64,000 bases of DNA. Source: Marasmitruncus massiliensis (lineage in GTDB: Bacteria > Bacillota > Clostridia > Oscillospirales > Ruminococcaceae). Position 1 is the stretch's first letter, and each line of letters opens with the position of its first letter. Below, in pieces: positions 1 through 64,000 of this stretch. The stretch spans positions 1,712,895 through 1,776,894 of the forward strand of contig NZ_FYDE01000005.1 in NCBI RefSeq assembly GCF_900186535.1, read 5' to 3'. The notes under the pieces were generated by a model. That model searched no databases. It had not been told where the DNA came from and saw nothing but the letters and a program-made list of their open reading frames with translations. The translations under genes were made by a program, and so were the position numbers.

Positions 1-10
1 CACAAAAAAA

Positions 11-52
11 CCGTTTGAGCTCGCTGCATATGCGAGTTCAGGCGGTTTTTCG
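11..52. terminator. Bidirectional hairpin terminator at window edge
   Basis: A stem CCGtttGAgCTCG pairs with CGAGtTCaggCGG around a short loop. A-tracts lie on the left and a T-run on the right, so it could stop transcription in either direction. The gene it serves is outside the window. Confidence 0.55.
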
Positions 53-140
53 TTATCGCGTGACGTCGTCATTGGATGGATTCGCAGCATTATAAAGAAT
101 ATTACAAAGGACGTATATATTACTGCGGAAAATAAGGGCA

Positions 141-327
141 CCATGAGAAACGGTATGCACCGGATTATATCACAAGAGAATTCCAAAGAGTGCTTAAAAA
201 TGGCCATCTTCCCCAATTGAGGTTCCATGATCTTCGTCACAGTACGGCCAACATTTTATATGATAAAGTCTGAAGCTTAAAAGATATTCAAGAGTGGTTG
301 GGACATGCAGATTTTTTTCATAGTTAA
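141..327 (+). pseudogene. Tyrosine recombinase (integrase) C-terminal remnant
   Basis: One frame starting at 145 reads through the catalytic C-terminal part of a phage/ICE-type tyrosine recombinase. It contains the HxxR box as FHDLRHS and, further on, IQEWLGHAD, which is the second conserved His region. In-frame stops at 271-273 and 325-327 break it, and nothing upstream restores an N-terminal domain, so it cannot be functional. Similar integrase ends occur in many clostridial prophages and ICEs. It sits directly before a truncated TRAP permease, so it is probably the scar of an excised or decayed element. Confidence 0.75.
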
Positions 328-455
328 GATGCGGATAAAAAGAATTCAGGACACATTTGTTAGCGCTGGTAGACATTTATGTTGGAACTACCGGAAAAGA
401 AGAAAAAGTAAAACCCGCAGAACAGCTTGATAAGCTAATCTACGGGTTTTACTTT
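310..455 (+). repeat. Integrase 3'-end scar, copy A
   Basis: This stretch contains the pattern ttAAGATGCGgATAAAA, GAaTTCAGgACA, CATTTGTTAG, CTGGTAGaCATTTaTGTT, followed by a purine-rich run and a hairpin. The same order of words occurs at about 37370-37526 with scattered substitutions. It is probably the 3' non-coding tail of two related integrase genes. Confidence 0.6.
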
Positions 456-456
456 T
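408..456 (+). terminator. Rho-independent terminator
   Basis: GTAAAACCCG at 408-417 pairs with CGGGTTTTAC at 443-452, with an inner AGCTT/AAGCT pairing, followed by TTTT. It lies at the end of the integrase remnant and abuts the truncated TRAP permease. Confidence 0.7.
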
Positions 457-967
457 GGTGGCAGGCGTGTTTACCTCCACTGAGTCCGCTGCAATTGCCT
501 GTGTATATGCGCTAATTATTACCTTTGCAGTCTACCATGAAATCTCAATCAGGGAAATGATCCCGATTATGAAGCGCAGTATTAAAACCTTGGCAATGGT
601 TATGGCGCTGATTGGGATATCTTCCGCATTTGGTTGGGTAGTTTCTTATCTGCAGATTCCTGCAAAAATGTCTGGATTGCTTCTAAGCATTTCGTCCAAT
701 AAAATAATAATTTTACTGATTATTAATCTGATGCTTTTGATTTTGGGTACAATGATGGACATGATTTGCAGTATCCTACTTGTAACCCCCATTCTATTGC
801 CTGTGGTAACAGCATTAGGCATAGGCCCAATCCAGCTGGGCATTATCATGATTCTAAATTTAGGAATAGGCCTGATTACTCCACCTGTCGGTGTACTGTT
901 ATTTGTGTGCAGCGCGACCTCAAAACGGTCCATAGAACAATTGACAAAGGCTATGCTACCTCATTAG
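455..967 (+). pseudogene. TRAP transporter large permease DctM, C-terminal fragment
   Basis: About 170 residues match the C-terminal part of DctM-type TRAP large permeases, the membrane subunit that moves C4-dicarboxylates or sugar acids with a periplasmic binding protein. It contains the family run GVFTSTESAAIA followed by four to five hydrophobic segments and the late motif LGIGLITPPVGVLLF. Intact DctM has about 425 residues, so some 250 N-terminal residues are missing. The coding frame begins immediately after the integrase scar terminator and no start codon with a ribosome site is visible. The truncation is best explained by insertion and partial loss of an integrative element. Confidence 0.8.
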
Positions 968-1078
968 AGGTGTCATAATATGCGATTATGGTTTTTGAGA
1001 CTTTTCATACCGTTATCCATAAAAATGGTCATAGCTGAATTTTTGCGTCAATGTCTTATAAAATATGCAACGGTCTGC

Positions 1079-1804
1079 TCAACCTAGTCGGGAGCGTTCG
1101 TCAATCTTATGGATGATGCTACGAATATGTTTACCCATAGCCTCGCAGGCGCGGTCTGCATCGCGGCCAATTAGGGCTTCATAAATACGCCGGTGATGCA
1201 AATCCGTGCCGTCCAATGTAAGGTCCAAATCAAAATATTCCGCAATGGCAGCAAAGCAGTATTTCTTTACCACATACATGGACTGTATGAGCAAATCGCT
1301 TTTGGAGGCTTCTGCGATCGCCAGATGGAAATCAAAGTCAAATGCAGGGTAGTTCTGCAAATCATGATTATTCTGTTCACAGATATGCATTTTTTCTTCG
1401 ATCAGGCATAAGTCATTCGCCGTAGCCCGCATAGCGGCGTAACGTGCTGCAGTAGACTCGATACTCTCACGGAATTCCAAAATTTTGGCCACATCGGTTT
1501 TTCCAGTAAAGAGATAGGGAATCAGGAAATCGATGTATAAGGCGACACCTGTACCCTTTACATAATTGCCGTCACCTCGCCGTGTTTCCAAAATGCCCAG
1601 CATGTTGAGATTGGTAATGGCGGAGCGCACGGTATGGCGGCTTACGCCGAGCATTTCTTTGAGCTCGTTTTCCGACGGAATTTTTTCGCCTTGTTTCCAA
1701 GTACCGTCCATCACCTTACCCAAGAGAGTATCAAAAGTGGCTTGGCTTACATTCACTTTTGGAATTTTTAAAATATCGGAAGTAGAAAATTGATTTTCCG
1801 GCAT
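1079..1804 (-). CDS. GntR-family regulator, FCD (FadR-like) subgroup
   Basis: A 241-residue cytoplasmic transcription factor. Residues about 20-85 form the GntR winged helix-turn-helix (QGEKIPSENELKEMLGVSRH, ending in the wing RRGDGNYV). The rest is an all-helical FCD ligand domain, in which DFDFH, DLHHRR and MGKHIR supply the usual metal-binding Asp/His set. FCD regulators usually sense sugars, sugar acids or carboxylates. The gene is divergent from the sugar operon starting at 2190, with a 385-bp shared control region, so it is the likely local repressor of that operon. The effector is not known. Confidence 0.88.
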   Translation of the reverse strand: MPENQFSTSDILKIPKVNVSQATFDTLLGKVMDGTWKQGEKIPSENELKEMLGVSRHTVRSAITNLNMLGILETRRGDGNYVKGTGVALYIDFLIPYLFTGKTDVAKILEFRESIESTAARYAAMRATANDLCLIEEKMHICEQNNHDLQNYPAFDFDFHLAIAEASKSDLLIQSMYVVKKYCFAAIAEYFDLDLTLDGTDLHHRRIYEALIGRDADRACEAMGKHIRSIIHKIDERSRLG

Positions 1805-1907
1805 TAGCCTGACACGCTCCCACCTAAGATTCTATATTTGTAAGCGTACCAGCTCCACGTATGGAGAAGTCCACCGCCCCAAAATATAAGTATATGTTAT
1901 TGTAGGG

Positions 1908-1941
1908 AATATTTGTAAAAGGAAAAATCTTTTACGATATT
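1908..1941. promoter_or_regulatory. Inverted repeat in the GntR promoter region
   Basis: AATATtTGTAAAAG pairs with CTTTTACgATATT around a 7-nt spacer, about 100 bp upstream of the GntR start. It may be an autoregulatory operator or a hairpin in its leader. Otherwise 1805-2047 is AT-rich with no gene. Confidence 0.35.
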
Positions 1942-2047
1942 TATTATACTTCAAAAAAAGTGGATGTCAAACAAGATACAAGCAGATTTTTAAAAAAATA
2001 TTTTTATGATATAAAAAGCGATCGATTTTTAGTTTAAAATGTCTATA

Positions 2048-2091
2048 TTGACAATAAAATGCCTTGTGTTATAATTTACTTGTTGGACAAG
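2048..2091 (+). promoter_or_regulatory. Sigma-70 promoter and putative GntR operator of the sugar operon
   Basis: TTGACA (2048-2053) and TATAAT (2070-2075) are separated by 16 bp, a near-perfect housekeeping promoter. The palindrome CTTGT-TGG-ACAAG (2079-2091) covers the expected start site. Its form (TTGTnnnACAA) fits operators of FCD-type GntR regulators. Repression by the divergent GntR protein is inferred. Confidence 0.65.
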
Positions 2092-2189
2092 CAACATCAA
2101 TCAATGACGCATTTGCAGCAAATAGCTCAAAAGCGATTTTTAAAGGGATAACACAAATGCTGATAGGACATTGATAAGGAGTGTAAAAA

Positions 2190-3176
2190 ATGAGAAAATT
2201 GAAGCTATCTAAAACCGAGCTGCAAGTCACGCCCCTTTGTTTGGGAACTGTGAATTATGATTCCACCCTGTCAAAGGTGGATGCAAAACATCAGATGTCC
2301 CAATATCTGGAACTGGGCGGAAATTTCATCGATACCGCTCATGTGTACGGTGACTGGAATCCGGGTTTGCTGTGCCGCAGTGAGCATACGATCGGCGAAT
2401 GGTTTGCCGAGACGGGCAACCGGCAAAAAGTCGTGCTCGCCACGAAGGGCGCTCACCCAGACTGGTTGAACATGTCTGTGCCGCGGGTGAAGGCCGAAGA
2501 TATCGCCAAAGATCTGGATGAGAGCCTTCACTATTTACAAACAGATTATATCGATCTGTACTTTTTGCATCGAGATGACCCTTCAGTGCCGGTGAGCGAG
2601 ATTGTGGATTGTCTGGAAGATGCTATGAAGGTTGGAAAGATCCGGTATTACGGCTGTTCCAATTGGTCCTTGGAGAGACTGAGAGAAGCAAACACCTATG
2701 CCGCTCAAACTGGTAAGCAGGGCTTTATATGCAATCAGTTGATGTGGAGCCTCGCCGATATCAACTTTGACAATCTGGCAGACAAGACGTTTGTCCTGAT
2801 GGACGGGAAAACACACCGCTACCACGCGGAAAATAATTTAAACGCCATGGCGTATATGTCGATTGCGAAAGGCTATTTCACCCGCAAAGCCGCGGGTGAG
2901 CAACTGCCTGCCAGTGTCACGGATGTGTATGACAGCGAGAGCAATTTCCACATTTTTGAAGAGTTGATACATCTGGCAAAAGAGACCGATTATTCCATCA
3001 ACGATCTTTCACTGTTGTACATCATAGCGAACCAGGCGTTCCCGGCCGTGCCCATTGCCTCTTTTGACAATGACAATCAGCTGAAACAAGCCATGGACTG
3101 CTGCAACAAGCCTGTCCCCGTGGAACTGTGCAAACTGCTGGGCAGCTATAAAAAATTTGTGTACCGGACAAATTAA
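2190..3176 (+). CDS. Aldo/keto reductase
   Basis: A 328-residue NADPH-dependent TIM-barrel oxidoreductase of the aldo/keto reductase superfamily. The catalytic tetrad is visible: Asp48 and Tyr53 in DTAHVY, Lys86 in LATKGAH, and His in YFLHRDD. The C-terminal part carries the cofactor-binding region (AVPIASF). The start has an AAGGAG ribosome site. It is the first gene after the operon promoter and is followed 26 bp later by the isomerase. In this operon it could reduce or oxidise a sugar or polyol at the entry of the pathway, but the substrate cannot be told. Confidence 0.85.
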   Translation: MRKLKLSKTELQVTPLCLGTVNYDSTLSKVDAKHQMSQYLELGGNFIDTAHVYGDWNPGLLCRSEHTIGEWFAETGNRQKVVLATKGAHPDWLNMSVPRVKAEDIAKDLDESLHYLQTDYIDLYFLHRDDPSVPVSEIVDCLEDAMKVGKIRYYGCSNWSLERLREANTYAAQTGKQGFICNQLMWSLADINFDNLADKTFVLMDGKTHRYHAENNLNAMAYMSIAKGYFTRKAAGEQLPASVTDVYDSESNFHIFEELIHLAKETDYSINDLSLLYIIANQAFPAVPIASFDNDNQLKQAMDCCNKPVPVELCKLLGSYKKFVYRTN

Positions 3177-3202
3177 AATCTGACGAAAGGCTGAGGTGAA
3201 TT

Positions 3203-4465
3203 ATGGAAGACAGAAATTTGACCCAGGCGTACGAACATGCGAAAGAAGTATACGGCGGGCTTGGCGTGGATGTGGAAAAGGCGATGGCTTTAGCCGACGG
3301 TATAGCCATCTCCATGCATAGCTGGCAGGGAGACGATTTAATCGGCTTTGACGGCTCGCAGGAATTGAGCGGCGGTATCGCCTCTACGGGCAACTACATA
3401 GGCCGCGCGCGTACGCTGCCCGAACTGCTGGCCGACCTGGACGAGGCCATGGGTATGATACCGGGCAAGCTGAAAGTGAGCGTGCATGCCTGCCAGGCCG
3501 ATCTGGGCGGAAAAAAGATCGGGCGCGATGCCTATACGGTGCAGCATTTTTCCGGCTGGATCGACTGGGCTAAGGAACGGAAGATCGGTCTGGACTTTAA
3601 TCCCACCTTTTTTTCCAGCCCGCAGATGGACGGTGATTTTTCGCTTTCCTCTTTTGATGACAATAAAAGGAAATTTTGGATAGAACATGGTAAGCGCTGT
3701 CGTGAAATCGGGGAGGCGTTTGGGCGGATGCTGGGTATCCGCAGTTTGGTCAACTACTGGATGCCCGACGGCTATAAGGATATCCCCGCCGACACTGCCG
3801 CCCGGCGTGAACTGATGGTGCAGTCGCTTGATGAGATTTTCAGCGCGCCGATGGATAAAACCTGCGTAGCCGAAGCGTTGGAGAGCAAGCTGTTCGGCCT
3901 GGGTCTGGAAAGCTACACAGCGGCCAGCCATGAATTCTCTTTGGGCTATGCCATAACCAGGAAAAAAATCTACACCATGGACGCGGGCCACTTCCATCCG
4001 ACCGAGCGTATCAGCGCAAAGTTCAGCGCCGTTTTGCAGTATCTGGATGAGATTTTGCTTCACGTAAGCCGCGGCGTCCGTTGGGATTCGGACCATGTGG
4101 TTATTTGGGACGAAGAACTGCAGAGCATGATGAATGAGATCATTTTCAACGGCTATCCCGACCGTGTCAATATTGGGCTCGATTTTTTCGACGCATCCAT
4201 CAACCGCATTGCATGCTGGGTAATCGGTACGCGAAACACCCGCAAAGCGCTGCTTTCCGCGGCGCTGAACCCCATCCATCTGGCGAAAGACGCAGAGCGG
4301 CGGGGTGATTATACCGCGCGGCTGGCCTACCTGGAAGAGGCGAAAACACTGCCGTTCAGCGCGGTGTGGGATTATTACTGCGCCCGGCAGGGCGTGCCTG
4401 TGGGTACGGAATGGATTGCCCGCATGAAGCAATATGAAAAAGTCGTGCTGTCAACCCGCGGATGA
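3203..4465 (+). CDS. rhaA: L-rhamnose isomerase family protein (candidate L-lyxose isomerase)
   Basis: A 420-residue metal-dependent ketol isomerase of the RhaA family, normal length. Family landmarks are MHSWQGDD near the N-terminus, LDFNPTFFS, NYWMPDG, the metal/substrate run DAGHFHPTE and SDHVVIWDEEL. RhaA converts L-rhamnose to L-rhamnulose and is known also to isomerise L-lyxose to L-xylulose and L-mannose to L-fructose. The downstream genes encode an L-xylulose-type kinase and two pentose-5-phosphate epimerases, with no rhamnulose-1-phosphate aldolase, so L-lyxose is the more consistent substrate. It ends ten bases before the next start. Confidence 0.9.
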   Translation: MEDRNLTQAYEHAKEVYGGLGVDVEKAMALADGIAISMHSWQGDDLIGFDGSQELSGGIASTGNYIGRARTLPELLADLDEAMGMIPGKLKVSVHACQADLGGKKIGRDAYTVQHFSGWIDWAKERKIGLDFNPTFFSSPQMDGDFSLSSFDDNKRKFWIEHGKRCREIGEAFGRMLGIRSLVNYWMPDGYKDIPADTAARRELMVQSLDEIFSAPMDKTCVAEALESKLFGLGLESYTAASHEFSLGYAITRKKIYTMDAGHFHPTERISAKFSAVLQYLDEILLHVSRGVRWDSDHVVIWDEELQSMMNEIIFNGYPDRVNIGLDFFDASINRIACWVIGTRNTRKALLSAALNPIHLAKDAERRGDYTARLAYLEEAKTLPFSAVWDYYCARQGVPVGTEWIARMKQYEKVVLSTRG

Positions 4466-4475
4466 GGTGAGAAAA

Positions 4476-4841
4476 ATGGAACAGACTGCAAAAACAGAAT
4501 GGGTCATTCCGGATATGTATTGGCCTGAGATAACCTCCGGCAGGAATTATGTGAGCCATGAATCCGTATGCGTGCTCAACACCGGCGAGCGCGACTGCGA
4601 AGTGCGCATAACTTTATACTATGAAGACAGCGACCCCGTAGTGTTGCAGCCGGCGCGGTGCGACGCAATGCGTACACACCACATCCGGATGGACCGGATA
4701 CGGGACATGACTGGCGCCCCTGTGCGCAAGGGCGTACCTTACGCGGCACGGGTGCTGTGTAGCGTGCCGGTGACCGTACAGTACACCAGGGTGGACACCT
4801 CTGAAAGCACGAATGCCATTATGACGACTATGGCCCGCTGA
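4476..4841 (+). CDS. ASRT-family small-molecule-binding protein (PF07100-like)
   Basis: A 121-residue protein resembling the Anabaena sensory rhodopsin transducer family. The shared pattern is W-I near the start, a Y-P segment, then VSHESVCVLNTGERDCEV-ITLYYEDS, a central HHIRMDRIRD and the end VPVTVQYTRVDTSESTNAIMTT. ATG 4476 is preferred because GAGGTGAG precedes it; an upstream in-frame start at 4434 would overlap the isomerase. The family folds as a small beta-sandwich. It has been proposed from comparative genomics to bind small molecules such as sugars, and it occurs in carbohydrate loci of bacteria without rhodopsins. Here it is embedded in a sugar operon, so a sugar-sensing or mutarotase-like auxiliary role is a fair inference. 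Confidence 0.72.
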   Translation: MEQTAKTEWVIPDMYWPEITSGRNYVSHESVCVLNTGERDCEVRITLYYEDSDPVVLQPARCDAMRTHHIRMDRIRDMTGAPVRKGVPYAARVLCSVPVTVQYTRVDTSESTNAIMTTMAR

Positions 4842-4897
4842 AAAAAATAGAAAGGCGGCCGTGGCACAGTGGGCGCGTTGCGGAAAGAAGACGCGGA

Positions 4898-6061
4898 ATG
4901 AATAAAAATGTGAAACAGTATATGGGTTCCCTGATGCTGTCCGTCGTCGCGACAGCCATTACTTCCGGCACGCTGGCCGTCATGCTCAACGATATCATCC
5001 GAAGCTATTCTCTCAAAGGAGTGGAAGAGGGGTTGATGAGCAGCCTGGTGAGCGCGGGCGCCCTTACCGCGCTGCTGGGAACCATTATCCTGCAGGGGCG
5101 GGTACGGAAGACCCAGTGGATCATCGGCGGCGGCCTGCTGATGTCATTGATGCTGATGATAAAGGGCGCATCGGTACCCTTCGGCATGTTTCTGACAGCC
5201 TGTTTTGCCATGGGTCTGGGGCTGGGCGTGACGGACTCCTGCCAAAGTGCATTCCTGGCGGACCTGACACCCAGCGGTTCGGCAAAATACATGGGTGCCC
5301 TGCACGGCGTGTTTGGCATCGGCAGTTTTTTGACGCCCACCATCCTTCACAGGCTGTTGGGGGTTCTGCCCTGGCACAGCGTTTACATTTTGCAGGGGAC
5401 GTTTTGCCTTGTGCTGATCCTTCAATTCGCGCTGGCGACGGGCACGCTGGGCAGGCAGATTCCGGTGGCGGCATACCGGGAGCAGAAATTCGATCGGCAA
5501 AGCTTTGAGCGCTTTTTCAAAAATAAATATTTTCTTCTTTTGCTGTGGTCCCTGTTTTTCGGCGCGGCGGGGCAAAGCGGCGTAATTGTGTGGACACTGC
5601 GCTACGTTTCTGTCTATTTGGGCAGTCCGGCAATTGCTACAGTGTGTCTGTCACTGTTTTGGGTTACCAGTACGCTTAGCCGTTTTGCGGCCCCTCATCT
5701 TCCGCTCAGCCCCAGTCGCATCCTGGCTTACGGCGCGTTTATTTCGGCGGTGGTGTGGGGCGCGGCTATTGGCATCAGCACGCCGCTGTTCGTTTGTTTT
5801 GCTTGCTGCCTGGCGGGGCTTGCCAGCGGGGCGTGCATGCCCATGTCGCTGCATGAAGGCGCTACGATCTGTCCGGGCAATACGGGCGTTCCTACCAGTG
5901 TGCTGATGATTGTAAAAACGGTAGCCCAGGCCGTGGCGCCGCTGGCGGTTGCATATGCCATGTCACTGTGGGGCATGCGGAATGCCATGTTCGTGACAGC
6001 AGTGTTCTTTGCGTTGAACGGAACGGCGGCCTTTGCGATGGGTAACCGGCAGACTACTTGA
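4898..6061 (+). CDS. Major facilitator superfamily transporter
   Basis: A 387-residue integral membrane protein with about twelve hydrophobic segments in two six-helix halves joined by a polar loop (residues about 185-210). Conserved charged runs of the sugar-porter type are weak, so the subfamily is uncertain. It resembles small sugar MFS permeases that carry GxxxGLGxGxxDxxxN-like helices (here GLGLGVTDSCQS). It precedes a complete ABC importer, so it could be an alternative uptake route or an exporter of a pathway by-product. No frameshift or truncation is visible. Confidence 0.75.
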   Translation: MNKNVKQYMGSLMLSVVATAITSGTLAVMLNDIIRSYSLKGVEEGLMSSLVSAGALTALLGTIILQGRVRKTQWIIGGGLLMSLMLMIKGASVPFGMFLTACFAMGLGLGVTDSCQSAFLADLTPSGSAKYMGALHGVFGIGSFLTPTILHRLLGVLPWHSVYILQGTFCLVLILQFALATGTLGRQIPVAAYREQKFDRQSFERFFKNKYFLLLLWSLFFGAAGQSGVIVWTLRYVSVYLGSPAIATVCLSLFWVTSTLSRFAAPHLPLSPSRILAYGAFISAVVWGAAIGISTPLFVCFACCLAGLASGACMPMSLHEGATICPGNTGVPTSVLMIVKTVAQAVAPLAVAYAMSLWGMRNAMFVTAVFFALNGTAAFAMGNRQTT

Positions 6062-6186
6062 AAGAAGCGGATGGGGGTTGTTCCATCCATAAACTGTTTT
6101 TTAAAATCCGAAGAACGAAAAGGAGGATTCGTAGGTGTAAGCTTTTAAAAAACAGAACAAATAATAAACGAAAAGGAGATCATTCA

Positions 6187-7293
6187 ATGAAAAAGAAAGC
6201 ATTATCGATGTTGTTGGCAACTGCCATACTCTTAAGCCTGGCGGGTTGTGGCGGCAGTGCGGCCCCGGCGTCTAAATCGAGTTCCGTTTCACAAGAAGAA
6301 TCCTCTTCTACAGCCGCTTCAACGGACACTTCGGCGGCGTCCGGCGAAGTCGTTATGGTCGGTACGGAGGGCAGTATCTCTGCTGAGAAATTTGGCTATG
6401 AGGTGATTCCCAACAGGAAATACACCATTGCGGTGGTAACAAAGAGCGCAGCCATTCCCGTGTGGGAGTCACACATCATCGCAGCACAGAAGGCCGGCGA
6501 GGAGATTGGCGTGGAAGTGCTTGATTACTCGCCTACAAAAGCTGATAACGTGGAAGAGCAAAAGCGTATTTTGGAGGACCTGATCACCACCGGTGTGGAC
6601 GCCGTGGTGTTGGCGCCTGCGAATACGGAAGCGGTGAAAGGCCCCGTGCAGGACCTGATCGATGCGGGTATTCCCGTCATTTATGACAATACCATGGGCC
6701 CGTCCGATGTGGATTATCTCACTTATGTAGGGATCGACAACGAACTGGTGGGCCGGATGATCGCCAACGAAATAACGAAGATGATTGGACAGGAAGGCAA
6801 AGTAGTGGTCATGGAGGGTGTGCCCGGCCAGGCCACGTCCGATTTGCGTACCGCCGCCTGCCTGGAGGAGTTTGCCGCATATCCAAACATCGAGGTGGAA
6901 AGCGGCGTGACCAAATGGCAGGCCGACGAAGGCCGCAAATTGGCCGAGGACTATATCACCAAATGGGGTGACTCGCTGTCCGCCCTGGTGGCCGTGGGCG
7001 GAAACCAGGCTGAGGGCGCCGTGGAGGCCGTAAAAGCGGCCGGTTTGGAAGGCAAGGTTCTGGTCAGCGGCTTTGACGTACAGGAACCGCAGTACGCGGC
7101 TGTAAGCAACGGTGCCGAGGCGTTTACCGTATCTCAGGGCGTATATGAGCAGGCTTACCTGAGCGTGGTTGCCGCGGTGCGGGCGCTGAACGGCGAAGAG
7201 GTCCCTCGCCAGATCAACTGCCCCATCACCATTGTCAATCAGGACAACCTGGAGAAAATGGACGAGCGCCCAGACGCTCTGCGCAGCCGCTGA
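6187..7293 (+). CDS. Sugar ABC transporter substrate-binding lipoprotein
   Basis: A 368-residue binding protein of the RbsB/RhaS type (periplasmic-binding-protein family 4). ATG 6187 is chosen because AAAAGGAG lies 7-8 bp upstream; the longer frame from 6058 lacks a signal sequence at its start. Residues 1-20 are a lipoprotein signal with lipobox LAGC, followed by a Ser/Ala-rich linker and a two-lobed domain beginning KYTIAVVTKSAAIPVW. It would capture a monosaccharide outside the membrane and deliver it to the permeases encoded at 9161-11097. Linkage to a RhaA-type isomerase suggests L-rhamnose or L-lyxose. Confidence 0.88.
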   Translation: MKKKALSMLLATAILLSLAGCGGSAAPASKSSSVSQEESSSTAASTDTSAASGEVVMVGTEGSISAEKFGYEVIPNRKYTIAVVTKSAAIPVWESHIIAAQKAGEEIGVEVLDYSPTKADNVEEQKRILEDLITTGVDAVVLAPANTEAVKGPVQDLIDAGIPVIYDNTMGPSDVDYLTYVGIDNELVGRMIANEITKMIGQEGKVVVMEGVPGQATSDLRTAACLEEFAAYPNIEVESGVTKWQADEGRKLAEDYITKWGDSLSALVAVGGNQAEGAVEAVKAAGLEGKVLVSGFDVQEPQYAAVSNGAEAFTVSQGVYEQAYLSVVAAVRALNGEEVPRQINCPITIVNQDNLEKMDERPDALRSR

Positions 7294-7352
7294 GAGGCCG
7301 CGCCCAAACACAGGAAAATAATAACAGCGGCAGGGGAGTCTGCCTGAAAAAG

Positions 7353-7475
7353 AGCTGGGGGCCCGGCCTGCGCCGCAGCCATTGATTGAACCTCTGTGGA
7401 GGCGGCGGGCCGAGCTCCATATAATTTTACAACGAATGTATATCGGGGCCGCCCGGTTTGCAAAGGGCGGCGCCC
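7353..7475 (+). promoter_or_regulatory. Intercistronic stem-loops after the binding-protein gene
   Basis: The 351-bp gap (7294-7644) holds no credible gene. It contains two GC-rich imperfect hairpins: GAGCT...GGCCCGGCCTGCGCC pairing with GGCGGCGGGCC-GAGCTC (7353-7416), and GGGGCCGCCC pairing with GGGCGGCGCCC (7445-7475). Such structures often protect or partly terminate the binding-protein mRNA so that it is made in excess over the ATPase and permeases. That role is inferred. Confidence 0.5.
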
Positions 7476-7644
7476 GTTCGTTAGAAATTGCGTTTCCAGT
7501 CATGCGCGGCATGCGATTCATTTTTACAAGGAAAACACGACCTGGCGGTAAGTTCGGGACGGATGCAAAGTGGTACGCGCCGGCTGAAGGTTATCAGATA
7601 GATCACAGTGGTACTCATCATCTGAAAAGGAGAAAGAGCGGCCT

Positions 7645-9168
7645 ATGGAGACGAATTATTTGATTGAAATGCAGCACATCACCAAGATATTCCCAGGCGT
7701 GAAAGCACTCGATGACATCAATTTTACGCTGAAGCCCGGCGAGGTGCATGTTCTGCTGGGGGAAAACGGGGCAGGCAAGTCCACCTTGATGAAAGTCCTG
7801 GCTGGCGCTTATACGCCGGACGCCGGCACTTTGTTGGCGGAAGGAAGGGAAATCACGCGCTTTGACCCTATCACGGCGAAAAAAAATGGCATCGGTATTA
7901 TTTATCAGGAATTTAACCTGGTGCCGTATCTCAGCGTCGCGGAAAACATTTATATCGACCACATGCCCCCGAAGATGGGCGTATTGGTGGACCGCAAGCA
8001 GATGCACCAGCAAGCGGACAAGCTGCTGCACGACATGAAAATGAATGTGGACGCCCATGCGCTGGCAAGCGAAATTCCCGTGGCGCAGCAGCAGATGGTA
8101 GAAGTGGCAAAGGCCCTGACACATGACTTGAAAGTATTGATTATGGACGAGCCCACGGCTTCTCTGTCCGAGGTGGAGATTCAGCAGCTGTTTGAAATCG
8201 TTCGCTCGCTCACAAAACAGGGCATCGGCGTGATTTATATCTCCCACCGCTTGCAGGAGATCTCCCAGATCGGCGACCGCATCACCATCATGCGTGACGG
8301 CAAATATATTTGCACTAAAGACGTGAAAGACACCTCCCCGGAGGAAATCGTAAAACTCATGGTTGGCCGTGAGATTGTGGATCTGTATCACCGTAACCGG
8401 CAGAAGCCGGGTGAGGTGGCACTCAAAGTGGAGCACCTGTACTCGGAAAAGGAGCGCCTGAGCGACGTTGGCATGGAGCTGCGCCGGGGCGAAATCGTGG
8501 GCTTGGCGGGCCTTGTGGGTGCGGGACGCACCGAGCTTGCGCGGGCAATCTTCCACGTGGATCCCTATGAAAAAGGCGATGTTACATTGCTGGGAAAGCT
8601 CGCCGATAAAAAGCAGAGCCCGCGCGATATGATTGAACGGGGGCTGTCACTGATCCCGGAGGACAGGAAACGGCAGGGACTGTCTTTGATTTTGCCGATC
8701 GCTCAGAACATTGTAATGGCAAGCCTTTCCAAAATCAATCCGCGTGGGTGGATACGGGCCGCAGCAGAGAAAAAATGCGTGGACCAGTACATAAAGGAAC
8801 TCAACGTCATCACGCCTTCCAGCGAACAGCTGGCTGGCAATCTGTCCGGCGGCAACCAGCAAAAGGTCGTTCTGGCAAAATGGTTGTGTACAAAGGCGGA
8901 AGTGATTATTTTCGACGAGCCGACACGGGGCATCGACGTGGGTGCCAAAAAAGAAATCTACGCCTTCATGGACGAACTGGTCAAAACAGGCAAGGCGATT
9001 TTGATGATTTCTTCCGAGCTGCCCGAGATCATCGGCATGAGCGACCGGATCTATGTCATGCGTGACCGCAAAATTGTGAAAGAGCTTCAGTCAAACGAGG
9101 CCACGCAGGAAATGATCATCTCTTATGCCATGGAAGGAGCCATAGAAGAGGAGCGTCAGGATGGATAA
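7645..9168 (+). CDS. Sugar ABC transporter ATP-binding protein, two ABC domains
   Basis: A 507-residue RbsA/MglA/RhaT-type tandem ATPase. The first domain has Walker A GENGAGKST, the modified signature IPVAQQQMVEVAKA usual in this family, and Walker B VLIMDEPTASLS. The second has the degenerate P-loop GLVGAGRTEL, signature LSGGNQQKV and Walker B VIIFDEPTRGID. This asymmetry is normal for monosaccharide importers. It energises uptake through the two permeases encoded directly downstream, and its last 8 bp overlap the first permease gene, showing translational coupling. Confidence 0.93.
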   Translation: METNYLIEMQHITKIFPGVKALDDINFTLKPGEVHVLLGENGAGKSTLMKVLAGAYTPDAGTLLAEGREITRFDPITAKKNGIGIIYQEFNLVPYLSVAENIYIDHMPPKMGVLVDRKQMHQQADKLLHDMKMNVDAHALASEIPVAQQQMVEVAKALTHDLKVLIMDEPTASLSEVEIQQLFEIVRSLTKQGIGVIYISHRLQEISQIGDRITIMRDGKYICTKDVKDTSPEEIVKLMVGREIVDLYHRNRQKPGEVALKVEHLYSEKERLSDVGMELRRGEIVGLAGLVGAGRTELARAIFHVDPYEKGDVTLLGKLADKKQSPRDMIERGLSLIPEDRKRQGLSLILPIAQNIVMASLSKINPRGWIRAAAEKKCVDQYIKELNVITPSSEQLAGNLSGGNQQKVVLAKWLCTKAEVIIFDEPTRGIDVGAKKEIYAFMDELVKTGKAILMISSELPEIIGMSDRIYVMRDRKIVKELQSNEATQEMIISYAMEGAIEEERQDG

Positions 9169-10108
9169 AATAAAATCAACGTTTAAACGGGTCCCTATCA
9201 TTCTTTGGTTTATCGTGGTTCTTATTGTTTTGTTTAGCATCCGCTCCGACCAGTATCTCACAATGCGGAATCTGCTGGTTTTGCTGCAGCAGGGGTCCGT
9301 GTTGCTGGTGGTGGCCTCGGCGTCGACCTTCGTCATCATCAGTGGCGGGCTGGACCTTTCTCTGGGCGGCATTCTGACGCTATCAGGCGTGACGGCCGCG
9401 CTGGCAATCAACGCTGGGCTGCCTATTCCGACGGTGCTGATCACGGGCGCGCTCACAGGTTTTGTATGCGGCACGCTGAATGGCTTTTTGATCTCTGTAT
9501 GCGGGCTGCAACCGTTTATCACGACACTGGGCACACAAGGTGTTTTTTACGGTTTGGCTTTGGTTTTGACCAATAAGCAGGGCATTCCTGTTTCCAACGA
9601 GGCATTCATTTCCTTGGGCGGCTTGATCAATCGCACTATTCCCATGGCAGCGATCTGCTGCGCAATATTTTACCTTTTCGCCATCGTTGTGCAGGACCAC
9701 ACCCGCTTGGGCCGGTATACCTTTGCCATTGGCGGTAACGAGGAGGGTGCCAGGCTGTCAGGAATTGATACGCGGCTTTGGAAATGGATCGTGTACGCTT
9801 TCGCAGGCTTTTTGACAGGACTTGCCGCCGTGATTCTGGTTGCCCGCCTGGAAGTGGCCGACCCGCTGGTGGGAACCAAGTGGGAATTTGAGGCTATTGC
9901 ATGCACGATCTTGGGCGGCACCAGCATGAATATCGGTAAAGGTGATGTAAAGGGGACAATTCTGGGTGTTACGCTGCTCACGATTATCCGCAGTGGGCTC
10001 AATGTCATCCGCGTGCCTTCTCTGTGGCAGTCGGCAGTCATCGGCACGGTTATTATTCTGGCGATTGTGTTTCAAGTGAGTACAACTGCAAGGGGGGAAA
10101 AGAAATGA
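9161..10108 (+). CDS. Sugar ABC transporter permease (RbsC-type), first of two
   Basis: A 315-residue membrane permease of the BPD_transp_2 family with eight to ten hydrophobic segments. Landmarks are SGGLDLSLGG in the first half, TTLGTQGVFYGLALVLTN, and IGGNEEGARLSGI before the cytoplasmic coupling loop. RhaP and RhaQ of rhizobial L-rhamnose importers form a similar heterodimer. It overlaps the ATPase gene by 8 bp and the second permease by 4 bp. Confidence 0.92.
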   Translation: MDKIKSTFKRVPIILWFIVVLIVLFSIRSDQYLTMRNLLVLLQQGSVLLVVASASTFVIISGGLDLSLGGILTLSGVTAALAINAGLPIPTVLITGALTGFVCGTLNGFLISVCGLQPFITTLGTQGVFYGLALVLTNKQGIPVSNEAFISLGGLINRTIPMAAICCAIFYLFAIVVQDHTRLGRYTFAIGGNEEGARLSGIDTRLWKWIVYAFAGFLTGLAAVILVARLEVADPLVGTKWEFEAIACTILGGTSMNIGKGDVKGTILGVTLLTIIRSGLNVIRVPSLWQSAVIGTVIILAIVFQVSTTARGEKK

Positions 10109-11097
10109 GCGGATCTCGGCTGAAAAATAGAAAACGATTGTCCACCAGCGCCGTTTCGTCGGTCAGCCGTCTGGCGGTTCTGCTGATCATCATTATCATG
10201 GGCTGCATCATCGATTCGTCGTTCCTGAGCATGCGGAATATCAGCAACAATTTGGCCAACGCCAGCATCCTTATCGTTTTGGGGATTGGGCAGACCATCG
10301 CAATCATTACCAACGGGCCGGATCTGTCCTCTGGCTCCGTCATGACCATTTGCGGCGTGATCGCCGCGATTCTGATGAAGAGTTACGATGTCAATTTTGT
10401 GCTTGCCATACTGCTGGCGGTGTTGGTAGGATGTTTTTTAGGAGCGCTGAATGGATATATGATCGCCTATGTAGGTCTTCCGTCCTTCATCTCCACCTAT
10501 GGCCTGCAGTGGGCCGTATTCGGGTTTGCCTATGTGATCCTGAAAGGATATGTTCTGTACGATTTCGATCCTACATTCCGTTTCATTGGAAACGGAAGCC
10601 TGTTTGGTTTTTTGCAGATGACCACGGTGGTCATGGTCGTGTTTGTGATTTTTGGCACTTTGCTGTTGAAAAAGACGAACTTCGGGCGGCAGTGCTACGC
10701 CGTCGGCTCGAACCGGGAGGCAGCCAACATGTCCGGTATCGACCCTCAAAAGGTCATCATGAAGGCATTTATCCTCAGCGGCATGCTTTCCGGAGTAACG
10801 GGAATTTTATACGTTGCACGCATGAATACGGTGCAGTCGGACATCGGCAGCGCGTATCTGCTGCCCGTGCTGGCCACCGTCTACATGGGCGGCACCAGCG
10901 CCTCGGGCGGTGAAGGCGGCATTTGGGGTACAGTGGTGGGCGCGCTTGTTATGACCATGGTCACCAACTGCCTCAACCTGCTGGCAGTGCCCAGCGAATG
11001 GAGAGACGCCATCATCGGCGTGCTGATCATTGTGACGGTACTGCTGGACATCACGGTGAAAAAACGCATGGCCAAAAGAAAGCGTGTGACAGTATGA
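10105..11097 (+). CDS. Sugar ABC transporter permease (RbsC-type), second of two
   Basis: A 330-residue permease of the same BPD_transp_2 family. ATG 10105 overlaps the previous stop (ATGA) and follows AGGGGGGAAAAG, so it is preferred over the longer frame from 10024. The family pattern appears as NGPDLSSGSVM, YVGLPSFISTYGLQW and AVGSNREAANMSGI. It should pair with the preceding permease to form the channel. Confidence 0.92.
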   Translation: MSGSRLKNRKRLSTSAVSSVSRLAVLLIIIIMGCIIDSSFLSMRNISNNLANASILIVLGIGQTIAIITNGPDLSSGSVMTICGVIAAILMKSYDVNFVLAILLAVLVGCFLGALNGYMIAYVGLPSFISTYGLQWAVFGFAYVILKGYVLYDFDPTFRFIGNGSLFGFLQMTTVVMVVFVIFGTLLLKKTNFGRQCYAVGSNREAANMSGIDPQKVIMKAFILSGMLSGVTGILYVARMNTVQSDIGSAYLLPVLATVYMGGTSASGGEGGIWGTVVGALVMTMVTNCLNLLAVPSEWRDAIIGVLIIVTVLLDITVKKRMAKRKRVTV

Positions 11098-11435
11098 AGT
11101 TTATGATGAAAAACGAAGGCGGGCAGTACACCCCGCCGGGCCACGATGTGAATGTGGTCTCACGATCTGTTTTCAAAGGCGGCGTGGACGTGCATGTGAC
11201 CGTTTTTCCGCCAAGGGCGGGCATGGCGCAGGAGGTGCATTCGGCCCATGCCCATGTGTTCTTTCTGCTGGAGGGCTGCATGAGCGTTTTGCGGGATGGC
11301 ATACTGCTGCGGCAGCTTTCGGAAGGGGATGCGGTGTACATCCCTGCGGGAGAGGCGCACGAGATTAAAAATGGCACGCAGGAGCCTATGACATTTCTGG
11401 CCATTACATTCCCGGAACAAAACCCGGTGGACTGA
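11094..11435 (+). CDS. Small cupin-domain protein
   Basis: A 113-residue single-domain cupin. The start overlaps the permease stop (ATGA at 11094-11097). The two cupin motifs are visible: HSAHAHVFFLLEG with the metal-binding His residues and the later GDAVYIPAGEAHEI. Proteins of this size are usually metal-dependent isomerases, mutarotases or sugar-binding accessory proteins. Placed between transporter and kinase genes, it may act on the imported sugar, for example in anomer conversion, but no specific reaction can be assigned. It is about half the size of D-lyxose isomerases, which are also cupins. Confidence 0.75.
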   Translation: MKFMMKNEGGQYTPPGHDVNVVSRSVFKGGVDVHVTVFPPRAGMAQEVHSAHAHVFFLLEGCMSVLRDGILLRQLSEGDAVYIPAGEAHEIKNGTQEPMTFLAITFPEQNPVD

Positions 11436-11456
11436 ACAGAAGGGAGGAACGGACTG

Positions 11457-12956
11457 ATGCGCTATTATATGGGCGTGGACAACGGCGGAACTTTCATTAA
11501 GGCCGTGATTTTTGACGAGACCGGCATGGCAGTGGCGCAGGCGCACGAGCAGATTCAGCTGATCACACCGAAGCCGGGCTTCACAGAACGGGATATGGAG
11601 CTATTGTGGCAATTGAACGCCAAGGCGATGCGCGCGGCAGTGGAGCAGGCCGGCGTTCCCCCGGAGCAGATCAAAGGCGTCTCTTTCTCCGGCCACGGAA
11701 AAGGCCTCTATCTGTGGGGAGAGGGGACACCCGCATACAATGGCATCCTGTCTACAGATTCTCGGGCAGTCGCCTACGCGGACAAAATCAACGGAGGGCC
11801 TGCCGCCGACGCGCTGTTTAAAAAAACTGTACAGAAGGCACTGTGCTGCCAGCCGGTGGCGCTGCTGCAATGGTTCCGGGACAATGCGCCCCACGTGCTG
11901 GAACACACGAAGTGGATCTTCGGGGTGAAGGACTATATCCGCTACCGGCTGACAGGCCAGGCTTTTGCTGAGATTACTGATTTTTCCGGTTCAAACCTGG
12001 TGAACCTGAAAACGCGCAGTTATGACGATGAGATTCTGGAATTGCTGGATCTCTCTGCAATCAAGGGCAAATTACCCCCGTTGCGGGCCTCCACAGATGT
12101 CTGCGGGGCAGTCACCAAAGAAGCGGCCCGGCAGACAGGGCTGGCGGAGGGAACCCTCTGTGCTGCGGGCATGTTTGACATCGATGCCAGCGCCATCGCC
12201 ATGAACATCGTCAATGAGGAGTACCTCGCGGTGATCGCAGGCACCTGGAGCATCAATGAATTTATTGCCCGGCAGCCCATCGACGATCGATCGGTCATGA
12301 TGAACTCCATTTACTGTACGCCGGGTTATTACCTCGTTGAAGAGAGCTCGCCCACCAGCGCGTCCAATTTGGAATGGTATATGAATACCTTCTTGGCGGA
12401 TCTTAAAAAGCGTTGCAAAGAGCGGGGCGAAAACGCGTATAGGCTGGCGGATGAGCTGGTGGAAAGCGTTGCGCCGGAGGATACAGAGGTTTATTTCCTG
12501 CCGTATATCTATGGCTCTAACTATAACGGCAATGCAAAGGCGTGCTTTATAGGTTTGTCCAGCTATCACACCCAGGCACACGTCATGCGGGCGGTGTTTG
12601 AGGGCGTGACCTTTTGCCACATGGCGCATATTGAAAAGCTGTTGGCCCACAGGCCCGGGGTGAAGGCCATCCGCTTGGCCGGGGGCGTGACCAACTCTGA
12701 AATATGGAGCCAGATGTTCGCGGATGTGACCGGGCGAAAGGTGGAGATTATCCGCACAAAAGAGCTGGGGGCCTTTGGCGCGGCGCTGTGTGCGGCGGTG
12801 GCCTGCGGCGGTTACAAAAGCATGGAGGCTGCTGCGGCCAGCTTGGTAGCGGTGGAGAAAAGCTATACACCGGTGGCTGCATGTGCGGAAATATACCGCA
12901 AAAAATATGAGAGGTATCAGCGGCTTGCACAGCTGCTGGAGCCGCTGTGGCATTGA
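11457..12956 (+). CDS. lyxK: FGGY carbohydrate kinase, LyxK-like (probable L-xylulose kinase)
   Basis: A 499-residue FGGY-family sugar kinase. It opens with the phosphate-binding loop DNGGTFIKAVIFD and has the run GFTERDMELLW, which closely follows E. coli LyxK (GWAERDMAELW). GMFDIDASAIA carries the catalytic Asp, and LAGGVTNSEIWSQMFADVTG is the second ATP-binding segment. LyxK phosphorylates L-xylulose at O5. With a RhaA-type isomerase upstream and UlaE and AraD-type epimerases downstream, the assignment to L-xylulose fits better than rhamnulose. The ribosome site GGGAGGAA is strong. Confidence 0.82.
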   Translation: MRYYMGVDNGGTFIKAVIFDETGMAVAQAHEQIQLITPKPGFTERDMELLWQLNAKAMRAAVEQAGVPPEQIKGVSFSGHGKGLYLWGEGTPAYNGILSTDSRAVAYADKINGGPAADALFKKTVQKALCCQPVALLQWFRDNAPHVLEHTKWIFGVKDYIRYRLTGQAFAEITDFSGSNLVNLKTRSYDDEILELLDLSAIKGKLPPLRASTDVCGAVTKEAARQTGLAEGTLCAAGMFDIDASAIAMNIVNEEYLAVIAGTWSINEFIARQPIDDRSVMMNSIYCTPGYYLVEESSPTSASNLEWYMNTFLADLKKRCKERGENAYRLADELVESVAPEDTEVYFLPYIYGSNYNGNAKACFIGLSSYHTQAHVMRAVFEGVTFCHMAHIEKLLAHRPGVKAIRLAGGVTNSEIWSQMFADVTGRKVEIIRTKELGAFGAALCAAVACGGYKSMEAAAASLVAVEKSYTPVAACAEIYRKKYERYQRLAQLLEPLWH

Positions 12957-13015
12957 ATACGGCTGATAGAAAGTAAGGGGATCATATTTCTGATAAAAAG
13001 AAATTTGCCTGCTTA

Positions 13016-13035
13016 CTTATTGGATATCCAACAAG
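13016..13035. promoter_or_regulatory. Palindromic operator-like site inside the sugar operon
   Basis: CTTATTGGAT-ATCCAACAAG is a nearly perfect 20-bp palindrome (one mismatched pair), in the 174-bp gap before the oxidoreductase gene. Its reverse complement contains CTTGTTGGA, the same word as in the operator at 2079-2091. It probably marks a second site for the same regulator. Confidence 0.5.
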
Positions 13036-13130
13036 TTGGAAAGTTGAAAAAAGGTAATTCCACTAAACAGGATGTAGATTCATTTAAAAAAATCAGTAAA
13101 ACAAAGTTTATTTATAAGAGGAGAACTATT

Positions 13131-14489
13131 ATGCAAAAAGTGACAAAACCGTTCAATTTTGCCCGGATGGGTACTGCGGAGGAGTTTAAAAATACCATGA
13201 CGCAGGCGGGCCTGCCCTTCCCTGTGGACGAGAATGTGGACGTGCTCGCCACTCCGGTCAAACTGGGAAACAAAGTGATCCCCAACCGCATGTGCATTCA
13301 GCCGCTGGAAGGCTTTGACGGCAATCCGGACGGCTCGCCCTCCGAGCTGATCTTCCGCCGCTATAAACGCTACGCCGAGGGCGGCGCGGGCCTGCTGTGG
13401 TATGAATCCATCACCGTGGCCGACGACGGCCGCTGCAACCCGCTGCAAATGGTAATCAAGCCCTCCACAGTCAGTGAGATCAAGCGGCTGGTGGACGAGT
13501 CAAACGCGGCGGCAGTTGCCAAATATGGCCGCCGGCCCTATAACGTGTTGCAGCTCACCCATTCCGGCCGACGCAGTACGGACAAAGACTGGAACCCCAC
13601 GCCGCTGGCGGTAGTACCCAACCCTTATATCGACCACCACAACAGCATCGATGGCCGCAGCGGCAAAATCACCTTTGCCACCGATGAAAAAATTGAAGAA
13701 ATCATTCAGGGCTTCATCAACGCCGCCACACTGGCATATGAGGCAGGATTTGATTCTGTTGACATCAAGGTATGCCACGAGTATATCCTGCGTGAATTGC
13801 TGGCAGCCTATAACCGTCCGGGCAAATTCGGCGGCAGCTTTGAGAATCGCACCCGCGCCGTCTTCATGATTATTGACGGTATCCGCAAGAACTTGGGAGA
13901 CAAGTTGGACATCTGCGTGCGCCTGAACGCCTACGACTGCATTCCCTATCCCCACGGCTGGGGCATGAAAAAAGAGGAAGGCGTCATGGAGCCTGACCTC
14001 ACCGAGACCATCCAGCTGTGCAAGATGCTGGTGGGAAAAGGTGTCAGCCTGATCAATATTTCCACAATGATGCCCCGCTACCAGCCCTACGGCCGCGGCT
14101 ATCTGGCCGAGCTGGAGGGTTCGGAGATTAATCCCTATGCGGGCACTTATCATCTGCTGAAGGCCACGAAAGAAATTAAAGAGGCGGTGCCTGAGGGTGT
14201 GTTTGTGTGTACGGGTCTTACATGGTTGGAGCAGTTCGGCGGCAGTGTGGCGGCCGGCGGCATCAACCAGGGCTGGTTTGACATCGGCGGGTTTGGCCGT
14301 CAGGGCTTTGCCTACCCGGATTTTGCCTACGATCTGATGAATGACAAGACCATGCATCGCTATAAATGCTGTGTCACCTGTGATAAGTGCTATGACTTGA
14401 TTCAGAAAGGGCACTGCCAGACGGGGTGCGTCGTCCGTGACCAGGAGGTCTACCTCCCGTTGTACAGAAAGAACGTACAGGGGAAATAA
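13131..14489 (+). CDS. Old Yellow Enzyme-type FMN oxidoreductase with C-terminal Cys cluster
   Basis: A 452-residue NADH:flavin oxidoreductase-like TIM barrel. ATG 13131 is used because AAGAGGAG sits 8 bp upstream, so the longer frame from 13005 is rejected. Barrel features are NRMCIQPLEGFDGN, LQLTHSGRRS (substrate/FMN His), KVCHEYILRELL and NRPGKFGGSFENR. The C-terminus has CCVTCDKCYDLIQKGHCQTGC, resembling the 4Fe-4S site of dienoyl-CoA reductase-like members, but without their NAD-binding second half. Its place in a sugar operon is unusual and its substrate is unknown. Confidence 0.82.
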   Translation: MQKVTKPFNFARMGTAEEFKNTMTQAGLPFPVDENVDVLATPVKLGNKVIPNRMCIQPLEGFDGNPDGSPSELIFRRYKRYAEGGAGLLWYESITVADDGRCNPLQMVIKPSTVSEIKRLVDESNAAAVAKYGRRPYNVLQLTHSGRRSTDKDWNPTPLAVVPNPYIDHHNSIDGRSGKITFATDEKIEEIIQGFINAATLAYEAGFDSVDIKVCHEYILRELLAAYNRPGKFGGSFENRTRAVFMIIDGIRKNLGDKLDICVRLNAYDCIPYPHGWGMKKEEGVMEPDLTETIQLCKMLVGKGVSLINISTMMPRYQPYGRGYLAELEGSEINPYAGTYHLLKATKEIKEAVPEGVFVCTGLTWLEQFGGSVAAGGINQGWFDIGGFGRQGFAYPDFAYDLMNDKTMHRYKCCVTCDKCYDLIQKGHCQTGCVVRDQEVYLPLYRKNVQGK

Positions 14490-14548
14490 AATTCTAGGCT
14501 GTGTGCGGGGCGTTGCTCCACGCACAGCCTATGCTATGGAGAAAAGTC

Positions 14549-15382
14549 ATGAAACACTATCAGCTGGGACTTTATGAAAAATCAATGCCGGCAGAGCTGA
14601 CTCTGCCGGAAAAACTGGAACTGGTCCGTACATACAGGTTCGATTATCTGGAGATGAGCATCGACGAGACCGATGAAAAAATCGCCCGGCTGGGAATGCC
14701 CCTCACGCAGCGGGCGGAGCTGCTGGCCGCGGTGCAGGCTACGGGCACGCCCGTCGGCTCCATCTGCCTGAGCGCCCACCGGCGCTATCCGCTGGGCAGC
14801 GGCCGGCCGGAGGTCGTGGAAAAAAGTCTCGCTATCCTGCGAGGCACTGTGGATTTGGCGGTGCAGCTGGGCGTGCGCACCATCCAGCTGGCGGGCTACG
14901 ACGTGTACTACGAGCCCTCCGGCGAAGACACGCGCCGCCGGTTTGAAGATAACCTGCGCCTTTGTGTGGAATATGCCGCGGCCCGGGGCGTGATGCTGGG
15001 CTTTGAAACGATGGAAACCGATTTCATGAACACCGTGGCCAAGGCGATGCATTACGTAGAACAGATAAACAGCCCTTATCTGGGAGTTTATCCCGACGTG
15101 GGCAATCTGACCAACGCGGCGCTGAAAACCGGCGGCAGCATTGCGGTTGATTTGCGTAAAGGCGCGGGCCATATATGCGCCGTACACTTGAAGGAGACAC
15201 GCCCCGGCGTGTTTCGCGAGGTGTCCTTCGGCACGGGCCATGTAGACTTCCAAGCGGCAGTGGGCATGGCGCTGGCGCTGGGGGTGCGGCGTTTTGTCAC
15301 AGAATTCTGGTACACCGGCTCGCCCCATTGGCGGGCCGACATTGAATCTGCGAACCGGTTTGCAAGAAACTTGTTCGCGTGA
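14549..15382 (+). CDS. ulaE: L-xylulose-5-phosphate 3-epimerase (UlaE/SgbU family)
   Basis: A 277-residue TIM-barrel epimerase that closely follows E. coli SgbU/Ula[57 protein letters not shown] and [20 protein letters not shown]. The reaction is L-xylulose-5-phosphate to L-ribulose-5-phosphate. The metal ligands are probably Glu and His in these segments (GFETMET, YPDVGN, AVHLKE). ATG 14549 is preferred over 14501. The stop overlaps a GTG of the next frame, but the next gene has its own ribosome site. Confidence 0.9.
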
Positions 15383-15399
15383 CGCAAGGAGGAAAAGCG

Positions 15400-16101
15400 A
15401 TGCAGGAACATTTGAAGCAACTAGTCTATGAGGCAAATATGCTGCTCCCTCAGTACGGTCTTGTCACCTTCACCTGGGGCAATGTATCGGCTGTAGACCG
15501 TATTGCGGGAGTGCTCGTTATTAAGCCGTCTGGCGTGGAATACGCCGCCCTGCAGCCGGAAGACATGGTAGTAGTGGATCTGGCCACGGGAGAAAAGCGG
15601 GAAGGCGCGCTGAACCCATCTTCTGACACGCCTACTCATCTGGCTCTCTACCGCGCCTTTGAGGGGATCGGCGGCGTGGTGCATACGCACAGTCGGTGGG
15701 CCACCATATACGCCCAGGCTGGTATGGGGATCGTCCCCTTTGGAACCACCCACGGGGACTATTTCTACGGAGAAATCCCCTGTACGCGGAAGATGACCCC
15801 CGAAGAGATCGGCGGTGTACCGGGCCATTACGAATGGGAGACAGGAAACGTGATTGCAGAAACCTTAGCGGAAAAGCGGGCGGAGGACGTTCCGGCGGTT
15901 TTAGTGCACAGCCATGGGCCATTCGCATGGGGGAAAGATGCCAAACAGGCGGTACATAACGCCGTGGTGCTGGAAGAACTGGCTTTCATGGCGTGGCATG
16001 CACAGATGATAGCCCCGGGTCTTACATCTATGCAGCGAGAATTACTGGACCGGCATTATCTGCGTAAGCACGGGACGCATGCTTATTATGGGCAAAAGTA
16101 G
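15400..16101 (+). CDS. L-ribulose-5-phosphate 4-epimerase (AraD/UlaF/SgbE family)
   Basis: A 233-residue class II aldolase/epimerase-fold enzyme. It matches AraD/UlaF throughout: [31 protein letters not shown], the zinc site [47 protein letters not shown] and the end [16 protein letters not shown]. This is the 4-epimerase signature rather than that of rhamnulose- or fuculose-phosphate aldolases. The product, D-xylulose-5-phosphate, enters the pentose phosphate pathway. ATG 15400 is set by AAGGAGG just upstream. It is the last gene of the operon. Confidence 0.92.
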
Positions 16102-16305
16102 CAGCGATTTGGTAGAAAAACATTGGTTTCAGGCCGGCAAGAATGGGGCTGCATTTTTTTCGTTTCCCAGTTGCGCCGGAGATATGATCGACCCGTTTAC
16201 CGACTCGGACATAGTCAGAGTTATAAAAATTGCGGATTAAAAATGTACTTTGTTCAATAAAGCATAACGAAAGAACGGGGGATATTCCTTCGTTCCAGTC
16301 TGTTG

Positions 16306-16334
16306 AAAAAGTCCAGAAAAATCTGGACTTTTTT
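16306..16334 (+). terminator. Rho-independent terminator
   Basis: AAAAAGTCCAGA pairs perfectly with TCTGGACTTTTTT. It lies about 200 bp after the last operon gene; 16102-16305 holds no recognisable gene. Confidence 0.85.
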
Positions 16335-16339
16335 GTTGT

Positions 16340-16465
16340 ATAAAGAAAACTCCGCGTTAGACGCGGGGCTGGGTAGAGCTTTAGCGATGAGGCATAACAA
16401 AAAGCTCCTTTTGATGTAGAATAAACTTGCGGTCTGGCAACTGCAAGAAACATCAAGAGGATGGA
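16340..16465. other. Structured non-coding segment, possible IS200-type end remnant
   Basis: CTCCGCGTtagACGCGGgG forms a hairpin at the left. CTCCTTTTGATGT (16405-16417) pairs with ACATCAAGAGGA (16450-16461), with CTTGC/GCAAG inside. This architecture resembles the leader region in front of IS200-type tnpA genes in Clostridia, but no tnpA follows. The rest of 16466-16659 shows nothing else. The assignment is tentative. Confidence 0.35.
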
Positions 16466-16659
16466 TAAACGGCCAATTGACACAGGAGGAGACTGATCCG
16501 TCTATACAGGTAGCAGATAACAATCTCTTTGCGTGTGCCAGACCGTGTCCACACCAGTTAAGCGCGGCCAGTAAATAAGGGCTACGCCCGTTAAAATATC
16601 TTTATAATAGTATATAGGAAAGTCAGGCACCGTTTTGACACCACATCTTCCTACAATTT

Positions 16660-17208
16660 CTATTGAACCAGATCCACTCCTGCCTGAAAAACCCTTTGCA
16701 TAAAACCTTCATCATCTAACGCTTTCGGCCCGCCAGCCGCAAACAGCGTATCAGTGATTTTCACGCCCAAACGCTCCAGAAAGCGGGCGATAGGTTCGAC
16801 GTTTTGGCAAAACGAGTTCTCGTCCGGGCTGGCATGGGAAAACATAAGGGCTGCCTTTTTCCCTGTCGGCATTTTACCCGGCTGATTCTCGGCTGTACCG
16901 AAGGCGTATAGCCGGTCAAGAAATGTTTTGGACTGCGCATTGATACCGCCCATATAGATTGGAGCGGCGAAAACCAGGCGGTCCGCTCTTTTTATTTCTT
17001 CCGTCAATGGTGGCATGTTGTCTTTCTGGCTGCATTCAATATGTGATTTACAATACATGCAGGCCTGGCATCCTCGAATATTCAAATCGTTCAGGAAAAA
17101 CTCCTCAGTTTGCGCACCTGCTGAAGTGGCACCCGCGAGTATCTGCTTGACAAGTTTGTCCGTACTGCCGTTTTTCCTTGGGCTTCCCATAAATGCAATT
17201 ACACGCAT
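16660..17208 (-). CDS. NADPH-dependent FMN reductase / flavodoxin-like protein
   Basis: A 182-residue flavoprotein of the NADPH-dependent FMN reductase/iron-sulfur flavoprotein type. The start at 17208 is preferred because AAAGGTG precedes it and the family begins MRVIAFMGSPRKNGST, the FMN phosphate-binding loop. CQACMYCKSHIECSQKDNM is a Cys-rich segment with spacing seen in ISF-like members, followed by PIYMGGINAQSK around the flavin. The role is probably electron transfer or quinone/nitro reduction. It is co-directional with the upstream MATE gene, 64 bp apart. Confidence 0.82.
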   Translation of the reverse strand: MRVIAFMGSPRKNGSTDKLVKQILAGATSAGAQTEEFFLNDLNIRGCQACMYCKSHIECSQKDNMPPLTEEIKRADRLVFAAPIYMGGINAQSKTFLDRLYAFGTAENQPGKMPTGKKAALMFSHASPDENSFCQNVEPIARFLERLGVKITDTLFAAGGPKALDDEGFMQRVFQAGVDLVQ

Positions 17209-17272
17209 ATTTGTTTTCACCTTTATCTCTTGTTCAAATATATCAGTCTGCACATACAACATCAAATTTTAT

Positions 17273-18646
17273 TCAAGTTTGAGCTGCAGCCGGCTGAAGG
17301 CTCTTATCCATCATATACAATTTTTTCAAAAACGGTATGCCTAATGAAATAGCGGTCACTGTCGTCAAAATGTCCGCAACGCACTGTGCATACATCAGGC
17401 CACTGAGTTGCCATAGTGCATTAAACAGGTAGAGCAACGGCAAATAGAGCAGACACTGACGTCCAAGATTCACGATGGTCGCCTTGATAGCCTGGCCAGT
17501 TGCCTGGAAGGTCACCATCATCGTCATCTGAACAGCCATAAGAGGGATGCTCCACGCCTGCGCGTGCATAATCCGCAGCCCAAGATCGATCAGTTCCTGC
17601 TGACTGGTAAACACCCGCATAAATATGGGGCCGCAAAAGAGAAAAAGGCCAAGGAATGCGAAACACGCGGCTGTACCGGAAAGTATGGTAAACTTGAAGG
17701 CCTGAATCAGCCGGTGAGTGTTGCGCGCGCCATAATTGTAACCCGCAAACGGCATGTAACCCGTCACATAGCCGATAACGATCATTACGACCATAATGAG
17801 AAGCTTGCCTGCGACGCCGAAGGCGGAGATTACATTGTCACCGTAGCTGGCGGCCAGATTATTGGTCAGAACATTTGCCATACTCATAACGATCTGGGAG
17901 ATAGAGGATGGCAGGCCGATTTTCAGAATCTCCCCATAGATGCGGGTACTCGGTTTAAAGTCTCTGGGTGAAATGGACAGGATGCTTTTCCCCCCGGTGT
18001 AGACGGTAAGATAATAGATAACTGCAAGGCAGTTTCCAATCACCGTTGCCCATGCCGCTCCGGCGGCTCCCATATGAAAGCCGAGGATGAACAGCGGGTC
18101 AAGTATAATGTTAGTCACCGTGCCAATCACCATTCCGGTCACTGCCTGATGTACTTTACCCTCCGCGCGGAGCATCGCCGGCAGGATGATCTGCATAGTC
18201 AGGATGACACTGCATCCGCAGATCACGGAGAGGTAATCTTTTGTTGGGCTGATTGAGGTACTGCTCGTACCAATCAGGCCAAGAATCGGGTTCATAAAAA
18301 GGAGGCTGATTCCGGTCATGACAACCATGATTGCGGCTGAAGAATAAAACGCCACCGCGCTGGTATGGCGAGCTTCTTTATAATTCTTAGCGCCCAGGCT
18401 TCGTGATATGTAGGAGGGTGCACCGCTGCCGACAATATTACCAACGGCCTGGATCATCATAAAAACAGGAAACGCCAGAGAGATCGCTGCCAGCTGCACG
18501 GGGTCATCAAGCAGCCCAATAAAATAAGTATCTGTAAGATTGTAGATAAGCTGAATGATTGTGCTGAGCACCGTAGGGATTGCCAGCTTGAGTATGGCTT
18601 TGTTGACCGGTGCACTTTCCATAAGTTCAAAATTTGTGTTTTGCAA
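17273..18646 (-). CDS. MATE-family multidrug efflux transporter
   Basis: A 457-residue membrane protein with about twelve hydrophobic helices in two MatE halves. It is a cation/drug antiporter of the NorM/DinF group. Landmarks are LAIPTVLSTIIQLIYNLTDTYFIG at the first helix pair and AAGAAWATVIGN in the middle. The TTG at 18646 is chosen because AAAGGA lies about 10 bp upstream; an upstream ATG at 18754 would start inside the operator. It is divergent from a MarR regulator, the usual arrangement for regulated drug efflux. Confidence 0.85.
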   Translation of the reverse strand: MQNTNFELMESAPVNKAILKLAIPTVLSTIIQLIYNLTDTYFIGLLDDPVQLAAISLAFPVFMMIQAVGNIVGSGAPSYISRSLGAKNYKEARHTSAVAFYSSAAIMVVMTGISLLFMNPILGLIGTSSTSISPTKDYLSVICGCSVILTMQIILPAMLRAEGKVHQAVTGMVIGTVTNIILDPLFILGFHMGAAGAAWATVIGNCLAVIYYLTVYTGGKSILSISPRDFKPSTRIYGEILKIGLPSSISQIVMSMANVLTNNLAASYGDNVISAFGVAGKLLIMVVMIVIGYVTGYMPFAGYNYGARNTHRLIQAFKFTILSGTAACFAFLGLFLFCGPIFMRVFTSQQELIDLGLRIMHAQAWSIPLMAVQMTMMVTFQATGQAIKATIVNLGRQCLLYLPLLYLFNALWQLSGLMYAQCVADILTTVTAISLGIPFLKKLYMMDKSLQPAAAQT

Positions 18647-18697
18647 TATAAATGGTTCCTTTCTCGTTGACTTGCACTGATTATTAAAGTAAAATAA

Positions 18698-18740
18698 AAG
18701 TAGTAGCATTGATATGATGGTACAATAAATGCTACTACTT
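18698..18740. promoter_or_regulatory. Inverted-repeat operator between MATE and MarR genes
   Basis: AAGTAGTAGCATT (18698-18710) and AATGCTACTACTT (18728-18740) form a perfect 13-bp inverted repeat centred between the two divergent genes. It is the expected binding site for the MarR protein encoded alongside. Confidence 0.7.
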
Positions 18741-18794
18741 AATGAATATAGCACCCAAATTGCCCGTTGTCAAGAACGGTTATCGGAGGCTGTT

Positions 18795-19238
18795 ATGGAA
18801 CAAAAACACTTTGTCGAAAAACTGTTATATCTTCTGCCTTACTGGAACAATTTAATTATCCGGCCCTTCAAGAAATCGCTAAAGGACTCCATGAGCCTCC
18901 AAATGTACTATGGTCTGCAGCTTTTGCAGCATCACGGGGTTATCAGCATGTCGGAACTTGGGAGGTTACTTGGTACTCCAAAGCAGCACACTACAAAGAT
19001 AGTGCAAAAATTGGTTCAATACGGTTTTGTAGAACGAATATCAGACGAAACGGACCGTAGAGTCATCAAGATTCAAATTACTCCAAAAGCTCTGGATTAT
19101 ATTGAATATTGCAAACAAGGGGAAACATTTACACAGTGGTTGGAGCATACGCTTGGCGTGGAGGAGATGGACAAGCTGGAAACAGCTATTGAAACAATTT
19201 TAAATTTGCTAATAAAGATTGAGAAAAATTTAAATTAA
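18795..19238 (+). CDS. MarR-family transcriptional regulator
   Basis: A 147-residue winged-helix regulator. The DNA-binding part is SMSELGRLLGTPKQHTTKIVQ followed by the wing ISDETDRRVIKIQIT, flanked by dimerising N- and C-terminal helices. ATG 18795 follows GGAGG; the alternative ATG at 18729 falls inside the inverted repeat and is rejected. It most likely represses the divergent MATE pump gene and itself, responding to a small aromatic or toxic compound. Confidence 0.88.
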   Translation: MEQKHFVEKLLYLLPYWNNLIIRPFKKSLKDSMSLQMYYGLQLLQHHGVISMSELGRLLGTPKQHTTKIVQKLVQYGFVERISDETDRRVIKIQITPKALDYIEYCKQGETFTQWLEHTLGVEEMDKLETAIETILNLLIKIEKNLN

Positions 19239-19306
19239 AAATTGATTCACAATTAACTCATGATATTTTAGTATATGATTTCTGTTATGTGCAATAACGA
19301 AATACC

Positions 19307-19984
19307 CTAAAGGATAGCCTGATAACCAATGCCTTTTCTCGTAATTATTTCAAAATTACCCTTATCAGCGAACTTTTTTCGAATCCTGCAGATGTATATG
19401 CTGACCATTTTTGAATCGCAATCAGGACAAATGCCCCATGCGCAATCCATCAGCATCTGACGGCTAAATATTTTTTTAGGGTGGGAAAATAATGTGAAGA
19501 GTAATAAAAATTCTTTTCTTGTCAATTGAACTGGACCCTGCGGGGTAATCCCTTGGAAACTGTCACAATCAAGGATTGTTTTGCCCAGTGCGACTTGTCC
19601 GTTTGTATTGACGCCATATCTGCGTAGCAGTACCCTTATCTTCAACAAAAGTTCCTCAAAATCAATCGGCGGTGTCATATAGTCGTCTGCACCGGCCTCA
19701 AATCCAATTTTTTTCTCCTGAAATGAAATCCTTCTGTTTATTGTTAGTATAATAGGGATGAATATTTGATTGGATCTTAATTCAGCAACCAAATCGTAGA
19801 CTTGCAACAGAAGCGTGTCTGTGTCTGCAATAATTAACTGGATTCTGGTCTCATCCAACGCATCCCGAATTTCCTGTTCTTTATTGGCCAAAAGGACCGC
19901 GAATTGTTCCTTTTTCAAAAATACTTTGAGGGATCCGCGGAATAAATAGGAGTCACTAACAATCAAAATTGTTGCATAAACCAT
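19307..19984 (-). CDS. OmpR-type response regulator with atypical receiver domain
   Basis: A 225-residue response regulator: receiver domain (residues about 4-115) and a winged-helix output domain (about 125-225, LTRKEFLLLFTLFSH, then GIGYQAIL). The phospho-acceptor region keeps Asp (IIADTDT), but the conserved Lys of the KPF turn is lost: DDYMTPPIDFEEL has Thr-Pro where Lys-Pro is expected. No histidine kinase gene is adjacent. It may work without phosphorylation or bind a different signal. The ribosome site GAGGTAA supports the start. Confidence 0.82.
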   Translation of the reverse strand: MVYATILIVSDSYLFRGSLKVFLKKEQFAVLLANKEQEIRDALDETRIQLIIADTDTLLLQVYDLVAELRSNQIFIPIILTINRRISFQEKKIGFEAGADDYMTPPIDFEELLLKIRVLLRRYGVNTNGQVALGKTILDCDSFQGITPQGPVQLTRKEFLLLFTLFSHPKKIFSRQMLMDCAWGICPDCDSKMVSIYICRIRKKFADKGNFEIITRKGIGYQAIL

Positions 19985-20013
19985 TTTGTTACCTCGATTT
20001 TGTTATAAACTTT

Positions 20014-20051
20014 AGAAGAGATGCGGGAAGACTCATTCCCGCATCTCTTCT
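20014..20051 (-). terminator. Strong hairpin downstream of the RND remnant
   Basis: AGAAGAGATGCGGGAA pairs perfectly over 16 bp with TTCCCGCATCTCTTCT. It immediately follows the stop region of the RND pseudogene. The T-run on the minus strand is short. Confidence 0.65.
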
Positions 20052-20055
20052 AGGA

Positions 20056-21712
20056 TTAATCGCCAAGCAGAAGTTCATCCGGGTCAATTTGATTTTGATC
20101 TTTCAAAGGGAGTGTGTCAGCTGCCTGCGTTTTTGGAGGGCGATTCTTTTTATTGATGATCAGGTAAAAACTCGGCAGTAAAAATAGAGTAAGCAGCGTG
20201 GATGCGGTCAGACCGCCGATGATCGTGACGGCCATACCCTGCATCATTTCAGAACCGGAGCCGATCCCAAGTGACGTAGGAATCATGGAGAGGATTGTTG
20301 TAAGGGTAGTCATCAGTATGGGGCGCAGACGGGTACGCCCTGCCATAATAAGCGCTGTCGATACATCAATACTCGCCCGGTACTGGTTCGTGGTATCCAC
20401 AAACAGAATACCGTTGTTTACCACTGTGCCTACCAACATTAAAAATCCAATTAATGAAGTTATGCTGAGGGTTCCGGTTGTCAGATAAAGAAGGCCGAAA
20501 GAACCGATCAGGCTGAATGGGATACACAGCATCACCATGCCGGAGAACTTCATCGATTCGAATTGTATGGCCATGACCATGAATACCAGCAGCACCGCTG
20601 TCAGAATCGCGGTCAGCATTGAGGTAAATCCTTCCACCATCATCTCTGTCATTGTGCTTTGTACCAATTCTATCCCTTCGGGCAACTCCATGGAACTCAC
20701 ATGGCTGTTGATGGCTTTTTAGGCGGAGGATTTTGCAGCGTCGGTCGGATCAGCAGTGATGGTGACCTGGTAAGCACCGTTTTTCCGGGTGAGAGTCTGC
20801 GGGCTGTCTGAATAAACGAGTGAAGCAACATCCGTCAGCGGAACAGATTTTCCTATGGGGGAAGTCAGTGTGATGCCTTTGATATTGTTGACCGCCTGGT
20901 AGCGGCCTTGCGGATACTCAACCCATAGGGTGTAGTCCTGCCCGTCCATCGACAGAATGGCCGTCTCAACACCGCTCATTACTGAGCGTACGCTTGAGGA
21001 AATTTGTGCAGGGGTAAAGCCGACCGCTGCTGCCTTGATCGGGTAGATTAGAAGTTCTCCCTGTACGCCGCCGCCGGACGCGCTGGAAGCGGCTTTCAGT
21101 ATGCCGGGCACATTGCGCATCATCTCAGCGACCTGATCAGCCGTCTCACGCAGGAGATTAAAATCGTTGCCCTGGAGAGCGACATCAATTCCGGAGCCGC
21201 CCATCATCATGTCGGTGCTGGAGCTGCTGGAAACGCTGACTGCGCAGCCTTCCATGTTAACCGTAGCCTGCTGCCATTGAGCTACCGTTTCCTTGGTAGA
21301 ATGTATGCGATCGTCTTTCAGATATGCGGTCAGAGTTGCACTGATTGAGGAATTGGCCCCCAGGCTCTGTGCTCCGGTGGAAAGCAGATAGCGCTCCACA
21401 TCTGGATTGGAAACCACCAAATCCTCCAGCTTTTTCAGGGTTTTATCGAGTTCTTCCGTCTTCAGGCCGGGTCTTGTTTCTACTTTTACAGAAATGGTTC
21501 CTTCATCTACTGAGGGCATTAGTTCAAACTCAAGCTGTGTGCACAGGAGGAAAGAGCCTGCCAGCAAAATTACTGCAAATAGGGCAGCTATAACCTTGTG
21601 TGGCAGAATCTTCTGCATGAGCTTTGTATAACCCTTTTCCAGCTTTATCATCAGGCGGGAGATGGGAATGTCCGTTTTTTCACGAGGCTGGTAACGCATA
21701 AAGCAAAACGGT
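20056..21712 (-). pseudogene. RND efflux permease (AcrB/HAE1-type), C-terminal half with in-frame stop
   Basis: The frame runs through the second half of an RND multidrug exporter: a transmembrane helix (VIAALFAVILLAGSFLL), the periplasmic porter part (FELMPSVDEGTISV), and the final helices (GRTRLRPILMTTLTTILSMIP). An in-frame TAA at 20719-20721 splits it without changing frame, and about 480 N-terminal residues are absent. The left break, near 21712, joins directly to a relaxase fragment on the other strand. It cannot encode a working pump. Confidence 0.85.
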
Positions 21713-22288
21713 ACAAACCTGATTATAGATATTCAGTCCCGAATGAAAAACGGGAAAGGCCCCGCCTACGAACGGTGGATGAAAATATTTAATCTGAAAC
21801 AGATGACCGCGACGCTCCAATATTTATAGGAAAACGGCCTGTTGGAATACGGACAGTTGGAAAAACGGGCAACGGAAGCAGCAGACCGTTTTCACGTTCT
21901 TTCTGAACAGATCAAGTCCATCGAGGCCACTATGAGCACCAACGCGGAGTTAAAGGGCGCGGTGGTAGACTACGCGAAAACCCGGCCTGTGTTAAACGGT
22001 TACAAGGCCGCGAAATACAGCAAAAAATATCTTGCGGAGCATGAGGCCGAGGTCACGCTTTACCGGGCGACGCAGGAAACATTTCGGCGCGTCCTGTCCG
22101 GGGCGAAACTCCCGAAGATGGACGTGCTCAAAGCTGAATATCAAAAGCTGGCGGCGGACAAACGGGCCGCATACAGGGAGTACCGCGCGGTATGGAAGGA
22201 TATGCAGGAGGTTATTACGGCGAAGGAAAATATCGACCGCCTGTTTAGCCTGACGGATGCGCAGAAAAATAAGGAACAGGAGCGATAG
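21713..22288 (+). pseudogene. ICE relaxase (Tn1549-type MobA), C-terminal fragment
   Basis: The frame reads LIIDIQSRMKNGKGPAYERW, then an in-frame TAG at 21827-21829, then a coiled-coil-rich tail containing YAKTRPVLNGYKAAKYSKK. This is the C-terminal half of the relaxases found in Tn1549-like conjugative elements of Clostridia. The nicking domain is absent here; an N-terminal piece of the same kind of protein lies at 25500-25932. The open part (21842-22288) may still be translated but has no clear function. Confidence 0.75.
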
Positions 22289-22321
22289 CAACATGACGCA
22301 ACAAAGAGCGCAACGCGCACA

Positions 22322-23669
22322 CTTCGGGCCAAGTTCCGAGCTGTTGACAAAGGCCCACAAATTTATTTTCTCGTGAGCTGCCGGACATAAAAAACAGCGT
22401 CTTGGGAGTTATCCCAGGCACCGGATCATCCGCTTTAAGTTCAATGCGGTCGTGGACAGGAGACAGTGGTCTTCCGCTGCCTCTATTCCTCGTCGCAAAA
22501 CGCGTGTTAAATTGTGTCCCCACTTCTGCGCTGCGAAAGACCCCTCGCACCAGATCTGCCGCAGCCGAAGGGCCTCCTGGTATTCCGGCTCCTGCTGCCG
22601 ACTCAGGTCCCGCCGGACCGCCGGCTCGAAATAACTGCGCTCAAGCTTTCGGGCGCCGTTTTTTCGGCACTCGCTCAGGCAGTTCTCCTTCAGGGAACAC
22701 GTCTGACAATCCCGCCTGTCCGCCGAATAGACCCAGTGCAGCCCGCCCGCGCTCCGCCGCAGCGTATTCAACCAATGGTAACCGTCGTTTTCTTCGTCAT
22801 AGCGAAAAGCGTCCCGCTTAATTTCCACGCCGGTCTGGTCATGCGATTTTATGGGGCAGACGCAAAAGGTGATTCCGTGTTCGCCCAGCACCTGATGTGC
22901 CAGCGGAAAATCGTAGATCGCATCCGCCGTGGCACATTGAATCGGGACGATCTCCCGGTGGACACGCTCAAGCTGGTCGGGATACGGCGCTACGTCGCTG
23001 ACGTCTCCGGATGTTACCGCCACGTCAAGAATAATCCCATGGTCGGTGTCCAGTGTCTGATGGCTCAGATAGTGCATTCCCTTGGGCTTTCCGGGACGGT
23101 TGAGGTAACCGGCCTCCGAGTCCGTCCGGCTTACCTGCCTGTGAGGACGACGGCGGTCACGCTTGATCTGTTTCACACGTTTCTTTTGTCGCCGGCCTGT
23201 TTTTCGTGCCAGCTCCGTTTGTGCCGCCTGCTCATATTGGTCCAGACGTTCCCGATAAACGCCCGGCTCCTCCTCGACCTCTCTCAGGTATTCCGAGGCG
23301 CGGGAGGCCCGGGCCTTGACGTGCGTCGAGTCCGTGCCGACAACTCGACCACTGACAAGACCCGCCTCCACGCACTGCCGAACTATCTCTTCGAACAATC
23401 GGCGGAATACCTTGCGAAATAAGGGCCGTCTCCGCCGGTTCTGAGAAATGGTACTGTGGTCCGGTACCGGCTCGAACAGGTCCAGCGCCGCTTCCAGCTT
23501 CCGCAAAAAGTGGTCCTGCGGCACCAGATCCTCGATCGTGTACGTACATAAGCTCAACTGCATCGGCCCCGTTTTCCCCTGCATTTCTCCCGCCCCTTTC
23601 CTTTCTTCTATTTTACCATATCTCCGACGGGTATGGGGCCTTTGTCAACACCTCGAACTTGGCCCGAAG
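22322..23669 (-). mobile_element. IS1182-family insertion sequence
   Basis: A 1348-bp element bounded by 35-bp terminal inverted repeats: left CTTCGGGCCAAGTTCcGAG..., right (reverse complement) CTTCGGGCCAAGTTC-GAG..., both ending TGTTGACAAAGGCCC, with one gap and one mismatch. No target duplication is evident at the flanks. It carries a single transposase gene on the minus strand. Confidence 0.85.
22409..23584 (-). CDS. IS1182-family DDE transposase with internal deletion
   Basis: A 391-residue DDE transposase. It has the family start LSLCTYTIEDLVPQDHFLRK, the catalytic-domain runs DSTHVKARAS and DTDHGIILDVAVTSGD, a Cys cluster (CQTCSLKENC) and the C-terminal EGSFAAQKWGHNLTR with the last catalytic Glu. 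Residue 35 onward jumps from KLEAALDL to FEPVPDHSTISQN. Intact relatives have roughly 60-70 residues (most of the DUF772 region) between these points, flanked by similar LDL words. The element is therefore probably not self-mobile. Confidence 0.85.
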   Translation of the reverse strand: MQGKTGPMQLSLCTYTIEDLVPQDHFLRKLEAALDLFEPVPDHSTISQNRRRRPLFRKVFRRLFEEIVRQCVEAGLVSGRVVGTDSTHVKARASRASEYLREVEEEPGVYRERLDQYEQAAQTELARKTGRRQKKRVKQIKRDRRRPHRQVSRTDSEAGYLNRPGKPKGMHYLSHQTLDTDHGIILDVAVTSGDVSDVAPYPDQLERVHREIVPIQCATADAIYDFPLAHQVLGEHGITFCVCPIKSHDQTGVEIKRDAFRYDEENDGYHWLNTLRRSAGGLHWVYSADRRDCQTCSLKENCLSECRKNGARKLERSYFEPAVRRDLSRQQEPEYQEALRLRQIWCEGSFAAQKWGHNLTRVLRRGIEAAEDHCLLSTTALNLKRMIRCLG

Positions 23670-23732
23670 CCATAGGACAGAATCGGTGCGGCTTCGACAA
23701 CATTGTTGCCTCTCTTATATGGATGGTGAAAT

Positions 23733-23852
23733 ATGGGTGGAGCCAAGCATGAAAGGGGTTTTTACTATGAAGATTTTGCTTCTGTTATCGAGTGGTTCAT
23801 CGACAGGCTAGCCGATCTGGACTGTTACCTGAAAGGTTATGTGATGGGATAA
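23733..23852 (+). CDS. Short ORF, probable ICE-derived protein tail
   Basis: A 39-residue frame beginning MGGAKHERGFYYEDFASV and ending KGYVMG. It looks like the tail of a small ICE-encoded protein and is followed 17 bp later by a strong terminator. No ribosome site of note; function unknown. The remaining gap around it (23670-23992) holds no other gene. Confidence 0.35.
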   Translation: MGGAKHERGFYYEDFASVIEWFIDRLADLDCYLKGYVMG

Positions 23853-23868
23853 ACAGAAATGATACCAC

Positions 23869-23904
23869 ACAAGGAAAGCGGGCCAAACGGCCCGCTTTCC
23901 TTGT
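23869..23904 (+). terminator. Strong Rho-independent terminator
   Basis: ACAAGGAAAGCGGGCC pairs perfectly with GGCCCGCTTTCCTTGT around an AAAC loop (16-bp stem). Confidence 0.85.
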
Positions 23905-23992
23905 GCATAGTAAATAAATCCAACTTCTACATGAAACCAACTATATATCTTGCCAGACATATTCCTAGAATCTTAAAGAAAATATTAAGTCT

Positions 23993-24181
23993 TCAATCCG
24001 AAGGGGATAACCGTGTATAATTTGCTATTTCAATTGTTACAAGCTTTTTCCCACGTCCACATTTTGGTGAAGACAGGGGACAGTTTCTTGAGCAGCCATT
24101 GCAATGCTTGGATTGTAAGAAGTGTTGCAATTCACTGTCATTTTCAGCCACTATATTTTTTCGTTTAAACCAAGATAACAT
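23993..24181 (-). CDS. Small Cys-rich protein
   Basis: A 62-residue protein with an excellent ribosome site (AAGGAGG). The central segment HCNGCSRNCPLSSPKCGRGKK has four Cys in the pattern CxxCxxxCxxxxxxC, suited to binding a metal or a small Fe-S centre. No signal peptide or membrane segment is visible. It is the last gene of a four-gene operon with MarR and DtxR-type regulators, which suggests a metal-related role. The family is not recognised. Confidence 0.6.
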   Translation of the reverse strand: MLSWFKRKNIVAENDSELQHFLQSKHCNGCSRNCPLSSPKCGRGKKLVTIEIANYTRLSPSD

Positions 24182-24235
24182 AAGACGACCTCCTTACGGT
24201 TCGTTTTTAACAGACCAAACTGTGTTGCGAAAGAC

Positions 24236-24611
24236 TTATATCAGCAAAGCCATCTTGGCTACTGTCACATCACAGATTTCATGTTCTATTGCACATGCCT
24301 CACGGTTGGCCAGAGCTTCTCCGACATTCAGTATACGCATTAAAAATAGTTTGATGGTTTCGTATTTTAAAACCAAACTTTTAGCTGCTTCAATTCCATA
24401 TGCAGTTAAAAGAATTGGACCAAATTTCTCATGCTCAATAAGACCCAAGTCCAATAGCTGCGAAACCGCTATAAACGCGCTTGGCTTTGATACGGACATC
24501 CTCCACTCAGCTATATCAATCAATCGGACAGACTTGTCATTTTGGTGCAAGAAGCATATTGCTTTCAAATAATCTTCAAGAGAGGCTGTTATACCCTGTT
24601 TGTTTTGTCAC
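24236..24611 (-). CDS. DtxR/MntR-family metalloregulator, apparent 5' frameshift
   Basis: The frame encodes SLEDYLKAICFLHQ, the helix-turn-helix VRLIDIAEWRMSVSKPSAF, LIEHEKFGPILLT and ILNVGEALANREACAIEHEI. This is the layout of MntR/TroR-type metal-dependent repressors, in which Glu, Cys and His of the last run help bind metal. No start codon exists in this frame before the TTG at 24568. A GTG at 24609-24611, coupled to the MarR stop, would give MTKQTG before running out of frame; removing one G from GGG near 24594 joins the two. Likely a recent frameshift or a sequence error. Confidence 0.65.
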
Positions 24612-24614
24612 TCC

Positions 24615-25112
24615 TTACCGGTGCCATCCCCTGAACCCTCCATATCCGAAATGCTCAAAATCAGGCCCCTTGTCATTATCGCCGCGCCACTCATTAATGA
24701 TTCGTGTCAAGTATTCGCTTAACTGAAGTTGCTCTTCATCAGAGAGGCAATCAAATAAGGATTCAAGACCAAGTTGCTTATCATCTTGAATTTCAGCATT
24801 TGCACCCTTGTCTGTCAAGCGAATTATCATGGCTCTTTTGTCGTTTTCCATTGTGGTGCGCATAATGTAGCCCTTTTGCTCCAATTTTCTCAATAAGGTT
24901 CCAAGAGACTGAGGTCGCATATCCAGCAGCTCCAGAAGCTCTCTCTGCGTTATTTCCGGCTTCATTTTCAGGATTTTTAATATCCTCCCTTGCCCACGAT
25001 ATGGGTTTTCCATCAATCCCATATTATGATGGTTATGATGGTGGTTTCGGATCAAAATCCATTGGATTTGCATGAGTTGTTCTACGAGTTTACTATACCT
25101 GTTAGTATTCAT
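24615..25112 (-). CDS. MarR-family regulator with His-rich N-terminal segment
   Basis: A 165-residue MarR protein. The winged helix is ITQRELLELLDMRPQSLGTLLRKLEQ followed by the wing TMENDKRAMIIRLT. The N-terminal region contains NHHHNHHN-like histidines (residues about 20-27), and the C-terminus is Gly/His-rich, which may bind metal. The ribosome site AGGAGGCG is strong. It is second in an operon driven by a consensus promoter inside a large inverted repeat, a likely autoregulatory site. Confidence 0.85.
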   Translation of the reverse strand: MNTNRYSKLVEQLMQIQWILIRNHHHNHHNMGLMENPYRGQGRILKILKMKPEITQRELLELLDMRPQSLGTLLRKLEQKGYIMRTTMENDKRAMIIRLTDKGANAEIQDDKQLGLESLFDCLSDEEQLQLSEYLTRIINEWRGDNDKGPDFEHFGYGGFRGWHR

Positions 25113-25128
25113 TATTTTCGCCTCCTTG

Positions 25129-25401
25129 TCAGTCGGTCAAAATCATTTGATTGTTATTACCAGAATTCAATACGATCAAATTACATCTGACAGGCTCAAA
25201 ACCAAATACACGGTGCGGTTTGTCAACGTAAAGGATTTTCTGTATGCTGCGCCCGCCTAATTTTCCGGGAGCAAGCAAAAATGTTTGAATCGCTTGTTTC
25301 GAATATTCTCCTGACATAGCCAATTTACAAAGGTAATCAATCAATACCCCCGGCAATGCAATCTCCACCTTAGGAGAAATCAGGATATTTTGTATAGCCA
25401 T
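25129..25401 (-). CDS. Hypothetical protein of the MarR/DtxR operon
   Basis: A 90-residue soluble protein, first gene of the operon. ATG 25401 is set by GAGGAGGA upstream, not the ATG at 25446, which lies in the inverted repeat. It has a hydrophobic first half (VEIALPGVLIDYLCKLAM) and a central FLLAPGKLGGRSIQKI segment, ending in a predicted beta-rich VLNSGNNNQMILTD. The family is not recognised with confidence. It ends 17 bp before the MarR start. Confidence 0.6.
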   Translation of the reverse strand: MAIQNILISPKVEIALPGVLIDYLCKLAMSGEYSKQAIQTFLLAPGKLGGRSIQKILYVDKPHRVFGFEPVRCNLIVLNSGNNNQMILTD

Positions 25402-25424
25402 TGAGTCGTCCTCCTCATCAGTAG

Positions 25425-25480
25425 CACAATAGTAAGCTAGCTTCATTTATAATTATAAAGCTAGCTTACTATTGTGTCAA
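25425..25480 (-). promoter_or_regulatory. Consensus sigma-70 promoter inside a 19-bp inverted repeat
   Basis: On the minus strand TTGACA (25475-25480), a 17-bp spacer and TATAAT (25452-25457) form a perfect consensus promoter. The spacer plus the region past the -10 box are the two arms of an exact inverted repeat, CACAATAGTAAGCTAGCTT (25425-25443) and its complement (25458-25476). A repressor bound there would block RNA polymerase completely. Confidence 0.85.
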
Positions 25481-25499
25481 GAATTATTTTTAGAGTAGA

Positions 25500-25932
25500 A
25501 CAAAAACAATAGTTAATCGGATAGGATATGAAACGGCTATGCGCTGGGCAAAAGGTAAGTACGCCTTTTTCGTCGCTACCCATATTGACCGCCAGCATAT
25601 CCATAACCACATTTTACTACAATTCTACGGCCCTTGACTGTACCCGGAAGTTCCGGGATTTTCTCGGTTCGGCACGCACGCTGCGGAGGCTGTCCGACCG
25701 CGTATGTCTTGAAAACGGGCTGTCCTATATCGCCCATCCGAAACTGAAAAGCAAGGGCCAGTACAAGCATTACGGACAATGGCTTGGCGGCAGTAAGCCG
25801 CTGACATTCCAAGAGCGCCTAAAGGCGCAGATTGATATTTGCCCTCAAGGGAAAATCTTAAAAATGTGCAAGTGTCAATACACTTGCCCTGCTTGCCATT
25901 TAGTGGAAAGCCTGAAAATGCACGAAAAGTGA
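25500..25932 (+). pseudogene. ICE relaxase (Tn1549-type MobA), N-terminal fragment with frameshift
   Basis: The frame reads GYETAMRWAKGK, FFVATHIDRQHIHNH (the three-His metal motif of the relaxase) and then, after one extra T near 25611-25615, continues in another frame as YYNSTALDCTRKFRDFLGSAR and YGQWLGGSKPLTFQERLKAQID. It then ends in unrelated residues. So it is both frameshifted and truncated. It lies downstream of, not upstream of, the C-terminal fragment at 21713-22288. Confidence 0.75.
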
Positions 25933-25956
25933 ATGTCTGTTTTTACATATTGGTGC

Positions 25957-26787
25957 CTATAAGATTGATTTGCCCAAGCTAATCGAAGTTTTATTGTCTG
26001 GATTATACACCAGCAATTTAAGATTTTGATTATCGAAAATATCAAGGCTTACAAAATCAAAAGTAAGTTTACCTAATGTCGGATGCATAAGATTTTTTAC
26101 GATATCCGACATGCTATTAACATCATATAGCGCCCACCAAGCAGCAAATTTCTCACTTTTATTTTTCATGTCTTGTATAAATCCACTAAACCATGGGTCA
26201 TCAATATGCCTTGCAAAAGTTGCATGAAATCTTGCTAATATCTCTTTTGCATGTAATTCCCATTGTTCAAAAAGTGACATGTAATCTTGATTGCAAAACA
26301 TCATATAGATTATGTTTCGTTCGGATGAGGGAAGCTGGCTGAAATCCCCAAAAACAATCGTCGCATATTTATTCCATTTAACTAAATTCCAATGGCAATC
26401 GGTAATATATGCAGGGCAATATAATAAATCCAGCTTTTCAAGAAAATTGATTACTCTATCATTAACAGTTTGATATGCCTCTATTTGTTGCGGTAAAGGC
26501 TTATTCGCTAAAGCATATAAATGACTACGCTCTTCGTCGGTTAATGAAAACACTCTTGACAGACTATCCAATACAGCATCGGATACATTTATTGCGCGTC
26601 CTTGTTCAAGCCATGTATACCATGTAAGTCCTATTCCTGCCAATTGAGCAACTTCCTCACGACGCAGCCCCGGTGTTCGCCGCCTTGCACCAACTGAAAA
26701 ACCTATCTTTTCCGGCTTGATTTTGTTCCGGCAAGCTTTAAGAAATTCGCCCATTTCAGTATATCTATTTGGTTCAGCTTTTTTCAT
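25957..26787 (-). CDS. XRE-family regulator with MmyB-like ligand domain
   Basis: A 276-residue regulator. Residues about 10-75 are an XRE helix-turn-helix containing the family phrase RRRTPGLRREEVAQLAGIG and TWYTWLEQGR. The rest is an MmyB-like ligand-binding domain (DCHWNLVKWNKYA, FHATFARHIDDPWF, then HPTLGKLTFDF). Such regulators often sit beside oxidoreductase genes and control them. It is divergent from the YciI and nitronate monooxygenase genes, so it probably regulates these. Confidence 0.88.
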   Translation of the reverse strand: MKKAEPNRYTEMGEFLKACRNKIKPEKIGFSVGARRRTPGLRREEVAQLAGIGLTWYTWLEQGRAINVSDAVLDSLSRVFSLTDEERSHLYALANKPLPQQIEAYQTVNDRVINFLEKLDLLYCPAYITDCHWNLVKWNKYATIVFGDFSQLPSSERNIIYMMFCNQDYMSLFEQWELHAKEILARFHATFARHIDDPWFSGFIQDMKNKSEKFAAWWALYDVNSMSDIVKNLMHPTLGKLTFDFVSLDIFDNQNLKLLVYNPDNKTSISLGKSIL

Positions 26788-26835
26788 TATCTTCCTCCTA
26801 TCCTATTAGTAATAATAATAGTATAAATAGGCTAC

Positions 26836-26864
26836 TTGTACTAGTATAACACAATTGATACAAT
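26836..26864 (+). promoter_or_regulatory. Promoter for yciI-like / nitronate monooxygenase genes
   Basis: TTGTAC (26836-26841), a 17-bp spacer and TACAAT (26859-26864), 33 bp before the YciI-like start. CTAC/GTAG-like symmetry near the -35 box may hold the XRE operator. Confidence 0.5.
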
Positions 26865-26896
26865 AACACCATAAAAACTAGAATGGAGGTTTTAGC

Positions 26897-27190
26897 ATGA
26901 AATACTATTTATTAGAGGGGACCTTTGTAGAAAATCATCCCAAAGGGGAAGAGCTGAAAAAAGCAATGGCTAACCACTTCACTTACCTAAAGATAGGATT
27001 AGAAAACGGTTCTGTACTGCTAACCGGTCCCATACCCGGTGGTAGTGGCGGCATTGTCATAGTGAAATCGAGTGATATACAAAAATTCTGTGATGATGAC
27101 CCTGTAGTAAAAGAGGGTATTCAACAATACCGCATTATCGAATTTTCCTCGAACGACTATCAGGAGTGCCTCAAGCAATGGTTTGAATAA
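26897..27190 (+). CDS. YciI-like protein
   Basis: A 97-residue protein with the ferredoxin-like YciI fold pattern: YYLLEGTFVENHPKGEELKKA at the start, a central LTGPIPGGSGGIVIVKS and the end YRIIEFSSNDYQECLKQWF. Members often carry a His/Asp pair and accompany dioxygenases or regulators; the enzymatic role is unclear. The ribosome site is TGGAGG. It lies 85 bp before the nitronate monooxygenase gene and is probably co-transcribed. Confidence 0.75.
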   Translation: MKYYLLEGTFVENHPKGEELKKAMANHFTYLKIGLENGSVLLTGPIPGGSGGIVIVKSSDIQKFCDDDPVVKEGIQQYRIIEFSSNDYQECLKQWFE

Positions 27191-27275
27191 GCGTAAAGGC
27201 CATACCCGAAGAAATCAAGGGAAAGGCCCAAAAAATTGTTATTGAATTGACAAATCATGATAAGGAGCATTGGAA

Positions 27276-28235
27276 GTGAGCAATCTTGTAAGCCAGGTAT
27301 TAGGAATAAAATACCCCATCATTCAGGGGGCAATGGTATGGGCAACTTCGCCGTCTCTGGTAATTGGAGTGTCCGAAGCAGGAGGTCTAGGTGTCCTAGG
27401 CACAGGTAACGCTACTCCTGACATACTTCAAACGTTGATACGCGAGGTCAAAAAGGCAACAGATAAGCCTTTTGGAGCAAATTTGTTAATGATTCCCGAT
27501 TTATTAGAAGCAGTCGGGCCGGTCTGCATTGCAGAAAAACTCCCTGTCATATATGCGGGTATCCTTGCAAACTTGGATATTGAGTTGGCAAAAAAACATT
27601 TTTTCCGCTGGCACGAGGCGGGCATGAAAATTGTGTTTAAGGCCTGTTTTATTAGTGACGCTCTAAAAGCGCAGGAGGCCGGGGCGGATGTGATTATCCT
27701 AAAAGGTTGGGAAGGCGGCGGTCTTGTAAGCCAAGAAACCACATCAGTTCTGATACCACAAGGCGCCGACTGCATAAATGTCCCCTTAGTAGCCAGCGGC
27801 GGCATTTGCGACGGAAGAACAATGGCTGCGGCATTGACGTTAGGTGCACAAGCGATTGAGATGGGTTCAGCGTTCATGCTTGCAGATGAATGCGATATAG
27901 CAGATGCTTGTAAGGATGAAATTATCAAAACTGGTGATATGGGAACAGTTATGACTGGTTTTAACATTTACAACACAAGCAGGCAGATACGCAATAAGTA
28001 CACGAACGACATTACTGCATTTCAAGAGAATAACCCCAAAGAAATAGTCATGGTGGGCTTCAAAGAAAAAACAGCCGGGGCTGTGAAAAGAGCCATGCAT
28101 GAAGGTGATATTGTGAATGGTTCTATTATGGTTGGGCAAATCGTACCATTGCTGAAAGAAAAACGACCAGCCAAAGAAATTATTGAAACGACGGTATCTG
28201 ACTGCGAAAGGATATTAGGCCGGACAGTTAGATAA
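27276..28235 (+). CDS. Nitronate monooxygenase / 2-nitropropane dioxygenase-like flavoenzyme
   Basis: A 319-residue FMN TIM-barrel enzyme. It begins LGIKYPIIQGAMVWAT and contains KPFGANLLM, GADVIILKGWEGGG, VASGGICDGRTMAAALTLGAQAIEMGSAFMLA, the standard FMN-binding order. Members oxidise nitronates or, as FabK-like forms, reduce enoyl-ACP; the sequence GWEGGG where many have GxEAGGH suggests a diverged active site. GTG 27276 has AAGGAG at a better distance than the TTG at 27270. Confidence 0.85.
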   Translation: MSNLVSQVLGIKYPIIQGAMVWATSPSLVIGVSEAGGLGVLGTGNATPDILQTLIREVKKATDKPFGANLLMIPDLLEAVGPVCIAEKLPVIYAGILANLDIELAKKHFFRWHEAGMKIVFKACFISDALKAQEAGADVIILKGWEGGGLVSQETTSVLIPQGADCINVPLVASGGICDGRTMAAALTLGAQAIEMGSAFMLADECDIADACKDEIIKTGDMGTVMTGFNIYNTSRQIRNKYTNDITAFQENNPKEIVMVGFKEKTAGAVKRAMHEGDIVNGSIMVGQIVPLLKEKRPAKEIIETTVSDCERILGRTVR

Positions 28236-28281
28236 TTTGACGGTTATAATTCGTAACCGCTCTAGTGTTTAATACAATAAC

Positions 28282-29307
28282 TAGGTGTACGGTCCTATGG
28301 TATAATGGTACAAAGCCAAACAGAGAGGAGACGGAAATACTGTGGGACAAATATTACACGGGAGCGCCCGAACGACAGAGACAACCCGCCGAGCAATACA
28401 AAATAGTCAAGAGAGTTTAAGGACGTTGGCAACTCGATATGGCATCAATCCGAAGACGGTTGCCAAATGGCGAAAACGCGACAGTGCAAGCGACCTGCGG
28501 ATGGGACCCAAAGTACCTTCTTCCACTATTTTGACCAAAGAGGAAGAGGCACTCATCGTTGCCTTTCGCAAGCATACCTTGCTGCCACTGGACGACTGCC
28601 TGTATGCGCTTGAAGAACCCATACCTCATTTGACCCGATCTTCATTGCATCGTTGCCTCAAGCGGCATGACATCAGTCGTCTGCCTGATCTGAAAAAGGA
28701 AATCGAACCCAAGAAAAAGTTCAAGGAATACCCCATCGGCTTTTTCCACATCGATATCACAGAACTCCGGATGGAACAGGGGAAACTCCACCTTTTCGTG
28801 GCAATAGACCGCACTTCAAAGTTTGCAATGGCGAAACTATATGATAGAGCTACAATGAAGTCGGCAAAGGGTTTCTTGGAAGCCCTTAATCGAAGCTGTG
28901 CCTTATCGCATCCACACTATTCTGACAGACAATGGCATTCAATTCGCTGATCTTCCAAAGAACCGTAACGGTGCAACTGACATGCTTCGTGGGCATCCTT
29001 TCGACCAAATTTGCTGGGCAAACGGCATTGAACACCGGCTTACCAAGCCCAATCATCCGTGGACGAATGGTCAGGTTGAGCGCATGAATCGTACCATAAA
29101 GGATGCAACGGTCAACCGCTATTACTATGAGACTGGTGACGAGCTTCAAAAGCATCTGGACATTTTTATTGCCGCCTATAATTTTGCTAAACGCCTAAAA
29201 ACTATTCGCGGTCTGACTCCCTATGAGTTTATTGTAAAATCATGGGCTGAAAACCCTGATCTCTTCCACTTTGACCCGTCCCATCTCAATCTGGGACTGT
29301 ACACCTA
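28282..29307 (+). mobile_element. IS481-type insertion sequence, copy 1 (defective)
   Basis: A 1026-bp element with ends TAGGTGTACgGTCC and, inverted, TAGGTGTACaGTCC. It is the same element as at 35844-36868, in opposite orientation, differing by a few substitutions and one inserted base. No target duplication is evident. Confidence 0.88.
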
Positions 29308-29308
29308 G
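28342..29308 (+). pseudogene. IS481-type transposase, frameshifted copy
   Basis: Encodes the same protein as the 321-residue copy at 35843-36808, starting from GTG. It has the HTH phrase LRTLATRYGINPKTVAKWRKR and the rve catalytic core. An extra C in the run at 28883-28885 (CCC against CC in the other copy) shifts frame at residue about 183, after GFLEAL. The first part then ends at 28950, and the C-terminal part is open only in another frame. The stop TAG is inside the right terminal repeat. Confidence 0.9.
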
Positions 29309-29337
29309 TTGACATTTTTGGCTGTATTGGATACAAT
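29309..29337 (+). promoter_or_regulatory. Consensus-like promoter abutting the IS end
   Basis: TTGACA (29309-29314), 17 bp, TACAAT (29332-29337). The -35 box begins two bases after the IS copy 1 terminal repeat. The -10 box lies in TTGGATACAAT, a word repeated near the other promoters of this cassette. Confidence 0.65.
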
Positions 29338-29365
29338 ATCATAAAAATGTGCGGAGGCGTATAAT

Positions 29366-29989
29366 ATGTTTACCTGTGCCCAGTGTGGTATGCTCGCTTG
29401 CAGCATGGACCATCCCGAGAAAATTCCTAAAAACTGTCCCATGCATGAACAAAAGTTTTTTGATGAGAGCTTGGCTGAATACGAGAAGCCGGAAAATCAT
29501 GATTTTTACATACAATCGACCATAATAGAGGGCATCGGTTATGGCCAATGGGTGCGATTGAAGGAAATAATTGAGTTATGCAAGCAAATGGGATATAAAC
29601 GAATTGGTATGGCGTTTTGCAGAGGCCTGAGAAAAGAAGCAAAGATAATTGATGATATTCTTCGTAAAAATGGACTTGAAGTTATCTCGGTCATCTGTAA
29701 AACCGGCGGCATTTCCAAGGAGAAGATTGGTGTACCGGAGGATTGCAAAGTGCATCCAGGAACCTTTGAGCCTATGTGTAATCCAGTTGTGCAGGCGCGC
29801 TTGCTAAATGAGCAGAATACAGAATTTAATATTGCGGTCGGCTTGTGTGTTGGACACGATTCTTTGTTCTATAAATACTCCCAAGCATTCGTAACTACAT
29901 TGATCGCAAAAGACCGTGTGCTTGCACATAATCCGATCGGTGCTGTATATTGTGCGGAAGGGTATTACAAAGAAAAGCTAAATTTTTAA
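29366..29989 (+). CDS. DUF1847 metal-binding protein
   Basis: A 207-residue protein matching the DUF1847 family. It opens with Cys pairs (CAQCGMLAC, then NCPMHEQ) suited to metal binding, followed by IGYGQWVRLKEIIELCKQMGYKRIGMAFC, VICKTGGISKEKIG, CNPVVQARLLN, and the late GLCVGHDSLFYKYS. The function of the family is unknown. The ribosome site GCGGAGG is good. It ends before a strong terminator and is probably monocistronic. Confidence 0.82.
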   Translation: MFTCAQCGMLACSMDHPEKIPKNCPMHEQKFFDESLAEYEKPENHDFYIQSTIIEGIGYGQWVRLKEIIELCKQMGYKRIGMAFCRGLRKEAKIIDDILRKNGLEVISVICKTGGISKEKIGVPEDCKVHPGTFEPMCNPVVQARLLNEQNTEFNIAVGLCVGHDSLFYKYSQAFVTTLIAKDRVLAHNPIGAVYCAEGYYKEKLNF

Positions 29990-29993
29990 ATAT

Positions 29994-30030
29994 AAAAGAC
30001 TGGATACAATCTATGTTTCCAGTCTTTTTT
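29994..30030 (+). terminator. Rho-independent terminator
   Basis: AAAAGACTGGA pairs with TCCAGTCTTTTTT around a loop, directly after the DUF1847 gene. Confidence 0.8.
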
Positions 30031-30054
30031 GTTATTCGTTTAAAATGTGTTGAC

Positions 30055-30106
30055 TTGCATTTCGCCAAGAAACAGAGTACAATAGCAAATATAAAAAATG
30101 TATCCA
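30055..30106 (+). promoter_or_regulatory. Promoter and TGTATCCA site for the GntR pair
   Basis: TTGCAT (30055-30060), 17 bp, TACAAT (30078-30083). ATGTATCCA (30098-30106), just downstream, is the reverse complement of the TGGATACA word near 29327 and 31529, a likely GntR site. Confidence 0.5.
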
Positions 30107-30137
30107 AAGTATTTGATTTAACACCAGTGGGGATTGT

Positions 30138-30794
30138 ATGGAGCCGTTAAAAAAGAATCAAATGAAAGATTATATAGTAGCTATGCTCCGAGAGGAGATT
30201 TTTTCCGGTTCAATTAAGGACGGGGAAGAACTTGTGCAGGAGTTTCTCGCAGAAAAGCTGGGGGTTTCCCGCATGCCGGTCCGGGAAGCGCTGCTGCAAC
30301 TGGAACTGGAAGGTGTGCTGCAGCGGCTGCCAAATCGCCATATGCGTGTAGTTGGAATGACAAGCGATACTGTCAAGCAAAATTTTTCCGTACTTTTTGC
30401 AGTTGAAAAAGAAATTGTATCCATTTTAGTGCAACAGGGAAAAGATATACAATTCGCACGGGACGCTTTTCGACTCTATCAGCTTGCAGTACCCTTGCAA
30501 GGAATAGCAGAATGTGCAAAAAGGGAGCTCTTTTTCCACAATCAGCTTGTTCGCTGCCTTGAAAATCCTTTCTTAACACAGGTGTATCAGAAGCTTTCTT
30601 CTGGTTACTTTGCTTATGTGCTGGAACATCGCAAACGTCATTGGAAAAACATATTAAAAGAATTTGAACAATTACTCATTGCCATAGAAGAAAAAAACTT
30701 AGCTGCTTCAAATCAGATTCTTCAAAAATATTTTGAACAAGCGACACAAGCCGCAATAGGAGGAAACCCCATTGACAAACCTAAAGCCAATTAA
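30138..30794 (+). CDS. GntR-family regulator (FCD-like), first of a tandem pair
   Basis: A 218-residue regulator. The wHTH is IKDGEELVQEFLAEKLGVSRMPVREALLQLELEGVLQ (residues about 25-62) and the wing RLPNRHMRV. The C-terminal helical domain is FCD-like but poor in the metal-binding His set. It overlaps the next GntR gene by 23 bp, so the two are made together and may form a heteromer. It probably controls the tartrate genes downstream. Confidence 0.85.
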   Translation: MEPLKKNQMKDYIVAMLREEIFSGSIKDGEELVQEFLAEKLGVSRMPVREALLQLELEGVLQRLPNRHMRVVGMTSDTVKQNFSVLFAVEKEIVSILVQQGKDIQFARDAFRLYQLAVPLQGIAECAKRELFFHNQLVRCLENPFLTQVYQKLSSGYFAYVLEHRKRHWKNILKEFEQLLIAIEEKNLAASNQILQKYFEQATQAAIGGNPIDKPKAN

Positions 30795-31419
30795 GCTTTT
30801 ACCCGCCCGAGAGCAAGTTGCGTCTGCGCTTCGAAAGGCTATTCTTTCGCGTGAACTTCAAGAAGGAGCTGAACTGACACTGGAGAGTGTTGCTGCACAG
30901 TTGGAAGTTTCCAACACCCCGGTTAGAGAAGCATTACAGATCCTTTCCAGAGATGGACTGATTAAGTTGCGTCCTAACAAAGGTGCTATTGTACTTGGTA
31001 TTAATGAAAAGACTATCCGTAATCATTATGAAACCCGTGCCATCCTCGAACGGGAAGCCGCGGCATTGGTATGTCGCTACAATGCGGACATTAGCGGGAT
31101 AGTCAATGCTTATGAACAGGCAGCGGAAGCCTTGGATCAGAACAATTCTAAGGATTATTCGAATTATAATCAATCATTTCATGTTGAAATATGGTCAGCA
31201 TCAGGAAATGACACCATGAAAACACTGCTATCTTCGCTATGGAATGGGCTTTCAATGGGACATAAGGTAACTGAAGAGGATTATGCGCACCTTTCTATTC
31301 AGGAGCACAAGCGGATATTGGACGCGCTGATTGACCGTGATGAGATGCGCGCAAAGGAGCTTATGAACGCTCACATTATTCGCAGCATGGAAAATATCCT
31401 TACAAATCTGCAAAAATAA
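30772..31419 (+). CDS. GntR-family regulator (FCD-like), second of a tandem pair
   Basis: A 215-residue regulator with wHTH LTLESVAAQLEVSNTPVREALQILSRDGLIKLRPNKGAIV and an FCD domain (NQSFHVEIWSASGN, HLSIQEHKRILDALIDRD, LMNAHIIRSM) that keeps the usual His positions. TTG 30772 is used, with AGGAGG 8 bp upstream. It precedes the SLC13-ttdAB operon, whose promoter is separate, and is its likely regulator. Confidence 0.85.
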   Translation: MTNLKPIKLLPAREQVASALRKAILSRELQEGAELTLESVAAQLEVSNTPVREALQILSRDGLIKLRPNKGAIVLGINEKTIRNHYETRAILEREAAALVCRYNADISGIVNAYEQAAEALDQNNSKDYSNYNQSFHVEIWSASGNDTMKTLLSSLWNGLSMGHKVTEEDYAHLSIQEHKRILDALIDRDEMRAKELMNAHIIRSMENILTNLQK

Positions 31420-31487
31420 CTGACTAGACACTATTTACAATTTATTAAGAAATTATTTTGCAATACGATGAAATTTAGACTAATATG

Positions 31488-31537
31488 TTGACAATATAGA
31501 AAGAAGGGGATAGTATTTGATTAATAAATGGATACAT
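31488..31537 (+). promoter_or_regulatory. Promoter and putative operator of the tartrate operon
   Basis: TTGACA (31488-31493), 17 bp, TAGTAT (31511-31516). TGGATACAT (31529-31537) lies just past the expected start of transcription and matches the words near 29327 and 30098. Repression by the adjacent GntR proteins is inferred. Confidence 0.6.
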
Positions 31538-31577
31538 TATCACATATCAATGATGTGTCCAGAGGAGGAGGATTTTC

Positions 31578-32846
31578 ATGAGCCAAATTGCTATTACCCT
31601 ATTGCTTTTAGTTTTTGCCATCGTTATGTTCGTGTGGGAAAAAATCCCTCTGGCGGTCACCTCAATGATCGTATGCCTCGGTCTGGTCGTAACACGTGTC
31701 ATCGAGCCGGGGGACGCCTTCAAGGGCTTTATTGACAGCAATGTAATTTTGTTTGTAGCGATGTTTATCATCGGCGGCGCTTTCTTTGAAACAGGTATGG
31801 CAAATAAAATTGGCGGGCTGGTCACAAAATTTGCGAAAACTGAGCGCCAGCAAATTGCGGCAGTTATGGTCGTAACAGGTATTATGTCCGGTTTTCTTTC
31901 AAACACAGGTACTGCAGCAGTATTAATACCGGTCGTTATTGGTATTGCTTCCCGTTCCGGTTTCCATCGTTCAAAGCTACTCCTCCCGTTGGTGTTTGCG
32001 GCAGCAATGGGTGGAAATCTCAGTCTGATAGGTGCTCCTGGAAACGCATTTGCACAGACGGCACTGCAGGAAATCGGGTTGGAATTCGGCTTTTTTGAAT
32101 ACGCCCTGATTGGTCTTCCTGTTCTTATCGTGGGGATTCTCTTTTTTACCACAATTGGTTACAAGATGCTGCCTGTGCGTGAACCAGGCGATGATTCCAC
32201 ATTCCAGGAAAAACAGGATTTTAGCAATGTGCCTGCATGGAAAAGCTGGGGGTCCTTTGTGGTTCTTGCCATTACAATCATATGTATGATTTTTGAAAAG
32301 CAAATTGGCATCAAATTACATATTATCGGTTGTATTGGTGCGATCATTCTGGTACTTACAGGAATCATTACCGAGAAGCAGGCCTATAAATCGATTGATA
32401 TGCGTACAATTTTTCTTATGGGAGGCATGCTGGCACTGGCAAATGCGCTGAATTCCACTGGCGCGGGTAAAGCGATTGCAGATACTGTGCTTGGTTTACT
32501 TGGTGCAAATCCCTCGCCATTTGCGATTCTCGTTGCGTTGTTCCTTATTTCCTGCATTTTGACTCAGTTTATGTCAAATACAGCAACAACATCGATGCTT
32601 GTGCCAATCGGTATATCCTTGGCGGCTTCGCTTAACGCCGATCCCCGTGCTATCATGATGGCGCTTGTCATAGGTGGTTCCTGCGCATATGCCACTCCAA
32701 TCGGCATGCCTGCCAACACAATGGTTTACACTGCGGGCGGATACAAGTTTATCGACTATGTGAAAGCCGGATTGCCTCTGGTAATTTGTTCCACGATCGT
32801 TTCCCTGATATTGCTTCCTATTTTCTTCCCGTTCTTCCCGGCCTAA
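31578..32846 (+). CDS. SLC13/DASS-family dicarboxylate (probable tartrate) transporter
   Basis: A 422-residue membrane protein of the SLC13/ArsB ion transporter superfamily with about eleven helices. Two family repeats are visible: SNTGTAAVLIPVVIG in the first half and MSNTATTSMLVPIGISLA in the second, the substrate/Na+-binding helix hairpins. Such proteins carry citrate, succinate or tartrate. E. coli TtdT, a relative, exchanges tartrate for succinate and is encoded beside ttdAB; the same linkage is seen here. The ribosome site GGAGGAGG is very strong. Confidence 0.85.
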   Translation: MSQIAITLLLLVFAIVMFVWEKIPLAVTSMIVCLGLVVTRVIEPGDAFKGFIDSNVILFVAMFIIGGAFFETGMANKIGGLVTKFAKTERQQIAAVMVVTGIMSGFLSNTGTAAVLIPVVIGIASRSGFHRSKLLLPLVFAAAMGGNLSLIGAPGNAFAQTALQEIGLEFGFFEYALIGLPVLIVGILFFTTIGYKMLPVREPGDDSTFQEKQDFSNVPAWKSWGSFVVLAITIICMIFEKQIGIKLHIIGCIGAIILVLTGIITEKQAYKSIDMRTIFLMGGMLALANALNSTGAGKAIADTVLGLLGANPSPFAILVALFLISCILTQFMSNTATTSMLVPIGISLAASLNADPRAIMMALVIGGSCAYATPIGMPANTMVYTAGGYKFIDYVKAGLPLVICSTIVSLILLPIFFPFFPA

Positions 32847-32882
32847 CAGATATTTGAAATTATTATTTCAGGAGGATCTCTA

Positions 32883-33782
32883 ATGGATAAAGAACAAAGT
32901 ATTCACAGTATGACCGACAAAATGGCGAAATTTATTGCCCATGTTGGTAAAAAGCTTCCAGACGATGTAGAAGCCAAGCTGCTTGAACTTAGGCAAAAAG
33001 AAACCGGTAAACTGGCAGCCACTATTTACGACACGATGTTTCTTAACCAGAAACTGGCATCGGATCTAAATCGTCCGTGCTGTCAAGATACTGGTGTGCT
33101 TCAGTTTTGGGTAAAATGCGGCGTGAATTTTCCTCTTATCGGAGAATTGGAAGGACTTTTAAAAGATGCGGTTGTACAGGCAACCTTTTCCGCGCCTCTC
33201 CGCCATAATAGTGTAGAGACTTTTGATGAGTACAACACAGGTAAAAATGTGGGGAAAGGTACGCCAACTGTTTTCTGGGATATCATTCCAGACCGCGATG
33301 ACGTTGAAATCTATACGTATATGGCGGGCGGTGGCTGCACATTACCTGGCAAAGCGATGGTGCTTATGCCCGGCGCGGGTTATGAAGGGATTACAAAGTT
33401 TGTTATGGATGTAATGACAAGCTATGGCTTGAATGCATGCCCGCCGCTTCTGGTAGGTGTAGGAGTTGCTACTTCAGTTGAGACCGCCGCTTTGCTTTCC
33501 AAAAAAGCCCTGATGCGCCCGATTGGAAGCCATAATGAAAATGAGCGTGCAGCAAAAATGGAGAAGCTGCTTGAAGATGGTATCAATAAAATCGGGCTCG
33601 GGCCGCAGGGAATGTCGGGCAACTATTCGGTGATGGGTGTTCACATTGAAAATACTGCACGGCATCCTTCCACCATCGGCGTTGCGGTAAACACTGGCTG
33701 CTGGTCACACAGACGTGGACATATTATTTTTGATAAGGATCTAAATTATACCATTACATCGCATACGGGGGTAACACTATGA
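32883..33782 (+). CDS. ttdA: L(+)-tartrate dehydratase alpha subunit
   Basis: A 299-residue subunit of the class I fumarase/tartrate dehydratase family that holds the oxygen-sensitive 4Fe-4S cluster. The alignment with E. coli TtdA is close throughout: [70 protein letters not shown]-like GVGVATSVE, and [12 protein letters not shown]. Three Cys, one in each of the first, third and last segments, are the expected cluster ligands. It converts L-tartrate to oxaloacetate with TtdB. The stop overlaps the ttdB start by 4 bp. Confidence 0.93.
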
Positions 33783-34393
33783 GTGAAAAAAAAATACTGA
33801 CGACTCCGATAAAAGATTCTGACCTTGAAGGTATTCATGTCGGGGATATCATCTATTTAAATGGCTATTTGGTTACTTGCCGTGATGTGGCGCATCGCCG
33901 CCTGATTGAAGAACATCGTGAACTCCCGGTTGATCTGAAAGGGATTGCTATACTGCATGCGGGACCAATTGTTCGCCCCCTGGAAGATGACAAATTTGAG
34001 ATGGTGTCTGTTGGCCCTACTACAAGCATGCGGATGGAAAAATTCGAGAAAGAGTTTGTAGAGCAGACCGGTGTAAAAATTATTGTTGGAAAAGGAGGCA
34101 TGGGCCCCAATACTGAGGAGGCTTGTAAAAAATACAAGGCGCTTCATGTAGTATTCCCTGCTGGTTGTGCAGTGCTCGCCGCCACAGAAGTCGAAGAAAT
34201 TGAACGTGCGGAGTGGCGCGATCTTGGAATGCCTGAAACGCTTTGGGTTTGTCGCGTTAAAGAGTTTGGCCCCTTAATCGTTTCGATTGATACCGACGGA
34301 CGCAACATGTTTGAAGAAAACAAAATAGTCTTTAACCAACGCAAAGATGAGGCTATCCAAGAAATCTGTAAGCAGGTTAGCTTTATCAAGTAA
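33779..34393 (+). CDS. ttdB: L(+)-tartrate dehydratase beta subunit
   Basis: A 204-residue swivelling-domain subunit. It matches TtdB over its length: [104 protein letters not shown] and [17 protein letters not shown]. Class I fumarase beta subunits are similar, so fumarase activity is not excluded. Linkage to an SLC13 carrier and two GntR regulators favours tartrate fermentation to oxaloacetate. Confidence 0.93.
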
Positions 34394-34440
34394 TTATTGA
34401 AGGTTACGTTTAACTATAAAATATGTGGTAATTTGAACAC

Positions 34441-34484
34441 AAAAGCCCGGAAAAACAGTTTTTCATTGTTTTTCCGGGCTTTTT
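34441..34484 (+). terminator. Strong Rho-independent terminator of the tartrate operon
   Basis: AAAAGCCCGGAAAAACA pairs exactly with TGTTTTTCCGGGCTTTT (17-bp stem), 48 bp after ttdB. Confidence 0.9.
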
Positions 34485-34570
34485 AACAGAAAATTTTTAG
34501 ACGGAAGAATCGGAATGTTAAAATATGAAATTAACCTTCAATTACCTACAGTGTGGACGGTACCAAGGTT

Positions 34571-35085
34571 AGTATAGTAGCTGGTTATAATATGTTTCTG
34601 CGGCCCTATTAGCTCCAAAAGCATCCACGCCGCCAGCAACAACATACGTACCTACTGTTCCCGCCGTAACCGCTGTAGAAATGGCTCCTGTCGTGCCAAT
34701 GCTTGCTGCGACTCCGCCTGCTTAAAACACCAACTGCTCCTGCCGATGCAACTACAGCCACTATAAACATTGCAGTCAGTACTGCTATACCTATTGCAGT
34801 GCCAATAGAGCCCCATTCAGGTGAAAGACCTGTTTTATCCACCAACATTATGGGGTTATTACCGCATCGAAGTACTCGCCACAGTAGCGGAAGGGATTGG
34901 AATCCAGCTTTTCGGGATTCTGTTCGTTGCCGAAGGCATCATAACGGTAGGCTTTCAGCACGTTGCCCCAAGCGTCCGCGCGTTGGATAACATCTCCGTG
35001 GGCTTTGAACAGATAATACTGGTTGGTGCCGTCCTGTTTGCGCGTAATCAAGTTATTATTCGCAGTATAAAAAGAAAATATGTTA
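34571..35085 (-). pseudogene. RHS/YD-repeat toxin-type protein, degraded C-terminal fragment
   Basis: Reads ITRKQDGTNQYYLFKAHGDV, ADAWGNVLKAYRYDAFGNEQN, NPFRYCGEYFD, the core RHS repeat end. It then skips, out of frame, to GNNPIMLVDKTGLSPEWG, the close of the RHS core, and enters a Gly/Ala-rich hydrophobic pretoxin segment with a further frame change (VTAGTVGTYVVAGGVDAFGA). About 25-30 residues between EYFD and GNNPI are missing. It is a dead remnant of a polymorphic toxin. Confidence 0.75.
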
Positions 35086-35086
35086 G

Positions 35087-35113
35087 CAGCCGCCGGATAG
35101 AATCCGGCGGCTG
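35087..35113 (-). terminator. Perfect 12-bp hairpin
   Basis: CAGCCGCCGGAT and ATCCGGCGGCTG around a 3-nt loop, just after the small membrane-protein gene on the minus strand and before the RHS fragment; a T-rich stretch follows. Confidence 0.55.
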
Positions 35114-35131
35114 ACCATTTTAAGTGTGATT

Positions 35132-35416
35132 TTAGATAAATATCTCTTTCGATAAAACCATTATCGAATTACAAAGTGCGTAAGCAACACCTAAAGGGAG
35201 AAATGCAGGTATGAAAGCCCATTTTTTATAATTTTTTCTGACATATACATAAAGGTTGGAGAGTATCACTTCTATCACGATACTAACAGGCAACATAACT
35301 ACTGCGGAAGATATTGCTTCCGATAAATTGAGCGCCTTTACGATCAGATCCATTATTACTCCGATAATCAGTAAGAGCGCAATTAAAAGTTTGTTTCCGT
35401 TACTAAAGAATTTCAT
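35132..35416 (-). CDS. Small membrane protein, candidate immunity protein
   Basis: A 94-residue protein with three hydrophobic helices (about residues 8-28, 38-58, 66-90) and basic ends. TAGGAG precedes the start. It lies between two degraded toxin fragments on the same strand, the usual position of an immunity gene in RHS loci. The family is not recognised; the immunity role is inferred from position only. Confidence 0.5.
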   Translation of the reverse strand: MKFFSNGNKLLIALLLIIGVIMDLIVKALNLSEAISSAVVMLPVSIVIEVILSNLYVYVRKNYKKWAFIPAFLPLGVAYALCNSIMVLSKEIFI

Positions 35417-35432
35417 TCGTTAGTTGCTCCTA

Positions 35433-35843
35433 TCACCATATGTTTGCAAGCTTCATAAGAAAAGACTGAACATCAAAATCCGAACTAAAACTACCTCCAA
35501 TTCCTAGGTAAGCGCTTGCCCCTATAGTGACTTTCCCGCTTGTACCTGTCGTATTTACCCATTGATCGTCTGTAGACCAGGGGACAAATTTCCCTATAAC
35601 AAATACGTCGTTTTTCTCCTTAGTAACCTGTGCTTTCATCTCGTATTGGAGAAATGAACCACCTATCGAAGCTTCTTGAACCGCTAGAGGTTTAATTTTA
35701 CCATTAGCTATTCTGAATCCTATAGTATCCAACTTTGCTACTGCCGAAACACCTGTAGGGGAAACATCAGTACTTGCGCCTAACCCAATTCCTGTTCCAG
35801 CAGGAAAAGAAAATGAGTTAATAAAGACTTTCCCCGAATCGAT
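35433..35843 (-). pseudogene. Unrecognised CDS truncated by IS copy 2 (possible toxin C-terminus)
   Basis: An open frame enters directly from the IS end (IDSGKVFINSFSFPAGTG) and continues to a normal stop through VSAVAKLDTIGFRIANG and VTIGASAYLGIGG. At least the N-terminal part has been cut off by the insertion. The 99-residue portion from 35732 has its own ATG but no ribosome site. It is Gly/Ser-rich and beta-like. It may be the C-terminal tip of an RHS-type toxin; no family was recognised. Confidence 0.5.
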
Positions 35844-36808
35844 TAGGTGTACAGTCCCAGATTGAGATGGGACGGGTCAAAGTGGAAGAGATCAGGGTTT
35901 TCAGCCCATGATTTTACAATAAACTCATAGGGAGTCAGGCCGCGAATAGTTTTTAGGCGTTTAGCAAAATTATAGGCGGCAATAAAAATGTCCAGATGCT
36001 TTTGAAGCTCGTCACCAGTCTCATAGTAATAGCGGTTGACCGTTGCATCCTTTATGGTACGACTCATGCGCTCAACCTGACCATTCGTCCACGGATGATT
36101 GGGCTTGGTAAGCCGGTGTTCAATGCCGTTTGCCCAGCAAATTCGGTCGAAAGGATGCCCACGAAGCATGGCAGTTGCACCGTTACGGTTCTTTGGAAGA
36201 TCAGCGAATTGAATGCCATTGTCTGTCAGAATAGTGTGGATGCGATAAGGCACAGCTTCGATTAAGGCTTCCAAGAAACCCTTTGCCGACTTCATTGTAG
36301 CTCTATCATATAGTTTCGCCATTGCAAACTTTGAAGTGCGGTCTATTGCCACGAAAAGGTGGAGTTTCCCCTGTTCCGTCCGGAGTTCTGTGATATCGAT
36401 GTGGAAAAAGCCGATGGGGTATTCCTTGAACTTTTTCTTGGGTTCGATTTCCTTTTTCAGATCAGGCAGACGACTGATGTCATGCCGCTTGAGGCAACGA
36501 TGCAATGAAGATCGGGTCAAATGAGGTATGGGTTCTTCAAGCGCATACAGGCAGTCGTCCAGTGGCAGCAAGGTATGCTTGCGAAAGGCAACGATGAGTG
36601 CCTCTTCCTCTTTGGTCAAAATAGTGGAAGAAGGTACTTTGGGTCCCATCCGCAGGTCGCTTGCACTGTCGCGTTTTCGCCATTTGGCAACCGTCTTCGG
36701 ATTGATGCCATATCGAGTTGCCAACGTCCTTAAACTCTCTTGACTATTTTGTATTGCTCGGCGGGTTGTCTCTGTCGTTCGGGCGCTCCCGTGTAATATT
36801 TGTCCCAC
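35843..36808 (-). CDS. IS481-type DDE transposase
   Basis: A 321-residue transposase, probably started at GTG. It has an N-terminal HTH (LATRYGINPKTVAKWRKR), then the rve integrase core with catalytic Asp in FFHIDITEL, Asp in ILTDNGIQF and Glu in NGQVERMSRTIK. The C-terminal LTPYEFIVKSW is typical of the group. The stop codon uses flanking DNA (TAA here, TAG in the other copy). It is probably active and could act on both copies. Confidence 0.92.
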   Translation of the reverse strand: MGQILHGSARTTETTRRAIQNSQESLRTLATRYGINPKTVAKWRKRDSASDLRMGPKVPSSTILTKEEEALIVAFRKHTLLPLDDCLYALEEPIPHLTRSSLHRCLKRHDISRLPDLKKEIEPKKKFKEYPIGFFHIDITELRTEQGKLHLFVAIDRTSKFAMAKLYDRATMKSAKGFLEALIEAVPYRIHTILTDNGIQFADLPKNRNGATAMLRGHPFDRICWANGIEHRLTKPNHPWTNGQVERMSRTIKDATVNRYYYETGDELQKHLDIFIAAYNFAKRLKTIRGLTPYEFIVKSWAENPDLFHFDPSHLNLGLYT

Positions 36809-36868
36809 AGTATTTCCGTCTCCTCTCTGTTTGGCTTTGTACCATTATACCATGGGACCGTACACCTA
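35844..36868 (-). mobile_element. IS481-type insertion sequence, copy 2 (intact)
   Basis: A 1025-bp element with ends TAGGTGTACaGTCC and TAGGTGTACgGTCC, the same element as at 28282-29307 but inverted. No matching flanking duplication is visible. Confidence 0.9.
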
Positions 36869-37018
36869 GTATAACACAGATTTAAAAAAAGCAAATCTGC
36901 AAGACTTGTCACATAGGAGATCTCCATGATTTTCTATATACAGTATACAAATCATTTTTGCGGCTACAATCTCATCTGCTATCATCTGTGCCTATGTAGA
37001 AATTTGGATACGCTTCAA

Positions 37019-37230
37019 TTATTCTGTCTGAATCCATTCCGACATCTCAAAGGCAATCTTGTCAATGATGGCGCAATGCTCTGTCAGTGAGAAGTAGCTC
37101 ACGATATATCTCTATCTTATATTCGTGATATTCGTGCAGATAGTTCAGGCGGAGAAGCCCATGTTTCCCCAAGTCACGGGGTTAGGCTATTCCGCCAATT
37201 TCGATATTGGGGTACAGCAATTCATTAATC
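37019..37230 (-). pseudogene. TnpV-like protein remnant
   Basis: The minus strand reads NELLYPNIEIGGIA, an in-frame stop, LGKHGLLRLNYLHEYHEYK, and after a frame change LTEHCAIIDKIAFEMSEWIQTE. This resembles the small TnpV proteins carried on clostridial mobile elements. Two lesions make it non-functional. The rest of 36869-37369 has no recognisable gene. Confidence 0.45.
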
Positions 37231-37369
37231 TCTGTCTATTCAAATTCAAAGTTTGCCATAAAACAAATCTTCCAATAAAGATTATTTACAATTCATCGGT
37301 AATCGTTTAGCTGTGTGCTAAACAACTATGATTTTCGTAAACATCCTTATCGGAGGACTGCTAAGAATT

Positions 37370-37526
37370 TGACGCGTTTTTTATAACTAAGATGCGCATA
37401 AAAGGATTCAGAACATATTTGTTAGAACTTGGTCAGAACTGGTAGGCATTTGTGTTAGAATTCCCAGAAAGAGAGAAAAAAGAAAGCCCGTAAACAAGCA
37501 TTACAAGCCTATTTGCGGGCTTTCCT
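37370..37526 (+). repeat. Integrase 3'-end scar, copy B
   Basis: Contains AAGATGCGcATAAAA, GATTCAGaACA, ATTTGTTAG, CTGGTAGgCATTTgTGTT and a purine-rich tail with a hairpin, matching the order at 310-455. No integrase coding frame remains in front of it. Confidence 0.6.
37482..37526 (+). terminator. Rho-independent terminator
   Basis: GAAAGCCCG (37482-37490) pairs with CGGGCTTTC (37516-37524), with inner AAACAAGC/GCcTATTT pairing. Confidence 0.65.
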
Positions 37527-37612
37527 CTTGGTACGAGTGTTCATAGCGACAAACTCGGAAATCCGCATAAAATAAAGGCTTTTGGCATCAGGCAAACGAA
37601 TATTACGCTTAC

Positions 37613-38724
37613 TGTATGACTAATGGTCTTGTCTAACATCAAAACAGATGATATATTGATGTTGGAAGAGATAAAGATGGCAGGAAAGATTGTAGAAAAA
37701 GATCCGACAATCAAAATAGCAAAGCAGCGGCTGAGCGTATTGGAAATGGCCGAGATGCTCGGGAATATCTCTGAAGCATGCCGTCGCGGGGGTATGGACA
37801 GGACGAGCTTCTATGAATGGAAGCGGCGATTTCAGACGCATGGGCTGGAGGGGCTCAAGGACATGCCGCCTATTCCCAAGTCGCAGCCCAATCAGACAAC
37901 CCCCGAAACAGAAGCTGCTATTCTGGAATGCAGCCTCGCTCATGCGTCCTGGGGCTGCGTGAAACTGTCTGATTTTTTGAAATTGCAAGGGATTTCGGTC
38001 AGTTCTCCTACCGTACAAAAGATCCTCACCCGCAATGACATGGCGAGTGTCTACGATCGCTGGCTCAAGGTGGAAGAACGCCATCTGGAGACAGGCATAG
38101 AGTTGACTGCCGAGCAGGTGGCTAAGATAGAAAAATACAACCCCTGTTTCAAGGAACGGCATGTGGAATCGTCGCACCCAGGTGAACTTTTGTGCCAGGA
38201 CACCATGTTTGTCGGTAACCTGAAAGGGGTCGGAAAAGTATATCTGCATGCCTGCGTTGATACATACGGCTCCTATGCCTTTGGATTCCTTCATACCGGC
38301 AAAAAGCCGGAGTGTGCCGCTGCGCTGGTCCATAATGATGTGCTCCCGTTTTATCAGAAACACGGACTATCTGTCGGTGCCATTTTGACCGATAATGGCA
38401 GGGAGTTCTGTGGAACCGAGAACCATCCATTCGAGCTTTACCTTGCCCTAAACGACATCGAGCACCGGCGGACAAAGGTCAAATCCCCCAAAACCAACGG
38501 CTTTATTGAACGCTTCAATAAGACTGTGCTGGACGAGTTTTTTCGTATTGCTTTCCGTGAGAACTTTTATGAAAATGTGGAGGCGCTGCAGGAGGACTTA
38601 GACCAGTGGCTCGTCCACTATAACACCCAACGACCTCACAGGGGTTACAGAAACCGTGGGAAACGCCCTTTTGATACCGTGTTGGAATTCGCTTCATCTG
38701 TTAGACATGACTCTTAGTTATACA
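37613..38724 (+). mobile_element. IS481-like insertion sequence with 7-bp target duplication
   Basis: A 1112-bp element. Ends are TGTATgACTAAtgGTCtTGTC and, inverted, TGTATaACTAAgaGTCaTGTC, both continuing TAACA. The 7-bp direct repeat CGCTTAC flanks it at 37606-37612 and 38725-38731. It is intact and different from the 28/36-kb element. The duplication contains the stop codon of the TIR-domain gene. Confidence 0.9.
37677..38717 (+). CDS. IS481-like DDE transposase
   Basis: A 346-residue transposase. ATG 37677 follows GGAAGAG; upstream starts at 37623 and 37659 are possible, but the first lies in the terminal repeat. Domains: HTH (LSVLEMAEMLGNISEACRRGGM), a linker with helix-turn-helix 2 (WGCVKLSDFLKLQG), and the rve core with Asp in LLCQDTMFV, Asp in ILTDNGREF and Glu in FIERFNKTVLDEF, then HYNTQRPHRGY. 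It appears complete and active. Confidence 0.92.
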   Translation: MAGKIVEKDPTIKIAKQRLSVLEMAEMLGNISEACRRGGMDRTSFYEWKRRFQTHGLEGLKDMPPIPKSQPNQTTPETEAAILECSLAHASWGCVKLSDFLKLQGISVSSPTVQKILTRNDMASVYDRWLKVEERHLETGIELTAEQVAKIEKYNPCFKERHVESSHPGELLCQDTMFVGNLKGVGKVYLHACVDTYGSYAFGFLHTGKKPECAAALVHNDVLPFYQKHGLSVGAILTDNGREFCGTENHPFELYLALNDIEHRRTKVKSPKTNGFIERFNKTVLDEFFRIAFRENFYENVEALQEDLDQWLVHYNTQRPHRGYRNRGKRPFDTVLEFASSVRHDS

Positions 38725-38727
38725 CGC

Positions 38728-39549
38728 TTACAATAATTTCAACTTTTTCTTTAATGTCTCGATAAGAACATTTATTGAATCTGCTTCTTTATAATTTATA
38801 TATTTATAATCCTGCACAAGTGGTGGGAGATCTTCATGTGGTACATCTATATTAAAGATAATAAAAGCTTTATCTGAATTGTGCATTCTTCGCTGGACAA
38901 AGAAATTTAATTCATTTTTAGTCCAACCATTGGGTGAATTTAAAAAACTTTTAGATATACATATTACACCTATATCGCTTCTGTCCAAACCCTCATTCAA
39001 TTTTTCAGTTATGCTATCTCCTGGTTCTATTTTATACTTATCATACCATGCATGTATTTCGCTTTTTTGTAGCTCATTGAATATATCATCCATGATTTTA
39101 TTATCTTTGCTTGAGTGTGATAAAAATATTCTAGATGCTTTTTTGAAGCCCGAGTTTGTTTTCCATATTGAATTCATTTTTTGTTTGCTTGGGAATAGGA
39201 ATAAAAAGTTTGGGTTATCTGTAATAATTGAATCAACTTCAGACTCATCAATAAAAGTTGCGGAATTGTAGCCACAACTCTGAAAAGATTCAAAAATATC
39301 ATCAATAAAATAGTTGAAAATTCTTCTTTTACTTGGATAATTGCTTTTTATAAAAGATTCAAAATCATCTACGCCTTTTTCAAAAGAGGCAAACAGTAGC
39401 ATTTCCGGATTATATGGATTATTATTTACAAAAAGTCCACAGCCCACTAGGGTGTTAGAGTCATATCGTTTCAAAATATCTTTTATAAATACTTTTTCTT
39501 TCATTCTCTCGGAATAATTAAGGCTAAATATGTACATTTTAGTTTCCAC
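38728..39549 (-). CDS. TIR-domain protein
   Basis: A 273-residue soluble protein. Residues about 140-265 form a TIR domain: RIFLSHSSKDN (strand A and box 1), AWYDKYKIEPGDSI (BB loop), SDIGVICISKSFLNSPN and WTKNELNFF, where Glu213 is the expected NAD-cleaving residue. Residues 1-135 are a distinct domain that is not recognised. Bacterial TIR proteins often act in anti-phage defence by depleting NAD or making signal nucleotides. No partner gene is adjacent. The start (GTG 39549 or ATG 39537) is uncertain. Low GC sets it apart from its neighbours, suggesting transfer. Confidence 0.85.
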   Translation of the reverse strand: METKMYIFSLNYSERMKEKVFIKDILKRYDSNTLVGCGLFVNNNPYNPEMLLFASFEKGVDDFESFIKSNYPSKRRIFNYFIDDIFESFQSCGYNSATFIDESEVDSIITDNPNFLFLFPSKQKMNSIWKTNSGFKKASRIFLSHSSKDNKIMDDIFNELQKSEIHAWYDKYKIEPGDSITEKLNEGLDRSDIGVICISKSFLNSPNGWTKNELNFFVQRRMHNSDKAFIIFNIDVPHEDLPPLVQDYKYINYKEADSINVLIETLKKKLKLL

Positions 39550-39623
39550 TCAAATCATCTCATTAACAATACTATTTTTCCAATAATATCATATTCTTGA
39601 ATGACTTGCAAGAAAGGTTTATA

Positions 39624-39660
39624 GACAAAAACAGGCTGACATCATCAGCCTGTCTTTGTC
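39624..39660. terminator. Bidirectional terminator
   Basis: GACAAAaACAGGCTGA pairs with TCAGCCTGTcTTTGTC (15 of 16 bp) next to the tRNA fragment. Confidence 0.8.
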
Positions 39661-39688
39661 GTTATGACCACTTGAGGGTCATTCGCAG

Positions 39689-39733
39689 TGGTCCGAATAG
39701 CGGGACTTGAACCCACGGCCTCTACCACCCCAA
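39689..39733 (-). other. 3' half of tRNA-Pro(GGG), probable attachment-site relic
   Basis: The minus strand reads, in order, anticodon loop TTGGGGT (anticodon GGG), 5-nt stem half GGTAG, variable loop AGGCC, T-arm GTGGG-TTCAAGT-CCCGC, acceptor half TATTCGG, discriminator A and CCA. That is exactly the 45 nt expected from the anticodon loop to the end of a tRNA-Pro (C1-G72 type). The 5' half is absent: the base before the loop is not the complementary stem. Integrative elements leave such halves as att sites. Confidence 0.7.
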
Positions 39734-39959
39734 TTTGACCTTAGCGGTTTTATAGGAGGTTTTGTAAGTTTATCAAGTCTCTCCTTGTTTTTGGAAAGTG
39801 GCTATAAATGTGGTTTTACGGGTGTCAGGCATGGTAAATGCTGTAAGTTCTTTGCACATTGGATAGAAAACTAACTGGCAAAGTGGCTCATCACTGCACA
39901 ATAAAGCAGCCAAGCATTTGAGCAAAGTTACTATCCGAAAAAGTACCGACGACTCTGAT

Positions 39960-40215
39960 GAATGCGTCTGCGGCCATACCGTTGTGACCAAAAAGCGCTC
40001 AAGGTTGGGCAGTAGTACCGAGAACTTGATTGAACTAACTGAACTGTTCCAATTCAAGAGAGTTCATCTGGTGAGCCTCAAGGAGTCTATAGTACTTCAC
40101 TAGCACCGGGAAGTTGCTGTTTATGCTTATTAGCGCGATTGCGCAGTTCGAACGAGATTTTATTGTTGGCCAGACAATGGAAGATTTAAAGGCCGCTAGA
40201 GCATGTTCAATGCAA
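39960..40215 (+). pseudogene. Serine recombinase (resolvase/invertase) remnant
   Basis: Reads SRLGSSTENLIELTELFQ and VHLVSLKES, then, after a frame change near 40090-40105, GKLLFMLISAIAQFERDFIV and MEDLKAARA. These are the middle helices of TnpR/Hin-type serine recombinases. The N-terminal catalytic Ser region and the C-terminal HTH are missing. It lies beside the tRNA fragment. The surrounding 39734-39959 and 40216-40323 contain nothing recognisable. Confidence 0.7.
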
Positions 40216-40323
40216 TATCAGATTGATATTCATCATTGATTTGCTATGGCTGGTTAATCTTAATTATTGGAATTGCTATAGACTGTATTTCCTACAAACG
40301 TACAAACATTTACTAAAGATTAA

Positions 40324-40366
40324 ATACAAATAAGTCTGCAATCGTTGACTACAGACTTATTTGTAT
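40324..40366 (-). terminator. Terminator of the GntR gene at 40409
   Basis: ATACAAATAAGTCTG pairs exactly with CAGACTTATTTGTAT, about 40 bp past the GntR stop; T-rich on the minus strand. Confidence 0.7.
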
Positions 40367-40408
40367 GAACACTTTGTAACAGCTATTTTGATTGTTACAC
40401 AAACCCAT

Positions 40409-41128
40409 TCATTTAGAACTCGATTGTTTAAAGAATACAGCAAGTCGTGCTAGGTTATATTCATCGTTCTTTTTTATAACTTTGATTGCATTTTTAGCAT
40501 CTTTTGCAACTAGATATTCAGCAATATTTCTATGGGTTTCAATGCCCCAATTTTGGCTGTCATGAAGCCGGTTCATTTCTTTAAAACAAAACAAAATCAT
40601 ATTTTGGCAGCTTTTTACAGCTTGTGTAAAAAAGACATTGTGCGCACTCTTTATAATCGCAGCATGAAAATCTAAATCGGCCTGTGAATAGGAATTAAGA
40701 TCTCCCACAGATTTTTTCATTCGCTGCAAAGCACTTCCAATCTCAGCATAATCATCTGCGGTTGCATTTGTGATCGATAATTCAATCGCCCGAAATTCAA
40801 AACAGGAACGAAATTCAAGAAAGCTGGTAAAGTCTTCTTCCGATATTTGCAGCGTAGCATTTGCGGCAGGCGCTTGATACCCCGATGGAAAATTCTTGGG
40901 ATTGGAAACATAGGAGCCCATGCCCCTGCGAGTGACAATTAACCCCTGGGTACGTAATCGTTGCAAAGCTTCTCTGATCACTACCCTGCTAACGTTAAAG
41001 AGCTCGCAGAGCTGATTTTCAGAGGCAAGCTTATCTCCTTCATGCCATTGGCCGGAATAAATCTGTTCAGACATCTGACTGTAAACTTCATCCACCAAAT
41101 TTTTCTTTTCGATAGGTATAATATCCAT
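40409..41128 (-). CDS. GntR-family regulator, FCD subgroup
   Basis: A 239-residue regulator. wHTH about residues 15-75 (WHEGDKLASENQLCELFNVSRV, VIREALQRLRTQGLIVTRRG) and an FCD domain (ADLDFHAAIIKSAHN, ETHRNIAEYLVAKD) with the metal-binding residues. It is divergent from the TctC-sulfatase-galactonate operon and should control it, by analogy with DgoR, the GntR/FCD repressor of galactonate genes in E. coli. ATG 41128 is preferred over the GTG at 41146, though neither ribosome site is strong. Confidence 0.87.
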   Translation of the reverse strand: MDIIPIEKKNLVDEVYSQMSEQIYSGQWHEGDKLASENQLCELFNVSRVVIREALQRLRTQGLIVTRRGMGSYVSNPKNFPSGYQAPAANATLQISEEDFTSFLEFRSCFEFRAIELSITNATADDYAEIGSALQRMKKSVGDLNSYSQADLDFHAAIIKSAHNVFFTQAVKSCQNMILFCFKEMNRLHDSQNWGIETHRNIAEYLVAKDAKNAIKVIKKNDEYNLARLAVFFKQSSSK

Positions 41129-41264
41129 CCGCTCCGACCCTTCCACCCACTATTCTCTTGTCCTATATTATACAGGTAATTATAGAGCATTCGAATAAAT
41201 ATGTCAATAAAATCAATTCATTATTTGCATATGCTACAAAATTATTGAATCAATAGCTTTTTTA

Positions 41265-41293
41265 TTGACATTTAAATTATTTTAATGTAGTAT
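41265..41293 (+). promoter_or_regulatory. Promoter of the sulfatase-galactonate operon
   Basis: TTGACA (41265-41270), 17 bp, TAGTAT (41288-41293). A direct repeat ATGTAGTA overlaps and follows the -10 box, and AACGA/TCGTT forms a small inverted repeat downstream; one of these may be the GntR operator. Confidence 0.6.
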
Positions 41294-41352
41294 CATGTAG
41301 TACAACGATCAAGTGTCGTTCGCACTCACAAAATAGAAAGGGGAAATGTACT

Positions 41353-42417
41353 ATGAAAAAATTGATTGCAACATTTCTGTCAACGCTTCTATTGGCAACC
41401 GTTGCCGGCTGTGGCTCAGCCGGACAACCGTCCTCTCCACCGTCCCCCGAAGCCACATCTTCTGCCTCCACTGAGCAATTGGAGCCCTCATCAGAATCGA
41501 ATGCTGGGGGAACCGGCGCAACAGATGTCAATTTCCCAACGCGGAATGTTGAGATCATTGTTGCGTCCGCAGCTGGCGGGGGCAGTGACTTGCTTGCCCG
41601 TGCCTTGGCAACTGAGCTGAAATTCTCACAACCTGTAGTCGTGGTCAACCGTACCGGCGCGGGCGGCGCAATTGGAACAATGGATGCCCTGACAGCCAAA
41701 CCTGATGGGCATACGATTCTGCTGGGTATGGTAGGACCTTTTGAAACACAACCCCATCTTTTGGATGTTCAATACAACTTAGATGATTTTCGGTATATTT
41801 CTGCCTTGACCTATGAGCCTCTGTTCCTGGTGGTCAAAGCGGATGCCCCATGGAGTTCAGTACAGGAGCTAAAGGATGCCTTTGCCAGCGGAAGCGGCAA
41901 CACACTGAAATTTGGCAGCTCTAGCCAGGGTAGTGTTCCTCATCTGGCACAAGAGGTTCTCTACAAACAGCTGAATATCTCTGCCGATCATGTGCCATTT
42001 GATGGTGCAAATTCCGCAGTGGTTGCCTTGTTAGGCGGACATATCGACGCACTGACAGCTCACTTGGGCGAAATTAACAACTATGTAAGTTCCAAGGAAT
42101 TAAAAATCCTAGGCGTTTATTCCCCGGAACGCTCTGAACTGGCCCCGGATATTCCCACGATTAAAGAACAAGGATATGATATTGACATCAGCGCTACGAA
42201 ATTTATTGCAGTGAATAGCCAAGTTCCGGATGAAATAGTTGAAGTTATTCGCAGTGCTGTGGAAGAAGCAAAAAACAGCGACTCTTTCAAAGAGTTTTTG
42301 AAGGTTAACTATTCAACGCCTAATGATATTTCAGAGGAGGATCTCAAGGCGCAACTGAAAAGAGAAAGTGAAATGTACAGAGTTGTTATTGAACAATTGG
42401 GACTTAAGAACCAGTAA
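41353..42417 (+). CDS. TctC-type binding lipoprotein of a tripartite tricarboxylate transporter
   Basis: A 354-residue extracytoplasmic binding protein of the TctC/Bug family. The lipoprotein signal ends in TVAGC (Cys20), followed by a Ser/Pro-rich linker. The family core begins FPTRNVEIIVASAAGGGSDLLARALA and contains VVVVNRTGAGGAIGTMDALTAKPDGHTI. Bug proteins bind carboxylates, including sugar acids, through two water-mediated contacts to a carboxyl group. It is the first gene of the operon and feeds the TctB-TctA permease encoded after the sulfatase. AGAAAGGGG precedes the start. Confidence 0.9.
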   Translation: MKKLIATFLSTLLLATVAGCGSAGQPSSPPSPEATSSASTEQLEPSSESNAGGTGATDVNFPTRNVEIIVASAAGGGSDLLARALATELKFSQPVVVVNRTGAGGAIGTMDALTAKPDGHTILLGMVGPFETQPHLLDVQYNLDDFRYISALTYEPLFLVVKADAPWSSVQELKDAFASGSGNTLKFGSSSQGSVPHLAQEVLYKQLNISADHVPFDGANSAVVALLGGHIDALTAHLGEINNYVSSKELKILGVYSPERSELAPDIPTIKEQGYDIDISATKFIAVNSQVPDEIVEVIRSAVEEAKNSDSFKEFLKVNYSTPNDISEEDLKAQLKRESEMYRVVIEQLGLKNQ

Positions 42418-42489
42418 AAATGATTTGCGGTTGCCTGTTATAAACGGCAACCGCACTTAAAAAATGTATAAACCAGGGGGAGAGATCTT

Positions 42490-44076
42490 GTGAATCAAGC
42501 AAAGAACATTCTGCTCATTTTATGTGATGACATGGGGTATTCCGATATCGGCTGTTATGGGGGCCTGATTGAGACGCCAAATATTGATCGTCTTGCCTGG
42601 GAAGGGACCCGTTACACAAATTTCTATAACTGCCCCCGGTGCGCACCATCCAGGGCCAGTTTGCTCACCGGTTTGCATCCTCATCAGACTGGGATTGGTA
42701 TTCTGACTTACAATGACGGCCCATTGGGATATCCAGGTACTTTGAATCAGCAGTGCATGACCATTGCGCAGGTTCTTACCGACAAAGGCTATAGAAGTTA
42801 TCTGTCAGGTAAATGGCATCTGTCGGGTGATACCCGCAACGAAAATGAAAATTGGCCTTTGCATCGTGGTTTTGATCATCACTTTGGAACGCTGGCTGGA
42901 TCCGGTAGTTATTATAACCCGCATACGCTGATGCGGGACAATCAGAATATTGAACAGGAGATTGTCGGTCGGGACTTTTATTATACAGATGCCATCACCG
43001 ACAACGCAGTCAAGTTTATCCGCGAACACCGGCAGGCTTATCCTGAAAGCCCATTTTTTCAATATGTAGCCTATACGTCTCCACACTGGCCCCTACAAGC
43101 GCCCGAAAATGTGATAGCCAAATACAAAGGGCACTTTGATGAGGGATGGGATGTTTTACGTACACGCAAGCTTCAGCAAATGGTTAAGCTGGGTATTATC
43201 AATCAGGCATGGGCAGAATCGCCCAGAGATCCACAAATTCCTGCGTGGAAAGATATAGCGGATAAGGAATGGTACGCCAGGTGTATGGAAGTATATGCGG
43301 CCCAACTGGATGTAATGGATCAGGGAATTGGCAGGATTCTTTCTGTATTGGAAGAAATGGACGAGTTGGACAACACATTGATCTTTTTTCTTTCGGATAA
43401 TGGTGGTTGCAATGAGGAAATCAAAGCTCATCCACAACCCGGCGCTGATATTATCCCGTATGCCTGGACGCGTGAAAAAGATCCCATTTTGGTGGGTAAC
43501 CACAAAGACCACATGCCCGGAGGCGAGGACACCTTCCAAACATATACTTATTGGGCGAATCTTTCCAATGCACCCTTTCGCCTTTACAAGTCTTGGGTAC
43601 ATGAAGGTGGCATAGCAACCCCGCTGATTGTGCGCGGAGCCGATGCAAAAGCAGGAGAAATCTCCCACCGGCCTGGACAAATAACGGATATTGCTGCAAC
43701 AATTTATGAGGTAGCGGGTATAAATTATCCCCAAAAACACCAAGAGCAGCAAATGATCCCGTTGGAGGGTTGCAACCTGTTTGCTAAAGAACAGGAAGGG
43801 CGCCCTCTCTTTTGGGAGCATCAGGGCAATGGTGGCGTTCGCAAGGGGAAATGGAAAGCAGTATGCGAATACCCCAAGGCATGGGAACTTTACGACCTGG
43901 AAGCTGACCGTTGTGAGTTGAATGATCTAGCTCTCACCCATAAAGATGTGTTGGAGGAACTTGTTTCATTCTACTATCAATGGGCACAGCGGTGTGGCGT
44001 CCTACCCAGAGATCGAATTTTGTCTATACCTGGTCGCAAGACGGTACATAATCCCTTTTGCGACTGGATGATTTAG
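42490..44076 (+). CDS. Cytoplasmic arylsulfatase-type sulfatase inside the transporter operon
   Basis: A 528-residue formylglycine-dependent sulfatase. CAPSR (residues 51-55) is the Cys-type modification site. Metal ligands are Asp13-Asp14 in LCDDMG and Asp-Asn in FLSDNGG; catalytic residues are in LSGKWHL and SPHWPL. The protein starts directly in the catalytic domain with no signal peptide or lipobox, so it acts in the cytosol. Being encoded between tctC and tctB, with dgoDAK following, it should desulfate the imported compound. GTG start with GGGGAGAG upstream. Maturase genes are not in the window. Confidence 0.9.
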   Translation: MNQAKNILLILCDDMGYSDIGCYGGLIETPNIDRLAWEGTRYTNFYNCPRCAPSRASLLTGLHPHQTGIGILTYNDGPLGYPGTLNQQCMTIAQVLTDKGYRSYLSGKWHLSGDTRNENENWPLHRGFDHHFGTLAGSGSYYNPHTLMRDNQNIEQEIVGRDFYYTDAITDNAVKFIREHRQAYPESPFFQYVAYTSPHWPLQAPENVIAKYKGHFDEGWDVLRTRKLQQMVKLGIINQAWAESPRDPQIPAWKDIADKEWYARCMEVYAAQLDVMDQGIGRILSVLEEMDELDNTLIFFLSDNGGCNEEIKAHPQPGADIIPYAWTREKDPILVGNHKDHMPGGEDTFQTYTYWANLSNAPFRLYKSWVHEGGIATPLIVRGADAKAGEISHRPGQITDIAATIYEVAGINYPQKHQEQQMIPLEGCNLFAKEQEGRPLFWEHQGNGGVRKGKWKAVCEYPKAWELYDLEADRCELNDLALTHKDVLEELVSFYYQWAQRCGVLPRDRILSIPGRKTVHNPFCDWMI

Positions 44077-44080
44077 GAGG

Positions 44081-44587
44081 GTGGATATGGCGAAAAAAAC
44101 GAGAAATGACCTGATCTTTTATGCTGCATTTGTGGTGTTTGGTATTCTTTTGTGGTTTGCCATTCCACAGTTGATTTCTGGGAAACCGGGGTTCCAAGTT
44201 GATTCGCGCCTTTTTCCCAGGCTGATTGCGCTTCTTCTCATTTTTGTCGGTACGTGTAGCGCGATCACAACCTGGGTCGGGAACCGTAAAACCAATCTTG
44301 CCGCGGTACTGGCGGGCACTACTGAGAATACTCCTGCCGAGGAGGATGAGGAGGCAGTACCTGCGGGGGACAAAACCGGTACAATCCGGGTAGTGCTCAT
44401 GGCGGTTTTCATGGTTGCATATTCTCTGATGATTAAACCAGTCGGATTTATACCCACAACTGCAATCATTGTAACCGCTGTTTTGCTGCTACAAGGAGTA
44501 CGCAAGATTCCTTCTTATATTGCTGTTTATGTTGCAAGTGGAATCCTGTACTGTATATTCCGTTATCTTTTGATGGTTCAATTATAG
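44081..44587 (+). CDS. TctB-type small membrane subunit of the TTT transporter
   Basis: A 168-residue protein with four hydrophobic helices in two pairs (residues about 10-28, 45-62, 101-118, 125-160) separated by an acidic cytoplasmic loop (NTPAEEDEEAVPAGD). This is the normal TctB layout. It starts 4 bp after the sulfatase stop, with a GGAGGG site overlapping that stop, and is 12 bp from the TctA gene. Confidence 0.85.
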   Translation: MDMAKKTRNDLIFYAAFVVFGILLWFAIPQLISGKPGFQVDSRLFPRLIALLLIFVGTCSAITTWVGNRKTNLAAVLAGTTENTPAEEDEEAVPAGDKTGTIRVVLMAVFMVAYSLMIKPVGFIPTTAIIVTAVLLLQGVRKIPSYIAVYVASGILYCIFRYLLMVQL

Positions 44588-44599
44588 GGAGGAAAACTA

Positions 44600-46090
44600 A
44601 TGGATGTGATTGGAAGCGTCTTCGCATCACTCTTTACTTGGGAAAGCCTATTGTTCCTGAATATCGGTCTGGCAGCCGGGATTATGGTTGGAGCTCTGCC
44701 TGGCCTTACCTCTGCAATAGGCGTTGCGCTCTTACTCCCCCTAACCTACGGGTTGGACTCTGTCACCGGCGTACTCCTGCTTCTGGGAGCGTACTGCGGC
44801 GCGGTTTATGGCGGTTCTATCACTGCCATTCTTATTAAAACGCCGGGCACGCCTGCGGCGGCGGCTACGCTGCTGGATGGTCACACACTCGCGCAGAAGG
44901 GACATGCGGGTCTTGCGCTGGATTCTGCTCTCAAGGCCTCCACATTCGGTGGAGTCTTCAGCGCATTGCTGCTTTTGTTTGTCGCCCCCTTGCTTGCGAA
45001 GTTAGCGCTGCAATTTGGGCCCGCTGAATATTTTAGCCTAGCTGTGTTTGGATTGACCATTATTTCCGGGATCAGTGGTAAATCACTTGGTAAGGGACTG
45101 CTGATGGGAATCGTGGGTCTGTTGTTCACCACGGTCGGAGTTGATCGAATTTCGGGTAATGCCCGCTTTACCTTTGGCGTCAATGCACTATGGGGAGGCA
45201 TTACCATGATTCCCGCTATGGTTGGTCTGTTCGCAGTCAGTGAGCTGCTGGTTAAGATGAAGGCCGGCAGGGAAGCCCGCAGTACCGCCATGCAATACCA
45301 AAAAGAAAGCCTCTCTATCAAGAAATTCTTTTCTTACAGTAACACACTGGTAAAGTCCAGCCTGATTGGGTCTTTTGTGGGGGCGGTGCCAGGCACAGGG
45401 GCTTCTATTGCTGCCTTTATGAGTTATAACGAGGCGAAGCGATGCTCCAAAACGCCCGAGCTGTTCGGAACTGGTCATATTGATGGCATTATGGCACCGG
45501 AAAGCGCCAACAACGCGGTAACCGGTTCTGCGATGATTCCACTGCTCACATTAGGAATACCTGGTGATACCGTCACTGCAATTATGGTTGGCGCGTTAAT
45601 GATGCAGGGAATTGTGCCGGGACCACAACTGTTCGTGGAACAGAAACACTGGGTCTACAGCATTATGGTTGGGCTTTTGATTGTAAATATATTTATGTTT
45701 TTGCAGGGTAAGCTCTTTATCAAAGCGTTTGTGCAGGTAACCCGGGTATCTCAGCAAATCTTGATTCCTATTTTGTTGGTATTGTGTGTCATTGGTGCTT
45801 ATGCGGGCAACAACACAGTTGTTGACATTGTTATCATGGTTGGGTTCGGTATCGTGGGGTATTTCCTGCGCAAGTTTGAATTTCCGCTTACGCCAATGGT
45901 TATTGCACTGGTGCTTGGTCCATTGGCGGAAGAAAACTTGCGGCGGGCGTTGATCCTGTCTGATGGCAGTTTCGGCACATTTATTGCGCGACCGATTAGC
46001 GCTTTATTTCTGCTGATAGCCCTTTTTACCATTGCATGGCCATTTCTCAAGAAGTATCTAGAATGGAGGAGAGCCGTAAAACAGGCGTAA
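44600..46090 (+). CDS. TctA-type large permease of the TTT transporter
   Basis: A 496-residue membrane protein with about twelve helices. TctA signatures: [48 protein letters not shown] near the N-terminus and, in the second half, [43 protein letters not shown]. These paired Gly/Pro loops are the transport core. It is driven by ion gradients and takes substrate from TctC. It ends 4 bp before dgoD. Confidence 0.92.
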
Positions 46091-46094
46091 CCAA

Positions 46095-47243
46095 ATGAAA
46101 ATTACAAATATAAAAACCTACAATGTTCGTCCTCGATGGTGTTTTTTAAAAATAGAAACAGATGAAGGCATTACCGGGTGGGGAGAGCCTATCATCGAAG
46201 GCAAGGCAGATACAATTCGGGCTGCGGTACATGAGATGAGTGACTATTTGATTGGTCGTGACCCAAGACAGATTGAAGATATCTGGACCACTCTGTACCG
46301 GGCGGCGTTTTATCGGGGCGGACCGATTCTGATGAGTGCCATCTCCGGTATTGATCAGGCATTGTGGGATATAAAGGGCAAGTTTTATAACGCACCTATA
46401 TATGATTTGCTTGGAGGAAAATGTCGAGATACAGTCAAAACATACTGCTGGATTGGGGGTGACAGGCCTACTGATGTAGCCGCCGCTGCTCTGGATAAGA
46501 AAAAGCAGGGATACCAAGCAGTCAAGATGAATGCCACAGAGGAGCTGCAGTATCTAGACAGTTATGAGAAGATAGACGCAGTGCTAAAGCGCGTAGCCTC
46601 AATCCGTGAAGCGGTGGGAAAAGGCTTTGGTATTGCCATCGATTTTCATGGAAGGGTTCATCGACCAATGGCGAAAGTGCTTGCCAAAAAACTGGAAGAA
46701 TTTGATCCGTTATTTTTGGAGGAGCCGGTGCTTTCGGATCATATGGAAGCATTTCCTGAAATCGCCGCAGCCTGTAATATCCCGATTGCAACAGGAGAAC
46801 GTCTATATTCCCGCTGGGATTTCAAACGGTTACTGCAAACTGGTGGTGTGGATATTATCCAGCCTGATCTCTCCCATGCGGGAGGAATTACCGAGGTGCG
46901 TAAGATAGCTGCGATGGCGGAATGCTATGACATTGCACTGGCACCGCATTGCCCTCTGGGGCCAATTGCGCTTTCCGCCTGCCTGGCTGTCGATTTTACG
47001 ACTTATAATGCGGTCATCCAGGAGCAGAGCGCAGGTATCCATTACAATGTTGGCCGCGGCCTGATGGATTACGTAGTAAATAAAGACGACTTTGCTATAA
47101 CACAGGGGAAAATATGCCCACCAGTCCGCTCCGGTTTGGGAGTTGTCTTGAACGAGGAGATTATACTGGAAGAAGCGGTACATAACCACAACTGGAAAAA
47201 CCCCATCTGGAGGCATGAAGACGGTTCCATCGCAGAGTGGTAG
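46095..47243 (+). CDS. dgoD: D-galactonate dehydratase
   Basis: A 382-residue mandelate-racemase-subgroup enolase superfamily enzyme. It matches E. coli DgoD closely: the start [59 protein letters not shown], the metal-ligand runs IDFHGR and [17 protein letters not shown], and [20 protein letters not shown] with the catalytic His. It dehydrates D-galactonate to 2-dehydro-3-deoxy-D-galactonate. It begins 4 bp after tctA and so is translationally linked to uptake. Confidence 0.93.
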
Positions 47244-47261
47244 AGAAGGTTTGTAATAGAT

Positions 47262-47405
47262 ATGCGGGAACGGGTAATTAACGCTATACCGGGGTATAAA
47301 ATGATTGCAATTATTCGGCGCGATTTACACCGTCCCGGCGTGTGCGCAGGAATACCGGGCCATTACCGCAAAGTTGTAGTCAAGATTAATGTGGACCTTT
47401 TATGA
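47262..47405 (+). CDS. Short ORF resembling the N-terminus of a KDPG aldolase
   Basis: A 47-residue frame in the 189-bp gap between dgoD and dgoA. It starts MRERVINAIPGYKMIAIIRR, which is like the first strand of KDPG/KDPGal aldolases, then diverges. It may be the relic of a duplicated or replaced dgoA 5' end. The next gene has its own GAAAGGGGGAGAGG region. A functional product is unlikely. Confidence 0.4.
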   Translation: MRERVINAIPGYKMIAIIRRDLHRPGVCAGIPGHYRKVVVKINVDLL

Positions 47406-47432
47406 TATATGAAAGGGGGAGAGGTTTGAAAT

Positions 47433-48083
47433 ATGGTAGATATTCTTTTACAGGTGCGTAAATATCGCATCATCGTCGCTCTGCGGGGGATTCAGCCGAA
47501 GGATGTAACGGCTGCCGCCCGCGCCCTTTATGACGGAGGAATCCGTCTGCTGGAAATCACTTTTGACCAAGCGGACCCAAATACCGAAGCTAAGACCGCA
47601 GATGCCATTTCAGCCGTTCGCCGAGAATTTACCGATCGCATATTGGTCGGCGCCGGAACCATCCTGACTCCTGACCAGGCTAAAGTGGCTGTGGAGGCCG
47701 GTGCGGAATACCTTCTGTCCCCGCATTTTGATCCCACCGTGGTTACAGCCGCCCGCGCACTGAATGTTCCTTCCATTCCCGGCGCTTTTACTCCGAGCGA
47801 GGTCGCGGCAGCCTGGGAGGCCGGAGCCTCTATGGTCAAGCTCTTCCCGGCGGGAAAGCTTGGTATCCCCTATCTAAAAGACATGGCGGCTCCTCTGGGA
47901 CATATCCCGCTTTTGCCCATGGGAGGAGTGGATTTGGCCAACATGAACGACTATCTGGCTCTTTCAAACGTGGCCGGTATTGGAATCGGCTCCGCAATCG
48001 TGAAACGTTCACTGATCGAGAAAGGCGACTTTGAAGGCCTATGCAAATTGGCGCGCAGCTTCACTGAAAAGCTGCCGCAGTAA
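47433..48083 (+). CDS. dgoA: 2-dehydro-3-deoxy-6-phosphogalactonate aldolase (KDPG-aldolase family)
   Basis: A 216-residue class I aldolase barrel. Landmarks: IIVALRGI (phosphate/pyruvate Arg), LLEITFDQ with the catalytic Glu, LVGAGTILTPDQA, FLLSPHFDP-like YLLSPHFDPTV, and VKLFPAGKLG, where the first Lys forms the Schiff base. It cleaves 2-dehydro-3-deoxy-6-phosphogalactonate to pyruvate and glyceraldehyde-3-phosphate. Neighbouring dgoD and dgoK define the galactonate assignment; KDPG itself cannot be excluded. Confidence 0.9.
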   Translation: MVDILLQVRKYRIIVALRGIQPKDVTAAARALYDGGIRLLEITFDQADPNTEAKTADAISAVRREFTDRILVGAGTILTPDQAKVAVEAGAEYLLSPHFDPTVVTAARALNVPSIPGAFTPSEVAAAWEAGASMVKLFPAGKLGIPYLKDMAAPLGHIPLLPMGGVDLANMNDYLALSNVAGIGIGSAIVKRSLIEKGDFEGLCKLARSFTEKLPQ

Positions 48084-48102
48084 TGGAAAAGGAGAAAAGC
48101 TG

Positions 48103-49101
48103 ATGGGCTCTTACATCATCACGATCGACAGCGGTACTACCAATACACGCGCCTTTCTCTGGAATGATGACCGCCGGGTAGTCGCCCGGGCAAAGCGGGA
48201 GGTCGGCGTGCGCAATACCGCCATCGACGGCAACAACAGGAAACTCAGGGAGGGCGTAAAGGATTGTATCCATGAAGTCCTGTCCAAGTCCGGACTCGGG
48301 GAATCTGACTTAAAGAGCGTATTGGCAAGCGGCATGATCTCATCCAACGTTGGGCTGGTGGAGATTCCCCATTGTGTGGCTCCTGTCGGTATCGGCGATT
48401 TGGCTGCCGCAGCGAAACAAGTATCTCTTCCCGAAGTCTGTTCCGTACCCATCACCTTTATTCCCGGCGTCAAAAATGCCGTTGAAACGGTTGACCTGAC
48501 TAATTTCGAGTCTATGGATATTATGCGTGGTGAGGAAGTTGAGAGCGCCGCACTTATGGAAATATTCCCTCAGGGACGGGAATATCTGTTCTTACTGCCG
48601 GGCTCACACATGAAATTTGTTTCAGTGAATGCCGGTGGGAAAATCACCGGATGCCTTACCAGCATCAGCGGTGAATTGCTTTCCTGCATTACAAACGATA
48701 CCATAATCGCAGATGCAGTCAATCGGAAATTTGCTTCTGCGGAAACCTATGACCGCCAAATGGTACTCTTGGGCTACGAGACCGCAAGGAAAACCGGTAT
48801 AGGTCGGGCATGCTTTTCGGCCCGTATCCTTAGCCAATTTTCCGGGCAAAGCTCTGAGATGCTTTCAAATTACATTTTAGGTGTGGCTCTTCAGAGTGAT
48901 GTGACCAGCATTCGGAACTCTGGTGCCCTGACCGTCGGGCCACAGACCGAAGTGGTGATTGCGGGCAATATGCCCGTGCAGCAAGCTATATCGGATATTC
49001 TGAAATATGACGGTTACTTTCGGAACATTCACGCCTACATACCGCAATCCGACATCCCTCTTTCTGCTCTGGGTGCGTGGACTATCATGAATGTACATTG
49101 A
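48103..49101 (+). CDS. dgoK: 2-dehydro-3-deoxygalactonokinase
   Basis: A 332-residue sugar-acid kinase of the DgoK family (ASKHA fold). ATG 48103 follows AAAAGGAG, and the upstream frame is ignored. It begins IITIDSGTTNTRAFLW, the phosphate-1 loop, and includes GMISSNVGLVEIPH and LPGSHMKFVSV. It phosphorylates 2-dehydro-3-deoxygalactonate at O6, between DgoD and DgoA in the pathway. It is the last gene of the operon and is followed by a terminator. Confidence 0.92.
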   Translation: MGSYIITIDSGTTNTRAFLWNDDRRVVARAKREVGVRNTAIDGNNRKLREGVKDCIHEVLSKSGLGESDLKSVLASGMISSNVGLVEIPHCVAPVGIGDLAAAAKQVSLPEVCSVPITFIPGVKNAVETVDLTNFESMDIMRGEEVESAALMEIFPQGREYLFLLPGSHMKFVSVNAGGKITGCLTSISGELLSCITNDTIIADAVNRKFASAETYDRQMVLLGYETARKTGIGRACFSARILSQFSGQSSEMLSNYILGVALQSDVTSIRNSGALTVGPQTEVVIAGNMPVQQAISDILKYDGYFRNIHAYIPQSDIPLSALGAWTIMNVH

Positions 49102-49181
49102 GAACCTTGCTCTTTCGAACGGCGTTTTGGCGCTCCGGGTTATGCTTATAAAATGATCCCAATGTAGACGAGCAATCGACC

Positions 49182-49227
49182 GAAAAGCTGCTTCAGCGTA
49201 CCTGTGGTACAGCTGGAGCAGCTTTTC
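49182..49227 (+). terminator. Terminator of the galactonate operon
   Basis: GAAAAGCTGCTtCAGC pairs with GCTGgAGCAGCTTTTC, followed by a CTTTC run, 80 bp after dgoK. Confidence 0.8.
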
Positions 49228-49234
49228 CTTTCAT

Positions 49235-49535
49235 TAATCTCATCCAGCATCTTTGGTGTCAGCCGCTTGTGAAAGTACGCTATCAGCAACGGGTCGAACG
49301 GCGGTCATCTGCAGAAGTATTGGAGAATGGCCCTTTCTAGGTCTAGAGTGCTGCTTCTTCGTCACAATAACCGTTCAGCCTAATGTTGCACATAGCCACT
49401 GTCAACCGAAGCGACTTGGCTAACTGCTCTTTTAGTTCGTAAAAAGTTTGGCGTACCGCAGTTCAATCTCCTCCCAAGGGATGATGCGGGACTTTTTGAT
49501 CGATCTGTTTTCCGGATTTAGCTTCATCCCAAGGC
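49235..49535 (-). pseudogene. Transposase N-terminal remnant (IS1182/IS5-like)
   Basis: The minus strand reads LGMKLNPENRSIKKS, then IPWEEIELRYAKLF, and, after stops and frame changes, a GYCDEEAAL segment and PFDPLLIAYFHKRLTPKMLDEINE. These match, in order, the N-terminal DUF772 part of clostridial transposases. No catalytic core is present. The rest of the 737-bp gap up to 49839 is AT-rich or unassigned. Confidence 0.6.
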
Positions 49536-49839
49536 TGCACCGAAATATCTCAGACTGAGTTGATTGTAAAAAATTAAATCTATTATATTTTCCAATGCTT
49601 AATGATAACTTTAATAATAGTAAAAAGGCAGATCAGCAGGCTGGTATACCTTGATATTAGGATGTCACGTTCCAATGGACAGGCCATATCCACAACTGGG
49701 GTCAGATTTTCCTCTGACTCAGCGTCGATTTCCCAAGCAGGATTAAGTCTTTCCTCTTCGAGGTATTAGCATAGCTTCCTCTACAAATTCTTGTTTAGCC
49801 TGTGATTCCAGACCAAGTTTAACCGTGCAGACACCAGCA

Positions 49840-50634
49840 TCACATGGTCTCAGGATTGGAAACAACGATTACCTCGGTACCAAGATTTCTGTAATAGGAC
49901 AGATACTCTTCCGGAGTATGACTGTCTGTAATCAATGTAAAGTGCTGATTGAGAGCAGAAACGTGAACAAGATTTTTCTTGCCCAGTTTAGTGTGGTCGG
50001 CCAGTACGACCACATGCTTTGACGAAGAAATGACAGTAGAAAAAACACCGGCTTCCAACAAGTTATAAGCATATAGATTTCCGTTTTCATCTAAAGCGGA
50101 GGAACTGATGAAGGCACAATCAATCGTAAAATCGGAAATCATTTTTTCTGCGATATAGCCGGTTGCATTGAGCGAAGGAAGAATCAGTTGGCCGCCGACC
50201 ATTATTACGGTGTTTTTATCCGATGCTGCTAAAATGGTAGAGATATATAAATTATCCGTAATGATGGGAACGGAAAGGCCGGGACTCATTTGTTTGGCCA
50301 TACAATAAATGGTCGATCCAGAACCTAAAAAAATAGAATTCGGGTGGTTTGAGCAAATATGTGTTTGAAGATATTCCACACCGTGGCGCCCAATCGCCGC
50401 CTTGCATTCATAATTTACACCAATCCTTAGCTCAAACGCGGCCTCGGATTTCTCGCTTTGCCGAACGCTGGCTCCGCCGTGAAAGCGTGAGATTTTTCCT
50501 TGTTTTTCTAAGGCGGCCAAATCTCTGCGTATTGTCATCTCCGAGACTTGAAAAGCCGCAGTCAATTCAAGGGTGCTTACATTTTCGTGATTTTCAATGT
50601 AGTCGTAAATTTGTGCCAATCGTTCTCGTTTCAT
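49840..50634 (-). CDS. DeoR-family transcriptional regulator
   Basis: A 264-residue sugar-responsive repressor. N-terminal HTH (residues 1-56): VSTLELTAAFQVSEMTIRRDLAALEKQGKI and FHGGA; the rest is the DeoR sensor domain (IFLGSGSTIYCMAKQM with the phosphate-binding loop, VIMVGGQL, DCAFISSSALDENG, VVVLADHTKLGKK). DeoR proteins bind a phosphorylated sugar as inducer. It is divergent from the ten-gene sulfatase operon, so it should control it, perhaps sensing a hexose or hexitol phosphate made there. Confidence 0.9.
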   Translation of the reverse strand: MKRERLAQIYDYIENHENVSTLELTAAFQVSEMTIRRDLAALEKQGKISRFHGGASVRQSEKSEAAFELRIGVNYECKAAIGRHGVEYLQTHICSNHPNSIFLGSGSTIYCMAKQMSPGLSVPIITDNLYISTILAASDKNTVIMVGGQLILPSLNATGYIAEKMISDFTIDCAFISSSALDENGNLYAYNLLEAGVFSTVISSSKHVVVLADHTKLGKKNLVHVSALNQHFTLITDSHTPEEYLSYYRNLGTEVIVVSNPETM

Positions 50635-50790
50635 TCATTTCACCCAATGATTGTTGAATTTGTTTAATTTACCCAGTTGTTGACAGGCGAAAGCAAGTCG
50701 CTACAGAAAAAAGTCAAAATACAAATTCGTATATGTTTGATATTAATATAACATCTTTTCTTTTTGGATGCAATAGCAATTCGCACATAA

Positions 50791-50931
50791 CAAACATTTC
50801 TGAGTTGTGCACCCAAACAAATTTAACCAAATCCAAACACTATTTTGCAAAATTATATTGACTCGTGCAAATATAAATGTAAAAATAAGAGCGCGATCAA
50901 AATCCGAACAATCATCAAACAGTATTCGAAC
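50791..50931. promoter_or_regulatory. Array of CAAACA/CGAACA repeats, putative DeoR operators
   Basis: The 356-bp divergent region holds CAAACA at 50791, 50814 and 50834, then CGAACA, CAAACA, CGAACA at 50904, 50915 and 50926. The last three are exactly 11 bp apart, i.e. on one face of the helix. TTGACT near 50869 may be the -35 box for the operon. DeoR-type repressors often use such direct repeats. Confidence 0.5.
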
Positions 50932-50990
50932 ATTGGATGCGGGGTGAAGTTCGTATTCGCGGACAAAAATTAATTTTTGGAGGATTGAAA

Positions 50991-52184
50991 ATGAGAAGGT
51001 TAATCGCATCTGTTCTTGCAATTGCTTTTGCGCTCTCGATCACGGCCTGTAGCGGCCAGTCTGAAAGTGTTGCATCGACACCGGTATCGGCATCCCAATC
51101 AGAAGTGGCATCCCAATCTGTAGCGGCATCGCTACCCGCTGACCAGTATAAATTAACAGAGAAGGGGACTCTGACGCCCGAGACCATCGAGGCGCTTGCA
51201 GGGACTAAACTTACCGGAAAAACGATTTCTGTAGGAACCATGGCCATGCCTTTGGGACTTCCTGTTTACATTGCCAAGGAAAAAGGGTTGTTTGAAAAGG
51301 CTGGGCTGGATGTGTCAATCGACATTTTTGCTTCCGGAACCCCCATCAACGAGGCGATGGCTGCAAAGCAATTTGATATCGCTGTCAGTGGCTGGGCATC
51401 CGCGTTTGCTCTTGCTACCGGTGAATACACTTACATTGGCGACGGATGCATGTCCTACTACGGGCAGAAGATCTTCGGACGTCCGGACGCCGCATATGCG
51501 AGCGATACCTCTTCTGGCATCGACGGTGTACTCGGCTCGGCTGAAACCATTAAAAACGCAGTGGTTCTGGCCCCCTCAAATACCTCTTCTCATTTCCTTA
51601 CACTGCAATATGTGAAGGCACTCGGTCTGGAAACGAGTGACATTGAATTCACAAACATGCAATATGCGGATGCATATTCAGCTTTTATCACTGGTAATGG
51701 GGATTTAATTGCAACCACAAACCCGTATAATCAGCAGCTTACTGATGCGGGCTACGTGGAAGTATGCGACCTGAATAATATTCTGGACTGCATGATCGCG
51801 GATGCGGTGTACTGCCAGAATGATATGATGGACAAGAGCCGCGCTGCTGACATTTTGGCCTTTATGGACTGCTACTATGTAGCGGCTGACATGCTGGTAA
51901 AAGACCCGGATTCGTTATGGTATAAAGCTGGTATGGAGTGGTATGCAGAAAACGGATATACTTACACGGATGAGGATATGTTGCAAGAAATTGACTCCCG
52001 TACTTTTAATACTTATGATACGCTGTGCACGCCGGAACATCAATTCGGCTATGGTATGGTCGTTTTGACAGAATTCTACAATAGTGTGGATTCCATTGAG
52101 GATGAGGGTGTGGAGAATACTAAGAACTGTATTGATCCTTCCTTTGTAATAACCTTGATGGATGCGCATAAGCAGGCGACCTAA
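50991..52184 (+). CDS. NitT/TauT-type ABC substrate-binding lipoprotein
   Basis: A 397-residue binding protein of the NMT1/SsuA-like group. ATG 50991 follows TTTGGAGG, and the lipobox is SITAC (Cys18), so the longer frame from 50937 is rejected. After a Ser-rich linker the mature domain begins KTISVGTMAMPLGLPVYIAKEKGLFEKAG, with the typical FASGTPINEAMAAKQFDIAVSG. SsuA/TauA relatives bind sulfonates and sulfate esters. With a sulfatase in the operon, the ligand is likely a sulfated or sulfonated sugar. Confidence 0.88.
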   Translation: MRRLIASVLAIAFALSITACSGQSESVASTPVSASQSEVASQSVAASLPADQYKLTEKGTLTPETIEALAGTKLTGKTISVGTMAMPLGLPVYIAKEKGLFEKAGLDVSIDIFASGTPINEAMAAKQFDIAVSGWASAFALATGEYTYIGDGCMSYYGQKIFGRPDAAYASDTSSGIDGVLGSAETIKNAVVLAPSNTSSHFLTLQYVKALGLETSDIEFTNMQYADAYSAFITGNGDLIATTNPYNQQLTDAGYVEVCDLNNILDCMIADAVYCQNDMMDKSRAADILAFMDCYYVAADMLVKDPDSLWYKAGMEWYAENGYTYTDEDMLQEIDSRTFNTYDTLCTPEHQFGYGMVVLTEFYNSVDSIEDEGVENTKNCIDPSFVITLMDAHKQAT

Positions 52185-52278
52185 CCTGAATTTATCGGAA
52201 GCCGATTTATTATGCAAAATGGAGGAACTCAGATGTTGCATTTGAATTCCTCCATACTTTTAGGAAGTGAAGGTAAAA

Positions 52279-53064
52279 ATGAAAAAATTAGCGCGCCATA
52301 AATATTTGTTGATTTCATGCCTGTCCATTGTGCTAATTTTGTTGACATGGTATTTATGCGTAGACATTCTCAACATGGTAAGCGGATCAGCATTCCCGAA
52401 ACTGACCAAAACGATTAGCACATTTATCAAAAAATTCACGACGGCCGCTCCGGACGGGGCAACCTTGACAGTGCACTTTTTCAACAGCATTAAGGTTGCG
52501 CTTTGGGGATACGTCATGGGCGTCATCGTGGGGGTACCGCTTGGCATACTAATGGCCTGGTTTCGAAAATTTGACATGTTCGCACGTCCTCTGTTTGACT
52601 TGATCCGTCCTATCCCAGGAATTGCATGGATCCCGCTGTTCATTTTGATGTTTGGTATAGGCGTGTTGCCCAAAGCGCTTGTGATTTTCCTGGGGGTACT
52701 GATCCCCAGTACAGTCAACGCTTACACTGGCATAAAACAGACTTCTGACGTTCATTTGTGGGTGGGTGATGTTTTCGGGGCAAGCAATGCGCAAAAGCTT
52801 TTTAAAATTGCGATTCCGACGGCAACGCCGATGATTTTTACTGGCCTTCGTGTGGCGATGGGATCTGCCTGGTCCGCTCTCGTGGCAGCTGAACTTCTGG
52901 CTTCCAGCAGTGGTTTAGGCTATCTCATTCAGATTGGCCGATCGATCAGCCGGTCCGATCTGGTGCTGGTGGGAATGATCTGCATCGGCGTGACGGGGGC
53001 TCTGCTGGATGAATTACTGCATCTTGTGGAGATTCGAGTTGCAAAGGGGATGAATGCCAAATGA
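52279..53064 (+). CDS. NitT/TauT-type ABC permease, first of two
   Basis: A 261-residue SsuC-like permease with six helices. ATG 52279 is preferred (GAAGGT upstream) over the GTG at 52267. The coupling-loop EAA motif is VGDVFGASNAQKLFKIAIPTATPMIFTGLRVAMGSAW, near residues 160-196. DLIRPIPGIAWIPLFILMFGIG is the usual helix 3-4 region. It overlaps the second permease gene by 4 bp. Two different permeases are less common than a homodimer in this family. Confidence 0.9.
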   Translation: MKKLARHKYLLISCLSIVLILLTWYLCVDILNMVSGSAFPKLTKTISTFIKKFTTAAPDGATLTVHFFNSIKVALWGYVMGVIVGVPLGILMAWFRKFDMFARPLFDLIRPIPGIAWIPLFILMFGIGVLPKALVIFLGVLIPSTVNAYTGIKQTSDVHLWVGDVFGASNAQKLFKIAIPTATPMIFTGLRVAMGSAWSALVAAELLASSSGLGYLIQIGRSISRSDLVLVGMICIGVTGALLDELLHLVEIRVAKGMNAK

Positions 53065-53843
53065 AAAAGAAGAAAACACCTGAAGTCTGGATCTGCGGCA
53101 TTGTTTCCGTTTTTGCATTTTTATTATTATGGCAAATTGGTTGTTCGGTATCTGAATTAGGCAAAATGATTCCCGGTCCGATCACTGTGACCGGCGCGGT
53201 TTTAAAAAGTATGGTGTCGCGTTCCATCGGCGGGCATACTCTGTGGATCCATATCGGTTACAGCTTGCTGCGCGTATTGACGGGATATATTTTGGGCTCT
53301 GCACTGGGGGTTGTAGTGGGTCTGGCAATGGGCTGGAATAGGGTAGTAGAAGCGTTTATTACTCCTATATTCCGTTTGATACGTCCTATCCCCCCCATCG
53401 CTTGGATACCCATTTCTATTTTGTGGTTTGGCCTTGGATTTCAAGCAAAAGTCTTTTTGATCGTGTTGGCCTCTTTTTGCAATGTGACGTTGAATGCATG
53501 GGCTGGTGCCAAAAGCGTCGACCCCCAATTAATCGGTGCGGCTAAAATGCTGGGCGCCAGCAAATCTCAAATATTTTTTACAATCGTGATGCCTGCCTCG
53601 GTGCCGCAAATTTTTGCGGGTTTGCAGGTGGCAATGTCCAGCAGTTGGACAACGGTACTCGCGGCAGAAATGGTACGTTCTACAGAGGGCTTGGGATGGA
53701 TGATCGTCACCGGACAAACGAATCTTGACATGACGCAAATCCTCGTGGGCATTGTTGCAATTGGTGTTGTCGGCTTTATTCTGGTTGCGGTCATGAGAAG
53801 AATGGAGGACATCTTATGCAGATGGAACAAAGGAAAAAGATAG
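53061..53843 (+). CDS. NitT/TauT-type ABC permease, second of two
   Basis: A 260-residue permease of the same family, six helices. RLIRPIPPIAWIPISILWFGLGFQAK and the EAA loop GAAKMLGASKSQIFFTIVMPASVPQIFAGLQVAMSSSW are visible. It is clearly paralogous to, but not the same as, the preceding permease, so the channel is probably a heterodimer. It overlaps the first ATPase gene by 28 bp. Confidence 0.9.
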   Translation: MKKKKTPEVWICGIVSVFAFLLLWQIGCSVSELGKMIPGPITVTGAVLKSMVSRSIGGHTLWIHIGYSLLRVLTGYILGSALGVVVGLAMGWNRVVEAFITPIFRLIRPIPPIAWIPISILWFGLGFQAKVFLIVLASFCNVTLNAWAGAKSVDPQLIGAAKMLGASKSQIFFTIVMPASVPQIFAGLQVAMSSSWTTVLAAEMVRSTEGLGWMIVTGQTNLDMTQILVGIVAIGVVGFILVAVMRRMEDILCRWNKGKR

Positions 53844-54592
53844 AGCCTGTAATACAATGCGACAATCTCTGCAAAACTTTCCGCACGCCTGGCGGAGATC
53901 AGGAAGTCATTCGTAATATTTCACTGGATGTACAGGAAAATGAGTTTGTGGTCCTGTTCGGGCCGGGACAGTGTGGAAAGACGACGTTCTTGAATATGAT
54001 TGCCGGACTGGAGAAAAGCACCGCCGGTACGGTGACGGTAAGTAGAAAATGTGTGACAGAACCCGGACCGCAGCGTGGAGTGGTTTTTCAGTCTGTTGCA
54101 CTGTTCCCCTGGTTGACGACGATGGGAAATGTTGAATACGGACTGAAGATGGCCGGTGTTAAAAAGGAAGAACGTCAAAAGCGCGCGCAGAAATATATTG
54201 ATCTGGTCGGCTTGCAGGGCTTTGAAAACACTTTCCCCGTAGAGCTTTCCGGCGGCATGAAGCAGCGTGTGGGCATTGCGCGCGCATACTGTATTGAGCC
54301 GGAAGTGATGCTGCTGGATGAACCATTTGGTGCATTGGATGCTCAAACGCGTTACCTGATGCAGGAAGAGCTGGAACGCATCTGGCAGACGGCAAAGAGG
54401 ACAGTTGTTTTTGTCACCAATAATATTGAAGAGGCATTGTATCTTGCAGACCGCATCATCGTTCTCAGTCCATGCCCGTGTTCTATTGTCAAAGAGTTTG
54501 AGATCGATTTACCCCGCCCTAGAAATTACACGTCCCAGGAATTTCTTCATTTGCGCAAAGAGATCGATGCGACGATAAACAGTTCAACATAA
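53816..54592 (+). CDS. NitT/TauT-type ABC ATPase A (canonical signature, Asn in H-loop)
   Basis: A 258-residue SsuB-like ATPase. Walker A GPGQCGKTT (49-57), Q-loop VVFQSVALFPW, signature LSGGMKQR (144-151), Walker B VMLLDEP with catalytic Glu169. The switch His is replaced: FVTNNIEEA has Asn202 where FVTHDIEEA is usual. ATG 53816 follows TGGAGG. The same His-to-Asn change is in the partial paralogue at 63769-64000. It pairs with ATPase B encoded next. Confidence 0.9.
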   Translation: MQMEQRKKIEPVIQCDNLCKTFRTPGGDQEVIRNISLDVQENEFVVLFGPGQCGKTTFLNMIAGLEKSTAGTVTVSRKCVTEPGPQRGVVFQSVALFPWLTTMGNVEYGLKMAGVKKEERQKRAQKYIDLVGLQGFENTFPVELSGGMKQRVGIARAYCIEPEVMLLDEPFGALDAQTRYLMQEELERIWQTAKRTVVFVTNNIEEALYLADRIIVLSPCPCSIVKEFEIDLPRPRNYTSQEFLHLRKEIDATINSST

Positions 54593-54602
54593 GGAGAGTC
54601 TT

Positions 54603-55346
54603 ATGGAAAATGATGTAAAGGTTCAGGTACGTCACCTGACTAAAAAATTTGGCGATTTGCTGGTATTGAACGATGTATCGTTTGATATCATGCGTGGAGA
54701 GCTATTGTGTGTCGTTGGACCCACCGGGTGCGGAAAAACAACTTTTCTGAACACGCTGACGAAGATATATGACATCACATCCGGAGAAATATTGGTAGAC
54801 GGAAAGCCGGTAGATCCCAAGGTACAGAACATTTCCTACATTTTTCAGGGCGATTCCACGATGCCGTGGCTGACAGTAGAGCAAAATGTTGCCTTTGGGC
54901 TGGAGATAAAGCACTGCCCGGAAGATCAAAAGAGAGAACTTGTGGAAAAGTATCTCAACGTAGTAGGCTTAACAGATTATCGAAACTATTACCCCAAGCA
55001 GCTTTCCGCCAGTATGCTGCAACGAGTCAGCATTGCCCGCGCGTTCGCAACGGAGCCAGAACTGCTGCTGATGGATGAACCCTACGGGCAATTGGACATA
55101 GATCTGCGTTTCAAACTGGAAGACGAGTTGGTAAAATTATGGAAAATGACCGGTACCACCGTGTTGTTTATTACGCATAATGTGGAGGAAGCAGTCTATC
55201 TGTCCAGTCATGTTATGGTCCTTACCAACAAGCCTACCACGGTCAAAACGATTCTCAAAAATGATCTTTCCCGTCCGCGCGATATCGCGGATCCTGCATT
55301 TGTTGAAATGCGCAATGAAGTTACGCGCTTGATTAAATGGTGGTAA
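54603..55346 (+). CDS. NitT/TauT-type ABC ATPase B (degenerate signature)
   Basis: A 247-residue ATPase. Walker A GPTGCGKTT (39-47), Walker B LLLMDEP with Glu159, and a normal H-loop FITHNVEEA (His192). The signature is LSASMLQR (134-141) in place of LSGGxQQR, losing both Gly that contact ATP. Combined with ATPase A, the dimer would have one site with all motifs and one with a bad signature plus Asn in place of His. The end, RLIKWW, is conserved in the paralogue at 63032-63772. Confidence 0.9.
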   Translation: MENDVKVQVRHLTKKFGDLLVLNDVSFDIMRGELLCVVGPTGCGKTTFLNTLTKIYDITSGEILVDGKPVDPKVQNISYIFQGDSTMPWLTVEQNVAFGLEIKHCPEDQKRELVEKYLNVVGLTDYRNYYPKQLSASMLQRVSIARAFATEPELLLMDEPYGQLDIDLRFKLEDELVKLWKMTGTTVLFITHNVEEAVYLSSHVMVLTNKPTTVKTILKNDLSRPRDIADPAFVEMRNEVTRLIKWW

Positions 55347-55370
55347 GCCGAAAATAGGAGTTGAGCAATC

Positions 55371-56849
55371 ATGGATAAAAAACCTTTAAATGTAGTATGG
55401 TTTTGTACAGACCAGCAGCGATGGGACACCATCCACTGTATGGGAAATCCTTATATTCACACGCCGCATATCGATAAATTCGCTTCTGAGGGTGTTGCTT
55501 TTTCACGCGCATACACCCAGTCCCCGGTCTGTACGCCGAGCCGTTCCTGCTTTTTGACCGGGCGGTATCCGCGCGCGACACGCGATACATATAACGGCAG
55601 CGAGGTTTATTCTAAAGATGAAGTACTGGTTACCAAGATGCTTGCAGACCAGGGCTATACCTGTGGCCTGACAGGAAAACTCCATCTGACGGGAGCTTGC
55701 GGAAGAATGGAGGCCCGTACGGATGATGGTTATAGCTACATGCAGTGGAGTCATCATCCCCATGACGACTGGCCGAAGGGGATCAACTGTTACCAAAATT
55801 GGTTGGAGGAAAAGGGGCTTAAATGGGAAGATATTTATGGCGGGCGCTACACCAGTCTGGCAAAATTCCCACCGGAACAAAACCCTAATTTTACAGGAAA
55901 GGATGTAGGTGTTCCGGCAAAATATCACCAAACAACCTGGTGTGTTGAAAAAGCAATCGAATTTATCGAAACGTGCAAAGATACATCAAAGCCGTGGCTG
56001 GTCAGTATCAATCCTTTTGATCCGCATCCGCCGCTGGATCCGCCTCAGGAATATAAGGACCGCTTGAAAGTGGAGGATATGCCGCTTCCCCTGTGGGAGG
56101 ATGGCGAGCTTTGGAATAAAACGCCTATCCAACAAAAGGACTATTATATTGGCGGGCAAAATGGATCGACAGAATCTATCACCAAAAAAAGTGAATACGA
56201 CAAAAAAGAATATATTCGAGATTATTACGCGCAAATTGAGCTGATTGACGATCAGTTCGGCAGGTTGATGGAATATCTTGACCGCACTGACCAGCGGGAA
56301 AATACGCTTGTTATTTTTATGAGCGATCATGGCGATATGTGCGGTGATCACGGCGTATATTGGAAAGGTGTCTATTTTTATGAAGGCCTTGTCCATGTTC
56401 CTCTTATCATGTCTTTGCCTGGCATCATTCAGCAAAATGTTGTAAGTGAGGCATTGATCGAGTTGGTGGACATTGCGCCGACCATCCTGGAATTGCTGGG
56501 AAAAGAAGTGCCCCAATATATGCAGGGCAAAAGTTTCGCCAAATTGCTGAAGGGCAAGGCCCCGCTGCACAAGCATAAAGAATCTGTTTATTCAGAATAT
56601 TACTGGTGCGTCAAAAATGTGGACAGGGAATACGGTACCATGTATTTTGACGGACGCTACAAGATCGTCAATTACCATTACCGTCCCTATGGAGAACTGT
56701 ACGACTTGCAGGAGGATCCCCACGAATTTCATAACTTGTGGAGCGAACCGCATTATGCGGAGCTGAAGGCAGAGCTCATGAAGAAAAATTTCGACGACGC
56801 CATTATGAAAAATATGGATTACATTTTGGAATACAAGTACGAATTCTGA
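55371..56849 (+). CDS. Cytoplasmic sulfatase, choline-sulfatase-like
   Basis: A 492-residue sulfatase. CTPSR (54-58) is the Cys-type formylglycine site. The N-terminal metal run is FCTDQQRWD, the lysine is in LTGKLHL, and the second metal run is FMSDHGDMCGDHG. The Asp-Gln/Asp-His pattern is that of the choline-sulfatase-like group. No signal peptide is present, so the substrate must enter the cell first, as expected next to an ABC importer. It starts 24 bp after ATPase B and is followed by the sugar-phosphate genes. Confidence 0.9.
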   Translation: MDKKPLNVVWFCTDQQRWDTIHCMGNPYIHTPHIDKFASEGVAFSRAYTQSPVCTPSRSCFLTGRYPRATRDTYNGSEVYSKDEVLVTKMLADQGYTCGLTGKLHLTGACGRMEARTDDGYSYMQWSHHPHDDWPKGINCYQNWLEEKGLKWEDIYGGRYTSLAKFPPEQNPNFTGKDVGVPAKYHQTTWCVEKAIEFIETCKDTSKPWLVSINPFDPHPPLDPPQEYKDRLKVEDMPLPLWEDGELWNKTPIQQKDYYIGGQNGSTESITKKSEYDKKEYIRDYYAQIELIDDQFGRLMEYLDRTDQRENTLVIFMSDHGDMCGDHGVYWKGVYFYEGLVHVPLIMSLPGIIQQNVVSEALIELVDIAPTILELLGKEVPQYMQGKSFAKLLKGKAPLHKHKESVYSEYYWCVKNVDREYGTMYFDGRYKIVNYHYRPYGELYDLQEDPHEFHNLWSEPHYAELKAELMKKNFDDAIMKNMDYILEYKYEF

Positions 56850-56896
56850 AGCGTAATACATGTTTGCGATTAACGGCAATAGAAAGGAAATATTTT

Positions 56897-57745
56897 ATGG
56901 CATTGGTGAGTTCGCTGGAAATTTTGTCGGACGCGCAAAAAGGCGGTTATGCCATCGGCGCATTTAATGTGGAAAATATGGAGATGGCGGAGGCCACTAT
57001 AATGGCGGCGGATGAAATGAAGGCACCCGTGATTTTACAAACGACGCCCTCCACCGTACGTTATGCGAGTCTTGAACTATACTGTGCAAACGTAAAAGCA
57101 ATTGCCGACCAGGTGAAAATTCCGGTCGTTATGCACCTTGACCATGGCAGCAGCTTTGAACTCTGTGCTCGGGCATTCCGTGCAGGATATACGAGCATCA
57201 TGATCGATGGAAGCCATCTGCCCCTGGAGGAAAACATTGCGCTTACGAAGCGTGTTGTCGATATGTGCATGCCGGCGGGCATTCCCGTTGAGGGCGAGAT
57301 CGGCCGGGTAGGCGGGAAGGAAGATGATACCGTATGCGAAAACGCAGGCTATACGATCCCTGCCGAAGCGATTCGCTTCGAAGCGGAGACCGGGCTCTCG
57401 AGCATGGCGGTGGGTGTGGGTACGGCGCATGGAGTTTACAAAACAACACCGGTGCTCAACACCGCGCTCGTCAGCGAATTACGCAACATGCTTACGGTAC
57501 CCATGGTGCTGCACGGAGCGTCGGGTCTCTCCGACGAAGCGGTACGGGAGTGCATACGGCGCGGCATTTGCAAGGTGAATTTTGCAACCGAGCTTCGCAT
57601 CGCCTATTCCGACGGTATCAAGGAAGTGCTGAGAGAGGCCCCGGAGACCTTTGACCCAAAGGCATACGGAAAGATCGCCCGCGAGAAAGTGAAGGAACTC
57701 GTCAAAAATCGCATCCGCGTGTGCGGATGCGACGGCAAGGCGTAA
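56897..57745 (+). CDS. Class II ketose-bisphosphate aldolase (GatY/KbaY/FbaA type)
   Basis: A 282-residue zinc aldolase. Zinc ligands are His in HLDHGSSF, His in GTAHGVY and His in LHGASGLS; the catalytic Asp is in HLDHG, and EGEIGRVGG is the conserved loop. ATG 56897 follows AGAAAGGAAA; the longer frame from 56738 overlaps the sulfatase. The substrate may be tagatose- or fructose-1,6-bisphosphate. The neighbouring GatD-like and PfkB genes make tagatose-1,6-bisphosphate plausible, giving DHAP and glyceraldehyde-3-phosphate. Confidence 0.9.
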   Translation: MALVSSLEILSDAQKGGYAIGAFNVENMEMAEATIMAADEMKAPVILQTTPSTVRYASLELYCANVKAIADQVKIPVVMHLDHGSSFELCARAFRAGYTSIMIDGSHLPLEENIALTKRVVDMCMPAGIPVEGEIGRVGGKEDDTVCENAGYTIPAEAIRFEAETGLSSMAVGVGTAHGVYKTTPVLNTALVSELRNMLTVPMVLHGASGLSDEAVRECIRRGICKVNFATELRIAYSDGIKEVLREAPETFDPKAYGKIAREKVKELVKNRIRVCGCDGKA

Positions 57746-57757
57746 GAAGGTGAACGT

Positions 57758-59275
57758 ATGGGTGAGGTGCTGCTCGGTATCGATATTGGAACCTCCGCAT
57801 GTAAGGCGGCAGCTTTTACGACAGATGGCAAGGTGTTGGCGCAGGCTACGGAAAACTACAAAGTTTACTACCCGCAGCCCGGCTGGGCCGAACAGGACCC
57901 TGAAGAATGGTGGAGAGCTGTATGTCGTGCGATCCGCGCAGTGCTGGAAAAAGGTGTGTGCGCGCGGGATGTGCAGGGGGTGGGCGTAGATGGACAAAGT
58001 TGGAGTGCCATTGCGGTAGACCGAGAGGGAAACGTGCTTTGCCGCACTCCTATTTGGTTCGACACACGCGCGGTCCCTCAATGTGAACAAATGAAAGTAT
58101 TATGTGGCTGTGAGAAGCTGTTTTCCGTCAGCGGGAATCCCTTGCAGCCAATGTACACCATGCCCAAGGTACTGTGGTATAAGCAGAACAGACCCGAGGT
58201 CTATACCAAAGCTGATCAAATATTGCAGTCAAACAGCTTTATCGCCTACCGGCTTACCGGTGTTTGCTCCCAGGAACACAGCCAGGGATACGGCTGGAGC
58301 TGCTATGACGTGGCTGCGAAAACCTGGGACGCAGAGCTCTGCGCAGAGCTTGGCGTGCGGCCGGAGCTGCTGCCTTTGCTTGTGCAGAGTCACAACGTGA
58401 TTGGCGGGATTACCGTCAGGGCAGCGCGGGAGACCGGCCTTGCAGTAGGCACGCCTGTGGTTGCGGGTGGCCTTGACGCGGCGTGCGGAACCCTCGGCGC
58501 CGGTGTGACAGGACCCGGCCAAACGCAGGAACAGGGCGGCCAGGCGGGGGGCATGAGCATTTGCATCGGCGCCCCCCGCGCGGAGAAACGGCTGATTCTG
58601 AGCCCGCATGTAGTGCCGCAAATGTGGCTGCTGCAGGGAGGAACGGTGGGCGGTGGCGGCGCAGTAAACTGGTTTTTACAGGAATTCGGCGCTGCAGAGC
58701 ATATGGTTGCAGAACAAAGCGGAACGAATCCTTTTCAGGAGATGGACAGGGGTGCAGCGGATATTCCGGCGGGCAGTGAAGGACTCGTATTTCTGCCATA
58801 TCTCGCGGGTGAGCGAAGTCCGCTGTGGAACGCAAAGGCTAAGGGCGTTTTTTACGGGATTGACTTTTCCAAAACGCGCGCACATTTTGCGCGCGCGGTG
58901 ATGGAGGGCGTGGCCTGCTCGCTGCGACATAATCTGGAGGTGGCGGAAGCGGCGGGCGCCCATACCAAAACCTTGCGTGCCATGGGAGGCGCGGCAAACA
59001 GTTCACTGTGGATGCAGATTAAAGCGGACATAACGGGCAAGCGCATTGAGGTGCCATCATCCGACACGGCAACGGCTCTTGGGGCCGCCATCCTGGCAGG
59101 TGTAGGCACGAATATATATGCGGACTTTGATGAAGCGGTGCGCCGTACCGTGCATATCCGGTGTGCCTACGAACCGTGCGAAACGAATCTGGCGGTGTAC
59201 AGCAGTACCTATCAGATCTATCGTGAGCTATATGAGAATTTGAAATCTTTGATGAATAGGAAAACGATAATATGA
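57758..59275 (+). CDS. FGGY-family carbohydrate kinase, xylulokinase-like
   Basis: A 505-residue kinase. It starts VLLGIDIGTSACKAAAFTTDG (P-loop), then WAEQDPEEWW, GVGVDGQSWSAIAVD with the substrate region, GGLDAACGTLGAG with the catalytic Asp, and LRAMGGAANSSLWMQIKADITG. It resembles XylB, but in this operon the acceptor is probably a hexitol or hexose released by the sulfatase. The end overlaps the next start by 4 bp. Confidence 0.88.
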   Translation: MGEVLLGIDIGTSACKAAAFTTDGKVLAQATENYKVYYPQPGWAEQDPEEWWRAVCRAIRAVLEKGVCARDVQGVGVDGQSWSAIAVDREGNVLCRTPIWFDTRAVPQCEQMKVLCGCEKLFSVSGNPLQPMYTMPKVLWYKQNRPEVYTKADQILQSNSFIAYRLTGVCSQEHSQGYGWSCYDVAAKTWDAELCAELGVRPELLPLLVQSHNVIGGITVRAARETGLAVGTPVVAGGLDAACGTLGAGVTGPGQTQEQGGQAGGMSICIGAPRAEKRLILSPHVVPQMWLLQGGTVGGGGAVNWFLQEFGAAEHMVAEQSGTNPFQEMDRGAADIPAGSEGLVFLPYLAGERSPLWNAKAKGVFYGIDFSKTRAHFARAVMEGVACSLRHNLEVAEAAGAHTKTLRAMGGAANSSLWMQIKADITGKRIEVPSSDTATALGAAILAGVGTNIYADFDEAVRRTVHIRCAYEPCETNLAVYSSTYQIYRELYENLKSLMNRKTII

Positions 59276-60318
59276 AAGCAGCAGTATTATATGCGAACGA
59301 AGATATTCGTTACGATGATTATGAAACACCATCGGTAAAGCCCGGCACGGTGAAAGTACATGTGCGCGCAACGGGGATCTGCGGCAGCGATGTGCCCCGG
59401 GTGCTCAACCATGGAGCGCATTTCTATCCCGTGGTGCTCGGGCATGAGTTTTCGGGTGACGTAGTGGAGGTCGGGGAAGGCGTCACGACTATCCGGGTGG
59501 GTGATACGGTTTCAGGCGCGCCGCTTTTGCCGTGCATGAAGTGTGCCGACTGCCAGAACGGAAATTTTTCCCTATGTAGACACTACAGCTTTATAGGAAG
59601 CCGGGAGCAGGGAAGCTTTGCGGAGTATGTGGTGATGCCGGAGAAAAACGCGGTGAAGTATGACAGCAGTATCCCATATGAGCAGGCGGCCATGTTTGAG
59701 CCGTCCACTGTGGCGCTGCATGGGCTCTTTTGCAGTGATTACCAGGGCGGCGGGTGCGTTGCGGTGCTGGGGTGCGGAACCATTGGGATTTTCACGTTGC
59801 AGTGGGCGAAAATATTCGGAGCGAAAAAACTGGTGGCGTTCGACATTGACGAAGGACGACTGGCGCTTGCAAAGCGCATGGGCGCGGACGAAGTTGTAAA
59901 CACCCAAAGCGAAGACTACATAAAGCGGACGATGGAAATCACGGAAGGATACAAATTCGACTATGCGTTTGAAGCAGCGGGAAATCCTGCCACGATCCAT
60001 ATTGGCTTTGAGGTGGCGTCCAACAAAGCGCATGTATGTTGCATTGGCACGCCGCACACAGATATGAGCTTTACGCCCCGCGAGTGGGAAAATATGAACC
60101 GCAAGGAATTTAAGCTCACCGGCAGCTGGATGAGTTATTCCTCGCCGTTTCCGGGTAGGGAATGGACTCTTACGGCCCACTATTTTGCTACCGGACAATT
60201 GAAATTCGATCCGGATTTTATCTTTAAAAAATATCCTCTGCGGCAAGCCGCAGAGGCGTTTGCAGAGTTCCGTCATCCCGAAAGGGTCCATGGAAAGATT
60301 ATGCTGATGAACGGGTGA
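59272..60318 (+). CDS. Zinc alcohol dehydrogenase, GatD-like (galactitol-1-phosphate 5-dehydrogenase)
   Basis: A 348-residue medium-chain dehydrogenase. Catalytic zinc site: Cys in TGICGSDVPR, His-Glu in LGHEFSG; structural zinc Cys set in LPCMKCADCQNGNFSLC. Rossmann loop GCGTIGIF. It follows E. coli GatD in distinctive places (GSDLPR-like GSDVPR, HYYP-like HFYPVVLGHEFSG, FIGSR, GSWMSYSSPFPGREW). GatD oxidises galactitol-1-phosphate to tagatose-6-phosphate. Here there is no PTS, so its substrate would come from the FGGY kinase. Confidence 0.88.
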   Translation: MKAAVLYANEDIRYDDYETPSVKPGTVKVHVRATGICGSDVPRVLNHGAHFYPVVLGHEFSGDVVEVGEGVTTIRVGDTVSGAPLLPCMKCADCQNGNFSLCRHYSFIGSREQGSFAEYVVMPEKNAVKYDSSIPYEQAAMFEPSTVALHGLFCSDYQGGGCVAVLGCGTIGIFTLQWAKIFGAKKLVAFDIDEGRLALAKRMGADEVVNTQSEDYIKRTMEITEGYKFDYAFEAAGNPATIHIGFEVASNKAHVCCIGTPHTDMSFTPREWENMNRKEFKLTGSWMSYSSPFPGREWTLTAHYFATGQLKFDPDFIFKKYPLRQAAEAFAEFRHPERVHGKIMLMNG

Positions 60319-60330
60319 GGTGACGATCAC

Positions 60331-61272
60331 ATGATTTTGACAGTTACACTCAACGCATCGGTGGATAAATCCTATGTTGTAGACCATCTGGACCCGTACA
60401 AAGTGATGCGCGTCAAGGAAGTGAACAATACCGCGGGGGGAAAGGGTCTGAATGTATCCCGCGTGGCAGCGTTGGCCGGAGAGCCGGTTACGGCCATGGG
60501 TTTTATAGGAGGGCACAACGGGCGATTGTTCGAAAGCCTGATCTTCGTACGCGGCATTGAAAAACGTTTTACGCACATCAACGCCGAAACGCGCTGCTGT
60601 ATCAACGTGCGCGATCTCGCAACCAACAAAAGCACGGAGTTCCTTGAGCCGGGCAGCTTGGTGACAGAGGACGACCTCGCCGCGTTTTTGCACGACTTTG
60701 AAACGCAGCTCCCTCTATCCCGCATTGTCACGATCTCCGGTAGCATGCCGAAAGGCGTGCCGGCTGATTTCTACGGCCTTCTCGTGGAGCTGGCACGGCG
60801 CGCGGGAAAACCCGTTTTATTGGACTCAAGCGGCGAGGCGCTTCGTGCCGCACTGAGCGCATATCCAACCTTTATAAAGCCCAACGCGGACGAGATCTGC
60901 CAATTGCTTGGGAAAACAGTAAGCTCTCGGCAGGAGGTGATTGCTGCTGCGCGGCAGCTGCACGATGGCGGTGTTGATACTGTGGCGGTCTCCCTTGGCA
61001 GAGACGGCGTGCTTGTAGTGAGCGGCGAGGGCGTTTATCGTGGCATCACTCCGAATGTGCCCGTGGTGAACACGGTGGGCTGCGGCGACAGCATGGTGGC
61101 CGGATTCGCGGTCGGCCTCGCGCGGGGAATGGCTCTGCCGGAGCGGATCCGCTATGCCGTGGCCATTTCCACCGCTAATGCGCTCACGCAGGAAACCGGC
61201 AGTTTCCGTGGAGAAGATCTCGAGGCATTGCTGCCGCAGATCCAGGTGGAGAGGCTAAGCGCCTTTGCGTGA
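60331..61272 (+). CDS. PfkB-family 6-phosphoketose kinase (LacC/FruK-like)
   Basis: A 313-residue kinase of the 1-phosphofructokinase/tagatose-6-phosphate kinase group. LTVTLNASVDKSYVV at the start, AGGKGLNVSRVAALAG, SGSMPKGVP, KPNADEICQLLG and the anion-hole motif NTVGCGDSMVAGF with catalytic Asp are present. It would phosphorylate tagatose-6-phosphate or a similar ketose phosphate to the 1,6-bisphosphate used by the aldolase. It is the last gene of the operon, with GAGGTGA before the start. Confidence 0.9.
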   Translation: MILTVTLNASVDKSYVVDHLDPYKVMRVKEVNNTAGGKGLNVSRVAALAGEPVTAMGFIGGHNGRLFESLIFVRGIEKRFTHINAETRCCINVRDLATNKSTEFLEPGSLVTEDDLAAFLHDFETQLPLSRIVTISGSMPKGVPADFYGLLVELARRAGKPVLLDSSGEALRAALSAYPTFIKPNADEICQLLGKTVSSRQEVIAAARQLHDGGVDTVAVSLGRDGVLVVSGEGVYRGITPNVPVVNTVGCGDSMVAGFAVGLARGMALPERIRYAVAISTANALTQETGSFRGEDLEALLPQIQVERLSAFA

Positions 61273-61362
61273 TGGCGTCACTTTTAAAGCAAGTCTCAGT
61301 CTTCCCGGTCCATATTCCTCGATTATTTGCTGCAACCTGCTTTTTCTTTCCCTGCTATAATA

Positions 61363-61405
61363 AAATCTCCATTGCCTGTTTTATCTTATCAGACAATGGA
61401 GATTT
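61363..61405. terminator. Bidirectional terminator between converging operons
   Basis: AAATCTCCATTG pairs with CAATGGAGATTT around a 19-nt loop. The 282-bp gap contains no gene. Confidence 0.8.
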
Positions 61406-61554
61406 ACATAATCTATATTCACCTAGTTCCTCAAAAGTCTGTAAATATCGGTAATTGCAGGCCATGTCTTTGTTTTCTTGGCACTTTTAATCTGTAATTT
61501 TTGAACCTTGGGGTGGGCACAATTGTCTTAAACAGTTATGTAATGCCTTGACTT

Positions 61555-63018
61555 TTACCATGCCGATAATCGCTCTCCCATAGGATCCACCGTAAATGCC
61601 ATTGCATCACTTAATTGTACCAGCTTACTGATCTTTACACTCGTATAGTCAGGGTCGTCCCAAAGGTTATGAGTTTCCTTCGGGTCTTTAGACAGATCAT
61701 AAAGTTCCCCCTCCTTCGTGCTATGGACATTCACCAGTTTATACCGGCCATCAAAAACCATTGTACACTGAGCGTTGGGGGCTTTGTGCCAAGGCATGGA
61801 ATTGTAGTATTCACAGTAAATACAATTCTTATGACGATCCTCACAATTTGGGTCTGTCAGCAAATCCCACAGAGATTTTCCCTGCATTTGAGGCTGCGTA
61901 TCCAAACCGATTGCTTCCGTTAATGTGGGGGACAAATCCACCAGCTCCACCAGTGCGCTGCTGCTGAATCCTTGCCGGATTGTACCAGGGCAGGAGATGA
62001 TCAAAGGAATGTGGGTGGCACCTTCATAAAAATATGGGCCCTTTAGATAAATACCATGATCTCCGAGCATCTCGCCATGATCGGAGGTAAAGATGACAAT
62101 AGTGTTTTCTAACTGCCCCAATCGTTCCAACGTATCTATCAGACGGCCAACCTGCTTGTCAATAAGATCCACCATGGCATAATAGGATGCTTTCATCAGC
62201 CGATGTTCCCAGTCGCTCATGTTGTCATAGATAATAGCTGCATTGTTGGAATCGTGATTGTTATAAGCACCCTTATGGTCCAGCTTTTGGAACAAAGGCT
62301 TGTCATCCAGTTCCCCCGGAGCATAATTCGGCAATGGAAGATCGTCCAAGCAATCCATATAACGATCCAGGTATGCTTTGGGTGGATCAAAAGGATGGTG
62401 AGGGTCATAGATGTTCAGGGAAAAGAACCAAGGGTTTTTGTATTCCACATTTGCCTCAATAAAGTTGAGCGCTTTCTCCGTACACCAGGTGGTCTGGTGG
62501 TACTCCTCATTCATGCCGTATTGAACCAATTCCGTGCCTTCCACGTTGCAGGCGGAAAACCGTTGCCCTTTTTCCCGCAGCCACTGAAAATATTCGTGTG
62601 TGGCCCAGCCATCGTGACCGCCATGGGACCAATGAAATACGTCGTAGCCGTCGTCAATGCGTTCTTCCATGCCTTTGCAGATATCTGGATTACAGGGGTT
62701 GAGATGCAGCTTGCCAGACAGGCCGCAGACATATCCCTGCTCGGAAAATATTTTACTGATGAGTTTTTCGTCACGCGGAATCCTTTGGCCGTTTTGGCGG
62801 CAGCGGGTTGTACGTGGGTACCGGCCGGTCAAAAAGCTGGCACGGCTGGGAGAGCAGGTAGGGTTTTGACAATATGCCCGCTCAAACCGTGTGCCATTCT
62901 GAGCCAAACGATCGAGATTTGGTGTATGCACATACGGGTTCCCGTAACAGCCCAGGGTGTCCCAGCGCTGCTGGTCGGTACAAATCCATAGAACATTATA
63001 TTGTGCGTTTTTACTCAT
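61555..63018 (-). CDS. Cytoplasmic sulfatase, choline-sulfatase-like, second paralogue
   Basis: A 487-residue sulfatase. ATG 63018 follows AAAGGAG, so the longer frame from 63249 is rejected. CSPSR (55-59) is the formylglycine site; ICTDQQRWD, LSGKLHL and FTSDHGEMLGDHG match the sulfatase at 55371-56849 in order, with DPHHPFDPPKAYLDRY corresponding to DPHPPLDPPQEYKDR there. No signal peptide. It follows two ATPase genes on the same strand, so the second locus repeats the order ATPase A, ATPase B, sulfatase. Confidence 0.9.
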   Translation of the reverse strand: MSKNAQYNVLWICTDQQRWDTLGCYGNPYVHTPNLDRLAQNGTRFERAYCQNPTCSPSRASFLTGRYPRTTRCRQNGQRIPRDEKLISKIFSEQGYVCGLSGKLHLNPCNPDICKGMEERIDDGYDVFHWSHGGHDGWATHEYFQWLREKGQRFSACNVEGTELVQYGMNEEYHQTTWCTEKALNFIEANVEYKNPWFFSLNIYDPHHPFDPPKAYLDRYMDCLDDLPLPNYAPGELDDKPLFQKLDHKGAYNNHDSNNAAIIYDNMSDWEHRLMKASYYAMVDLIDKQVGRLIDTLERLGQLENTIVIFTSDHGEMLGDHGIYLKGPYFYEGATHIPLIISCPGTIRQGFSSSALVELVDLSPTLTEAIGLDTQPQMQGKSLWDLLTDPNCEDRHKNCIYCEYYNSMPWHKAPNAQCTMVFDGRYKLVNVHSTKEGELYDLSKDPKETHNLWDDPDYTSVKISKLVQLSDAMAFTVDPMGERLSAW

Positions 63019-63031
63019 TTTTTTAGCTCCT

Positions 63032-63772
63032 TTACCACCACTTGATGAGATCGGTGATGCGGTTGCGCATCTCGACAAAGTCGGGATGCGTGATATCCCT
63101 GGGACGGTCAAAATCATCGATAATGACTTCTTTAATGGAAGTGGGCTTGTTGGTGAGCACCAAAATCCGGTCTCCCAGATAAACAGCCTCTTCAATATTA
63201 TGGGTAATGAAAACAACTGTGGTGTTTGTCTGTTTACATAAGCGGACAACCTCGTCCTCCAGCTTGAAGCGCAGGTTAATGTCTAACTGCCCGTAGGGTT
63301 CATCCATCAGCAACAGTTCAGGCTGGGTAGCAAACGCCCTTGCAATCACAACCCGTTGCAGCATGCTGGCGGATAACTGCCGGGGATAATAGCTCTCAAA
63401 CTGTTTTAACCCTACTAACTCCAGCGCATCATCCACTTTTTTGTCAATACCATCGTACTGCTGCTTGATTTCCAGCCCAAATCGGACATTTTGCCTGACC
63501 GTAAGCCATTCCATCGCGGAATACTCCTGAAATATATAGGTAATGTTGTGCTTTTGCAGGTCAACAGGTTCCCCTTGAAACAGTATGCTGCCCGAGGTGG
63601 GCTCATACAGATGAGTCAAACTGTTGAGGAAGGTGGTTTTGCCACAGCCTGTCGGGCCCACAATACAAAGAAATTCGCCTTTGTACACGTTAAACGTGAT
63701 ATCATTCAACACCAACAGGTCTCCAAACCGTTTGCTGAGGTTTTCTACTTTAACAATTGCATTCCGGTTCAC
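63032..63772 (-). CDS. NitT/TauT-type ABC ATPase B paralogue (degenerate signature)
   Basis: A 246-residue ATPase. Walker A GPTGCGKTT, signature LSASMLQR, Walker B LLLMDEPYGQLD, H-loop FITHNIEEA and the end LIKWW. It shares the altered signature with ATPase B at 54603-55346 and is clearly its paralogue. The GTG start overlaps the stop of the upstream ATPase gene (GTGA), with GGAGGGC before it. It lies 13 bp before the sulfatase gene. Confidence 0.9.
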   Translation of the reverse strand: MNRNAIVKVENLSKRFGDLLVLNDITFNVYKGEFLCIVGPTGCGKTTFLNSLTHLYEPTSGSILFQGEPVDLQKHNITYIFQEYSAMEWLTVRQNVRFGLEIKQQYDGIDKKVDDALELVGLKQFESYYPRQLSASMLQRVVIARAFATQPELLLMDEPYGQLDINLRFKLEDEVVRLCKQTNTTVVFITHNIEEAVYLGDRILVLTNKPTSIKEVIIDDFDRPRDITHPDFVEMRNRITDLIKWW

Positions 63773-64000
63773 GGCTGCCCTCCTTCCTTATCAACAACCC
63801 GATCCATCGCCGCGGTAATCTCCTTGCGCAGACGGAGAAATTCCGGATCCATCACGCTGCGGGGACGGGGCAAAGCAATATCGTATTCCGCGCAGATACG
63901 GCTGGGGCAGTTGGAGAGAAGAATAATGCGATCCGCAAGGAAGATTGCTTCCTCAATGTTGTTTGTAACAAATACCACTGTTCGTTTCTCATTCTGCCAA
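63769..64000 (-). CDS. NitT/TauT-type ABC ATPase A paralogue, partial at window edge
   Basis: Only the last 76 residues are in the window. They contain VVFVTNNIEEAIFLADR, with Asn in place of the switch His as in ATPase A at 53816-54592, and the end segment IALPRPRSVMDPEFLRLRKEI. The Walker and signature motifs lie beyond 64000. Permease and binding-protein genes are expected further right. Confidence 0.85.
   Translation of the reverse strand, partial: WQNEKRTVVFVTNNIEEAIFLADRIILLSNCPSRICAEYDIALPRPRSVMDPEFLRLRKEITAAMDRVVDKEGGQP

Follow-up and report, generated by a model that had tools for sequence, protein, structure and literature searches.

Ten plus-strand genes of Marasmitruncus massiliensis, here called operon B (positions 50991-61272 of the window, the 64,000-nucleotide stretch of DNA that was analysed), may take up a small sulfated C6 sugar alcohol and catabolise its carbon through a tagatose pathway that is free of a PTS. 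We give this reading a probability of about 0.5. Galactitol sulfate is our tentative choice of substrate, at slightly under even odds. The substrate and the activity of each protein were inferred from gene content, protein families, motifs and conserved linkage. The original prediction was of a single operon with an importer, a sulfatase, an FGGY kinase, a GatD-like dehydrogenase, a PfkB kinase and a class II aldolase, and gene calls and profile searches found all of these in operon B.

The operon consists of two modules, an importer with a sulfatase and a catabolic core. Its genes overlap by at most 28 bp or are separated by at most 47 bp, with one exception of 82 bp after the SBP gene; the gap between the sulfatase and the aldolase (ATG at 56897) is 47 bp. 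Judging from its position, the divergent DeoR-type repressor is probably the regulator of operon B. A strong hairpin beyond the last gene is possibly a terminator that operon B shares with the convergent operon C; it was absent among the terminator-like sites of a promoter/terminator scan, in which sites were no commoner than in shuffles (17 vs 16.4; 15 vs 14.2). A plasmid search with the window DNA gave zero matches.

Features of operon B and its surroundings in the window, with the basis of each assignment or the gene content
Feature	Position	Strand	Basis or content
Operon A	40409..49101	+ (GntR regulator -)	TctC, sulfatase SulfA, TctB, TctA, galactonate dehydratase, KDPG/KDPGal-type aldolase, 2-keto-3-deoxygalactonokinase
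DeoR/GlpR/AgaR-type repressor, divergent	49840..50634	-	PF00455 and PF08220; AgaR/SrlR/GlpR models below cut-offs
Lipoprotein SBP, NMT1/SsuA-like	50991..52184	+	profiles; lipobox ITAC read by eye
ABC permease 1, NitT/TauT type	52267..53064	+	profiles
ABC permease 2, NitT/TauT type	53061..53843	+	profiles
ABC ATPase A	53816..54592	+	profiles
ABC ATPase B (AtpB), sulfatase-linked clade	54603..55346	+	profiles and relatives' neighbourhoods
SulfB, predicted cytoplasmic type I (FGly) sulfatase	55371..56849	+	PF00884, SGSH_C, CTPSR
Class II ketose-bisphosphate aldolase, GatY/KbaY-like	56897..57745	+	profiles, PDB match 1gvf
FGGY carbohydrate kinase, proposed hexitol (galactitol) kinase	57758..59275	+	profiles, tree
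GatD orthologue, galactitol-1-phosphate 5-dehydrogenase type	59272..60318	+	PDB match, motif GSWMxYS
PfkB-family sugar-phosphate kinase (1-PFK/LacC group), proposed tagatose-6-phosphate kinase	60331..61272	+	profiles
Hairpin between operon B and convergent operon C	61363..61405	.	-18.5 kcal/mol, z = -6.0; T-rich tail, minus side, by eye
Operon C, window part: sulfatase SulfC and ABC ATPase	61555..63772	-	profiles; SulfC 45% identical to SulfB

The NMT1/SsuA-like SBP, TauC/SsuC-like permeases and TauB/SaoA-like ATPases together make up an ABC importer of the NitT/TauT type. All of these proteins scored below the curated NCBIfam cut-offs, and therefore no named substrate could be assigned to the importer. 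The structure prediction for the SBP was too poor for use (pLDDT 37.7). More was learned from the neighbourhoods of AtpB relatives, for which up to 6 candidates were scored per genome, so that the 22 loci are those listed and some importers may be missing. Among relatives with at least 65% identity, the importer adjoined a type I sulfatase at 12 of 12 other loci, compared with 1 of 10 for looser relatives (Fisher p 2e-5, with the 65% cut-off chosen after the data were seen). The 22 loci do not represent 22 independent events, because near-relatives of one genus are among them. The 12 importer-linked sulfatases fall into three lineages, approximately 22-37% identical to each other and to SulfB, and the pairing thus arose more than once. 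As originally predicted, the sulfate ester is very probably imported intact and desulfated inside the cell.

SulfB carries both marks of a type I (FGly) sulfatase, a PF00884 domain (163.6 bits) and a C-x-P/A-S/A-R motif (CTPSR, beginning at residue 54), together with an SGSH_C domain (107.5 bits). It scored under the cut-off of every curated sulfatase model that it matched. The predicted lack of a signal peptide was borne out by inspection: none was seen by eye, and the first active-site Asp is already residue 14. The structure model of SulfB had a pLDDT of 55.8, with active-site stretches below 50. At the loci of its closest relatives within the order (five loci in four other genomes), no such importer was found in the DNA examined. 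A radical-SAM protein encoded outside operon B, with a CNLRCKYC motif, is probably an anaerobic sulfatase maturase (anSME), slightly below the curated cut-offs (340.9 bits vs 349.45; NF010321, 364.4 of 441). Three FGly-type sulfatases were found in the genome (3.76 Mb), all within 20.5 kb, an arrangement with a crude chance of about 9e-5. Its fourth PF00884 match is a membrane protein of 642 aa, which by eye we take to resemble LTA synthase.

Turning to the catabolic core, the dehydrogenase had E. coli GatD as its closest solved protein (251.1 bits; runner-up 143.3) and carries the motif GSWMxYS, which was present in 30/30 GatD orthologues but in 0/14 other dehydrogenases of the FGGY loci and 0/6 of those in the importer loci. 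NF007642 was its top-scoring model, at 304.6 bits vs an equivalog cut-off of 550 that was not reached. GatD of the known galactitol pathway acts on a phosphorylated polyol. The best PDB match of the aldolase was the tagatose-bisphosphate aldolase AgaY (1gvf). Models for this activity gave its top scores and missed their cut-offs (351.4 of 384 and 348.9 of 383), and the general ketose-bisphosphate aldolase model TIGR00167 was passed (296.3 vs 215.6). The PfkB kinase passed TIGR03168 (333.6 bits, cut-off 216.4) and the 1-phosphofructokinase model TIGR03828 (307.7 vs 292), with 239.6 of 409.55 for the LacC model TIGR01231. The FGGY kinase came close to the xylulokinase model TIGR01312 (372.3 bits vs 380.25, not reached) and belongs to a single group of 36 rows in the tree that had 100/100 support; its position inside that group was not settled by branching.

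To place this core, we read the neighbourhoods of 34 FGGY relatives (49-60% identity), out of 80 loci taken from 338; the other 46 (at most 39% identity) were left aside. GatD was present at 30 of the 34, and GatY at 27. PfkB (22 loci) and GatZ (5 loci) never occurred together (p 0.003, from a table drawn after the data were seen); GatZ/KbaZ is described as converting fructose 6-phosphate to tagatose 6-phosphate (PMC11907403). In 10 further core loci, GatD was found in 10/10 and GatY in 9/10. Overall, the core recurs in 45 other loci (35 + 10 from two sets, in which some species may appear twice and several contigs end near the core), chiefly of Lachnospiraceae; frequent companions of the core are sugar ABC importers and an aldo/keto reductase. 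The copy on a Fusobacteria plasmid (L127) has a GatY that scores above the TBP-aldolase cut-offs. Because of the GatD orthology, the presence of GatY and the mutual exclusion of PfkB and GatZ, the core likely runs through D-tagatose 6-phosphate and the bisphosphate, as in the predicted route to triose phosphates, and this intermediate in turn points to galactitol as the likely compound. PTS independence was also supported: the operon has its FGGY kinase, and searches that were positive in an E. coli control found neither an EIIC-GAT permease nor GatZ in the genome.

A further claim, that this lower half of the pathway is tied to a sulfated substrate, did not survive. A sulfatase was visible at one of the 45 core loci, L037, on a truncated contig, where it lies beside LacI-FGGY and shares 54% identity with the importer sulfatases of the L128 type; the other 44 had none in the DNA examined, and the core was rejected as a sulfate-specific pathway. 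No FGGY relative with more than 39% identity turned up in the 10 other members of the genus, and old inheritance within it is therefore not favoured.

In the mechanism that we propose, the lipoprotein SBP and the NitT/TauT importer would bring galactitol sulfate into the cell intact, and cytoplasmic SulfB, matured by the probable anaerobic sulfatase maturase, would release galactitol and sulfate. The FGGY kinase would phosphorylate galactitol at an end carbon, in place of the PTS step, and GatD would oxidise the product to D-tagatose 6-phosphate. PfkB would then form D-tagatose 1,6-bisphosphate, which GatY would split into glycerone phosphate and glyceraldehyde 3-phosphate.

The order of the first two core steps is the less secure part of this scheme, and we somewhat favour action of the FGGY kinase before GatD. 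GatD might instead turn free galactitol or another hexitol into a ketose, which FGGY would phosphorylate at C1 or C6 before PfkB added the second phosphate. The nearest model for the FGGY kinase is that of the xylulokinase group, whose members act on ketoses, and a PfkB above the 1-phosphofructokinase cut-off would fit a ketose 1-phosphate. However, GatD is a clear orthologue of an enzyme named for a hexitol phosphate, and the aldo/keto reductase of the same relatives would supply an alditol to the kinase, and we regard prior oxidation as improbable. That same reductase, which flanks the core in 26 of the 34 relatives, fits entry as a hexose, in which D- or L-galactose 6-sulfate would be imported, desulfated and reduced to galactitol by a reductase encoded elsewhere before joining the same core. 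An aldose start, for example from L-galactose, would also suit the L-fucose-mutarotase-type FucU gene of some relatives (L014, L127, L171, L174 and L176) and FucI, found in 10 of the 34 (one partial), and at least one other aldo/keto reductase is encoded in the genome, at 2190-3173 of the window. Against hexose entry, operon B has no reductase or mutarotase gene, and the core-type reductase was not found in the genome at E 1e-10 with a query that was positive in 2/2 control genomes; this entry is similarly unlikely.

It is far less probable that SulfB is a phosphodiester or phosphonate-monoester hydrolase and the importer cargo phosphorylated or sulfonated. The Phosphodiest model did score 42.3 bits (cut-off 23) and PehA 203.5 of 900, phosphonate monoester hydrolases are among the PDB matches of SulfB, and sulfonate-type genes adjoin some importer relatives. 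In contrast, the best PDB match is a carbohydrate sulfatase (7oz8, a 3S-GlcNAc sulfatase), SulfB has the SGSH_C domain and the FGly motif, the importer clade pairs with three different sulfatase lineages, and operon A next door couples a sulfatase to sugar-acid breakdown. NitT/TauT and Ssu importers often serve sulfur supply, which would suit a sulfate-scavenging operon with carbon genes as incidental neighbours. We consider this highly improbable, given that overlapping or near-touching genes tie the sulfatase to a complete carbon pathway and that the DeoR-type regulator is of a kind found at sugar operons. A pathway for sulfoquinovose or another sulfonate was rejected for operon B, where the sulfatase adjoins the importer and genes for SQ isomerase, transaldolase, transketolase and a glycyl radical enzyme are missing.

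A neighbourhood search for the full gene set gave a divided answer: each module recurs elsewhere, but among the loci examined no second one unites both in full. GatY, FGGY and PfkB were found in 0/22 of the listed importer-relative loci, and a NitT/TauT importer in 0/45 core loci, and the evidence for the complete combination thus comes from a single genome. In genome G436, a looser importer relative (L138) and a core (L174) lie approximately 1.5 Mb apart.

Two further sulfatase operons, which the original prediction did not mention, flank operon B, one on each side. The dehydratase of operon A scored 647.8 bits with the galactonate dehydratase model (cut-off 311), and the combination of a sulfatase with a D-galactonate pathway beside operon B suggests an island for sulfated galactose derivatives. 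Operon C extends past the window end with an ATPase, two permeases and an SBP that is 27% identical to that of operon B. It is possible, although rather doubtful, that operon A takes in D-galactonate sulfate via a tripartite TctABC transporter for the De Ley-Doudoroff route, operon B takes galactitol sulfate into the tagatose pathway and operon C handles a third sulfate ester, each with its own intracellular sulfatase. If so, sulfated forms of both sugar acids and sugar alcohols would have to exist as natural pools, for which, to our knowledge, nobody has searched.

By the usual account, the sulfated sugars of mucin, proteoglycans and seaweed lose their sulfate outside the cytoplasm, mainly through the action of Bacteroides. 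A portable cassette of importer and sulfatase in the family to which M. massiliensis belongs would show a second strategy, with whole uptake, desulfation inside and sulfate freed in the cytoplasm. The conserved pairing of this clade of importers with sulfatases of three other lineages can guide the search for sulfate esters that are as yet unknown, and the non-PTS galactitol/tagatose core of the 45 other loci is by itself a directly testable pathway.

In the E. coli gat operon, galactitol is handled by a PTS, GatD, GatY/GatZ and PfkA. Operon B resembles this pathway in its GatD orthologue and GatY-like aldolase, and D-tagatose 6-phosphate and the 1,6-bisphosphate are proposed to be common to both. 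It differs in its ABC importer, FGGY kinase, own PfkB and proposed entry of a sulfate ester, and neither EIIC-GAT nor GatZ was found in its genome. Wichelecki et al. in 2015 (cited in PMC11907403) are said to have described PTS-independent, ABC-dependent pathways for galactitol and D-altritol in Agrobacterium tumefaciens that run via D-tagatose 6-phosphate; unlike operon B, the galactitol pathway there reportedly ends in a GatZ-type 4-epimerase and has no sulfatase. Literature searches found no paper on galactitol with FGGY and tagatose or on a "galactitol kinase", and, judged by titles and the beginnings of abstracts, nothing on the combination of importer, sulfatase and core. As to the claim that no such pathway had been described, the combination seems new, although its parts are of known kinds. 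The claim does not extend to intracellular sulfatases, through one of which Bifidobacterium breve is reported to use GlcNAc 6-sulfate (PMC7326374). The ats gene clusters of strain UCC2003 (Egan et al. 2016), as outlined in the reports, contain transport, regulator and anaerobic maturase genes (PMC7326374, PMC9239261). On this outline, they share with operon B a sulfated monosaccharide and an intracellular sulfatase with transport and regulator genes, and differ in substrate and host and in that the M. massiliensis maturase lies outside the operon. We know of no tagatose-type core in the ats clusters.

The closest likeness in the core is to the LacI-FGGY-GatD-PfkB-GatY-AKR loci of Lachnospiraceae and others (L007-L038, among others), on which no paper was found. 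Their core is orthologous (FGGY 49-60%, GatD 53-73% identity), whereas a CUT2-type importer (20/34) and a flanking aldo/keto reductase (26/34) replace the NitT/TauT importer and sulfatase. Importers L138, L142, L143 and L147 belong to the same family as that of operon B, with AtpB 58-62% identical, but are accompanied by sulfonate-type genes rather than sulfatases: a sulfopropanediol dehydratase above cut-off at L147, and, below cut-off, an SftI-like isomerase at L138 and transketolase or transaldolase-like genes at L142 and L143.

The original prediction had placed a NitT/TauT-type importer, a sulfatase and a hexitol- or hexose-degrading pathway in one operon, and all of the families it named were present in operon B. 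Its ten genes overlap by no more than 28 bp or are separated by no more than 47 bp, except for 82 bp 3' of the gene for the lipoprotein (SBP), with the aldolase start taken as the ATG at 56897 instead of 56891. A DeoR-type regulator gene lies divergently upstream, and a strong hairpin (z -6.0) separates operon B from the convergent operon C. The operon B sulfatase, SulfB, appeared by inspection to have no signal peptide, as had been claimed, because only 13 residues precede the first active-site Asp. The activities of all these proteins are inferred; by our own estimate, the probability that a sulfate ester is imported and desulfated inside the cell is roughly 0.85.

Table. Coordinates of the features (window positions unless a compared locus, L, is named)
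Feature	Position	Strand	Content
AKR	2190-3173		aldo/keto reductase, different from the core type
Other sugar locus	2190-15379		AKR, MFS permease, CUT2-type importer, second FGGY kinase, NADH:flavin-oxidoreductase-family protein, xylose-isomerase-like TIM barrel protein
Operon A	40409-49101		sulfatase (SulfA), TctABC transporter, D-galactonate (De Ley-Doudoroff) gene set
Operon B	50991-61272	+	SBP lipoprotein, two permeases, two ATPases, type I sulfatase (SulfB), class II aldolase, FGGY kinase, GatD-like dehydrogenase, PfkB kinase
Operon C	61555 to beyond window end	-	SBP, two permeases, two ATPases, sulfatase (SulfC)
Operon C, part in L006	L006 3032-10857 (window 63032 onward)		operon C as a whole: importer and sulfatase, catabolic genes absent
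Galactonate dehydratase and core	L012 4120-8316		dehydratase (65% identical to the window's) ~2 kb upstream of core GatY
Sulfatase and FGGY	L037 3978-8097		sulfatase, LacI, FGGY, consecutive, on a short contig
Sulfopropanediol dehydratase	L147 10338-14828		above cut-off (1027 of 1000)
Sulfoquinovose isomerase-like	L138 7178-8494		SftI-like, below cut-off (206 of 700)
Maturase-like	L135 1-712		anaerobic-sulfatase-maturase-like, near importer-sulfatase locus
Maturase-like	L139 14072-15205 (genome other than that of L135)		anaerobic-sulfatase-maturase-like, near importer-sulfatase locus

The catabolic core (FGGY kinase, GatD, PfkB and GatY) is likely to follow a D-tagatose 6-phosphate/bisphosphate route, with the kinase acting, on a somewhat weaker preference, before GatD. 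The best solved match of GatD is E. coli galactitol-1-phosphate 5-dehydrogenase (251 bits; next, 143), and GSWMxYS, a stretch in common with E. coli GatD, occurs in 30/30 orthologues in core loci, in 0/14 other dehydrogenases in the kinase-scan loci and in 0/6 in importer loci. The best solved relative of GatY is tagatose-bisphosphate aldolase. The equivalog-rank cut-offs of the GatD, GatY, FGGY, LacC and matched sulfatase models were all missed; PfkB passes the 1-phosphofructokinase model.

The kinase was scanned in one genome per species, and among the best 80 of 338 relatives, 34 were 49-60% identical, mostly from Lachnospiraceae, the remainder being at most 39% identical. The neighbourhoods of the 34 held GatD (at least 50% identity) in 30, GatY in 27, AKR in 26; a CUT2-type sugar ABC ATPase was encoded in 20. 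These counts reflect the DNA present, as several contigs stop near the core. PfkB was found in 22, GatZ in 5 and neither in 7, never together (p 0.003, kinship ignored). Since E. coli GatZ/KbaZ makes tagatose 6-phosphate from fructose 6-phosphate (PMC11907403), PfkB and GatZ both fit D-tagatose 6-phosphate as the single intermediate. The presence of AKR in most of these loci suggests that the core relatives start from an aldose reduced to galactitol. The L-fucose isomerase gene FucI (L014, L015, L022-L026, L028, L038, L059) and FucU (L014, L127, L171, L174, L176) near the core hint at an unsulfated core serving L-galactose or a similar aldose. The Fusobacteria plasmid L127 carries FGGY, AKR, GatD, GatY, PfkB, the L-fucose-mutarotase-type gene FucU and aldose 1-epimerase; an anaerobic sulfatase maturase gene also lies near its core. 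L012 again pairs galactonate with galactitol-type genes.

No NitT/TauT importer was found in the 34 core neighbourhoods. A sulfatase was found in one, L037, upstream of LacI and FGGY. It shares 54% identity with the L128-type sulfatase found alongside the importer, and L037 is a possible second case of sulfatase with core, truncated where the contig stops. Within the host's family, the kinase was matched at E 1e-130 or lower in 11/396 genomes (own included). GatD was found in all ten others, GatY in 9, AKR in 5 and PfkB in 2; neither a sulfatase nor a NitT/TauT importer was seen at their core loci.

A search of the same 396 genomes with the importer's second ATPase (ATPase B) gave matches at 24 places in 19 genomes, two of them in the own genome, and the neighbourhoods of all 22 others were read. 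A sulfatase adjoins the importer in 12/12 loci with ATPase B at least 65% identical, a cut-off picked after the data were seen and with some genomes close kin, and in 1/10 looser loci (L148). It lies downstream of ATPase B in 10 of the 12 and before the SBP gene in L132 and L134. These sulfatases form three lineages (types L137, L128a and L132). Identities between the lineages, and with SulfB, are about 22-37%, which implies that importer and sulfatase came together on several occasions. Next to the pair in L137 are genes for a histidine kinase and for a response regulator of the AraC type. Gene typing at looser loci covered L138, L142, L143 and L147: in addition to the L138 and L147 genes (Table), L142 and L143 had transketolase N-half genes and L142 also transaldolase-like genes, all below cut-off. 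In G436, looser importer L138 lies ~1.5 Mb from core L174. The pattern is most naturally read as a family of importers that handle small anionic sulfur compounds, with one branch serving sulfate esters. Against a simple story, SulfB's closest relatives in the order outside the own genome (five loci, four genomes) show no such importer in the surrounding DNA that was covered.

As to the substrate, the simplest fit would be entry of the alditol itself as a sulfate ester, because no AKR of the core type (search with control), no EIIC-GAT and no GatZ were found in the genome. Entry of a hexose sulfate is possible given the different AKR elsewhere in the window. Galactitol sulfate as the substrate is a tentative choice, at slightly under even odds. 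SulfB's best solved match, 7oz8, is listed in the table of a review as a 3-O-sulfated GlcNAc sulfatase; predicted structures of the SBP and SulfB were of too low quality for a pocket to be read.

Four PF00884 proteins (E 0.001) are encoded in the genome. One, a 642-aa membrane protein, resembles LTA synthase by eye; the remaining three each carry the FGly motif and cluster within 20.5 kb here. Operon A, whose galactonate dehydratase scores far above cut-off, also encodes a KDPG/KDPGal-type aldolase and 2-keto-3-deoxygalactonokinase, and with its cytoplasmic sulfatase is a candidate for use of a sulfated galactonate; a SulfA relative (E 1e-100) occurs in only one other of the 396 family genomes, inside a sulfatase cluster (L181). 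Operon C has the gene order of the importer-sulfatase part of operon B, with proteins 27-64% identical between them. By eye, 594-aa sensor-kinase-like and 511-aa response-regulator-like proteins adjoin its SBP. A radical-SAM protein encoded ~81 kb before the window begins, scoring slightly under curated maturase cut-offs, is a probable sulfatase maturase. At its boldest, the evidence would allow the stretch to be read as an island for sulfated galactose derivatives.

A neighbourhood search for the same gene set, as originally suggested, recovered each module elsewhere but the full join in the own genome only; the ten other members of the genus gave no close relative of the FGGY kinase. Galactitol use without a PTS is known from Agrobacterium. 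In literature mostly outside subscription journals, we found no description of an FGGY-family galactitol kinase and no sulfatase linked to galactitol or tagatose breakdown. For Bifidobacterium breve, an intracellular sulfatase is reported to serve in the use of a sulfated monosaccharide (PMC7326374, PMC9239261).
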